Source of the DNA: an uncultured Lachnospiraceae bacterium
GTDB lineage: Bacteria > Bacillota > Clostridia > Lachnospirales > Lachnospiraceae
Assembly: GCA_944377325.1 (NCBI GenBank)
Contig: CALWEP010000103.1
Location: forward strand, 1-37,579
DNA length: 37,579 nt
Reading direction: 5' to 3'
Shown: positions 1 to 37,579 of the stretch, one piece after another
How the letters are laid out: every line of letters starts with the position of its first letter
Numbering within the stretch: the stretch's first letter is position 1
The notes under the pieces: model-generated
Databases searched by the model: none
Told to the model about the DNA's origin: nothing
What the model saw: the letters and a program-made list of their open reading frames with translations, nothing else
Program-made: the position numbers and the translations under genes

Positions 1-1265
1 TATCTCTTCAGCGCGTCCCTGTAGAATTCTTTAAATTCCGTATAGCCCTCCTTCTGGAGCTGCTCTTTCTGGAATTTTTTGTTTTTGTTCATCTGGGCCA
101 CCAGCACCTGGCCTCCTGCCCGGCGCTCCGCGGCTGCTTCCTTCATGATCTCCGCCAGTCGGGCCGGATCGGTGCCTTTTTCAAACAAGTAGGCGGTTTT
201 TGCCGCAGCAGCCGGCACGGTGAACCCGGCGTCCATCAGGATTGTCACGATCCTCTCAAAGCCGATGGAAAATCCGCAGGCCGGGGTCTCCATGCCCGTA
301 AATTTTCCGATCATCTTATCATAACGGCCGCCGCCGGCTACAGAGCCGCCGAAGCCCTCCATGGATACCTCAAAAATCGTTCCCGTGTAGTAGCCCATAC
401 CGCGCACCAGGGTAGGATCGAATACCAACCGGAAATCGGCAGTAGCCACTTCCGACACGGTGTCCATAATGCCTGCCAGATTTTCAGCCCTGCCTTCCGG
501 AAGGAAGCCAGCCAGTGCATTGCCCAGGGGTCGTACCGCCTGCTCATCCGAACCTGCCTGAGCCAGCAGCTCGCTGTACTTTTCTACCGTCTCATGACCG
601 TAGCCGCAATCCTCCAGTTCCTGCTTCACGCCGTCCAGACCGATCTTGTCCATCTTGTCCAGGGTAATAAACACCTGTTCCGCGGACTCCTCCGGGAAGC
701 CGGCATAAGCGGCCATTGCCCTCAGAATCTCCCGGTCATTGATGCGGACGGAAAATTTCCTTTCCGGGCAGATTCTGCCCAGGGCCGTCGTGGTTGCGGT
801 GATCAGTTCGATCTCTGCCAGGCTGGTAGGATCTCCCAGAATGTCGATGTCGCACTGGACGAACTGGCGGAATCTTCCCTTCTGAGGCCTGTCCGCTCTC
901 CAAACGCTTCCCACCTGAAGGGCTTTGAAGGGAGACGGCAGGTTGGCCGCATTGTTGGCGTAATATCTGGATAAGGGAAGAGTCAGATCGTACCGAAGAC
1001 CGCTGTCCGTCAGGTCTCCCTCCTCCTTCGCCTCCTCCAGCTTTAATTTTTCTCCTCTTTTCAGGATCTTGAAGATCAGCTTTTCATTATCTCCGCCCTG
1101 TTTGCTGGTCAGATTTTCGATGTGCTCCACGCAGGGAGTCTCAATGGAGGAGAACCCAAAGCTTCTGTAGGTCTCCTTAATCTGATTCAGCACATAATCA
1201 CGGATCTGCATCTCCGCCGGCAGAATATCCTTCATGCCGGTAACCGGCTTTTTTTTCAGTGCCAT
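1..1265 (-). CDS. hisS: Histidine--tRNA ligase (3' end cut by window edge)
   Basis: Class II aminoacyl-tRNA synthetase that charges tRNA-His in the cytoplasm. I translated 421 codons directly; no stop is reached before base 1, so the C-terminus is incomplete, though probably by only a few residues given the usual 410-430 aa length. Motif 2 region RQFVQCDIDILG lies near residues 133-144, the histidine A motif LVRGMGYYTGTIFE near 286-299, and AGGGRYD near 310-316. The anticodon-binding tail is short and divergent but keeps the Lys/Gln-rich segment (NKNKKFQKEQ). The ATG at 1265 is preceded by GGAG seven bases upstream. It follows hemZ in the same direction after about 70 bases without a terminator, so it is probably the last visible gene of the rel-MBL-hemZ-hisS unit, an order that I recall as common in Clostridia. 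Confidence 0.95.
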   Translation of the reverse strand, partial: MALKKKPVTGMKDILPAEMQIRDYVLNQIKETYRSFGFSSIETPCVEHIENLTSKQGGDNEKLIFKILKRGEKLKLEEAKEEGDLTDSGLRYDLTLPLSRYYANNAANLPSPFKALQVGSVWRADRPQKGRFRQFVQCDIDILGDPTSLAEIELITATTTALGRICPERKFSVRINDREILRAMAAYAGFPEESAEQVFITLDKMDKIGLDGVKQELEDCGYGHETVEKYSELLAQAGSDEQAVRPLGNALAGFLPEGRAENLAGIMDTVSEVATADFRLVFDPTLVRGMGYYTGTIFEVSMEGFGGSVAGGGRYDKMIGKFTGMETPACGFSIGFERIVTILMDAGFTVPAAAAKTAYLFEKGTDPARLAEIMKEAAAERRAGGQVLVAQMNKNKKFQKEQLQKEGYTEFKEFYRDALKR

Positions 1266-1337
1266 GTCTATTCTCCATTTCTCTGTTCAGTCTGTTTTTT
1301 CGCATCAGCAGCCTGCATGCTCTCAATCTCTTTTATT

Positions 1338-2789
1338 TTACATTGAATGACCATTTTTGCAAGCATTTTCTTCCGTGAGGAGCGCGTCCTTCCTCTCGAT
1401 CATTTCGCCGATCCTGCCGATGTACTGCTCCACATCCTTGACGTTTTCCGTCCTCTCTCTCCTGTGCTCTTTCGGAAACACCACCTTGGTAGTGGTTCCG
1501 GCGCCGCAGGCGGCGATCGTCTGCATTTCCTCCATAATCAGGATGTTGTAAATGCAGGCCTTCCCCGGCCGGGCGTATCCCACGTTCTCAAAATTTCCCG
1601 CCATGTTTTTCTGGCGGTAAAGATAATACGGTTCCATTCCCATTTCCCTGGCGCACCGGGCCGTCTCCTCGATCATCTCCTGGGTGTTCACCATCCCCAT
1701 TCCCACATACTGATCCCACTCCAGCTTCAGTCTGGCCGCCCGCTTCAGAGCCAGGGAATGAACCGTCAGACTGTCGGGAGACAGCGCTCGGATCTCTTCC
1801 AGGGTATGGGCCACATCCTCCATGGTTTCCCCCGGGAGGCCGATGATCAGATCCATGTTGATATTGTCAAATCCCATCTCTCTGGCCAGACGGAATTTTT
1901 CTTTTACCATCTCCACCGTGTGGCGGCGGCCGATCAGGTCCAGGGTCTTCTGATTCATGGTCTGGGGATTGATGGAGATCCGCGTCACTCCCCTTTCCTT
2001 CAGCACTTTCAGCTTTTCTTCCGTAATGCTGTCGGGACGTCCCGCTTCCACCGTAAATTCCAGCGCCTCCGACAGGTCAAACAGCTCCCGGACCTTTCCG
2101 ATCAGACGATCCAGATGGCCCGCAGACAGCGCTGTGGGAGTCCCCCCTCCGAAGTATACCGTATCCAGCTTCTTGCCCTTCATGCGCTCCGCCGTGTACT
2201 CCAGCTCTTTAAAGAGAGCCTCCAGATACTCGTCCATCCTCTTCTCCCACTTTCCGATGGGATAGGAGGTAAAGGAGCAGTACAGGCAGGTGGTGGGACA
2301 GAAAGGAATCCCCACATACAGGCTGTAGCCGTCCTCATAGGAGATCCGTGAAAGGAGCTCCCGCTCTCTCTCGGCAATCTCCACGCTCAGATTGATCTTT
2401 TCCTCGCTGGCGAAATAGGTTCTTCTCATAAACTCCCGGATCTGCTCCGGCTCCCAGCCCTCCTCCAGCTTTGTAAGAGGAATTTTTGTGGGGCGTATGC
2501 CTGTGAGGGTGCCCCAGGGCATCTGTTTCCCCGTTTTTTTCTCCAGCAGCCGGTAAAGATTCTGCTTGATCCGGTTCTTGGTCTCCAGACGGTCCCCCTC
2601 CGGCACGGGAAACCATATCTCATCCCCGTCCAGATCCAGGCGGTAGCCTTCTCCCTCCGGCCTTCCTTTTACATAAAATTCCGCTTCCTCCGTCTCCCGG
2701 TGGGCAAATTTCTCCCCCGGATAAAACGCCATGAGAAGCTCTCTGATATCCTGTTCAAATCCGTTGTCTTCCAGCAATATTCCTCTCAT
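1338..2789 (-). CDS. hemZ: Coproporphyrinogen dehydrogenase HemZ-type radical SAM enzyme
   Basis: 483 aa. Member of the oxygen-independent coproporphyrinogen III oxidase (HemN/HemZ) radical SAM family, which oxidatively decarboxylates coproporphyrinogen III to protoporphyrinogen IX. The radical SAM cysteine motif CPTTCLYC is at residues 164-171 (C164, C168, C171), followed by YFGGGTPT, the SAM-binding glycine motif, and by a long N-terminal extension of about 155 residues typical of HemZ rather than HemN or HemW. The ATG at 2789 has AGGAGA upstream, located within the last codons of the preceding MBL gene, whose stop is only 3 bases before this start; translation is probably coupled. No other haem genes are in this unit, so the physiological role in an anaerobe is uncertain; hemZ next to rel and hisS is a conserved clostridial neighbourhood. 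Confidence 0.9.
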   Translation of the reverse strand: MRGILLEDNGFEQDIRELLMAFYPGEKFAHRETEEAEFYVKGRPEGEGYRLDLDGDEIWFPVPEGDRLETKNRIKQNLYRLLEKKTGKQMPWGTLTGIRPTKIPLTKLEEGWEPEQIREFMRRTYFASEEKINLSVEIAERERELLSRISYEDGYSLYVGIPFCPTTCLYCSFTSYPIGKWEKRMDEYLEALFKELEYTAERMKGKKLDTVYFGGGTPTALSAGHLDRLIGKVRELFDLSEALEFTVEAGRPDSITEEKLKVLKERGVTRISINPQTMNQKTLDLIGRRHTVEMVKEKFRLAREMGFDNINMDLIIGLPGETMEDVAHTLEEIRALSPDSLTVHSLALKRAARLKLEWDQYVGMGMVNTQEMIEETARCAREMGMEPYYLYRQKNMAGNFENVGYARPGKACIYNILIMEEMQTIAACGAGTTTKVVFPKEHRRERTENVKDVEQYIGRIGEMIERKDALLTEENACKNGHSM

Positions 2790-2792
2790 TTT

Positions 2793-3437
2793 CTATCTCC
2801 TGTACATGGCCACCGGATTGTAAACCTTTTCATGGCCGATGGTAGTAGGGTCCCCGTGTCCCGGATATACCATAATGTCCTCCGGCAGGGTGAACAGCAC
2901 CCGGGAAATGGATTCCACAATCTCTTTTGTGCTTCCGGTGGGAAAATCCGTTCTTCCCAGAGACTCTTCAAATAACGTATCTCCTGAAAGCAAAACCTTT
3001 TCCTTCTCATCCAGGTAGCAGACCGATCCTTTCGTATGGCCGGGAGTTGCCAGCACCTTCAGGGAGAAGCCGGCCAGCTCCAGCTCCTCCCCGTTTCTCA
3101 GCTCCCGGTCCGCCCGAAGGCCTACGCTGCCCATTCCCAGAGCGGCGGAAAGGTTCAGGGCCGGATCTGCCAGAAGCTCCCTCTCTTCCTCCCCTGCCAG
3201 AATCGGAATTCCGTATTTCTTTTTCAGTTCCTCCGCCGCCAGAATGTGATCCCCGTGTCCGTGGGTAAGAAGAATGGCCTCCGGCTTCACTCCAAGTCCG
3301 GCACAGGCCCTTTCGATCGTCCCGCTCTCATCTGCCGGATCCACCAGGAACCCCCGCTTGGTCTCATTGTCATAAATCAGGTAGCAGTTGGTCTGGACTG
3401 ATCCCAGCACCATGGTTTTGATTCTCATTTCCGCCAT
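2793..3437 (-). CDS. MBL-fold metallo-hydrolase (glyoxalase II-like)
   Basis: 214 aa, a small stand-alone metallo-beta-lactamase-fold hydrolase. The first metal-binding motif THGHGDH gives H59, H61, D63 and H64; the second conserved block PGHTKGSVCY supplies the next histidine, SGDTLF the bridging aspartate, and YPGHGDPT the last histidine. This set matches hydroxyacylglutathione-hydrolase-like proteins, but the C-terminal glutathione-binding domain of true GloB is absent, so the substrate is unknown. An ATG at 3437 is used here; an internal ATG three codons later is a plausible alternative. It sits between rel and hemZ on the same strand, and its 3' end carries the hemZ ribosome binding site. 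Confidence 0.85.
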   Translation of the reverse strand: MAEMRIKTMVLGSVQTNCYLIYDNETKRGFLVDPADESGTIERACAGLGVKPEAILLTHGHGDHILAAEELKKKYGIPILAGEEERELLADPALNLSAALGMGSVGLRADRELRNGEELELAGFSLKVLATPGHTKGSVCYLDEKEKVLLSGDTLFEESLGRTDFPTGSTKEIVESISRVLFTLPEDIMVYPGHGDPTTIGHEKVYNPVAMYRR

Positions 3438-3555
3438 ATTCTCATTCCTGCCTTTCCCTCCCGTCTCTGCGGGAGCCTTTTGTTCTCAGACAGACGGAGA
3501 GGAGGTGCCGCAATTCTTCCTCGCAGCATCTCCTCTCGCCCGGAACGGCCGGCCG

Positions 3556-5832
3556 TCAGCCCGCCGTCCTCTCTATATCCAGTATTCCGTCGATCATCCG
3601 CAGCTTGTCCACCAGGCGGTTCAGCTCCTCCACCCCGTGGATGTCAAAGGTGACGGTAATGGTCGCCGTCCCCTGCTTGCTGGTCCTTGCATTCATGGAA
3701 GTGATGTCGATCTGCCGCTCCGTAAATACCTTGGAAATATCCACAAACATGCCGATCCGGTTGTTGGCATAGATCTGAATCTCCGTAGCATACCGCTCTC
3801 CGCCGGAATCGTTCTCATCCTGCTGCCATTCCGCATCGATCAGCCTGGCTTTTTCGTCCTCCGGAAGATTGATGATATTGATGCAGTCGGTTCTGTGGAT
3901 CGTCACTCCTCTTCCTCTGGTGATAAAGCCCACAATCTCGTCTCCCGGCACCGGGCTGCAGCATCTGGACAGGCGGACCGCCACGTCATGGATTCCCTTT
4001 ACCACAATGCCGCTCTTGGATTTCTTGGAAACAGGAACTTTGTTGTTGTCGCCGATTTCGTTGAGGATGGTGTCATCGGTCACATTCAGAGTCTTTTTCT
4101 TCCTGTTCTCCTCAACCATCCGGTTGACCACCTGGCTCTCCTTCAGGCCGCCGTGGCCGATGGAAGCCAGCACCGCATCCCAGTCGCGGTAAGCGTACCG
4201 GCGCATGACCTTTTCCATATATTCCGGCTTATTGATCTCCGCCCAGTTGATTCCCTTGGCCTTGCAGTACTGGGAAATCAGCTCCTTGCCCCGGTTGATA
4301 TTGTCTTCCTTCAGCTCGGATTTGAACCACTGATTGATCTTATTCTTCGCCTGGGTGCTCTTTACGATAGACAGCCAGTCCCGGCTGGGACCCTTGGAGT
4401 TCTGGGATGTGACGATCTCCAGGCGGTCGCCGTTCTGAATCACATAGTCGATGGGCACCAGTTTGCCGTTTACCTTGGCTCCCACCATCTTGTTTCCCAC
4501 GGCGCTGTGAATGGCGTAGGCGAAGTCGATGGGTGTGGAGCCGCTGGGCAGGTTCTTTACGTCTCCCGAAGGAGTGAAGCAGTATACGCTGTCCGCAAAC
4601 AGATCCAGATCGCTCTTCAGCAGGCTTAAGAACTCCTTGTTGTCCGACATGTCCTTCTGCCACTCCAGGATCTGGCGGAGCCAGCTCAGCTTCTCCTCTT
4701 CCCTGCCTGCCGCCGCCTGGCCGCTGCCGCCCTCCTTATACTTCCAGTGAGCGGCAATTCCGTATTCCGCCGTCCGGTGCATCTCATAGGTCCTGATCTG
4801 GATCTCGAAGGGGCGTCCGCTGCTGCCGATCAGCGTGGTGTGAAGAGACTGGTACATATTTGGCTTGGGCATGGCGATGTAATCCTTAAACCGCCCGGGA
4901 ATGGGCTTGTACAGCTCATGAATCACTCCCAGCGCCCCATAGCAGTCCTTTACCGTATCCACAATGATGCGGACCGCAAACAGATCATAGATCTGCTCCA
5001 GGGTTTTCCCCTGATTTACCATCTTTTTATAAATACTGAAGAAATGCTTCACCCGGCCGTCCACCTTGGCCTCGATGCCCGCATTCTTCATGTGGTCGCT
5101 TACCTCGTCCACGATTTTTTTTACGAAGGCTTCCCTGGAATCCTTTTTCAGGGAGATCTTCTCCGCCAGATCGTAGTACACATCCGGCTCCAGATATTTC
5201 AGGGCCAGATCATCCAATTCCACCTTGATCTTGGAAATACCCAGACGATGGGCTATGGGGGAATAGATCTCCAAAGTTTCCCTTGCCTTCTCCTTCTGCT
5301 TCTCCGGCCGCATATACTGAAGGGTACGCATATTGTGCAGACGGTCTGCCAGCTTGATCATGATCACCCGGATATCCTTTGCCATGGCCAGGAACATTTT
5401 TCTCAGGTTCTCCGCCTGAACCTCCACCTTATCGGCAGACAGGGACAGCTGGGTCAGCTTGGTAACGCCGTCCACGAGAAGAGCCACCTCGCTGCCGAAC
5501 TCCTTGGACAGTTCATCCAGGGTCATCACCGTATCCTCCACCACGTCATGGAGAATGGCTGCCACCAGCGTTTCCTTGTCCATCTCCAGATCCGCCAGGA
5601 TGATGGCCACGCAGAGGGGGTGGATGATATAAGGCTCTCCCGATTTGCGCTTCTGGTCCTTATGAGCGTCTGCGGCGATCTGATACGCCTTTTCCACCAT
5701 GCTGATGTCGTCAGAAGGGTGGTATTTGCGGATGCTTTTTATTAAATCCTCGTACAGGATGTCCGGGCTGGTAAAGTCAGCCGGGGCCTCCAGTTCCGTA
5801 TCTAGCTTGGTCGGTATATGATTCACTGACAT
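3556..5832 (-). CDS. rel: Bifunctional (p)ppGpp synthetase/hydrolase, Rel (RelA/SpoT family)
   Basis: 758 aa. Makes and degrades the stringent-response alarmones pppGpp and ppGpp. The N-terminal HD hydrolase domain is intact (H71, HD at 95-96, ED at 99-100), so both activities are expected. The synthetase domain carries RFKD at about 314-317, the RxKD form of manganese-dependent bifunctional enzymes, then MYQSLHTT and EIQIRT. A TGS domain (VYCFTPSG onward) starts near residue 416, and a zinc-finger/CC region (RCCSPVPGD) and a C-terminal ACT domain follow. The ATG at 5832 is chosen because it has GGCGGAG five bases upstream and lies downstream of a strong promoter; a longer reading frame from 5898 begins inside that promoter and cannot be the start. 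First gene of the rel-MBL-hemZ-hisS unit. Confidence 0.96.
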   Translation of the reverse strand: MSVNHIPTKLDTELEAPADFTSPDILYEDLIKSIRKYHPSDDISMVEKAYQIAADAHKDQKRKSGEPYIIHPLCVAIILADLEMDKETLVAAILHDVVEDTVMTLDELSKEFGSEVALLVDGVTKLTQLSLSADKVEVQAENLRKMFLAMAKDIRVIMIKLADRLHNMRTLQYMRPEKQKEKARETLEIYSPIAHRLGISKIKVELDDLALKYLEPDVYYDLAEKISLKKDSREAFVKKIVDEVSDHMKNAGIEAKVDGRVKHFFSIYKKMVNQGKTLEQIYDLFAVRIIVDTVKDCYGALGVIHELYKPIPGRFKDYIAMPKPNMYQSLHTTLIGSSGRPFEIQIRTYEMHRTAEYGIAAHWKYKEGGSGQAAAGREEEKLSWLRQILEWQKDMSDNKEFLSLLKSDLDLFADSVYCFTPSGDVKNLPSGSTPIDFAYAIHSAVGNKMVGAKVNGKLVPIDYVIQNGDRLEIVTSQNSKGPSRDWLSIVKSTQAKNKINQWFKSELKEDNINRGKELISQYCKAKGINWAEINKPEYMEKVMRRYAYRDWDAVLASIGHGGLKESQVVNRMVEENRKKKTLNVTDDTILNEIGDNNKVPVSKKSKSGIVVKGIHDVAVRLSRCCSPVPGDEIVGFITRGRGVTIHRTDCINIINLPEDEKARLIDAEWQQDENDSGGERYATEIQIYANNRIGMFVDISKVFTERQIDITSMNARTSKQGTATITVTFDIHGVEELNRLVDKLRMIDGILDIERTAG

Positions 5833-5869
5833 AAAACTCCGCCTTTTCCAATGGTATTTGTATTCCTTC

Positions 5870-5898
5870 ATTATAGTTACAATTTTATTAAATTGCAA
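5870..5898 (-). promoter_or_regulatory. Sigma-A promoter of rel
   Basis: On the minus strand a -35 hexamer TTGCAA (5893-5898) and a perfect -10 hexamer TATAAT (5870-5875) are separated by 17 bases. Predicted transcription starts near 5863, about 30 bases before the rel ATG, giving a short leader with no room for a riboswitch. Confidence 0.85.
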
Positions 5899-5946
5899 GT
5901 ACCTGTAAGCCGGAGAACGCCTGCAGACCCCGATTTTACGCGGTTT

Positions 5947-7221
5947 TTACCTCTCCAGGATGACCTGACAGGTCCTTTCAATGTCCTCGTCGCTGTGAGC
6001 GGCGGACACGAACATGGCTTCATACTGGGAAGGAGCCACATAAATTCCGCCCTCCAGCATATGGCCGAAATAGGCCGCATAAGCCTGAAGATCGGAAGAA
6101 GTGGCGCTGTCATAGTCCCCCACATGGCGGTCCGTGAAGAAAGCGCACAGCAGAGAACCCACTCGGTTCACCGTCACCGGAATGCCGGTGATCTCGCCTC
6201 TCTTTTCCAGGGCCGCGGCAATTTTCGCCGCTTTTTCATCGATCTCCCCGTAGTATTCCGGATGAGCTTTCAGAATCTTCAGAGTCTCGATTCCCGCCGT
6301 GGTGGCGATGGGGTTGCCGGAGAGGGTTCCCGCCTGATAGACAGGTCCCGCGGGGGAAACCATATCCATGATTTCCTTCCGTCCGCCGTAGGCCGCCATG
6401 GGCATGCCTCCGCCTACGATCTTTCCCATGGTAGTCATGTCCGGATGAATGCCGAAATATTCCTGCGCTCCGCCGTATCCTAAGCGAAAGCCGGTAATGA
6501 CCTCGTCAAAAATCAGCAGAGCGCCGTACTCTGCCGTAATCTCCCTCAGAAACTCCAGAAAGCCGTCTTCCGGAAGAACCACGCCCATATTGGCGGCCAC
6601 CGGCTCCACAATAACGGCAGCCACCTTTTCCCCGTATTTTTCCATCAGCTCCCTTACGGAGTTCTTGTCATTGTAAAGGGCCACCAGGGTGTTCTCCGTA
6701 TAGGATGCCGGTACGCCGCTGCTGTCCGGCACGGCGGTGGTAAGAGCGGCGGAACCAGCCTTCACCAGCAGGCCGTCGGAATGGCCGTGGTAGTTGCCCT
6801 TGAATTTGATGATGTAGTCCCTTCCCGTATAGCCTCTGGCGGTGCGGATGGCGCTCATAACCGCCTCCGTGCCGGAGCTGACCAGACGGACCTTCTCCAC
6901 GGAAGGCATGGCCTCGCAGATCATTTCTGCCAGGATCAGCTCATTCTCCGTGGGAGCTCCGTAGGTCAGTCCTTTGGAGCAGGCCTCCTGCACCGCACGG
7001 ATCACCTGGGGATGGGCATGACCCAGAATCCCAGGCCCCCAGGAACATACATAGTCAATAAACGTATTTCCGTCCACATCCGTGATCCTGCTTCCTGCCG
7101 CATGATGGATGAACAGGGGCGTGCGTCCCACGGACCGGAAGGCACGCACCGGGCTGTTCACGCCTCCCGGTATTTTTTCCATCGATTTTTCAAAAAGTTC
7201 CTGTGATCTTTCCGTATTCAT
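5947..7221 (-). CDS. hemL: Glutamate-1-semialdehyde 2,1-aminomutase
   Basis: 424 aa, the normal length for this PLP enzyme, which converts glutamate-1-semialdehyde to 5-aminolevulinate, the first committed tetrapyrrole precursor of the C5 route. The catalytic Schiff-base lysine is K267 in MTTMGKIVGGGMP, and the PLP-binding FDEVITGFR is at about 238-246. SSGTEAVMSA (115-124) is the substrate/cofactor loop. The ATG at 7221 has GAGG ten bases upstream. It is the last gene of the cobalamin operon, 21 bases after cbiC, so its position couples precursor supply to corrinoid synthesis. No terminator is visible between its stop and the rel promoter, so some read-through into rel is possible. Confidence 0.96.
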   Translation of the reverse strand: MNTERSQELFEKSMEKIPGGVNSPVRAFRSVGRTPLFIHHAAGSRITDVDGNTFIDYVCSWGPGILGHAHPQVIRAVQEACSKGLTYGAPTENELILAEMICEAMPSVEKVRLVSSGTEAVMSAIRTARGYTGRDYIIKFKGNYHGHSDGLLVKAGSAALTTAVPDSSGVPASYTENTLVALYNDKNSVRELMEKYGEKVAAVIVEPVAANMGVVLPEDGFLEFLREITAEYGALLIFDEVITGFRLGYGGAQEYFGIHPDMTTMGKIVGGGMPMAAYGGRKEIMDMVSPAGPVYQAGTLSGNPIATTAGIETLKILKAHPEYYGEIDEKAAKIAAALEKRGEITGIPVTVNRVGSLLCAFFTDRHVGDYDSATSSDLQAYAAYFGHMLEGGIYVAPSQYEAMFVSAAHSDEDIERTCQVILER

Positions 7222-7242
7222 CTGCTTTGTCCTCGATTCTGA

Positions 7243-7872
7243 TCAATTCTTCTCCCTGTACACCTGGTACAGAAGAGCGTTGCATATGGCGGCAGCAATA
7301 TTGCTGCCGCCCTTTCTTCCCTTGGCTACGATAAAGGGAGCCTTCGTCTGCCGAAGAATCAGCTCCTTGGATTCCGTCACGTTCACAAAGCCCACCGGCA
7401 CCCCGATGATCAGCTCCGGAATAAAGCTCCTCTCGTCCATCAGTTCCCGCAGCCGCATGAGAGCCGTGGGAGCATTTCCCACCGCCGCAATCACCGGACG
7501 GCGAAGGTCTGCCGCCCGCTCCATGCACACGGCAGACCGGGTCACTCCTCTGGCGGCCGCTTCCGCCGCCACATCCTCCCGGGAAATAAAGGAAAGAACC
7601 TCCACCCCCAAGGCAGCTGCGGACTTTTTATTGATCCCCGCCGCTGCCATGGAGGTGTCCGTGACGATGGTTGCTCCGCTCCTCAGCGCCGCTTTTCCTT
7701 TTTCTACCGCTCCCGGAGAAAATACCAGATTTTCTCCATAATCAAAGTCTGCGGAGGTGTGTATGCAACGCTTCACCACCAGAAGTTCCTCCGGCGTCCA
7801 CACCGACGCCCGCTCCCCCAGCTCCCGGCTGATGATCTCCATGCTTTTTTCCTCAATTTCCCATGGCTTCAA
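7243..7872 (-). CDS. cbiC: Precorrin-8X / cobalt-precorrin-8 methylmutase
   Basis: 209 aa. Catalyses the 1,5-methyl migration that turns (cobalt-)precorrin-8 into (hydrogeno)cobyrinate. The family N-terminal signature IEEKSMEII is present, and the catalytic histidine is H38 in KRCIHTSADFDYG. The start codon is TTG (7870-7872), preceded by AGGAGA about ten bases upstream; starting at the next methionine would cut into the conserved N-terminal signature, so TTG is preferred. Same strand as cbiP (28 bases upstream) and hemL (21 bases downstream). Named cbiC rather than cobH because the surrounding genes and the apparent anaerobic lifestyle point to the early-cobalt-insertion route. Confidence 0.94.
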   Translation of the reverse strand: MKPWEIEEKSMEIISRELGERASVWTPEELLVVKRCIHTSADFDYGENLVFSPGAVEKGKAALRSGATIVTDTSMAAAGINKKSAAALGVEVLSFISREDVAAEAAARGVTRSAVCMERAADLRRPVIAAVGNAPTALMRLRELMDERSFIPELIIGVPVGFVNVTESKELILRQTKAPFIVAKGRKGGSNIAAAICNALLYQVYREKN

Positions 7873-7900
7873 TATTTCTGTCTCCTCTCCGCTGCCAAAA

Positions 7901-9418
7901 TCAAACTCCCTTTTCCAGGATCTCGTAAATCTTCTTCATATCCAGAGATTCTCTCACCAGAGCAGCCAGCTTGTCGTACTGCTCCTCCTTGTACTGCTTC
8001 CAGTCATGGCTGGGCCGGATCTGCTGTTTCGGCTCGGTCTCCGCCCGCTTCCTGGCCTCCACCTGAGCCACAAACCGCTCCGCCATACCGGGAGCGTCGA
8101 AAAATCCGTGAAGATAGGTACCGATCACCGTTCCCGTACTGTTTCCCAGTCCCAGCACCGGACGGCCTTCCTCCTGCTTGTACATGATCTCCCGGCAGTC
8201 TCCCAGATTTCTGGTCACACCCATGTGAATCTCATAGCCTTCCGGCTCCATCCCTGCCAGCATCTCCCAGCCCGGCACCTGAGCGGCCATTTTTCCTCTG
8301 GCCTGATGGCGGACCTTTTCCCTGGAAAATACGGTTTTTGCGTCCAGCAGTCCCAGGCCGTCCATGGTTCCCTTATTCTCCACCCCGTAGGGATCGCTGA
8401 GGCGCTTGCCCAGCATCTGGAATCCACCGCAGATTCCCACCACGGGAATGTCCACCTTGGACAGCTCCCGGATCTTGGCCGCCAGGCCGTTTTCCTTCAT
8501 CCACTTCAGATCGGACATGGTGTTTTTCGTTCCCGGAATAATGAGCACATCGGGAAGGCCCACCTCATCCGGCGTCTCCGCATAGCGAACCGATACGCCT
8601 TCCAGCCGTTCCAGCACGTCAAAATCAGTAAAATTGGAGAGATGGGGCAGACGGATCACCACAATATCCGTACCCTCTCCCTTTTCCCGCTGATTCAGCC
8701 GTTCTGCCAGGCTGTCCTCATCCTCAATGTCCACTTCCGCCATGGGGATCACTCCCACCACGGGGATATCCACCTTTTCCTCGATCATGGCCAGGCCCGG
8801 TTCCAGCAGAGCTCTGTCCCCCCGGAACTTATTGATCACGATTCCTTTGATCAGCTCCTGCTCATCCTGCTCCAGAAGCTTCACCGTTCCGTAAAGAGAG
8901 GCGAACACTCCGCCCCGGTCAATGTCTCCCACCAGCAGAACGGGAGCCTGAGCCATTTTCGCGATGCCCATATTGGCCAGATCATTTTCCTTCAGATTGA
9001 TCTCCGCCGGACTGCCCGCTCCTTCGATCACGATGATGTCATACTCCGCCGCCAGCTCGTCCAAAGCCTTTTTCACCACCGGCATCAGCTCCGCCCGCTT
9101 GGAAAAATATTCTTCCGCGGAATAATTGCCCAAAATCTCACCGTTTACGATCACCTGGCTGCCTGTAGGGCTGTTGGGTTTCAGCAGAATGGGATTCATG
9201 GCCGCCCTCGGCTCCGTTCCCGCCGCCTCGGCCTGAACCACCTGCGCTCTTCCCATCTCCAGCCCCTCGGCGGTGACAAAGCTGTTCAGCGCCATGTTCT
9301 GAGCCTTGAAGGGGGCCACCCGATAGCCGTCCTGCTTAAAGATCCTGCACAGCCCTGCCGCCAGAAAGCTTTTCCCCGAATTGGACATGGTCCCCTGCAC
9401 CATAATCATTTTCGCCAT
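7901..9418 (-). CDS. cbiP: Cobyric acid synthase (glutamine-hydrolysing)
   Basis: 505 aa, the usual length. ATP- and glutamine-dependent amidation of adenosylcobyrinate a,c-diamide at positions b, d, e and g to give adenosylcobyric acid. The N-terminal dethiobiotin-synthetase-like domain starts with the P-loop variant VQGTMSNSGKS (residues 6-16). The class I glutamine amidotransferase domain has nucleophile C330 in GICGGFQML and the catalytic histidine near H437 in YLHGFFD. The ATG at 9418 follows a very strong GGAGGAGG and lies one base after the cbiF stop, with the ribosome binding site inside the cbiF 3' end, so translation is probably coupled. A longer in-frame reading that begins inside cbiF is rejected. 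Confidence 0.96.
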   Translation of the reverse strand: MAKMIMVQGTMSNSGKSFLAAGLCRIFKQDGYRVAPFKAQNMALNSFVTAEGLEMGRAQVVQAEAAGTEPRAAMNPILLKPNSPTGSQVIVNGEILGNYSAEEYFSKRAELMPVVKKALDELAAEYDIIVIEGAGSPAEINLKENDLANMGIAKMAQAPVLLVGDIDRGGVFASLYGTVKLLEQDEQELIKGIVINKFRGDRALLEPGLAMIEEKVDIPVVGVIPMAEVDIEDEDSLAERLNQREKGEGTDIVVIRLPHLSNFTDFDVLERLEGVSVRYAETPDEVGLPDVLIIPGTKNTMSDLKWMKENGLAAKIRELSKVDIPVVGICGGFQMLGKRLSDPYGVENKGTMDGLGLLDAKTVFSREKVRHQARGKMAAQVPGWEMLAGMEPEGYEIHMGVTRNLGDCREIMYKQEEGRPVLGLGNSTGTVIGTYLHGFFDAPGMAERFVAQVEARKRAETEPKQQIRPSHDWKQYKEEQYDKLAALVRESLDMKKIYEILEKGV

Positions 9419-9419
9419 A

Positions 9420-10193
9420 TTACATTCCTCCTCCATTTGATGTATCCGTTCCCCGGCGGTAGCCGTGGGTAAATGTTCCGTCATACAGTCTGGACAGCTC
9501 GTAATCGTCCCCCAGAAAGCCGCCCACTGCAATAAGCGCCGTTTTGGTTATACCTGCCCGGCGCACCTTCTCCCCGATGTCGCGCAGAGTCCCCCGGACG
9601 ATTTTCTCATCCTCCCAGGACGCGCGGTACACCACCGCTGCCGGGCAGTCCCAGCCATAGAAGGGAGCCAGCTCCCCGGCCGCCTCCTCCAGCTGCCCCA
9701 CACTGAGGAAAATAACCATGGAGGCCCGGTGCTCCGCCAGCTTTTGCAGGCTCTCTTCCTCCGGAACCGCCGTTCTTCCTCCCCGTCTGGTGAGGATCAC
9801 CGTCTGGCTGACCCCCGGAAGCGTATATTCTTTCTTCATGGACGCGGCAGCAGCCAGAAATGAGCTCACTCCCGGCGTCACGTCATAGGGGATTCCCATT
9901 CTCTCCAGGGCGTCCATCTGCTCCCTGTGGGCTCCGTAAACGGACGGATCCCCCGTATGGAGGCGAACCGTGGTTTCTCCCCGGCTCTCCGCCTCTTTCA
10001 TTACCTCCAGAACCTGATCCAGGGTCATGGACGCGCTGTTGTGGATCCCGGCATCCGCTCTGCAGTAATCCAGCAGCTCAGGATTTACCAGAGACCCTGC
10101 ATAAATAACCACATCTGCCTCTTCCAGCAGCCTTTTTCCCTTTAAGGTGAGCAGCTCCGGATCTCCCGGCCCCGCTCCCACAAAATGCACCAT
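9420..10193 (-). CDS. cbiF: (Cobalt-)precorrin-4 C11-methyltransferase
   Basis: 257 aa, SAM-dependent tetrapyrrole methylase of the corrin ring-contraction pathway. The start VHFVGAGPGDPELLTLKG is the family's first conserved block. GSLVNPELL and LHTGDPSVYG, then TPGVSSFLAAAA, follow in the order and spacing of CobM/CbiF proteins and identify this paralogue among the methylases. The ATG at 10193 is 21 bases after the cbiH stop. It lies in the middle of the cbiL-cbiH-cbiF-cbiP-cbiC-hemL run, and its last codons hold the cbiP ribosome binding site. Confidence 0.95.
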   Translation of the reverse strand: MVHFVGAGPGDPELLTLKGKRLLEEADVVIYAGSLVNPELLDYCRADAGIHNSASMTLDQVLEVMKEAESRGETTVRLHTGDPSVYGAHREQMDALERMGIPYDVTPGVSSFLAAAASMKKEYTLPGVSQTVILTRRGGRTAVPEEESLQKLAEHRASMVIFLSVGQLEEAAGELAPFYGWDCPAAVVYRASWEDEKIVRGTLRDIGEKVRRAGITKTALIAVGGFLGDDYELSRLYDGTFTHGYRRGTDTSNGGGM

Positions 10194-10214
10194 GTTGTCT
10201 CCGCCTTTCTGTCC

Positions 10215-10961
10215 TTATTCCTCTTCCCTGCGCTCGCTTCCGTAGCCCCTGGGAGTAACCATGCGCCCGCCGATCTCTCTCGTAGCCGAATTGCCCACAA
10301 AAACCGTAGTAAACATATCGGTCTCTGTCTTTGCCAGCTGCTCCAGGGTCAGAATCCGGAAGCTCTGTCCTGCCCGGCCGATGTTTCTTACCAATCCGCA
10401 GACCGTGTGCGGATCCTTTGTTCTCAGAAGGATCCGGCAGGCCTTTTCCAGATAATCGTTCCGTTTTCTGCTGGAAGGATTGTAAATGCAGATGGAGAAA
10501 TCTCCCTCCGCCGCGCAGGCCAGCCGCTTTTCAATCAGTTCCCACGGGGTGAGCAGGTCGCTTAAGCTGATCACCGCAAAATCATGGATCAGAGGAGCTC
10601 CCAGCACTGCCGCTCCCGACAGGGCCGCCGTCACTCCCGGAATCACTTCCACCTGACAGCCGGGATATTCCCTTCCCAGCTCCAGAAGCAGTCCGGCCAT
10701 GCCGTACACCCCTGCGTCGCCGCTGCAGATCATGGCCACCGTCTTCCCCTTTGACGCCTCCTCAAAGGCCATACGGCACCGCACCTCCTCCCGGCGCATG
10801 GGAGTGGTGAGAAACTCCTTTCCCGGAAAGTGTTCCCGTACCAGGTCCACATATACCGTATAGCCCACGATCACCTCGCTGGCCTCCAGAACCTCTCTTG
10901 CCTCCTCCGTCATATGCCTGCAGTCTCCCGGGCCGATGCCCACCGCGTAAATCTTATTCAT
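10215..10961 (-). CDS. cbiH: (Cobalt-)precorrin-3B C17-methyltransferase
   Basis: About 248 aa. SAM-dependent methylase that methylates C17 and drives corrin ring contraction. Family blocks visible are YAVGIGPGD, VGYTVYVDLV, ICSGDAGVYGMA and IPGVTAALSGAAVLGAPL, the latter characteristic of CobJ/CbiH. Two ATGs two codons apart (10967 and 10961) are possible. The second is chosen because AGGG stands eight bases upstream of it but only two bases upstream of the first. Either way the start overlaps the cbiL 3' end (by 8 or 14 bases), implying translational coupling. It has no fused CbiG or ferredoxin domain, unlike some CbiH proteins. Confidence 0.94.
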   Translation of the reverse strand: MNKIYAVGIGPGDCRHMTEEAREVLEASEVIVGYTVYVDLVREHFPGKEFLTTPMRREEVRCRMAFEEASKGKTVAMICSGDAGVYGMAGLLLELGREYPGCQVEVIPGVTAALSGAAVLGAPLIHDFAVISLSDLLTPWELIEKRLACAAEGDFSICIYNPSSRKRNDYLEKACRILLRTKDPHTVCGLVRNIGRAGQSFRILTLEQLAKTETDMFTTVFVGNSATREIGGRMVTPRGYGSERREEE

Positions 10962-11661
10962 GCTCATTTCCCTGCCCTTCCGCCTCCTTGGCGATGATCA
11001 GCGAATAATACCCCGGAGCATCGCCGATCTCTTCCAGGCTTCTGCAGACCCGTTCCCCTTCCATTCCGCAGTTTTCCACCATGGAAACGGAAAGCTTTGC
11101 CTCCTTCAGCTTGACCTTTACCTGATCCATCTGCTTTCCCGCCTTCATCAGCACCTTTGTGCCGGGAAAAGCCAGGCTGCCCTCCGCCTGATAGGTGGCG
11201 GGAATAATGTGAAGCTCCTCCGCGCCTTCCGCCAGTCCCATATTCAGTCTGGCTGCCGCCGCGCAGAAGGACGGAATGCCGTTTACCATGGCCGTGGAAA
11301 TGCCTCTGGCCTCCAGCAGGCGGTACAGATAGAGGTAGGTGGAGTAAATAGTCACATCTCCCAAGGTGAGGAAAGCCACATCCGTCCCCTTTTTCAGCCG
11401 CTCCTCCAGAGCGTCCGCCGCTGCCTGAAAGCTGGCTTCCAGCACCTCCCTGTTTTTCGTCATGGGCATATCCACCGCCAGAAGCTCCTTATGGGCAAGC
11501 TCAGGCACCGCCTGAACCGCGATCCGGTAGGCAATGCTCTCCTTCGGTGTCCTTCCCGGAACGGCGATCACTCCGCATCCGCGGATGAGCCGAACCGCCT
11601 TTAACGTCAAAAGCTCCGGATCTCCGGGGCCGATTCCAATTCCATATAGGGTTCCTGTCAT
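10954..11661 (-). CDS. cbiL: (Cobalt-)precorrin-2 C20-methyltransferase
   Basis: 235 aa. SAM-dependent methylase that methylates C20 of precorrin-2 or its cobalt form, the entry step to the corrin branch. The N-terminal block YGIGIGPGDPELLTLKA and the segment VAFLTLGDVTIYSTYLYL are diagnostic of CobI/CbiL, as is NGIPSFCAAAARL. The ATG at 11661 has GGAG about nine bases upstream. It is the first gene of the operon, with a sigma-A promoter about 75 bases upstream, and its stop overlaps the cbiH start. Other corrin genes (cbiD, cbiE/T, cbiG, cbiA, cbiK or equivalents) are not in the window and must be encoded elsewhere. Confidence 0.95.
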   Translation of the reverse strand: MTGTLYGIGIGPGDPELLTLKAVRLIRGCGVIAVPGRTPKESIAYRIAVQAVPELAHKELLAVDMPMTKNREVLEASFQAAADALEERLKKGTDVAFLTLGDVTIYSTYLYLYRLLEARGISTAMVNGIPSFCAAAARLNMGLAEGAEELHIIPATYQAEGSLAFPGTKVLMKAGKQMDQVKVKLKEAKLSVSMVENCGMEGERVCRSLEEIGDAPGYYSLIIAKEAEGQGNEHE

Positions 11662-11735
11662 ATTCTGTGTCTCCGATTTTCTGTTTTCTGTGAGCGGAAC
11701 GGGTCAGGCAGAAGCCTCCCGTTATCTCTGAAAAC

Positions 11736-11764
11736 ATTATACCCTGCACTCCATCCTGTTGCAA
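11736..11764 (-). promoter_or_regulatory. Sigma-A promoter of the cbi-hemL operon
   Basis: Minus-strand TTGCAA (11759-11764), 17-base spacer, perfect TATAAT (11736-11741). The leader to the cbiL ATG is only about 70 bases, too short for a cobalamin riboswitch, and I see no B12-box-like structure. Confidence 0.85.
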
Positions 11765-11802
11765 CTGTGTTTTGTCCGTGCCCCTCCTCCGGCTGCGGCG
11801 CG

Positions 11803-11844
11803 AAAGCGGCGGCATCCCCGTTCTCCCGGTTCCGCCGCCGCTTT
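11803..11844. terminator. Strong hairpin downstream of the MupG gene
   Basis: Perfect 11-bp inverted repeat, AAAGCGGCGGC (11803-11813) and GCCGCCGCTTT (11834-11844), with a 20-base loop. It lies between the mupG stop and the cbi promoter, where a terminator for the long minus-strand operon is expected. However, the better T-tract (TTTTTGTTTT) is on the plus-strand side; on the minus strand only TTT follows. It may act in both directions. Confidence 0.6.
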
Positions 11845-11867
11845 TTGTTTTCCCGTTATTTTTCCGA

Positions 11868-12959
11868 TCAGATGATCTCAAATACGTGATCCGGCCGTTT
11901 TTCCATCTCGTCCAGAATCCTCATATCCGTATCCGCAATATGGCCCACGCAGTTTCTCTGGCCGTCGTTTTCGATCTCCGTGAGAACGATCTCCACCTCG
12001 CCCCTGTAGTGGGCCAGGTTGTCATTTACCACCAGCACGTCGCCTCTGCGGAAGGTCTTTTTCCCGCAGGGCACATACGGGATTTCCCGATTTCTGAACT
12101 TCAGTCTGGGGAAGCTGGAGCGGATAAAGTATTCGCTGGCGTCATTTCTGCCGCTGTGAACGCAGCCGTAGACCGCATCCCGCTCTGCCTCGCCCAGCTC
12201 CCGCTCTGCCTCCATCTTTACGGTGGTGTTGGTCAGCTTTACGGAGGCCATGGCCTTCAGCTCTTCCTCGGAAGCGTAGGCATTTCCGATCAGAATATCA
12301 TCGATCACTTCGCAGGCGATCATGTGGCGCACCTGAGCGTCGATGGGCAGCGTACGGTCTGCCTCCAGAGTGGGAAGGCCCTGATATACCTTCCAGGGGC
12401 CGAAGGTATGCTCCTGCTGGCTGGATACGAACGCAGCCGTGGTCATTCCCAGGGCAGCCCACTTGGCATTGAAGCGGTCAAAAGTCTTCTGGCTGTGCCC
12501 CGTATACCGCTCCGGATAGAAGTTGTGGCAGATGATCATGTTTCTTCTGTCCGCTCCATGGCGGATCAGCCGCTCCACATCCGTGTCAAAGCTGCCGTTG
12601 AATTCGATCTTGATTCCGTATGGATTTCTGGTGATCAGCACGTCCTGAAGCTCGTCAAAATGGCCGTCCAGGCGGATGATGTCCAGACCGATCTCATGAA
12701 AGACGGACAGGTCCTCCGGCGTTGCGCCCAGATTTTTAAACACCTCCGGGTTGGTGTCGGCAGCCACCTCAAATCCCAGCTCATGGGCTTTTTTAAGGAA
12801 TGCTCCGAATTCCTTTTTGATCACCTCTCTGTCGCTGCTGGCGGAAAGCAGGCAGGTAAAGATTCTGGTAAAGCCGTATTTTGCCGCCATTTCCATGTAG
12901 GCGTAATCCTTCTCCGGGGTGGAATGCTCCGGATATACGGAAATTCCCAATCTATGCAT
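11868..12959 (-). CDS. MupG/DUF871-family phospho-glycosidase (GH170-like)
   Basis: 363 aa, matching the DUF871 family. The founding member, Staphylococcus aureus MupG, is a 6-phospho-N-acetylmuramidase (GH170) that splits MurNAc-6-phosphate-GlcNAc after PTS uptake. Visible family features are LGISVYPEH at the N-terminus, the TIM-barrel segment IFTCLLSAS, IRLDGHFD, IEFNGSF, ICHNFYPERYTGHS and the C-terminal small domain after residue 240 with GDVLVVNDN. The ATG at 12959 is preceded by AGGAGAAGG. It is the last gene of the PTS-led operon. No murQ etherase or murP-type transporter is nearby, so a MurNAc substrate is only one possibility; other 6-phospho-disaccharides are equally open. Confidence 0.85.
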   Translation of the reverse strand: MHRLGISVYPEHSTPEKDYAYMEMAAKYGFTRIFTCLLSASSDREVIKKEFGAFLKKAHELGFEVAADTNPEVFKNLGATPEDLSVFHEIGLDIIRLDGHFDELQDVLITRNPYGIKIEFNGSFDTDVERLIRHGADRRNMIICHNFYPERYTGHSQKTFDRFNAKWAALGMTTAAFVSSQQEHTFGPWKVYQGLPTLEADRTLPIDAQVRHMIACEVIDDILIGNAYASEEELKAMASVKLTNTTVKMEAERELGEAERDAVYGCVHSGRNDASEYFIRSSFPRLKFRNREIPYVPCGKKTFRRGDVLVVNDNLAHYRGEVEIVLTEIENDGQRNCVGHIADTDMRILDEMEKRPDHVFEII

Positions 12960-13022
12960 AATCCTTCTCCTTTTCCCCCGGCCGTCCGGCCGGGCATGGG
13001 TTTTCGGCTCTGGGCCGTTTTG

Positions 13023-13886
13023 TCAGTCAATGGGCTTCTGATAGAAGCCGCCGAAAAATGTCTCCGTAGGGAGAACGTTTACGATCACCTTTGGATCCAC
13101 TTCCTTCAGGTGATGAACGATGTCCTGCACCTCATAGGAAGAGACCACCGTATGAAGCAGACTCATGGTCTCCTTGCTGTAGCCGCCGTAGCCGTTCATA
13201 ACCGACACGCCGTGGCGGTAATTGCTGATGTATTTTTCCACCACTTCTTCCGGCTTATGGGTGGTGATCTGGAGAGTCACCCGTTTGTACCGGTGGTAGA
13301 AGCTGTCGATGGTCCTGGTGGAAATAAACTGAAACATAATGGAATAGCCCGCATATTCCCAGCCGAACATATAGCCGAAGATGCAGAGCATGCTGGCGTT
13401 GAACAGAAACACATACTGCCAGATGGCCTTTCCCGTTTTATTGGACACATAAAGAGCGATAAAGTCCGTTCCCGCAGTGGACGCATTTCCCTTCAGGGCC
13501 GTCACAATGGCCATTCCGTAAATAAATCCGCCGAAGCAGATGTTGAGCAGCGGATCGTCAAACAGCGGGGTAAAGTGAGCGAACCGCAGGAAAAAGCTGG
13601 CCAGGAACACCTGGATCATGGAAAAGATCACAAACTTCTTTCCGATGTGCTTAAAGCAGAATATGGCCACCGGAATGTTCAGGGCGATCATTCCCAGGGA
13701 TGTGGAAAAATGGATCCCGTATATGGAGGTGATCTTCTCGATGAGCACCGCCATACCGGTGAAACCGCTGGAAAGAATCTGTACCGGGCTTAAAAACACC
13801 TGCATGGCAAAGGCCTGCAGCAGGGCGGAAAGCACCACTGCCGCCGTTGTCACCGCATACCGTTTCAATATACGCTTCTCGTTCAT
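13023..13886 (-). CDS. YitT family membrane protein (DUF2179)
   Basis: 287 aa integral membrane protein of unknown function. About five hydrophobic segments are visible in residues 10-180 (for example TTAAVVLSALLQAFAMQVFL and IAIFCF-type stretches), with the family motif LSSGFTGMA near residue 37 and FIYGMAIVTALKGNASTAGTDFI. The soluble C-terminal DUF2179 domain follows from about residue 200 (YHRYKRVTLQITTHK, GVSVMNGYGGYS). Its ATG overlaps the cutC stop by four bases (ATGA), so the two are translationally coupled. In the PTS operon it could export or import a by-product, but no substrate is known for the family. Confidence 0.88.
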   Translation of the reverse strand: MNEKRILKRYAVTTAAVVLSALLQAFAMQVFLSPVQILSSGFTGMAVLIEKITSIYGIHFSTSLGMIALNIPVAIFCFKHIGKKFVIFSMIQVFLASFFLRFAHFTPLFDDPLLNICFGGFIYGMAIVTALKGNASTAGTDFIALYVSNKTGKAIWQYVFLFNASMLCIFGYMFGWEYAGYSIMFQFISTRTIDSFYHRYKRVTLQITTHKPEEVVEKYISNYRHGVSVMNGYGGYSKETMSLLHTVVSSYEVQDIVHHLKEVDPKVIVNVLPTETFFGGFYQKPID

Positions 13887-14617
13887 TTCGTCTCTTCAAC
13901 CAGCTTTCTCACCAGATCTTCGCTGACCACGTCGTAGCAGTCCTCATAGGGCGCAGGAGCAAACCGGTAGTTTACCCACTCTCCGGAGGTGGTCACATCC
14001 TCTCTCCAGTCCTTGCAGGAGGAATGGACCTGAGTCACTCCCGTCTCCTCCATCAGGCTTTTTGCATTGGAGCTGTTCACTCCGCTGCCGGCCAGAATTT
14101 CCACCTGAGCGCCGTAGGTTTCCTGAAGATGCTTCAGCATATCGGCTCCCTGAACCGCCTTCTCCTTTAAGCCGCTGGTAAGCACACGGTCTGCCCCCAG
14201 GCCGATCAGCTCCTTCATCGCCTCGTCCGGATCGGTTACACAGTCAAATGCCCGGTGAAACACGGCTTCTCCTCCGCAGCGGTGTACCAGCTCAATCATT
14301 TTTTTCGTCTTCTCTCTGTCTACCTTCCGCTCCTCTGTGAGGAAGCCGAAAGCAATTCCGTCGCTTCCGTTCTTCAGCAGCTCCTCCGCATCGGCAAGCA
14401 TCTGCTCCGTTTCTGCCTGGGTATAGCAGAAACCGGCGGCTCTGGGCCGGCTCATGGAAATCACCTTCAGTCCCGTATGCTCTTTCACCAGCTTCAGGCA
14501 GCCTATGGACGGGGTCAGACCGCCCAGGGCAAGGGCGGAATTCAGCTCGATTCTCTCCGCTCCGCCTTTCCAGGCAGCCAGAGCGTCCTCATAGCTTCCG
14601 CAGCAAATCTCTATCAT
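13883..14617 (-). CDS. cutC: CutC family TIM-barrel protein
   Basis: 244 aa. The N-terminal MIEICCGSYEDALAAWKGGA followed by RIELNSALALGGLTPS is the clear CutC signature; SMSRPRAAGFCY, GIAFGFL and HRAFDCV follow in family order. CutC is traditionally called a copper homeostasis protein, but the copper role is weakly supported, and a TIM-barrel enzyme acting on a small metabolite is likely. Here it lies in an operon with a PTS, a glycosylasparaginase-family hydrolase and a dipeptidase, with no copper ATPase or chaperone nearby, which argues for a catabolic role (inference). The ATG at 14617 has GGAGAGG upstream, and the stop overlaps the YitT start. Confidence 0.9.
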   Translation of the reverse strand: MIEICCGSYEDALAAWKGGAERIELNSALALGGLTPSIGCLKLVKEHTGLKVISMSRPRAAGFCYTQAETEQMLADAEELLKNGSDGIAFGFLTEERKVDREKTKKMIELVHRCGGEAVFHRAFDCVTDPDEAMKELIGLGADRVLTSGLKEKAVQGADMLKHLQETYGAQVEILAGSGVNSSNAKSLMEETGVTQVHSSCKDWREDVTTSGEWVNYRFAPAPYEDCYDVVSEDLVRKLVEETK

Positions 14618-14644
14618 GGCGTTTCACCTCTCCTACTTTCTTTT

Positions 14645-15754
14645 TCAGTCCTTCGCCAGATGGTACAGGCTCAGGGCATAAATCTTTGCATTGGTGACGA
14701 TGTCATCCACCTTCATCCACTCGTCCGGCTGATGGCCGATCCCCTTCTGTCCCGGGAAGGAGGGGCCGAACGGCACAATATTGGGCATCAGCTTCGCGTA
14801 GGTTCCTCCGGTGGTGGTCACCGGGGTGCCGTCCATGCCGGTCACCCGCTCATAGGTATATTTCAAAGTATCCACCAGACGGCAGTCCTTCTCGAATCTC
14901 ACCGGATCCATATTGCTCACCAGCTCCGCCTCCATCTCCGGCAGCTCCTTCCGGATATTTTCCAGAATCTGGTCTGCCGTGCAGCCTGCCGGATAGCTTA
15001 CGGCAAACTGAAGGGAAGGAACGGAGGAGGCTTCCGCCGGGCTGAGGATCTTGAAATTTCTCACCTCCAGCTGGCCGAACTCCTCATCTTTGAAGTCAAT
15101 GTGGAAACGCTCCCCGTTATTTTTGGCATTCAGCACATAATCATTCATCAGCCGGTAAAAATCCTCCGCAGAGGACGGTCGGATCTCCACCAGGGCACGC
15201 CCCCGCTCCGCATATACTACCGGGTATTTGCAGTCGGGGGTGAAGCCCATCACCGGAGGCTTCTCTTTGGACAGATAGTACTTCAGATCCTCAAATCCCG
15301 TCTCCTCATCGCAGCCGAAGATGATCCTCACCTGACGCTTTAAGGGAATCTCCAGCTCCTTCAGCGCATAGAGGGCGTAAAGGCAGGCAAAGATCGGACC
15401 CTTGTTGTCCAGAACTCCCCGGCTGTAGATGACTCCGTCCTTTTCATAGCCGCTGAAGGGCGGCTGCTTCCAGCCGGTACCCACGGGAACCACATCCAGA
15501 TGGCCCACGGCGCAGACATATTCTTCTCCCTGTCCGTAAGCAGCGTATCCCATATAGTTGTCCACATTCACCGTCTGAAAGCCCATATCGTCCGCCGTCT
15601 TAAGAGCGGCGTCCAATGCCTTTTTCACCCCTTCTCCGAAGGGAGCTCCCGGTTTTGCTTCGCTCTCCACACTGTCGATCCGCACCATCCGGATAATGGT
15701 CTCTATCATTTCCTCCGACAGCTCTTCTATTTTCTCAAGGATCTTTTCTTCCAT
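14645..15754 (-). CDS. M20 family dipeptidase (PepV/Sapep-like)
   Basis: 369 aa cytoplasmic metallopeptidase. Metal ligands and catalytic residues are visible in GHLDVVPVGTGW (His and the following Asp), GVLDNKGP (bridging Asp) and CDEETGFED (catalytic Glu pair); a histidine in GIGHQPDEW near the C-terminus completes the site. This motif set fits the PepV/Sapep dipeptidase branch, which prefers dipeptides with varied N-terminal residues. At 369 aa it is shorter than the usual 440-470 aa, mostly in the lid domain. The ATG at 15754 is chosen: AGGAGG lies 11 bases upstream, and it is 17 bases after the preceding stop. A longer frame would overlap that gene by about 50 bases. Within the operon it may cleave a peptide bond of an imported conjugate. 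Confidence 0.85.
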   Translation of the reverse strand: MEEKILEKIEELSEEMIETIIRMVRIDSVESEAKPGAPFGEGVKKALDAALKTADDMGFQTVNVDNYMGYAAYGQGEEYVCAVGHLDVVPVGTGWKQPPFSGYEKDGVIYSRGVLDNKGPIFACLYALYALKELEIPLKRQVRIIFGCDEETGFEDLKYYLSKEKPPVMGFTPDCKYPVVYAERGRALVEIRPSSAEDFYRLMNDYVLNAKNNGERFHIDFKDEEFGQLEVRNFKILSPAEASSVPSLQFAVSYPAGCTADQILENIRKELPEMEAELVSNMDPVRFEKDCRLVDTLKYTYERVTGMDGTPVTTTGGTYAKLMPNIVPFGPSFPGQKGIGHQPDEWMKVDDIVTNAKIYALSLYHLAKD

Positions 15755-15771
15755 CAGGTCCCGCCCCTCCT

Positions 15772-16701
15772 TTACAGCTCCTTTAAGGGGGCCGTTCTGG
15801 TCCTCATATAATCGTCCAGCCACTCCTGGCTCGCCTTCTCATGGATGCACTTTCCGTTTACATTCTTCGTCAGATATACCACCGGCTCCTCGTTTTCCGT
15901 GGCCACGGCAAAGGAGAATCCCTCGATGTTTGTGGCTACGCCCCATTCTCCCTTGTTGTTCATGGCGATCAGGGACATGTCTCCCGCTTTTCCCCGTCTC
16001 TCCTTCAGCTCTCTGTCGAACATATCCACAGCGCGCTCGCAGGCCTCCTGAGGATGGAGCCCTTCCTTCATCAGACGGACGATCTCATAGGAAACGCAGC
16101 CCTTCATCACGTCTTCTCCCAGTCCGGTTGCGCTGGCGCCGCCCACCTTGCTGTCCACATAGAAGCCGGAGCCGGAAATGGGAGAGTCGCCCACTCTTCC
16201 CTTTCTCTTCATGAACAGTCCGCTGGTGGAAGTGGCTGAGGTCATTTTTCCGTGAGAGTCCAGGCAGACCATGCCTACGGTGTCATGGCCCGCATAGGGC
16301 TTGATCTCCGTCTGCGCGATCTCTTTCTTTCTGTTCTTATAGTGGATTCTCGCCCGGTCGGTCAGCATGTTTTTCCGCTCAAAGCCTTCCTTATGGGCAA
16401 ATTTCTCCGCGCCTTCGCCTACCAGCAGGTTGTTCACCGGCTCCTTGGAAAGTCTTCTGGCGATGGATACGGGGTTGGCGAAATCCTTGATGGCAGCCAC
16501 TGCGCCGATATCCAGCGTATCTCCGTCCATATAGGCCGCATCCAGTTCCACTTCCATTTCCTCGTTGGGCAGACCGCCGTAGCCTACGGATTTGTAATAG
16601 GGAAAGTCCTCCACGGCTTTTACGGCCTCCTCAATGGCGTCTCCCGCGTCTCCGCCTTCCTTCAGCATGCCGCCGGCTTTTTCGATTCCCTCAAATGCCA
16701 T
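15772..16701 (-). CDS. N4-(beta-N-acetylglucosaminyl)-L-asparaginase-family Ntn hydrolase, N-terminus interrupted
   Basis: 309 aa from the internal ATG at 16701. The family cleaves the GlcNAc-Asn amide bond, or isoaspartyl/asparagine amides, after self-processing. The nucleophile is T141 in GHDTVGM. T159, R169, D172, T192 and G193 match the recalled Flavobacterium glycosylasparaginase active-site set (T152, T170, R180, D183, T203, G204) with a constant offset of 11, so the catalytic core is intact. Upstream in the same frame lies ATG-TGG-TGA (16720-16728) with GAGGAAAAAAAT before the ATG, then codons for IIATWR joining directly to this start. The family N-terminus therefore continues across a stop codon, and the authentic start is probably 16728. 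The internal ATG has a poorly spaced GGAGA. The product lacks a conserved Trp unless the stop is bypassed. Confidence 0.85.
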   Translation of the reverse strand: MAFEGIEKAGGMLKEGGDAGDAIEEAVKAVEDFPYYKSVGYGGLPNEEMEVELDAAYMDGDTLDIGAVAAIKDFANPVSIARRLSKEPVNNLLVGEGAEKFAHKEGFERKNMLTDRARIHYKNRKKEIAQTEIKPYAGHDTVGMVCLDSHGKMTSATSTSGLFMKRKGRVGDSPISGSGFYVDSKVGGASATGLGEDVMKGCVSYEIVRLMKEGLHPQEACERAVDMFDRELKERRGKAGDMSLIAMNNKGEWGVATNIEGFSFAVATENEEPVVYLTKNVNGKCIHEKASQEWLDDYMRTRTAPLKEL

Positions 16702-16784
16702 TCTCCAAGTTGCAATAATTCACCACATATTTTTTTCCTCTCTTTCAACGAATTCTTCTTATTTCCCGCCTCTGAAAAAGGGCA

Positions 16785-16814
16785 GGGGGAATATGGCAGA
16801 TGCCACATTCCCCC
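16785..16814. terminator. Intercistronic hairpin after the GrdB-like gene
   Basis: A 14-bp stem (16785-16798 with 16801-16814, one G-U type pair) with a very tight loop. It starts ten bases after the GrdB-like stop. Five T residues follow after four bases on the minus strand and TTTT follows directly on the plus strand. It could be a partial terminator or an RNA-stabilising structure that lowers expression of the five downstream operon genes; no separate promoter is seen after it. Confidence 0.65.
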
Positions 16815-16821
16815 TTTTCTC

Positions 16822-17346
16822 TTACTTAAAACAATACTTGGATGCAACCTCTGCTTCCTTATCCTTATTTACCATGGCATGAGCCAGAAGGCACATGCCC
16901 TCCAGAGCCTCGTTCAGGCCGAAACCGCCTTTTTTCGGCGTCTCAACAATGTGGATTTTATCCTTATACGCAGCAATTGTCTCCTCGTTTTCCTTTGACA
17001 TGGCCGCAAATGCAGGCACGCCTGTGGTTTCGTTAATATCCAGAGCCACTCTGGCAGCCATTTTTCCATAGCCCAGATAGTTGAAAGCAGGTCCGCAGAT
17101 CACCACGTCCGGCTGAAGCTTCTTCACCATGGCGCAGAGCTTGCGGCTCACCTCGTCCGGATTGGCCTCATAGAAGCCGTCTCCGCAGTACAGACAGGCC
17201 ACAACCCGGCCGTCTACCTTTTTTAAATACTGTTCCATCATCACTGCCGGTCCTACCGGGTCCTTTGTGGCCCCCAGGGGAATCATGTGGTCGTCCTTGA
17301 TTCCCGCTCCGGACTGGATCTGATCATAGATCATAATAATCTTCAT
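16822..17346 (-). CDS. Stand-alone GrdB N-terminal-domain protein (glycine/sarcosine/betaine reductase B-like)
   Basis: 174 aa. It matches only the first 170 or so residues of GrdB-type selenoprotein B: DPVGPAVMMEQYL, then VVACLYCGDGFYEANPDE, PDVVICGPAFNYLGYG and the terminal helix region. GrdB is normally about 430 aa, with the selenocysteine active site in the missing C-terminal half. The gene ends in TAA, not TGA, and is followed by a hairpin, so there is no selenocysteine read-through. In full reductases this domain belongs to the substrate-specific subunit that activates an amino-acid substrate; what the isolated domain does is unknown. It is placed between PTS IIC and the glycosylasparaginase-family gene, in the same direction, so it probably acts on the imported compound or its amino-acid part (inference). 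Confidence 0.75.
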   Translation of the reverse strand: MKIIMIYDQIQSGAGIKDDHMIPLGATKDPVGPAVMMEQYLKKVDGRVVACLYCGDGFYEANPDEVSRKLCAMVKKLQPDVVICGPAFNYLGYGKMAARVALDINETTGVPAFAAMSKENEETIAAYKDKIHIVETPKKGGFGLNEALEGMCLLAHAMVNKDKEAEVASKYCFK

Positions 17347-17395
17347 CTTTTCCGTCTCCTCTCTCTGCCGGCGGCAGTATTTTTAGAGCATCTTT

Positions 17396-18763
17396 TTACA
17401 GATCATCAAAGGAAAGATCATCCAGGGAGAAATCATCCTCCTCTTTCGTCTTGGCAGCATCCGCCTCGTCCTTCAGATACTGCTTATCCATGATCTTGAT
17501 AAAGGGCATGTAGATCACTACGCCCAGGATCAGAAGGGCGATCTGCAGCACTCCGCCCAGCCAGTTGGTAGCCAGGAATCCGGAAATGCCCAGCGGGCAG
17601 GTCCACGGAATGTTCACGCCGGAGCAGATGGGCACCAGGCCGATGGACATGCAGAAATAAGAGATCACGATGTTCACCGTGGGAACAAGCATGAACGGAA
17701 TGATCATGGTGGGGTTCAGCACGATGGGCAGACCGAAGATGATCGGCTCATTGATGTTGAAGATACCCGGTACCAGAGACAGCTTTCCAAGGTCTGTGAT
17801 ACGTTTGGACTTACAGAACATGATCATGGCAATTACCAGAGACAGTGTGGAACCGGCGCCGCCGAAGGTGGCGAACAGATCCTGGAACTGCTGGCAGATA
17901 ATGTGACCCTGGCCTACGCCTGTACGGAAGAACTCCAGGTTCTCCAGAGACAGAGTCTGCAGGATCGGGTTGAATACGGCACCTACTACGGAACCTCCGT
18001 TTACACCGAAGAACCAGAAGAAGTGCAGGAAAATGTAAGCGGTTACCATCGCTCCCAGAGTATCTCCCAGGTTCAGCAGAGGAGTCTGCAGGAACTCAAA
18101 GATGATCTGGAAGGCGTTGGTTCCCAGAGCGCCGAATACCAGGTTGATCACGAAGAATACGGTCATTACGGCGATGGCGGGAATCAGAGCGGAGAAGGAC
18201 TCCACTACCGTTGGCGGAACGCCGTCGGGCATTTTAATTACCCAGCCTTTGCGCTCTACCCAGGCGTAAATATGTACGGATGCGAATGCGCAGATAATAC
18301 CTACGAAGATTCCTTTTGCTCCCAGCCAGCCCAGGCTCAGTCCGGAAAGGCTCACTGCCTGAGTGGTCTCACCGACGGTAACGCTTCCCTCGATCAGATA
18401 GGGCATAAGCAGGAACCAGGACATCAGTCCTACCGCAGCGCCGAACAGCGGATTCGTTCCCATATGCTTCGCAAAGGAGTATGCGATACCCATTACTGCG
18501 AATACGGCCATAATGGTAAACGTGGCGTCAGACGGCTTTCCCAGGAAGGTTGCCAGAGTCTCACCGGTATTCTGGTTTACAACAACGCTGGACAGCCATT
18601 CCGTCCATGCAGGAATCGGGAAGTTGGCAATTACCAGGAAAATGGATCCGGCGATCAGAAGAGGTGTGGAAACCAGGAAACCGTCACGGACCGACATTAA
18701 GTATTTGTTTCTTCCTATGGCCTCCGCCAGAGGCATAAGAATCTTTTCCAATCTGCTGAGCAT
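17396..18763 (-). CDS. PTS sugar transporter subunit IIC, lactose/cellobiose family
   Basis: 455 aa polytopic permease that translocates and positions sugar for phosphorylation. Around ten hydrophobic segments are visible; the N-terminal MSVRDGFLVSTPLLIAGSIF and the signature FNINEPIIFGLPIVLNP, containing the substrate-region NEPI motif, place it in the CelB/ChbC/LacE-type IIC family. No IIB domain is fused at the C-terminus, which ends in an acidic tail (DDFSLDDLSFDDL). The ATG at 18763 has AGGGGG upstream. Partner IIB and IIA proteins are encoded immediately upstream. Family members carry beta-glucosides, chitobiose or lactose; sugar specificity cannot be read from the sequence. Confidence 0.94.
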   Translation of the reverse strand: MLSRLEKILMPLAEAIGRNKYLMSVRDGFLVSTPLLIAGSIFLVIANFPIPAWTEWLSSVVVNQNTGETLATFLGKPSDATFTIMAVFAVMGIAYSFAKHMGTNPLFGAAVGLMSWFLLMPYLIEGSVTVGETTQAVSLSGLSLGWLGAKGIFVGIICAFASVHIYAWVERKGWVIKMPDGVPPTVVESFSALIPAIAVMTVFFVINLVFGALGTNAFQIIFEFLQTPLLNLGDTLGAMVTAYIFLHFFWFFGVNGGSVVGAVFNPILQTLSLENLEFFRTGVGQGHIICQQFQDLFATFGGAGSTLSLVIAMIMFCKSKRITDLGKLSLVPGIFNINEPIIFGLPIVLNPTMIIPFMLVPTVNIVISYFCMSIGLVPICSGVNIPWTCPLGISGFLATNWLGGVLQIALLILGVVIYMPFIKIMDKQYLKDEADAAKTKEEDDFSLDDLSFDDL

Positions 18764-18792
18764 GATGTTTTTATCCCCCTTTTAGGTTTTAT

Positions 18793-19113
18793 TTATTTAT
18801 TTTCCTTGATCAGCTTGATTGCTGTCTTCAGCACTTTCTCGCCATCCATCATACCGTAGGCCGCCGCGTCGATCACAGCAATCGGGATGTTTTCTTTTCC
18901 GTACTGAGCAACCGTCTCGTCATACATATATTTCACCTGCGGTCCCAGAAGAATGCAGTCGGGACGGTCTTTTGAGATGATCTCTCCCAGCTTGTTGTGA
19001 GGATAAGCCGCTACCTTTACCGGTACGTTGTGGGCGTCAGCCACTCCCTGCATTTTGCTGGCCAGCATGCTGGTGGACATTCCTGCGCTGCAGAACAAAT
19101 AAATCTTTTTCAT
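18793..19113 (-). CDS. PTS lactose/cellobiose-family subunit IIB
   Basis: 106 aa, normal length. Phosphorylated cysteine C8 lies in the P-loop-like FCSAGMSTSMLA. The fold continues with PDCILLGPQVKYM, as in CelB/ChbB-type IIB proteins. It passes phosphate from IIA to the sugar bound by IIC. It lies between IIA (17 bases upstream) and IIC (29 bases downstream) on the same strand. Confidence 0.95.
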   Translation of the reverse strand: MKKIYLFCSAGMSTSMLASKMQGVADAHNVPVKVAAYPHNKLGEIISKDRPDCILLGPQVKYMYDETVAQYGKENIPIAVIDAAAYGMMDGEKVLKTAIKLIKENK

Positions 19114-19130
19114 ACTAATTTTCCTTTCTT

Positions 19131-19454
19131 TTATTTATTTTCAAGAGCCTGAAGCCTCTTGTACAACCGGATGTTTTCCTCTGCCATCAGGCGTACGGTT
19201 TCCGCCGCCATCATCTGGTCTTCCGCGTGCATGAGAATCACGCCGGGAGTGATGTGCTCGCCGCCTGCTTCCTTCGACAGCAGGTCCATGTGAGCGTCAT
19301 GTCCTTTGGAGTAAAAATCGTCTCCTTCTTTCATTTTCTCCTCGCTCAGAGCGAAATCCCCTTTTCCCGCGGCGCGCATAGCCTCCACGTAGCTGGATTT
19401 TGCCATTCCCACAGAAGAAATGATGTTAAAGCAGATTAATTCCAATCCTTCCAT
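19131..19454 (-). CDS. PTS lactose/cellobiose-family subunit IIA
   Basis: 107 aa, helical trimeric IIA protein. The phospho-acceptor is H76 in LMHAEDQMM, with D79 the likely metal-binding Asp of the trimer core. The family consensus is HAQDHLM, so the second histidine is replaced by Gln (Q80) and Gln by Glu. It starts with the typical LELICFNIISSVGMAKSSY segment. The ATG at 19454 has AGGAG about eight bases upstream. It is the first gene of the nine-gene operon, about 45 bases downstream of a -10 box and about 90 bases from a perfect dyad (19540-19556). Confidence 0.93.
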   Translation of the reverse strand: MEGLELICFNIISSVGMAKSSYVEAMRAAGKGDFALSEEKMKEGDDFYSKGHDAHMDLLSKEAGGEHITPGVILMHAEDQMMAAETVRLMAEENIRLYKRLQALENK

Positions 19455-19500
19455 TCCACGTTCTCCTTTCTACTTTTATGGACTTTCTCTGATATTTCAG

Positions 19501-19506
19501 AGTATA
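19501..19506 (-). promoter_or_regulatory. Likely -10 box of the PTS operon promoter
   Basis: Minus-strand TATACT preceded by GTGG. No recognisable -35 hexamer is found at 16-18 bases upstream; instead a dyad lies about 44 bases upstream (centre to centre). This is the picture expected of an activator-dependent promoter. Confidence 0.55.
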
Positions 19507-19539
19507 CCACGTTTTTTTTGGCTGTTTTGCTACTACCTC

Positions 19540-19556
19540 TTCCTAAAACTTAGGAA
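19540..19556. promoter_or_regulatory. Operator candidate, site A: TTCC-N9-GGAA dyad
   Basis: Perfect inverted repeat TTCCTAA-AAC-TTAGGAA, 17 bp, between the RDD gene stop and the PTS -10 box. Two related 17-bp dyads flank the regulator gene (20216-20232 and 22170-22186). Likely binding site of the PRD regulator encoded upstream (inference). Confidence 0.6.
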
Positions 19557-19557
19557 A

Positions 19558-20148
19558 TTATTTCCACGATATCACCTTGGTTCCGCCGATGAAATCGTGA
19601 ATTGCCCTGTGGTCCTTTATGAGCACCATCACAGCGGATACGATGCTCACTGCCATTCCCACATACATCAGAGCCGCAACCAGATTTTTTCCGGTAAGGA
19701 CGGAAAGCACCTGATGGAGTATGGTGCTGGCGGAAACCAGGCTTCCCTCCACAAGGACGATTCCGATCATCTGGCGCAGAAGCAGGCTTCCCGGGGAAGC
19801 GTCCTGCCCGTCCTTTCCCACAATCCGGATCTTCAGCCACCTCTTTCCCAGCGTCTGCCCCTTCCAGCAGAACATCGGCACCGCCGCGTAGTAAAGAAAA
19901 GCGGCCAGCAGGCCCAAACCTCCCGCGATCAGGCTGTAGGGTATGCCGAAGCTCATAATGTTCTGATTGGTCACCGTTCCGAAAAGCTTCATAGACACTG
20001 CGGAAACCGGCAGCGCAACCGCCAAGCCTCCCACATACCAGTCCACCAGATACGCAAAAAAGCGCCGGCTCAGTCCCGCCGGCTCCTGTGCCGGTCCGGT
20101 TTCCTTTAATTCCCTGCCGCCTGCAGGCGTTGCTGCTAATCTTCCCAT
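19558..20148 (-). CDS. RDD family membrane protein
   Basis: About 196 aa, with three to four hydrophobic segments. RDD signature: an arginine-starting first helix (RRFFAYLVDWYVGGL), the loop FCWKGQTLGKRWLKIRIV, and a final conserved DHRAIHDFIGGT. The function is unknown; some family members are proposed Na+/H+ antiporters. Two starts are possible. The ATG at 20148 (MGRLAAT) is preferred, with GGTGAAGG upstream and a possible -10 (TATGAT, 20181-20186) before it. An ATG at 20181 would lie on that box and has only a distant AGGGG. It lies between the regulator and the PTS operon on the same strand, with a dyad on each side, so it is probably part of the same regulon. Confidence 0.8.
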   Translation of the reverse strand: MGRLAATPAGGRELKETGPAQEPAGLSRRFFAYLVDWYVGGLAVALPVSAVSMKLFGTVTNQNIMSFGIPYSLIAGGLGLLAAFLYYAAVPMFCWKGQTLGKRWLKIRIVGKDGQDASPGSLLLRQMIGIVLVEGSLVSASTILHQVLSVLTGKNLVAALMYVGMAVSIVSAVMVLIKDHRAIHDFIGGTKVISWK

Positions 20149-20215
20149 TCCTTCACCTTCCCATCTGTTTGTCTGCATCATACCATGTTTTCTTCCCCTC
20201 AGGGGCGGTGTCCGT

Positions 20216-20232
20216 TTCCGCTCTGTTAGGAA
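20216..20232. promoter_or_regulatory. Operator candidate, site B: TTCC-N9-GGAA dyad
   Basis: TTCC-N9-GGAA (right half TTAGGAA), just past the regulator stop and about 41 bases upstream of a TATGAT -10 candidate for the RDD gene. With one extra base on the left it matches site C at 17 of 18 positions. Confidence 0.5.
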
Positions 20233-20236
20233 CTTT

Positions 20237-22132
20237 CTACCGGATCACCTGTTCCATAAACTCCTCATAGCCGTCCGAATGGATCAGCTCCTGGAATTTA
20301 TCGTTGTCGGATACTATGTTGCACAGCCAGTCAAAAAACACTTTCAGCAGGCTGTTGTCCGTTTCCCGTATGGCCAGCAGCACCACCAGGCTCACCTGAA
20401 ACTCTCCCCACTTCACCGGCTCCCGCAGGATCATGATGGAAATGCAGGACTCCCGTATGGATGCCTCAATGGCATGGGGCACGGCAAAGCCGTAGACAAA
20501 GGAGGTGGAGGAAAGGGCCTCCCGCCGAAATACGTTTTCCTTGAAGTTTTCTCCGCTCAGCCCTTTTTCCGAGATTCTGTCGCAGAGGAAGTCCAGGATC
20601 TCTTCCCGGCTCTTCATGGAGCTGCTGATATGGAACAGATCCTTTCTCATAAGGCGCTTCATCAGGCTGACAAATTCCTTGTGATACCGTTTTTTGTCCA
20701 GCATATTCAGCACCTGAAACACTTTGCTCTCGTCCTCTCCGTTGAGAAACAGGGAAATCTGAACCGTAGGGATGTCCATGTGATGCTTCAGAGGAACGGT
20801 GGTGATGATCATATCCGGCTGATCCTGGATGATCTTCCTGTCCTCGAAAAAGCTGTACACCCGGACTACGTCCATCCGGTTGCCGAACCGGAGCATCAGC
20901 TTGTCCACGCAGGGCTTGGACATGGTATAGCTGTTGGGAATGATGGCCACAACACGGTACAGCTCCGTCCCGTCCATGCGCTCACAGGCAGCTCCCAGAT
21001 GAAGGGCCAGAAACGAGATCTCGTTTTCATTCAGACGGGTGCCGCAGTACTGCTCGATGCAGTAAGCCACCCGGACCGCCATCTCAAACACCAGGGGATA
21101 TTTTCGTTTCAGCTCCTGCAGGTAGATCCCGTTGGCCGTCACCTGGTTCTGCTGCCGCTTCATCAGCAGGCGGATGTGGGCAATAATGCCGTTTTTAAAG
21201 TCTTCATCGGAGGAAAGGTCAATGCCGAACTCATTTTTCAGCACCTCCAGAATGTCCTCCATCAGCCTGTCCATCCCGTCTCCGCTTCTGTCCGGCACAT
21301 CGTCCAGAAGGCGGTCCTTTCCCTTCAGCAGGCCGGCGAACCGGCGAACCTCGTCCTTCACCAGCTTTACCTTATAAATATCAGCAATCCTGGCAAACAG
21401 CTCGTCGGCTATTTTATACTCTCTGCCGTCTCCGTCCTCCGTCTCGTCCATATCGCTTACATAGTTATGGTTCAGCATCCGTTCGATGGAAACGCCCGTA
21501 TGGAGCATGATCAGCGGATACTCCATCTCCGATATCTGATAGTCATATTTTCCGCAGATCTCGGAAAAGTCCTCCTCCAGCTTCAGCAGATCGAAGTCCT
21601 TCCAGATTTCCGCTATGGCGTTGAGGTTCACGAAATTTCCCTTTGTTTCCTCCATGAGAAGCTCCTTGTAGAGCTTTCTCTTATCTCCCTCCTCTCCTGC
21701 CAGCCGAATGTGGTTTTTCGACCGGACCAGTTTAAGACCGGGATACTTCCTGATCCGTTCCCGGATCTTGCGAAGATCGTTGTCAATGGAATAGCCGCTC
21801 ACAAACACCCGCTCCTGCAGGTCGATGAGATTAATCTCCCTGTTTCTGAACAGCAGCTCCTTGATCAGATAGACGCACCGCTCCTGGGCCGTCTGAGGAA
21901 TTACCTCCTTGCTGCTGATGTTTCTGGCCTTCATCAGCTCCTGATCCACGAAATATCCGCTTCTTCGGTTGGCCTGAATCAGCTCGCAGCCGTATTCGCT
22001 GTTGATCCCCTCCACGTCGGAGCGGATGGTTCGGTCCGACACCCCCAAAGCCTTTCCCAGCACTTTTCCTGTAATCGGTTTCATTTCATTGCTCAGCAGA
22101 TCGATAATATGATTTTGACGTTTTGACAGCAT
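20237..22132 (-). CDS. PRD-containing transcriptional regulator with EIIB-like and EIIA domains (MtlR/LicR type)
   Basis: 631 aa PTS-controlled transcription activator. Order: N-terminal winged HTH (residues 1-55, KVLGKALGVSDRTIRSDV); a second HTH/linker; PRD1 near 180-290 with H211 (LIMLHTG); PRD2 near 295-400 with H378 (LALHLGAA); an EIIB-like domain near 405-490; and a C-terminal fructose/mannitol-type EIIA with H553 (AVPHAI). It is normally phosphorylated by HPr and EII proteins, which reports sugar availability. The EIIB-like domain reads VVAIIPNSYTMSK where a phospho-cysteine is expected, so that site is lost. The ATG at 22132 has AGGGGG upstream. It is encoded upstream of the PTS genes on the same strand and is the obvious regulator of the locus. 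Confidence 0.92.
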   Translation of the reverse strand: MLSKRQNHIIDLLSNEMKPITGKVLGKALGVSDRTIRSDVEGINSEYGCELIQANRRSGYFVDQELMKARNISSKEVIPQTAQERCVYLIKELLFRNREINLIDLQERVFVSGYSIDNDLRKIRERIRKYPGLKLVRSKNHIRLAGEEGDKRKLYKELLMEETKGNFVNLNAIAEIWKDFDLLKLEEDFSEICGKYDYQISEMEYPLIMLHTGVSIERMLNHNYVSDMDETEDGDGREYKIADELFARIADIYKVKLVKDEVRRFAGLLKGKDRLLDDVPDRSGDGMDRLMEDILEVLKNEFGIDLSSDEDFKNGIIAHIRLLMKRQQNQVTANGIYLQELKRKYPLVFEMAVRVAYCIEQYCGTRLNENEISFLALHLGAACERMDGTELYRVVAIIPNSYTMSKPCVDKLMLRFGNRMDVVRVYSFFEDRKIIQDQPDMIITTVPLKHHMDIPTVQISLFLNGEDESKVFQVLNMLDKKRYHKEFVSLMKRLMRKDLFHISSSMKSREEILDFLCDRISEKGLSGENFKENVFRREALSSTSFVYGFAVPHAIEASIRESCISIMILREPVKWGEFQVSLVVLLAIRETDNSLLKVFFDWLCNIVSDNDKFQELIHSDGYEEFMEQVIR

Positions 22133-22169
22133 ATGGTCGCCCCCTGGTTTTCATTGCCTTCCTTCAGAT

Positions 22170-22186
22170 TTCCGGTCTGTTAGGAA
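22170..22186. promoter_or_regulatory. Operator candidate, site C: TTCC-N9-GGAA dyad
   Basis: TTCC-N9-GGAA just downstream of the predicted regulator transcription start, a position suited to autorepression. A degenerate fourth copy, TTCC-N9-AGAA (22222-22238), overlaps the regulator -35. Confidence 0.5.
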
Positions 22187-22197
22187 GTAATATAAAA

Positions 22198-22226
22198 ATT
22201 ATACCTTATCTGCTCCTGTTTTTCCA
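22198..22226 (-). promoter_or_regulatory. Promoter of the PRD regulator
   Basis: Minus-strand TGGAAA (22221-22226, four of six consensus bases), 17-base spacer and TATAAT (22198-22203). Dyad-like sites lie on both sides of it. Confidence 0.65.
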
Positions 22227-22268
22227 TGACTATTAGAAAAACCGATAGAAGCGTTCAACTTTTCTAAG

Positions 22269-22297
22269 TGGATTCCTGCAAACAAGGGCGTTATAAT
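22269..22297 (+). promoter_or_regulatory. Promoter of the AEC transporter gene (weak -35)
   Basis: TATAAT at 22292-22297, about 45 bases before the ATG. The best -35 at 17 bases is TGGATT, poor by consensus. An 8-bp inverted repeat, TTAGAAAA...TTTTCTAA (22233-22267), ends at the -35 edge and may be a control site. Confidence 0.55.
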
Positions 22298-22340
22298 AAA
22301 AAAATCAGACAATTTCATTTTTTGAAAGAAGGATTTCGCC

Positions 22341-23249
22341 ATGGACAACTTTTTGAAAATGCTCAACACCCAGCTGATTCTGATCATCTATCTGGCCGTC
22401 GGCTTTTACTGTGCCAAAAAGGGCATCATTGACACTCACGCCAAGCAGAAGCTCACCGACCTGATCCTGAAGATCACCCTTCCCTGCATGATCTTCGCCT
22501 CCTTCAACAAGGCCCTCACTCCCGAGGTTCTCCGTCAGACTGCGGTAATCTTTGCCGTGGCCATGGGAGTCACCCTTCTCTCCTACCTGTCCGGCCGGGT
22601 TCTGTACAGCCGTTTTCCCTCAGATAAAAAAAGCATTCTCCAGTACACCACTCTGGTAAACAACTCCGGCTTCCTCGGTATGCCCATGGTGAGCTCCGTC
22701 TACGGGGCGGACGGGCTGTTTTACGCCTCCATCTTCATCATTCCCAACCGAATCGCCATGTGGACCGCAGGAATCTCCCTGTTCTCCTCTTCCTCTTTCA
22801 AGGAGAGCTGCAGGAATATCTTTCTCAACCCCTGCATCATCGCCGTATTTCTGGGCATGGGCAGACAGTTTCTGGAGCTTTCCCTCCCCGGCTTTCTGGA
22901 GACGGCTGTGGGCTCCATGGGAGATATCACCACCCCTCTTTCCATGTTTATCATCGGAACCATGCTGGTGGATGTTTCCCTTACCTCCATGGTGGAGCCT
23001 TCTATCCTCTATCTGAGCCTGGTGCGCCTGATCGCTCTGCCTCTGGCGGCGCTGGCCGCGCTGAAGGCCCTGAATATGCCTTCCATGCTGGTGGGCGTTT
23101 CCATGATCCTGACGGGAATGCCTGCCGGCAGCACCGCCGTTCTCCTGTCGGTAAAATACGGAGTGGACGCGGACTTTGCTTCCCGCTGCGTGGTGACCAC
23201 CACCCTCCTCTCCCTGATCACCGTTCCCCTTCTGATGCTGCTGATCTGA
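22341..23249 (+). CDS. AEC family transporter (auxin efflux carrier/malate permease type)
   Basis: 302 aa integral membrane carrier with about ten hydrophobic segments in two halves. Conserved points are the N-terminal YLAVGFYCAKKGIID, the middle VNNSGFLGMPM with NS-G-F-x-G-P/M of the crossing helix, and the C-terminal GMPAGSTAVLLSVKYG. Bacterial relatives move malate, malonate or other carboxylates; the substrate here is unknown. The ATG at 22341 has GAAGGA upstream. It is divergent from the regulator and shares a 208-base control region with it, so it could export an acid end-product of the PTS-linked pathway (inference). A bidirectional terminator follows. Confidence 0.9.
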   Translation: MDNFLKMLNTQLILIIYLAVGFYCAKKGIIDTHAKQKLTDLILKITLPCMIFASFNKALTPEVLRQTAVIFAVAMGVTLLSYLSGRVLYSRFPSDKKSILQYTTLVNNSGFLGMPMVSSVYGADGLFYASIFIIPNRIAMWTAGISLFSSSSFKESCRNIFLNPCIIAVFLGMGRQFLELSLPGFLETAVGSMGDITTPLSMFIIGTMLVDVSLTSMVEPSILYLSLVRLIALPLAALAALKALNMPSMLVGVSMILTGMPAGSTAVLLSVKYGVDADFASRCVVTTTLLSLITVPLLMLLI

Positions 23250-23258
23250 CGGGATGAA

Positions 23259-23295
23259 AAAAAGACATCTCCCTCCGCAAGGAAGATGTCTTTTT
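23259..23295. terminator. Bidirectional terminator between AEC and uppP genes
   Basis: Perfect 12-bp stem AAAAAGACATCT (23259-23270) / AGATGTCTTTTT (23284-23295) with T-tracts on both strands, between convergent genes. Confidence 0.93.
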
Positions 23296-23305
23296 CTTTT
23301 CTCTT

Positions 23306-24151
23306 TTACCCTACCAGGGCCGTAACCCCAAAATATGCCAGCACGATGATTCCCAGCACGATCCGATAATAGCCGAAGAATTTGAAATCATTGTTCTTAA
23401 TATACCCCATCAGGAATTTAATGGAATAAACCGATACCAAAAACGCCACCGCCATGCCGAATATCAGGTAGAAGACCTGGGGACCGGTAAAGCTGTTTCC
23501 GTCCAGGAAATACTTTACGATCTTCAGGCCGCTGGCTCCGAACATCACCGGAATTCCCAGGAAAAAGGAGAATTCTGCGGCAGCGCTTCTGGAACAGCCC
23601 AGAACCATGGCTCCCAAAATAGTGGCTCCGGAACGGGAGGTTCCGGGAATCATGGCCAGCACCTGAAACAAACCGATGTACAGGGCCAGCTGGTAGGAAA
23701 TCTGACCTACCTTCTGGATCTCCATAACCCTGCCTCCGTTCCTGTTTTCCAGGGCGATAAACAGCACGCCGTACAGGATCAGCATGGCGGACACCACATA
23801 GGCATTGTCCATAAGCACCGCATCGATCCAGTCATTGAGCAGCAGGCCGAATACCATGGCAGGGATGCAGGCCACCACAATCTTTGACCACAGCCGCAGA
23901 GTCGCCCTCTTCTGGGCCGGCTTCTTTCTGCTGCTGAAGGGATTCAGCCGGTGAAAATAGATCACCAGCACTGCCAGAATGGCTCCCAGCTGAATCACCA
24001 CGTTAAACATATTCACAAAAGCTTCCGGCTGCTTGAACTGCACGATCTTATCCACCAGAATCAGATGCCCCGTGCTGCTGATGGGAAGCCATTCCGTAAA
24101 TCCCTCTACAATCCCCAGGACCAGCACTTTCAACACTTCAATAAAACTCAT
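23306..24151 (-). CDS. uppP: Undecaprenyl-diphosphate phosphatase (BacA/UppP)
   Basis: 281 aa integral membrane enzyme that dephosphorylates undecaprenyl pyrophosphate to recycle the lipid carrier for peptidoglycan; over-production gives bacitracin resistance in known species. Both signature motifs are present: EGFTEWLPISSTGHLIL (about 16-32, with the E-x3-E pair and H29) and PGTSRSGATI (second motif, with catalytic Ser/Arg). Around eight hydrophobic segments are seen. The ATG at 24151 has GAGAGGGAG upstream and follows ung by 24 bases, so it is probably the last gene of the sbcDC-ung unit; a terminator follows. Confidence 0.95.
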   Translation of the reverse strand: MSFIEVLKVLVLGIVEGFTEWLPISSTGHLILVDKIVQFKQPEAFVNMFNVVIQLGAILAVLVIYFHRLNPFSSRKKPAQKRATLRLWSKIVVACIPAMVFGLLLNDWIDAVLMDNAYVVSAMLILYGVLFIALENRNGGRVMEIQKVGQISYQLALYIGLFQVLAMIPGTSRSGATILGAMVLGCSRSAAAEFSFFLGIPVMFGASGLKIVKYFLDGNSFTGPQVFYLIFGMAVAFLVSVYSIKFLMGYIKNNDFKFFGYYRIVLGIIVLAYFGVTALVG

Positions 24152-24175
24152 AAACGCTCCCTCTCCATTCTGTCT

Positions 24176-24850
24176 TTAAATGTTCTCAATCTGCCAGTCG
24201 ATCGGCTCTATTCCGTTTTTTTCCAGGAAATCATTGGTCCTGCTGAACGGACGGCTGCCGAAAAAGCCGCGGTACGCGGAAAGCGGACTGGGATGCGGCG
24301 CTTCCAGGATCAGGTGCTTCGGATTATTGAGCATGGATTTTTTCATCTGAGCCGGTCTCCCCCACAGAATAAACACCATGGGCCGGTCCTGCTCGTTAAG
24401 CACCTGGATAGCCGCATCCGTAAACTCCTCCCAGCCGATCCCCCGGTGGGAATTGGCCTGATGGGCCCGCACTGTGAGCACCGTATTCAGCAGCATCACT
24501 CCCTGATCGGCCCATTTCTTCAGATATCCGTTGTTGGGAATATAGCAGCCCAGGTCGTCATGGAGCTCCTGGTAGATATTTACCAGGGACGGAGGAATCT
24601 CCACATCCGGCTTTACGGAAAAGCAGAGTCCGTGAGCCTGCCCCACATTGTGATAAGGATCCTGTCCCAGGATCACCGCCTTCACCTTGGAAAGAGGCGT
24701 AAATTCAAACGCATTGAAAATATCGTTGGCATCCGGAAATATCTGTCTGGTTTCATATTCACTCTTTACCGTATCATAGAGCTTTTTGTAATAAGGCTTC
24801 TTAAACTCAGCGCTCATCGGAGCGAGCCAGTCGTTGCTGATAGCCCCCAT
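24176..24850 (-). CDS. ung: Uracil-DNA glycosylase, family 1
   Basis: 224 aa. Removes uracil from DNA to start base excision repair. The water-activating loop GQDPYH is at 62-67 (D64, H67), and the minor-groove intercalation loop HPSPLSAYRGFFGS includes the second catalytic His near the C-terminus. Length and motif order match family 1 enzymes. The ATG at 24850 is chosen because AGGAGG lies eight bases upstream; an in-frame extension of nine codons has no better signal. It sits 66 bases after the Sir2-like gene and 24 before uppP, on the same strand, in a group of DNA-repair genes. Confidence 0.96.
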   Translation of the reverse strand: MGAISNDWLAPMSAEFKKPYYKKLYDTVKSEYETRQIFPDANDIFNAFEFTPLSKVKAVILGQDPYHNVGQAHGLCFSVKPDVEIPPSLVNIYQELHDDLGCYIPNNGYLKKWADQGVMLLNTVLTVRAHQANSHRGIGWEEFTDAAIQVLNEQDRPMVFILWGRPAQMKKSMLNNPKHLILEAPHPSPLSAYRGFFGSRPFSRTNDFLEKNGIEPIDWQIENI

Positions 24851-24916
24851 ATTCACTCCTCCTCGCTTCTTTTGCATTCTGTAATGCGGACGTATTTTAC
24901 CATTCCTAACATTTTA

Positions 24917-25549
24917 TCACAGATTTCCCGCAAATTCCACGGAATTTTCTCTTACAGACAGGGCTTTGTCTTTGATTTCGTCTGAAATCTGGGGAAATTC
25001 TCCGCTTATCCGATACATATGCGCTTTGTTATTGAAAAATACGGTCTTTTCAAAGGGCCACCGGAGAAGCTGCAGTTCCCTCATTCCCATTCCCGTTCCC
25101 AGCTCCAGCACCTCCAGACAGCGGTTTAAAGTGCGGGCCAGCCAGGCGGTGTACTCTCTCCAGCTGATCATGTATCCTTCCTCGATATAATGCTCCGCTT
25201 CCACCGTATTGGGGATGAGCTCCGCTCCGCAGTGGGGACACCGGCCGTCCGGAACCTCTCCCTCTTCCCAAATGTCGGAGGTACAGGCTTCCCTGCACTG
25301 GAACCAGTGGACATTTCCGCAGGGAGCGGTGATCCTTTTTCCGTCCAGGGCGGACTCCAGAATCCGGCCGTCCGTACTGACCGTTACAATAAAGTAATCC
25401 TTTCCCTGAAGAAGACGGGCCAGGGCCCGGTAGGCCTTTTCCGCAGCCTGGGGCTCCAATCCGCTCCATTCGGCCCCTAACCCTACCAGAACCTTTTCCG
25501 CAGCCTCCACCCGGGCCTTCAGCTCCTGTGCAATCGTTTTCTCTTCCAT
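24917..25549 (-). CDS. Sir2-like NAD-dependent deacylase-related protein, degenerate
   Basis: 210 aa. Distant similarity to sirtuins: KVLVGLGAEWSG (20-30) resembles the NAD-binding GAG-x-S loop but reads GAEWS. Residues C85, C89, C104 and C107 (QC-x3-C and CPHC) form a zinc ribbon like that of Sir2 proteins, and LELGTGMGMRELQLLRWPFEK (149-169) resembles the sirtuin G-x-G-x-NTP...PFE block. The usual Q-N-x-D and catalytic His-Gly segment is replaced (VSTDGR, APCGN), so deacetylase activity is doubtful. The ATG at 25549 has AAGGAG seven bases upstream; a longer frame would overlap sbcC. It is 34 bases after sbcC on the same strand. Confidence 0.6.
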   Translation of the reverse strand: MEEKTIAQELKARVEAAEKVLVGLGAEWSGLEPQAAEKAYRALARLLQGKDYFIVTVSTDGRILESALDGKRITAPCGNVHWFQCREACTSDIWEEGEVPDGRCPHCGAELIPNTVEAEHYIEEGYMISWREYTAWLARTLNRCLEVLELGTGMGMRELQLLRWPFEKTVFFNNKAHMYRISGEFPQISDEIKDKALSVRENSVEFAGNL

Positions 25550-25583
25550 ATATAACTCCTTTCCGTCTCTCCGCTCACGGCGC

Positions 25584-28500
25584 TCAGCTGCGTATCTGCG
25601 CATGGCTGCCGCCTGCCCGGTCTTTGGTAACCGCGATCTGTCTGTCTATTTTTTCCTTCAGCTCCGGCACATGGGAAATGATGCCCACCAGCCTGTTTCC
25701 TTCCGTCAGCCCCGCCAGAGCTCTCACCGCCTGATTCAGGGCTTCCTCATCCAGCGTTCCGAAGCCCTCGTCCACAAACATGGACTCCAGCCGGATCCCG
25801 CCGGCCAGAGACTGAATCTCATCCGCCAGGCCCAGCGCCAGAGACAGGGAAGCCTGGAAAGATTCTCCTCCCGACAGGGTTTTCACGCTTCTTCTGGAAC
25901 CGTTGTAATGGTCGATCACATCCAGCTCCAGCCCTGTCTGGCTCTGATTGTTGCCTGCCCGCTCCCGGCGGATCAGCTCATACTGACCGCCGCTCATTAC
26001 CATGAACCGGGTATTGGCCCGCTGTATGATCCGCTGGAAATAGGTTGTCTGCACATAGGTTTCCAGCATGATCTTTTCCTTTCCGCCTACGTTTCCCGCA
26101 GCAGTGTTGGACAGGGCGCGGACCATGGACCACTGCTTTTCCAGCTCCTCCAGGCGGCCGGAGCGGAGGCGGATATTCTCCAGCGCGGACCGGTTTGCTC
26201 TGATTCTGGCAAACAGGAGCTTCTGCCTTTCGGTCATCCTGCTTCCTTCCTCCGCCAGCTCCGCCCTCCTGGCCTCCGCTTCCGGCCGGCGGATTGCTTC
26301 CGACTGCTCCAGCTGCTGCTCCATCTGGCCGATCCTGCCGTCCAGCTGAGCCGCATCCTGCACTGCCCGGTTCCAGCGGTCTGACGCCAGATCCAGAGCA
26401 GCCTTCAGAGCCCCGCTTCTCTCCCGTACGGCTGCTGCCCGGGAAAGGGCCTGTTCTTTTTTCTCCCAGCGCAGCCCCTGACGGGCAGCTGTCAGCTGCC
26501 TCTCCATCTCTTCCCTTCTGCTTTCCGCCGCAGCGGCAGCCTCTGCCAGCCCCGCCAGAGCCGCTTCGTTTCGGCGGCAGCCTTCTTCCCTTTCAGGAAT
26601 CCTCTGCCGCAGCTCCTGTTTTCTGGCCGTCCGCTTCCGCTCCTCCTCCAGGTGTCTGTCCAGTTCTTCCAGCCGAGCCTGAGATACCGCCGCCAGAGCC
26701 TCCGCCTCTTCCGCGAGGCGCCCGTTCTCATACGCGGCAGAAAGACCGGGGAAATCCTTCAGACGGTTCCGGATTGTTTCCGTCAGAAGGGAAAGCTGCC
26801 CTTCCAGAGAACCGCGCTTTCCCTTCTCTCTCTCCAGAGCCTCCGTCAGCTGCTCCTCCCGGGCCTTCCGCTCCCTTTCCTCTTCTTCCAACCTGCGAAG
26901 CTGCTTTTCCGCTTCTCCCTGCAGAAGGATCGCCCTATTCGCCTCTTCCAGCGCCTTTTCCAGCTTTTCCTGCCTGCTCCTGTTTTCCTTTTCCGCAGCT
27001 GCGGCCGCGCTCTCTCCCCGGGAAGGCTCTTCTTCTCCCGTAAGCTTTCTCAGGCGGCTCCGCAGACTATCCTCCTTCGTTTTCACCTCACCCAGCTTTC
27101 TTCCCGCCTGGGCGCTGGCCGCTTCTCCCCTTCTCCTGGCCGTCTCCCACGCGCGCTCCGCCTGCTTGAGCTCTTCTTCCGCAGGAACAGTTTCCGGCAG
27201 CCGGGCCGGAGCCGGATGAGAGAGAGACCCGCATACGGGACAGGGAACTCCCTCTTTCAGCGTCTCCGCCAAAATTCCTGCCTGCCCGTCCAGGAAAGCC
27301 CGCTCCAGGCGGCGGAAGAAGGTTCCCAAACTCTCTGCCTCTTCCATGGCCTCCCTGTAAAATCTTCCCGCCTTTTCATAATCCTCCTCCAGAGTCCTCC
27401 ATTCCGCCAGCTCCCCTTTCAGATCCTGCAGCTCCCGAAGCTGCTCCCGTTCTCTGTCCAGACGGACTTCCAGTTCTGCCCGCCTCTCCCTGGCTCCTTC
27501 CAGGGCCTTCTGCTCCCCCTTCAGCCGGGCGGCGCAGTCCTCCAGGCGGCTTCTCTCCTTCCTGCAGTTTTCGCGCTCCCGCTCCAGCTGTCCGCAGGAA
27601 GCCTCTGCCTGCTCCAGCTGACGGCGGCAGAGCCGCCGGCTCTTGCCATCGGCAGCCAGTCTGTCCAGAGCCTGCTTTCTTCCTTCCTCCTCAGCCCGTT
27701 GACGAAGCAGTCCTTCCTGCCGTTCCGCTCTGTCCTCCAGAGCGGTCTGTTCTTTTTTCAGAATTTCCAGCTCCGCCCTGTCTTCCTCGGCCTTCCGTTT
27801 CAGCCTCTCCCGCTCTTCGGCGTTCTGCTCCAGCCGCCGTTCCTCGTTCCTGATCTTTTCCCGCTGCTCCTCCAGCCGGTCATAGGCAGGGAGCTCCGCC
27901 TCCAGGGCCGCCAGCTCCCGTTCCAGCCCTTCCCTCTCTCCGTCGTCCTGTTCCGCCTGTTCCAGCTCTCTTTTCCGATCCTCCAAAGCCATGCGGAGCG
28001 TTTCTTTTTCCGTCCTGAGCCCCGCCAGATTTTCCTTAAGCCTTTCCAGCTGAACCGCCTGTCCCAGAATCCGGTCCGCCTGTTCCAGCTCTCTGCCGTT
28101 TTCCCGCAGCCTCTGGTCCAGCTCCTTCTCCTCGTTCTGATCCCGTTCCAGCAAAAGCTCCAAAAGCTCCGACGCTTCCTCCACCGGAAGCTCTCCGGCC
28201 CTTGCCTGCTCTGTTCTGGCTGACTCCTCCTGCTCTTCCGGCCTGTCCGGTCCCATGATTCCGTCCATGTACTGGGCTATGCCTGCCCTTTCCCGGTCGC
28301 AGAGTCCCTTCAGCCTGCCTGTCTCCTCCCTCAGCCTCTCCTGAAGCTGCTGATAGAGGCCGGTGCGGAAAATCTCCCGAAAAATTTTCTGCCGCTCTCT
28401 GGTATCCGCCAAAATCAGCTTCATGAAATCTCCCTGGGCAATCATGGCAATCTGAGAAAACTGGTTTCTGTCCACTCCCAGAATCTCCCTTACCGCTCTG

Positions 28501-28895
28501 TTCACGTCCTTCTGCTTTGTGATCACCCGGCCGTCCGGGCAGATCAGCTCCGCATCCGCCTTCTGAACCGCAGTTCCGCCGCCGCGTCTGGCCGGCCGTT
28601 CATATTCCGGATTCCGCTTTACGGTATAGACCTTCTCTCCGTAGGAAAAGGTCAGCTCCACCTCCGTAGGCACGGAAGGGTCGGCATATTTGGAACGGAG
28701 CATGGACGGCTCCCGGCTGTCTCCGCTGGCCTCTCCGTAAAGGGCAAAGGCTATGGCGTCAAAGATCGTGGTCTTTCCCGCTCCCGTATCTCCCGCGATC
28801 AGGTAAAGGCCCTGCTCTCCCAGCTTTGTCATATCCAGCTCCTCCGTCCCCGCATAGGGGCCGAAGGCCGAAATTTTCAAATATATGGGTTTCAT
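25584..28895 (-). CDS. sbcC: Exonuclease SbcCD subunit C (SMC-like ATPase)
   Basis: 1103 aa. ATPase subunit of the SbcCD nuclease, which opens hairpins and trims protein-blocked DNA ends. The Walker A block GDTGAGKTTIFDAIAFALYG (about 35-54) is near the N-terminus. Long Glu/Arg/Leu-rich coiled coils run from about 190 to 500 and 600 to 900 on either side of a CPVC zinc hook near 551-554. The ABC signature LSGGESFQASL and Walker B/D-loop FVDEGFGTLDEE are near the C-terminus. The ATG at 28895 overlaps the sbcD stop by four bases (ATGA). High Arg/Glu codon content of the coiled coil produces long open frames on the opposite strand that are not genes. Confidence 0.96.
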   Translation of the reverse strand: MKPIYLKISAFGPYAGTEELDMTKLGEQGLYLIAGDTGAGKTTIFDAIAFALYGEASGDSREPSMLRSKYADPSVPTEVELTFSYGEKVYTVKRNPEYERPARRGGGTAVQKADAELICPDGRVITKQKDVNRAVREILGVDRNQFSQIAMIAQGDFMKLILADTRERQKIFREIFRTGLYQQLQERLREETGRLKGLCDRERAGIAQYMDGIMGPDRPEEQEESARTEQARAGELPVEEASELLELLLERDQNEEKELDQRLRENGRELEQADRILGQAVQLERLKENLAGLRTEKETLRMALEDRKRELEQAEQDDGEREGLERELAALEAELPAYDRLEEQREKIRNEERRLEQNAEERERLKRKAEEDRAELEILKKEQTALEDRAERQEGLLRQRAEEEGRKQALDRLAADGKSRRLCRRQLEQAEASCGQLERERENCRKERSRLEDCAARLKGEQKALEGARERRAELEVRLDREREQLRELQDLKGELAEWRTLEEDYEKAGRFYREAMEEAESLGTFFRRLERAFLDGQAGILAETLKEGVPCPVCGSLSHPAPARLPETVPAEEELKQAERAWETARRRGEAASAQAGRKLGEVKTKEDSLRSRLRKLTGEEEPSRGESAAAAAEKENRSRQEKLEKALEEANRAILLQGEAEKQLRRLEEEERERKAREEQLTEALEREKGKRGSLEGQLSLLTETIRNRLKDFPGLSAAYENGRLAEEAEALAAVSQARLEELDRHLEEERKRTARKQELRQRIPEREEGCRRNEAALAGLAEAAAAAESRREEMERQLTAARQGLRWEKKEQALSRAAAVRERSGALKAALDLASDRWNRAVQDAAQLDGRIGQMEQQLEQSEAIRRPEAEARRAELAEEGSRMTERQKLLFARIRANRSALENIRLRSGRLEELEKQWSMVRALSNTAAGNVGGKEKIMLETYVQTTYFQRIIQRANTRFMVMSGGQYELIRRERAGNNQSQTGLELDVIDHYNGSRRSVKTLSGGESFQASLSLALGLADEIQSLAGGIRLESMFVDEGFGTLDEEALNQAVRALAGLTEGNRLVGIISHVPELKEKIDRQIAVTKDRAGGSHAQIRS

Positions 28896-30028
28896 TCTTC
28901 CTCCTCCCGGATCTCCTCCAGCAGCCGCCGCACAAACTCCGTCTGCCCGTCCGTCATCTCCTGATTGTTCTGTATCCGGTACAGCTCCTGAAACAGCTCA
29001 AGAGGCGTTTTCTTTTCCGCCTGCTCCGCCGTTTCCGCCCGGCCGGCCAGGCGGGTCCGCAGATTGTCATAGTCCAGCTTCATCAGATTGGGATAGATGA
29101 CTCTCAGCTTTCCCACAGCGTCCAGAATATCCTCCTCGTCCGTCAGGGTAATGTGATAATAATCCTCCCTGTTCCTGTTTTCATAAAAACTCCTGGCGGT
29201 CAGCTCCATATAAGTGCCCCGGATTTCTTTCAAATCCCGCTTCGGAATCAAGGGGACGGTTCTCACCGTCAGTTCTCCCTTTCTTCCCAGCTCCGCCACC
29301 GTCACGGATTTTCTGTGCCCCGCCTCGGAAAAGGAATACTTCAGGGGCGTCCCGCAGTAGCGCACCCGCTCCGATCCCATGTTCTGCGGACCGTGAATGT
29401 GCCCCAGCGCCGTATAGTCAAAGGGTTCGAAAACGGAAGCGTCCACATTGTCCGCTCCCCCCACAATGATCTCCTCCGATTCGGAACGGGACGCTCCGGT
29501 GACAAACTGATGGGCAGCCAGCACGTTGCGCACCGTCCGGTCGGGATTCATTTTCTCGATGGCTGCCGCCACCGCATCCGTAGCGGAGACAATTTCCCTG
29601 TCCGGAAAAAAGCGCCGGACGGAGGAGGGCTTGATAAACGGCAGGAGGTAAACTCTCACCGTTCCATACTGATCCCTCAGCTCCGTCGGTTCCGTCTCCC
29701 CCTCGTAGGCTCGGGATATATGGATCCCGCTTCTCTCCATCAGGCGGGAGCCGAAGGACAGCCGCTCCGGAGAATCATGGTTGCCGCTGATCACAAACGT
29801 CTCCGTCTCCCATTCCGCCAGCCGGGTGAGAAAGCCGTCAAACAGCCGGACAGCCTCTCCGGAAGGAACAGCCTTGTCATAAACGTCTCCCGCAATGAGC
29901 ACTCCGTCCGGCTTTTCCCTGCGGATCACCTGAAGAATCTGCTCCAGTATATACTCCTGATCTTCCGCCATGGAAAACTCATTGACCCGTTTTCCCAGAT
30001 GAAGATCCGACAAATGAACAAACTTCAT
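28892..30028 (-). CDS. sbcD: Exonuclease SbcCD subunit D (Mre11-like phosphoesterase)
   Basis: 378 aa. Nuclease subunit. Metallophosphoesterase motifs in order: D8 and H10 in LSDLHLG, AGDVYDK, ISGNHDSPERL, AAHQFVTG and GHIHGPQ, the five blocks that hold the two manganese ions. The C-terminal capping domain follows from about residue 270. The ATG at 30028 has AGGTG upstream. The promoter is not obvious; a TAAGAT-like -10 lies about 50 bases upstream without a good -35. It is divergent from the methyltransferase gene. Confidence 0.95.
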   Translation of the reverse strand: MKFVHLSDLHLGKRVNEFSMAEDQEYILEQILQVIRREKPDGVLIAGDVYDKAVPSGEAVRLFDGFLTRLAEWETETFVISGNHDSPERLSFGSRLMERSGIHISRAYEGETEPTELRDQYGTVRVYLLPFIKPSSVRRFFPDREIVSATDAVAAAIEKMNPDRTVRNVLAAHQFVTGASRSESEEIIVGGADNVDASVFEPFDYTALGHIHGPQNMGSERVRYCGTPLKYSFSEAGHRKSVTVAELGRKGELTVRTVPLIPKRDLKEIRGTYMELTARSFYENRNREDYYHITLTDEEDILDAVGKLRVIYPNLMKLDYDNLRTRLAGRAETAEQAEKKTPLELFQELYRIQNNQEMTDGQTEFVRRLLEEIREEEE

Positions 30029-30123
30029 ATTCTGCTTTCACCTTTCTGTTCCGCCCGCAGGCGTCTTTCTCCCTATCTTATCACAAATCCTCCCGCCGTC
30101 CCATCCTTTCTTTGAAAAGTCTA

Positions 30124-30153
30124 TTGCCAGCCGCCCCCGCCATCCACTATAAT
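30124..30153 (+). promoter_or_regulatory. Promoter of the RlmI-type methyltransferase gene
   Basis: TTGCCA (30124-30129), 18-base spacer, perfect TATAAT (30148-30153); the gene starts about 54 bases downstream. Confidence 0.75.
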
Positions 30154-30206
30154 AGAATTCATTCAAAGCATTCCGCCCGAAAGGGCATACAGAAAGGATT
30201 TATCAG

Positions 30207-31409
30207 ATGGAACAGGCAACAGTGCATATAAAAAAGGGAGAAGCCCGCTCCTTTAAGGCCGGGGGACTGTGGATCTATGACAATGAGATCCAGTCCGTCA
30301 CCGGAGACTTTGAAAACGGGGATATGGTAACTGTGGTGGATTTTGACGGATATTTTCTGGGATACGGGTTCATCAATACCCGTTCCAAAATCACCGTCCG
30401 GATCATGTCCCGCAGGAAAGACGAGACCGTCAACGATGACTTTATCGAGATGCGGGTGCGAAACGCCTGGGAGTACCGGAAGAGCACCGTAGATACGGGC
30501 AGCTGCCGCCTGATCTTCGGGGAAGCGGATTTTCTGCCGGGCATTGTAGTGGACAAGTTTTCCGACGTGCTGGTGGTGGAATCTCTGGCTCTTGGAATCG
30601 ACCGCTGGAAGCCGGTGATTCTGGAGAAGCTGAAGAAAGTTCTGGCCGAAGACGGCATTTCCGTCCGGGGAATTTACGAAAGAAGCGACGCCAAAGTGCG
30701 TCTCCAGGAAGGTCTTCCCAGATACAAGGGCTTCGTGGGAGAACCGTTTGACACGAAAGTACAGATTACGGAAAACGGCGTCAAATACATCGTGGACGTG
30801 GAGGACGGGCAGAAAACCGGATTTTTCCTGGATCAGAAATATAACCGTCTGGCCATTCAGCGTCTCTGTCCCGGGAAGCGGGTGCTGGACTGCTTCACCC
30901 ATACCGGCTCCTTCGCCTTAAACGCCGGCATCGCCGGAGCTGCCTCCGTCCTGGGAGTAGACGCCTCGGAGCTGGGCGTGGCGCAGGCCAGGGAGAACGC
31001 TGAGCTGAACGGACTTTCCCACCGGGTTTCCTTCCTCTGCGCCGACGTTTTCGACCTGCTGCCGGAGCTGGAGGCGAAGGGAGAGAAATTCGACGTGGTC
31101 ATTCTGGACCCGCCTGCCTTTACCAAGTCCCGCGCTTCAGTGAAAAATGCGGTAAAAGGTTACCGGGAAATCAATATGAGGGGAATGAAGCTGGTAAAAG
31201 ACGGCGGCTTTCTGGCCACCTGCTCCTGCTCCCACTTCATGGATCCGGAGCTTTTTGCAAAAACCATCCGGGAAGCGGCGGTCAGCTGTCATAAGCGTCT
31301 CCGCCAGGTGGAATACCGCACCCAGGCTGCCGATCACCCCATCCTTTGGGCTGCCGACTCCTCTTACTACCTGAAATTTTATATTTTCCAGGTATGCGAT
31401 GAAAAATAA
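30207..31409 (+). CDS. Class I SAM-dependent rRNA methyltransferase, RlmI-like (PUA + methylase)
   Basis: 400 aa. The N-terminal PUA-like RNA-binding domain (about 1-75, KGEARSFKAGGLWIYDNEI) is followed by a ferredoxin-like region and a Rossmann methylase. The SAM-binding motif I reads VLDCFTHTGSFALNAG, the catalytic-type motif IV VVILDPPAFTKS, and CSCSHFM lies near the C-terminus. E. coli RlmI makes m5C1962 in 23S rRNA, and the same architecture is expected to target rRNA here, but the exact base is not provable. The ATG at 30207 has AAAGGA eight bases upstream. It stands alone behind its own promoter, 137 bases before purC. Confidence 0.9.
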   Translation: MEQATVHIKKGEARSFKAGGLWIYDNEIQSVTGDFENGDMVTVVDFDGYFLGYGFINTRSKITVRIMSRRKDETVNDDFIEMRVRNAWEYRKSTVDTGSCRLIFGEADFLPGIVVDKFSDVLVVESLALGIDRWKPVILEKLKKVLAEDGISVRGIYERSDAKVRLQEGLPRYKGFVGEPFDTKVQITENGVKYIVDVEDGQKTGFFLDQKYNRLAIQRLCPGKRVLDCFTHTGSFALNAGIAGAASVLGVDASELGVAQARENAELNGLSHRVSFLCADVFDLLPELEAKGEKFDVVILDPPAFTKSRASVKNAVKGYREINMRGMKLVKDGGFLATCSCSHFMDPELFAKTIREAAVSCHKRLRQVEYRTQAADHPILWAADSSYYLKFYIFQVCDEK

Positions 31410-31438
31410 TTGCACTTTTTTAAAAAAACTATTGCTTT

Positions 31439-31467
31439 TTGACAGAAATTTGTTTATCTATTATATG
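31439..31467 (+). promoter_or_regulatory. Promoter of purC
   Basis: Perfect -35 TTGACA (31439-31444), 17-base spacer, TATATG as -10 (31462-31467). The leader of about 70 bases shows no purine-riboswitch core. Confidence 0.65.
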
Positions 31468-31545
31468 TGATACTTATAAATAGCTCATGACTAAGAAGCA
31501 TTTGCTGCCAGAGCAATCAAAAAACGAAAGAGCGAGGTATGAGAA

Positions 31546-32409
31546 ATGAAACCGATCAAAGAAGGAAAAGTCCGCGAGATCTATGACAACGGAGACAGCC
31601 TGATCATGGTTGCCACCGACCGCATCAGCTGCTTTGACGTGATCCTGAACAACGTGGTCACAAAGAAGGGAACGGTGCTGACCCAGATGTCAAAATTCTG
31701 GTTCAACATGACAAAGGACATTGTGCCGAACCACATGATCTCCACCGACGTAAAAGATATGCCGGAGTTTTTCCGCAAACCGGAGTTTGACGGAAACAGC
31801 ATGATGTGCAGAAAGCTTCAGATGCTTCCTGTGGAGTGCATCGTCCGCGGCTACATTACCGGAAGCGGCTGGGCCAGCTATCAAAAGGACGGCACGGTCT
31901 GCGGCATCCGCCTGCCGGAAGGCCTGAAGGAATCCGACAAGCTGCCGGAGCCCATCTACACTCCGTCCACCAAAGCTGAGATCGGTGATCACGATGAAAA
32001 TATCTCCTATGAGCAGAGCGTAGCCTATCTGGAGAAGTACTTCCCGGGCAAAGGCGAGGAATATGCCGCCAAGCTGCGGGACCTGACCATCGCTCTCTAT
32101 AAAAAATGCGCCGATTACGCGCTGAGCAAAGGCATCATCATTGCAGACACAAAATTCGAGTTCGGACTGGATGAGGCCGGGAACGTAGTGCTGGGCGACG
32201 AAATGCTCACTCCCGACAGCTCCCGCTTCTGGCCTGCCGACGAGTACGAGCCGGGACACGGTCAGCCTTCCTTTGACAAGCAGTTTGCCAGAGACTGGCT
32301 GAAGGCCAACCCGGACAATAACTGGACCCTTCCCGAGGACGTGGTTCAGAAGACCATCGACAAATATCTCCAGAGCTATGAGATGCTTACGGGAGAAACC
32401 TTAAAATAA
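31546..32409 (+). CDS. purC: Phosphoribosylaminoimidazolesuccinocarboxamide (SAICAR) synthase
   Basis: 287 aa. Purine biosynthesis step that joins CAIR and aspartate using ATP. Family blocks: KEGKVREIYDNGDSLIMVATDRISCFDV (glycine-rich ATP loop onset), VECIVRGYITGSGWASY, STKAEIGDHDENIS, IIADTKFEFG and LTPDSSRFWPADEY. The length suits the longer PurC subtype (about 290 aa) found in Clostridia and yeast-like forms. The ATG at 31546 has GAGCGAGG upstream. It is monocistronic here: no other pur genes adjoin, and a hairpin follows. Confidence 0.97.
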   Translation: MKPIKEGKVREIYDNGDSLIMVATDRISCFDVILNNVVTKKGTVLTQMSKFWFNMTKDIVPNHMISTDVKDMPEFFRKPEFDGNSMMCRKLQMLPVECIVRGYITGSGWASYQKDGTVCGIRLPEGLKESDKLPEPIYTPSTKAEIGDHDENISYEQSVAYLEKYFPGKGEEYAAKLRDLTIALYKKCADYALSKGIIIADTKFEFGLDEAGNVVLGDEMLTPDSSRFWPADEYEPGHGQPSFDKQFARDWLKANPDNNWTLPEDVVQKTIDKYLQSYEMLTGETLK

Positions 32410-32424
32410 TCTTTCGAAACAGCC

Positions 32425-32452
32425 GGAGCCGCTGCCATATGGCAGCGGCTCC
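32425..32452. terminator. Hairpin between convergent purC and deacetylase genes
   Basis: Perfect 12-bp stem GGAGCCGCTGCC / GGCAGCGGCTCC with a four-base loop. T-tracts are poor on both sides (CTTGTCTG on plus, GGCTGTTTCG on minus), so termination strength is uncertain. Confidence 0.7.
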
Positions 32453-32477
32453 CTTGTCTGAAAACAGATATTTTCCA

Positions 32478-33497
32478 TTACGGCCGCATACTGTAATACA
32501 CCTGTCCGTTCTGCAAGCCGCCCCGACGGTACTGAGCCATTTCGCTCACCGTCACCATCTGGTATCCCCGGCTGTGAAGCTCCGGGATGATCTGCAGGGC
32601 TGCGTCGCCGGAACTTTGATACAGCTCGTGCATCAGAATAATATCCCCGTCCTTTACCTGATCCAGCACGGCGCTCACCGTCTTCGGCGCGCTTTTTGTC
32701 TTCCAGTCCAGCGTATCGATACTCCACAGCACAATGGGCTCCTGCACCGCCGCCAGCACCGCGGCATTCTTATTCCCTCCCGGAAGCCTTACGGTCACCG
32801 GCCGCACTCCGCATGCCGCCTGAACCGCATCGGCGCAGCGGTCCACCTCCTGACGGATCTGCGCCGTACTCAGAGTGTTAAAATATTTATGAGAATAGCT
32901 GTGATTTCCGATCTCATGGCCTTCCGCCGCCATTCTCTGCAGCTCTGCCGTGTGGGCCGGCACTCGGTTCCCCACCACATAGAATGTGGCTTTTCCGTTA
33001 TATTGGGCCAGGCAGTCCATAATCCTGTTGCCCACAGCCGGCTGCGGACCGTCGTCAAACGTCAGCGCCACCATAGGGCGGGCCGGATCGATCACCCTTT
33101 CCGTACCGTTTCCCTGCTCTCCGCTCCCGGCCTGGTCACCGGCTGCCGCCGTCTCCTGTTCCCCGCCGGTTTCCTCCGCCGTTTCCTCCTGTGTCCGGTT
33201 CTGGTCCTGAGTGACGGTCTGATCCTGACTTTGCCCGCTCTCGGCCGCTGCCCGGGCTTCCTCCACGTCCTGCCCCGGCCCGGCCGGAACTTCCAGCTGT
33301 CCTTCTTCCGTTCCCGGGCGGACTCCCGTCTGCTCCGATACGTTTCCGTTCTCATCCACCCATCTGGCTACCCCCGGACCCAGATTTTCATTCTGCCATT
33401 CATTCTGAATGGAACTGATCTCCGCACCTGCTGCCGGCTCGGCTGCCAGAATACCGGCCGCCGCCGCTGCCGCCAGCAACGCTCTCCACCGTTTCAT
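32478..33497 (-). CDS. Secreted polysaccharide deacetylase (NodB/CE4 family)
   Basis: 339 aa. An N-terminal signal peptide (MKRWRALLAAAAAAGILAA, cleavage likely after AAGA) is followed by a low-complexity Gln/Glu/Thr-rich linker to about residue 135 and a NodB domain. CE4 motifs: TFDDGP (146-151), HSYSH metal-binding histidines, RLPGG, DTLDWK and ILMHE with the catalytic-site histidine. The likely substrate is peptidoglycan GlcNAc (or MurNAc) outside the membrane, affecting lysozyme sensitivity or spore cortex; which one cannot be decided. The ATG at 33497 has AGGAGG eight bases upstream; a longer frame lacks a signal-peptide start. Convergent with purC, divergent from the YHYH gene. Confidence 0.92.
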   Translation of the reverse strand: MKRWRALLAAAAAAGILAAEPAAGAEISSIQNEWQNENLGPGVARWVDENGNVSEQTGVRPGTEEGQLEVPAGPGQDVEEARAAAESGQSQDQTVTQDQNRTQEETAEETGGEQETAAAGDQAGSGEQGNGTERVIDPARPMVALTFDDGPQPAVGNRIMDCLAQYNGKATFYVVGNRVPAHTAELQRMAAEGHEIGNHSYSHKYFNTLSTAQIRQEVDRCADAVQAACGVRPVTVRLPGGNKNAAVLAAVQEPIVLWSIDTLDWKTKSAPKTVSAVLDQVKDGDIILMHELYQSSGDAALQIIPELHSRGYQMVTVSEMAQYRRGGLQNGQVYYSMRP

Positions 33498-33527
33498 TTC
33501 ACGAACCTCCTTGCCTTCCATATTTCC

Positions 33528-33555
33528 AGTATACAGAAACCATCTGCAAAAGCAA
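33528..33555 (-). promoter_or_regulatory. Promoter of the polysaccharide deacetylase gene
   Basis: Minus-strand TTGCTT (33550-33555), 16-base spacer, TATACT (33528-33533). Three CTTAAG boxes (33571, 33592 and 33601) lie just upstream of the -35. Confidence 0.6.
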
Positions 33556-33570
33556 GGCTTCTTCACCTTC

Positions 33571-33606
33571 CTTAAGGCTAATTTAAATATTCTTAAGATT
33601 CTTAAG
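33571..33606. repeat. Three CTTAAG boxes, operator candidate
   Basis: CTTAAG at 33571-33576, 33592-33597 and 33601-33606, spaced 21 and 9 bases, with the palindrome ATTTAAAT (33581-33588) between. The arrangement resembles response-regulator binding arrays; it lies between divergent promoters. Confidence 0.4.
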
Positions 33607-33637
33607 CAAAAACCTCCGTTCCCCCGTCAGCAACCGG

Positions 33638-33665
33638 TTGAAATGAACGGCCAGACGTTTATAAT
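33638..33665 (+). promoter_or_regulatory. Promoter of the YHYH-domain gene
   Basis: TTGAAA (33638-33643), 16-base spacer, perfect TATAAT (33660-33665); the ATG is about 64 bases downstream. Confidence 0.7.
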
Positions 33666-33728
33666 AGAGATGTGTATCTTTCCTCGGGAGCCACTCCCGG
33701 AAAATCCAATCATACACAGGAGGGCAAC

Positions 33729-34289
33729 ATGAAAAAGTGTAAAACAGCAGCATTTATGACGGCACTCATGGTCAGTTTGTGCGTTCCGCAGGCGTTTCCG
33801 GACAACCCCTATGTGATTGTGGCGGAAGCCCACAGCGGACGGACAGACAGCAGCGGCGGGCATCGGGACAATAAAAACAAGAGCGGACTGGGCAGCTACC
33901 ATTATCATTGCGGAGGACATCCGGCTCATCTGCATCCCAATGGAGTATGTCCCTATGACAGTACGGCCCTTTCCGCCTCCGTTCAGTCCTCGGTCGCCGC
34001 ATCCCCTAAGCCGGAAGTGCCGGATAATATTTCTTTAGTATTTGTTTCAAAGTACTACGCGGACCATAATCCGGATCTGTATGAACAATTCGGCTATGAT
34101 GAGGAGCTGCTTCTGAACCACTTCCTGACATATGGCATGCAGGAAGGCCGCACCGCGTCAGAGGAATTTCAGGTTTCGGTCTATAAAGAAAATAATCCGG
34201 ACCTGGTAAACGCCTACGGCGACGATACGGCAGCCTACTACGAACACTATATGAGCTGCGGACACAGTGAAGGAAGAATCTGTCGCTAA
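33729..34289 (+). CDS. Secreted YHYH-domain protein with two NPDL...EGR repeats
   Basis: 186 aa, function unknown. A signal peptide spans about residues 1-33 (hydrophobic AAFMTALMVSLCV). A YHYH-type domain follows (about 35-76): HSGRTDSSGGH, SYHYHCGGHPAHLHPNGVCPY, rich in His and Cys and probably metal-binding. The C-terminal part has two copies of a roughly 38-residue repeat, each with Y-x4-NPDL, a G-D/Y segment, HF/HY and EGR (109-141 and 152-183), as in surface proteins of Lachnospiraceae. The ATG at 33729 has AGGAGGG upstream; a longer frame from 33672 lacks a signal-peptide start. The frame after the stop looks coding for 20 or so codons (see findings), so the C-terminus may be shortened by a frameshift. 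Confidence 0.78.
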   Translation: MKKCKTAAFMTALMVSLCVPQAFPDNPYVIVAEAHSGRTDSSGGHRDNKNKSGLGSYHYHCGGHPAHLHPNGVCPYDSTALSASVQSSVAASPKPEVPDNISLVFVSKYYADHNPDLYEQFGYDEELLLNHFLTYGMQEGRTASEEFQVSVYKENNPDLVNAYGDDTAAYYEHYMSCGHSEGRICR

Positions 34290-34363
34290 TCCCTCACCCG
34301 GCAGCAGTTCATTCCCCGCGGTACGGAAACTGCTGGAAGATGCAAAAAAATAAGCGCCATACG

Positions 34364-34407
34364 AAAAGTCCCCGCCGCCGGCTCTCTGTCCGGCTGCGGG
34401 GACTTTT
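34364..34407. terminator. Bidirectional terminator between YHYH and glycerate kinase genes
   Basis: Stem of 18 bp with one mismatch (34364-34381 with 34390-34407), GC-rich core and A/T tails that give T-runs on both strands. It serves two convergent genes. Confidence 0.93.
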
Positions 34408-34418
34408 TCATCCGTCGC

Positions 34419-35567
34419 TTATTTTTCGTTTTTCAGCTCCATGCCGACCTTCAGCATACGGAAGGTCCGATCCGCAGCGCTCTTATAAAGCTCCACCGCC
34501 CGATCCAGAGCTTCGCTGATATCCATGGCGCCGTTGATGGTTGGAATAATGCTCTCCACGCCAAAGTCAAAGATCTTTTCTGCGCCGTCTCCCATGCCGC
34601 CTACAATGGCTACTGCCGGGATTCCTTTCTTTTTGCAGCGCATTCCGATGCCGCTGGGCACCTTTCCGAACGCAGACTGCCAGTCGATCCGGCCTTCGCC
34701 GGTAACCACCAGATCCACGCCTTCCAGCAGCCGGTCAAACTCAATCAGATCCAGCACCGTCTCAATGCCGGACTTCATATTGGCATGAAGGAACACCTTG
34801 AAGGCCGCTCCCAGGCCGCCTGCAGCTCCGGCCCCCTCGAAATGATCCGCATCCACACCCAGCTTTTCAAGAATCACCTGGGCATAATGCTTCATATCCC
34901 CTTCCATCTTATCCAGGATTTCCGGAGTGCCTCCCTTCTGCTTTCCGAAGGTGTAGGTAGCTCCCGTGGGACCGGTAAGAGGATTGTTCACATCGCACAT
35001 CACGGTAAATTCCGTATCCTTTACTGCCGGATGCAGTCCGCTCATATCAATATCCGCCACTTTGCCCAGGTCTGAGCCCAGACCTGCCAGCACATTTCCG
35101 TCCTTATCCAGGAATTTCACTCCCAGAGCCGTCATCGCTCCCATGCCGCCGTCATTGGTGGCACTGCCGCCGATGGCGATGGAAATCTTTCTGTAGCCGC
35201 TGTCCAGAGCGTCCCGAATCAGCTCGCCCGTGCCGTAAGTGGTGGTATTTAACGGATTTCTCTTCTCCACGGGAACCATGGGAAGGCCGGACGCCGCCGC
35301 CATCTCAATAATGGCGGAATCTCCGTTGAACTCCCCGTAGGAGCTTACGGTTTCTTCCATCAGCGGCCCGTGAACGGTCACCTTTTTAATGCTGCCCTTG
35401 GTCACGGCGATCACCGCGTCCACTGTCCCCTCGCCTCCGTCGGCCACAGGAACGCCGAAGGTCTCACAGCCGGGGAAAATTTTCTGCGCCGACTCGGTGA
35501 GCAGGCTGATGATGTTTTCTGAGGACAGAGTCCCCTTGAATGAATCCGAAGCAAATAAAAATTTCAT
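34419..35567 (-). CDS. garK: Glycerate kinase (GarK/GlxK type I)
   Basis: 382 aa, usual length. Phosphorylates D-glycerate, in this family typically to 2-phosphoglycerate. Family blocks: FASDSFKGTLSS at the N-terminus, PVADGGEGTVDA, GIGGSATNDGGMGA-like AIGGSATNDGGMGA, GAAGGLGAAF and VTGEGRIDWQSAFGKVP. The ATG at 35567 has GGGAGGA upstream and lies below its own promoter (35617-35645), although it can also receive read-through from the aldolase and reductase genes. With these it completes the route tartronate semialdehyde to glycerate to phosphoglycerate. Confidence 0.95.
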   Translation of the reverse strand: MKFLFASDSFKGTLSSENIISLLTESAQKIFPGCETFGVPVADGGEGTVDAVIAVTKGSIKKVTVHGPLMEETVSSYGEFNGDSAIIEMAAASGLPMVPVEKRNPLNTTTYGTGELIRDALDSGYRKISIAIGGSATNDGGMGAMTALGVKFLDKDGNVLAGLGSDLGKVADIDMSGLHPAVKDTEFTVMCDVNNPLTGPTGATYTFGKQKGGTPEILDKMEGDMKHYAQVILEKLGVDADHFEGAGAAGGLGAAFKVFLHANMKSGIETVLDLIEFDRLLEGVDLVVTGEGRIDWQSAFGKVPSGIGMRCKKKGIPAVAIVGGMGDGAEKIFDFGVESIIPTINGAMDISEALDRAVELYKSAADRTFRMLKVGMELKNEK

Positions 35568-35616
35568 TGAACTTCCTCCCTTTTCATACTGTAACGCCCA
35601 GCAGGCCTTTTCTGCC

Positions 35617-35645
35617 AGTATAGCACGTCCTGCCGCCTATGTACA
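35617..35645 (-). promoter_or_regulatory. Promoter of the glycerate kinase gene
   Basis: Minus-strand TGTACA (35640-35645), 17-base spacer, TATACT (35617-35622). An 11-bp inverted repeat (35646-35690) abuts the -35. Confidence 0.6.
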
Positions 35646-35690
35646 GACGAACCGGCAGCCTGCCAAAATGGGGTAAGCCGCCGGTCCGTC
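35646..35690. repeat. Inverted repeat next to the glycerate kinase promoter
   Basis: GACGAACCGGC (35646-35656) and GCCGGTCCGTC (35680-35690), 11-bp arms with one mismatch and 23 bases between. No T-tract follows on the minus strand, so it is either a weak terminator of the aldolase gene or an operator. Confidence 0.45.
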
Positions 35691-35723
35691 AGATGTATCA
35701 TATTATTTATTCATTAGGCTTTT

Positions 35724-36623
35724 TTAAATCAGTCCTGCTTTCTGCATTTCCGTCTTGATCTTGTCAAGCACAGGACCTTCCGGAGTCGGCAGGTTGGGGG
35801 TGTAGGGAGCGCCCACGTTCCTTCCTCTTAAGTTCGCCATATCCTTTGCCGCCACGGGGAAGCTTGCGCCGTCCATGGACAGTCTCACCGGATTCAGCTT
35901 GAACTGAGCCTCCAGGGAACCCTGCAGATCTCCTTCCACAAATTTGTTGTAAACGTCGGTGATCAGCTCCGGCATAAAGTTTGCCGCCGTGCATACTCCG
36001 CCCACTGCTCCGTGGCACATGGAAGCATAGAGCAGGGTATCCTTTCCGCCGAATACCTTAAATCCCACGTCTCTCGTCCGTCTGATAAACTCAGCCGTCT
36101 GAGTGATGTCTCCGCTGGTATCCTTCATTCCCACAATGTTGGGAACTTCATGGGCCAGACGCTCCACCAGGCTTCCGGACATGGTGTAGCCCACCCGTCC
36201 GGGGTTATTGTAGAGGAGCATGGGAGTCTCCGGAACGCTCTCCGCAATGGTCTTAAAGTGCTGGAACAGCTCGTTTTCCGTGGGCTTTAAGAACATGGGC
36301 TGAAGAACGGAGATTCCCGCAGCGCCTGCCTCCACAGCCATCTTCGCCAGCCTGCAGCATTTCTTGGTGCTGATTGCACCGATTCCGAAATAAACCGGAA
36401 CCCGTCCTGCTGCCTGGTCCAGCATGATTTTCAGGCCGCGCTCCATCTCGTCTTCCTCGACCACATAGAACTCGCCGTTGCTGCCGAAGGCCAGAATGCC
36501 CAGCACGCCGCCCTCAATTACATAATCCACCTGATCTCTTAATCTTGCTTCATCGATCTTCTCATCAGCATCGATGGGAGTGAGAATCGGAACGACTACG
36601 CCCTTGATAAAATCTGTATTCAT
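35724..36623 (-). CDS. DapA/NanA-family class I aldolase or dehydratase (hexarate pathway candidate)
   Basis: 299 aa TIM-barrel enzyme of the dihydrodipicolinate synthase superfamily. The Schiff-base lysine is K167 in IVGMKDTSGD, the catalytic tyrosine Y138 in LLYNNPGR, and the substrate-carboxylate loop reads GSNGE (47-51) instead of the GTTGE of true DapA. That change and the context argue against lysine synthesis. Between tartronate semialdehyde reductase and glycerate kinase, the expected reaction is cleavage of a 2-keto-3-deoxy- or 5-keto-4-deoxy-hexarate to pyruvate and tartronate semialdehyde (inference). The ATG at 36623 is used, with GGGGAG about ten bases upstream; a TTG two codons earlier is less likely. 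Confidence 0.85.
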   Translation of the reverse strand: MNTDFIKGVVVPILTPIDADEKIDEARLRDQVDYVIEGGVLGILAFGSNGEFYVVEEDEMERGLKIMLDQAAGRVPVYFGIGAISTKKCCRLAKMAVEAGAAGISVLQPMFLKPTENELFQHFKTIAESVPETPMLLYNNPGRVGYTMSGSLVERLAHEVPNIVGMKDTSGDITQTAEFIRRTRDVGFKVFGGKDTLLYASMCHGAVGGVCTAANFMPELITDVYNKFVEGDLQGSLEAQFKLNPVRLSMDGASFPVAAKDMANLRGRNVGAPYTPNLPTPEGPVLDKIKTEMQKAGLI

Positions 36624-36665
36624 GATCAATACTCTCCCCTGTTGCGCCTTACTCTCTGCGCTGAA

Positions 36666-37559
36666 TTAGTTCTTCTCCGGCTCTACTACTACGTTGCCGA
36701 TCTTCTCATAGTACTTCACCAGGCTGGAGTGGTCCTCTTTGTCATATCCGTCAGCCTTTAAGCACTGCATCATCTCCATCAGCTGTCCGGTTAACGGAAC
36801 GGGAGCGGAAATTGCGTGAGCAGCGTTCAGCGCATTGTTCAGATCCTTGATGTGCAGCTCAATACGGAATCCCGGCTTGAAGTTTCTGGAAAGCATCATG
36901 GGAGCCTTTGCATCCATAACGGTGGATCCTGCCAGGCCGCCTCTGATTGCCTGATATACCAGCTCCGGATCGGTGCCGGCCTTCTTTGCGAAGGAAAGAG
37001 CCTCGCCTACTGCAGCGATGTTGCAGGCTACAACAATCTGGTTTGCCAGCTTGGCAACGTTTCCGGATCCAAGCTCGCCAACGTATACTACGGAACCAGC
37101 CATTACCATTAACAGATCATAGTACTTGTCAAACAGCTCCTTCTTGCCGCCTACCATTACGGAAAGAGTTCCGTCGATGGCCTTCGGCTCTCCGCCGGAT
37201 ACGGGAGCGTCCATCATATCGATGCCCTTGGCAGCCAGCTCAGCGCCGATCTTCTTGCTCTCTACGGGATCGATAGAGCTCATGTCGATTACAACGGTGC
37301 CTTCCTTAGCGCCTTCGCATACGCCGCCCTCGCCTAACAGAGCTGCTCTTACGTGAGGAGAGTTGGGAACCATGGTGATGATCACTTCACACTTCTCAGC
37401 TACTTCCTTGCCGCTCTCCGCGCCTTCTGCGCCGCAGGAAACCAGATCTGCCACTGCTTCTTTATTGAAATCGAAAACTACCAGCTGATGGCCGGCTTTG
37501 ACTAAGTTCTTGCTCATCGGTCTGCCCATGATACCTAATCCGATAAATCCTACTTTCAT
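36666..37559 (-). CDS. garR: 2-hydroxy-3-oxopropionate (tartronate semialdehyde) reductase
   Basis: 297 aa beta-hydroxyacid dehydrogenase. The N-terminal Rossmann motif FIGLGIMGRPMSKNL (5-19) binds NAD(P)H; DAPVSGGEPKA (117-127) is the substrate loop, and the catalytic lysine is K170 in GSGNVAKLANQ. The family also includes 3-hydroxyisobutyrate dehydrogenase, which cannot be excluded from motifs alone, but linkage to glycerate kinase and a keto-acid aldolase favours GarR. The ATG at 37559 has GAGG upstream; the promoter is outside the window. It is followed after 42 bases by the aldolase gene. Confidence 0.88.
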   Translation of the reverse strand: MKVGFIGLGIMGRPMSKNLVKAGHQLVVFDFNKEAVADLVSCGAEGAESGKEVAEKCEVIITMVPNSPHVRAALLGEGGVCEGAKEGTVVIDMSSIDPVESKKIGAELAAKGIDMMDAPVSGGEPKAIDGTLSVMVGGKKELFDKYYDLLMVMAGSVVYVGELGSGNVAKLANQIVVACNIAAVGEALSFAKKAGTDPELVYQAIRGGLAGSTVMDAKAPMMLSRNFKPGFRIELHIKDLNNALNAAHAISAPVPLTGQLMEMMQCLKADGYDKEDHSSLVKYYEKIGNVVVEPEKN

Positions 37560-37579
37560 TTCAATTACCTCGCTTTTCT

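Follow-up and report, generated by a model that had tools for sequence, protein, structure and literature searches.

A conserved PTS gene cluster of gut Clostridia and Erysipelotrichia predicted to salvage GlcNAc-asparagine, with a possible role for CutC

The closest described systems come from lactobacilli and staphylococci. In the alf-2 cluster of Lactobacillus casei BL23, which acts on fucosyl-GlcNAc-Asn, the gene for the glycosylasparaginase AsnA2 adjoins that for the dipeptidase PepV, and the product goes to GlcNAc-6-P; the cluster also codes for an MFS permease, an alpha-fucosidase and the ROK-type kinase SugK (PMC6960285). PepV is dispensable there for the free glyco-amino acid, and the authors describe 1-amino-GlcNAc as 'not metabolizable', with spontaneous decay at acid pH (PMC6960285). 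The chb cluster of L. paracasei BL23 deals with N,N'-diacetylchitobiose. As described in the available sections of PMC12791066, it combines cellobiose-type IIA, IIB and IIC components with the GH170 protein ChbE, which is required for growth on diacetylchitobiose, and with ChbD, a small accessory protein of the DUF3284 family. Peptidoglycan recycling by MurP, MupG and MurQ in Staphylococcus aureus likewise links a PTS to a MupG-family 6-phospho-glycosidase, with MurQ as etherase (PMC6262408, in the part available). As for CutC, the accessible text of a review states that all available evidence places CutC/CUTC in copper homeostasis, that these proteins are not copper importers, exporters, classic chaperones or buffers, and that their exact mode of action needs defining (PMC11083455).

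The window, i.e. the whole stretch of 37,579 nucleotides that we analysed from an uncultured Lachnospiraceae bacterium, carries genes reminiscent of all these systems. The initial annotation had reported nine genes running in one direction with short gaps or overlaps, and all nine were found on the minus strand within 11868-19454, every family being matched by Pfam or NCBIfam models. From IIA to the MupG-like gene, the intergenic distances are 17, 29, 49, 93, -52, 27, -4 and 63 bases, the 52-base overlap applying if the dipeptidase gene begins at its listed GTG. Separate lactose/cellobiose-family PTS components are encoded at 19131..19454 (IIA; PF02255, 102 bits), 18793..19113 (IIB; PF02302, 66 bits) and 17396..18763 (IIC; TIGR00410, 417 bits for a cut-off of 236); IIC has a single PDB relative at E<=0.001, 3qnq (E 1.6e-93), whose label is that of a cellobiose-specific IIC. 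There follow genes for a GrdB-like protein (16822..17346), a glycosylasparaginase (AGA; 15772..16728) and an M20 dipeptidase of the Sapep/PepV family (14645..15823; TIGR01887, 353 bits for a cut-off of 208), which at 392 residues is matched in two stretches by the PepV model of 466 positions. The last three genes code for a CutC-family TIM-barrel protein (13883..14617), a YitT-family membrane protein with a DUF2179 domain recognized by Pfam (13023..13886) and a GH170 protein of the MupG/DUF871 6-phospho-glycosidase family (11868..12959; 1x7f, E 4e-83). The conserved unit is larger than these nine genes, as it extends upstream in the same direction to genes for an RDD-family protein (19558..20181; Pfam RDD, 73.7 bits) and a LicR-type transcriptional regulator with HTH_11, Mga, PRD and PTS EIIA-2 domains recognized by Pfam (20237..22132). 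Of 36 related loci, 21 have a match to the former and 32 to the latter.

Conservation of the neighbourhood in relatives, on which the annotation had staked its reading, was borne out in these 36 loci. IIC, the GrdB-like protein and AGA are each present in all of them, the PepV-type dipeptidase in 35, CutC in 34 and YitT in 29. One of the two loci lacking CutC stops right after AGA (L041), and the genome of the other (L049) has one CutC, on another contig. A GH170 gene was found in at least 18 of the 36; as some loci are truncated, the true number may be higher. Pfam searches of the ORFs flanking its place in six loci revealed no common replacement: they code for MgtE (L040), MraW (L050), DUF2971 (L066) or DcuC (L048), and those of L057 and L058 gave no Pfam match. 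Another locus, L068, harbours two extra M42 aminopeptidases.

The AGA gene sets this locus apart from the chb cluster, which as described in the available text has no AGA, dipeptidase or CutC, and whose DUF3284 protein has no counterpart among the window operon genes, the small accessory protein here being GrdB-like. The adjoining AGA and PepV genes are shared with alf-2, whereas the alf-2 cluster lists no PTS, GrdB-like, YitT, GH170 or CutC gene, and its permease, fucosidase and kinase are missing from the window operon genes. Another arrangement, AGA-ROK-PepV with no PTS match within the stretch fetched, occurs in one genome (G540); it amounts to a swap of PTS and ROK kinase and resembles alf-2 (PMC6960285).

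By sequence, AGA is a glycosylasparaginase, and cleavage of GlcNAc-Asn is predicted. Its best PDB matches are glycosylasparaginases (1p4k, E 5e-60, 206.8 bits), the query being the copy of locus L033, 98% identical to the window protein. GHDT, with the autocatalytic Thr, and GRVGDSP stretches are readable in the window frame and in the alignment; we take them to be processing and substrate sites. In this genome the gene may be broken at codon 3: the frame from the ATG at 16728 has an in-frame TGA there, where all 36 relatives have a sense codon, and no further ATG occurs in this frame before codon 10, at 16701. The N-terminus presumably carries the Trp of the substrate pocket. The same genome codes for a second AGA (45-46% identical) on contig C143, adjoining genes for a NagB-family protein and a Glc-family PTS IIBC.

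Taken together, the AGA sequence, the parallels with alf-2 and chb and the conservation over 36 loci lend good support to the glyco-amino-acid half of what the annotation had proposed. We consider it fairly probable that the cluster serves the PTS-fed salvage of the N-glycan stub GlcNAc-Asn, free or in short peptides, with CutC taking one of the steps. In such a route, IIABC would bring in GlcNAc-Asn or a glycopeptide while phosphorylating the sugar at C6, and the Sapep-type dipeptidase would expose the alpha-amino and alpha-carboxyl groups of the asparagine. AGA, assumed here to accept a 6-phosphorylated substrate, would then split the sugar-asparagine amide into aspartate and 1-amino-GlcNAc-6-P, CutC would convert this glycosylamine to GlcNAc-6-P and ammonia, and NagA and NagB, encoded elsewhere (NagA on contig C24), would lead to fructose-6-P. 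In loci with a GH170 gene, chitobiosyl-Asn may also enter, its 6-phospho disaccharide being cut by the GH170 enzyme. Clostridia and Erysipelotrichia of the gut would thereby have a PTS route, open to testing, to the remnants of host N-glycoproteins, joining halves hitherto described apart in lactobacilli, and the genomic data direct attention to a single chemical step, namely what becomes of 1-amino-GlcNAc.

The idea that CutC acts in the sugar route rather than in copper handling, also put forward in the initial annotation, has gained strong, if indirect, support from its co-occurrence with AGA and its genetic linkage to it. The window protein is a genuine member of the CutC family (PF03932, 189 bits, over the cut-off; TM about 0.9 with human 3iwp; model pLDDT 97), sharing the fold and Pfam family of the copper homeostasis proteins 3iwp and Shigella 1twd; unlike them, it clusters with a glycosylasparaginase and a sugar PTS. 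It is the only CutC found in its genome (85.8% complete). In a sample of 392 genomes, CutC is present in 36 of the 37 that have AGA and in 77 of the 355 that do not (Fisher p 1e-20, on counts that ignore relatedness), the latter number indicating that CutC has other work too. In a Clostridia-side sample that includes the window's own genome, CutC was found in eight of nine AGA-positive genomes; none was detected in two carriers of AGA-type genes (G1088 and G576). AGA and CutC lie within one fetched stretch in 21 of 37 cases and, in a second set, in five of eight; of the 34 AGA loci fetched from the G699 sample, 16 have no CutC in the stretch. Six AGA-CutC pairs (L145, L146, L150, L151, L152 and L154) have no PTS, PepV or GrdB-like match, and their flanks, where searched, belong to unrelated gene families. 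A distantly related second PTS operon also unites AGA and CutC, in the order IIA-AGA-IIC-CutC-IIB (L079, L080, L085) or IIA-AGA-CutC-IIB (L083). In a tree of 137 CutCs built by a quick method, the AGA-linked proteins fall into two clades; in the window-type clade, 29 of the 137 have no AGA nearby.

Additional neighbours suggest what CutC might do. Its linkage to nagA and nagB in some genomes (L172 and L180) and its likeness in fold to phosphate-binding barrels speak for a step in this route. Its gene also adjoins one for a transglutaminase-fold, possibly PNGase-like protein, and the two are fused once. Among the matches of this neighbour of canonical CutCs, a generic transglutaminase-like protein ranks first (3isr, E 6.5e-5), with lesser matches to the PNGase core (1x3w, E 0.0011; 3esw, 0.0013; 2f4m, 0.031). 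Since a glycosylamine is set free by AGA and by PNGase alike, CutC may process glycosylamines. We propose, tentatively, that copper is not the main business of CutC and that it hydrolyses, or converts in some other way, the glycosylamine freed when the sugar is cut from asparagine. Such an activity, which may be the reaction at work here, would explain why CutC travels with two unrelated families, AGA and the transglutaminase-fold protein, and with nag genes. If true, a family common to bacteria and humans would acquire a new assignment, in N-glycan breakdown. The same role would then fall to animal CUTC, whose function is unsettled and which shares the cytoplasm with the PNGase NGLY1; the long-standing question of CutC function thereby becomes testable. 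Among open-licence papers we found none pairing CutC with glycosylasparaginase and none treating 1-amino-GlcNAc together with ammonia. In the available part of PMC5700972, a predicted network of Xanthomonas joins CutC with an asparaginase for which a relation to N-glycan catalysis is claimed, a link that we did not use as evidence; the accessible main text of PMC11419382 does not contain CUTC as a word.

With the same imported substrate, CutC might instead be a GlcNAc-6-P mutarotase or epimerase, or another phospho-amino-sugar enzyme that feeds NagA and NagB, a reading that we hold to be rather unlikely. It would fit the NagB-NagA-CutC and NagA-NagB-CutC-IIBC operons of L172 and L180, the many genomes with CutC but no AGA, and the phosphate-binding barrels that rank next after CutC structures in fold comparisons. 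Both of those nag-linked loci, however, come from AGA-positive genomes, a match to the NagA query lies within 6 kb of CutC in 8 of 135 CutC loci, and the PTS-less pairs and the 36-of-37 co-occurrence bind CutC to AGA more than to nag genes.

That CutC is a copper-handling passenger, co-occurring with AGA because both belong to shared gut lineages, appears improbable. In keeping with the family name, copper sensitivity has been reported for cutC homologues in the worm and in human cells, along with weak copper binding (PMC11083455, in the text available), and copper tolerance in Escherichia coli has been tied to cutC (PMC3548706, likewise in part); moreover, the co-occurrence counts are uncorrected for relatedness. 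Against this stand the two separate CutC lineages linked to AGA in differently ordered operons and the pattern of conservation among 39 aligned CutCs. No Cys is invariant among them, though Cys5 is found in 35, and the family-conserved residues lie at or just after barrel strands, the invariant polar ones being E, R, T, Y and H at or near strand ends.

The muropeptide half of the annotation fared poorly. The PTS would here import MurNAc-GlcNAc or a muropeptide, MupG would cut the 6-phospho disaccharide and peptidases the stem peptide. The GH170 gene does match both MupG_N (272 bits) and MupG_C (92 bits) above their cut-offs, a dipeptidase gene is present, the genome has a MurQ above cut-off, and L140 and L148, alone among 162 loci searched, carry MurQ in the stretch. 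Yet that genomic MurQ is on another contig (C56), and MurQ, sought in the 36 window-type loci as fetched, was found in none, in contrast with the S. aureus operon, which in the available text of PMC6262408 names no AGA; nor is GH170, present in at least 18 of 36 loci, as constant as AGA (36 of 36), and another GH170 protein, ChbE, is required for growth on diacetylchitobiose (PMC12791066, available sections). On these grounds muropeptide salvage was rejected as very improbable. Muropeptides have no sugar-Asn amide, so AGA would have none to cut. In L140, the MurQ gene adjoins MupG-like and IIC-like genes near an AGA cluster.

A further reading, that the PTS takes up a glycation product or another beta-glycoside while AGA is an isoaspartyl peptidase acting on dipeptides, draws on Asparaginase_2 membership and on the sole NCBIfam match of AGA at E<=0.001, a beta-aspartyl-peptidase model (137 bits for a cut-off of 567), and has very little probability, since isoaspartyl peptidases score about 75 bits lower than glycosylasparaginases (4o0c, 130 bits, with the L033 copy as query) and genes for PTS components, a ROK kinase or a NagB-family protein accompany AGA in several arrangements.

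The GrdB-like protein had been placed outside classical Stickland reduction, which holds only insofar as it belongs to a short, selenium-free family (NF041545, 246 bits for a cut-off of 175). GrdB of glycine, betaine and sarcosine reductases is full length with a selenocysteine; the window protein, whose homology with PF07355 covers the first ~160 positions of that model, has 174 residues and falls in the family without selenocysteine, and unlike that of the glycine reductase component its gene directly follows a PTS IIC gene. An alpha/beta fold is predicted (pLDDT 96), with no PDB relative at E<=0.001.

The annotation had also recognized its only clear promoter in front of IIA. A consensus scan of 10.5-20.5 kb placed none there and gave three promoter-like sites for 6.3 expected from shuffles; by eye, an extended -10-like TGGTATACT is visible near 19500-19508. 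An Rfam scan at gathering scores detected no RNA families in the window. A strong terminator-like hairpin (16784..16815; fold z -4.9) separates the GrdB-like gene from AGA, so that a single unbroken transcript is not assured, and the PTS transcript could end ahead of AGA. This hairpin can likewise be made out in L033-L038, the six closest among the relatives listed.

The nine genes that the initial annotation had assembled into a PTS operon (those for IIA, IIB, IIC, a GrdB-like protein, glycosylasparaginase [AGA], an M20 dipeptidase of the Sapep/PepV family [PepV], CutC, YitT and MupG) are indeed all found, closely spaced on the minus strand of the window, which lies on contig C103 of a 234-contig genome of 2.58 Mb. 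Upstream and in the same direction lie an RDD-family gene and a LicR-type regulator gene coding for HTH, Mga, PRD and EIIA domains. The family assignments were supported by individual searches. The AGA copy of the related locus L033 scores 207 bits against solved glycosylasparaginases, compared with 130 bits against isoaspartyl peptidases. The sole PDB relative of the IIC at E ≤ 0.001 is 3qnq, labelled cellobiose-specific IIC. The dipeptidase scores 353 bits for a Sapep cut-off of 208 and is shorter than the PepV model. The GrdB-like protein belongs to NF041545, annotated 'no Se', and both MupG domains are recognised in the MupG-like protein, whose closest structure is 1x7f.

A terminator-like hairpin of 14 bp (16784-16815, fold z of -4.9) is present between the GrdB-like gene and AGA. 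It is readable also in the related loci L033-L038, and it may be an attenuator or a processing site. The promoter previously placed in front of IIA was not recovered, as our consensus scan found none there; an extended -10-like TGGTATACT is readable near 19500-19508, before IIA. The hairpin and the absence of a scanned promoter before IIA temper the single-operon picture. If AGA is taken to start at the ATG that follows a plausible ribosome-binding site, its codon 3 is an in-frame TGA (16720-16728, minus strand). A sense codon occupies this position in each of the 36 relatives; the TGA could reflect either a genuine nonsense mutation or a mistake in the assembly. Just 3' of the cluster, the minus-strand genes at 7901-11661 resemble, by eye, those of cobalamin (vitamin B12) synthesis.

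The neighbourhood was sought in relatives by scanning genome contigs with the GrdB-like protein as the query, and it recurs in 36 loci, which include records of Lachnoclostridium, Enterocloster, Thomasclavelia, Faecalibacillus, Peptacetobacter, Hungatella, Eubacterium multiforme and Butyricicoccus. The nearest named relative by cluster is L033, of an uncultured Lachnospiraceae bacterium, whose GrdB-like protein is 99% identical. Counting matches anywhere in the fetched stretch, IIC, the GrdB-like protein and AGA are each found in 36/36 loci, PepV in 35, CutC and IIB in 34 each, IIA in 31, YitT in 29 and MupG in 18. These counts are lower bounds, since several fetched loci are incomplete: L041 stops just behind AGA and L034 and L059 soon after, L049 and L058 begin within the cluster, and L048 and L057 begin near the regulator. 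As the regulator and the RDD gene have matches in 32 and 21 of the 36 loci, respectively, they are part of the cluster. The position of MupG varies: it is found behind YitT, within the cluster (L047), on the opposite strand (L045) or before the regulator (L053-L056, L060 and L061). L049 has no CutC gene between PepV and YitT, and the single CutC of that genome is encoded on another contig.

The GrdB-like family exceeded the cut-off in five of the 299 genomes of the Lachnospiraceae sample, that of the window included, and the cluster is thus patchy; all five genomes have CutC. In a genome of the same genus as the window organism (G059), L096 carries adjoining CutC and YitT genes whose products are 72% and 84% identical to those of the window, with no AGA or PTS match in 20 kb and no GrdB-like match; it is a reduced form of the cluster. 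Two loci have additional genes. Two M42 aminopeptidase genes lie 3' of the GrdB-like gene in L068 (10557-12618), in keeping with glycopeptide trimming, and L048 has a gene for a DcuC C4-dicarboxylate carrier after CutC (9341-10831), a carrier that could be supplied with the aspartate made by AGA.

Of the proposed salvage functions, the glyco-amino-acid reading is supported and the muropeptide reading is not. As described in PMC6960285, Lacticaseibacillus casei breaks down fucosyl-GlcNAc-Asn with AsnA2 (an AGA), PepV, an MFS permease, a fucosidase and a ROK kinase; an asnA2 mutant does not grow on this compound, a pepV mutant does, and the authors remarked on the linkage of pepV relatives to asnA2. 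According to PMC12791066, L. paracasei no longer grows on diacetylchitobiose once either its GH170 hydrolase or a PTS IIC of the cellobiose type is inactivated. In the window cluster, the AGA-PepV pair stands beside a PTS, and half of the loci have a GH170 protein as well. One genome (G540) has the order AGA-ROK-PepV with no PTS match within the fetched stretch. The kinase and the PTS thus seem to substitute for one another, which would be expected if each of them leads to GlcNAc-6-P. The genome of the window has NagA, and its contig C143 (L086) carries a second AGA gene, grouped with genes for a NagB-family protein, a Glc-family PTS IIBC and, judged by eye, a DeoR-like regulator and an oxidoreductase-like protein. 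L140 has an AGA-PTS-CutC cluster and, a few kb away (7-4888), a MupG match, a IIC match and MurQ lying together.

The cluster joins halves that are already known, and its new and testable part is the link with CutC, which specialists in the field are unlikely to anticipate. We searched for AGA and CutC in the same 392 genomes, from the phylum of the Erysipelatoclostridium genome of L040 (G699). CutC was found in 36 of the 37 AGA-positive genomes (E ≤ 1e-30) as opposed to 77 of the 355 AGA-negative ones, for a total of 113 (Fisher p 1e-20, kinship ignored); G1088 is the sole exception. The Clostridia-side sample, of 398 genomes, has nine with AGA at the same threshold, that of the window included; eight of them have CutC, and the ninth (G576), which has none, carries the most distant AGA. 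CutC lies within the fetched AGA stretch in 21 of the 37 loci of the first sample (18/34 plus L040, L051 and L068) and in five of the eight other genomes of the second; we estimate a chance expectation of about 1% for a random 20 kb of a 2-Mb genome.

The linkage extends beyond the window-type cluster. AGA-CutC pairs without PTS, PepV or GrdB-like matches were found in L145, L146, L150, L151, L152 and L154; ten neighbour proteins of such pairs were searched and fell into the GGDEF-EAL, CYTH, aromatic acid exporter, ABC, DUF1810 and MgsA families. A second operon type has the order IIA-AGA-IIC-CutC-IIB (L079, L080 and L085) or IIA-AGA-CutC-IIB (L083); it comes from other families and is distantly related to that of the window (IIC 36-37% and CutC 33-35% identical). 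Four small genomes (L160-L163) have IIA, AGA, IIC and IIB matches together and CutC elsewhere, and TGA codons occur within their AGA frames as though sense.

CutC is also joined to nag genes, as NagB-NagA-CutC in L172 and NagA-NagB-CutC-IIBC in L180, the latter read with code 4. All four Nag proteins exceed the NCBIfam cut-offs, and both genomes are AGA-positive. Sequence queries gave a NagA match within 6 kb of CutC in 8/135 CutC loci, of which family models confirm L172 and L180 only. Another neighbour is a transglutaminase-core protein of ~850 residues, coded within 6 kb of CutC in nine of 40 CutC loci of the window's family. We chose these loci, which represent 39 of the family's 76 genomes with CutC; the protein was found at two of the 20 lower-scoring and seven of the 20 higher-scoring ones. 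In L134 (9566-12718), the two are fused in one 1050-residue frame. No AGA match was seen within the fetched stretch at any of the nine loci. CutC is present in 18 of the 19 genomes with this protein versus 76/299 of the family sample, the query having been picked as a CutC neighbour; in 10 of the 19, both are on one contig, about 2 kb apart or less. The transglutaminase core profile matches PNGases with E values of 0.001-0.03 and a generic transglutaminase-like protein better (6.5e-5), and PNGase activity is offered as a suggestion only.

What CutC might do in these systems can be approached from the products of its partners. AGA yields aspartate and 1-amino-GlcNAc (PMC6960285), and PNGase yields N-acetylglucosaminyl-amine (PMC9102325). 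We infer that CutC would act on the glycosylamine released by either enzyme, a step that would explain its choice of partners. The closest structures to its predicted fold (pLDDT 97) are those of CutC proteins, followed by MJ1099 with PRPP, thiamin-phosphate synthase and KDPG aldolase. The ligands of the latter three are phosphorylated. In the predicted model, the conserved residues E3, E24, R57, H121, T147-G149 and H198 sit at the barrel strands or immediately behind them. Alternatively, CutC is possibly a GlcNAc-6-P mutarotase or epimerase. It may also have a copper role; none of its Cys residues is invariant, and Cys5 is kept in 35/39 sequences.

In a quick maximum-likelihood tree of 137 CutC proteins, with SH-aLRT support only and 50 of 131 inner branches open, the AGA-linked copies fall into two starred clades, 56 in one of 85 rows and five in one of 19 rows that also holds nag-linked copies. 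The starred branches force at least seven changes of the AGA-linked label. Lastly, in L190 (1266-2768, genome G947), a gene that by eye is microcystinase/M81-like directly precedes CutC.
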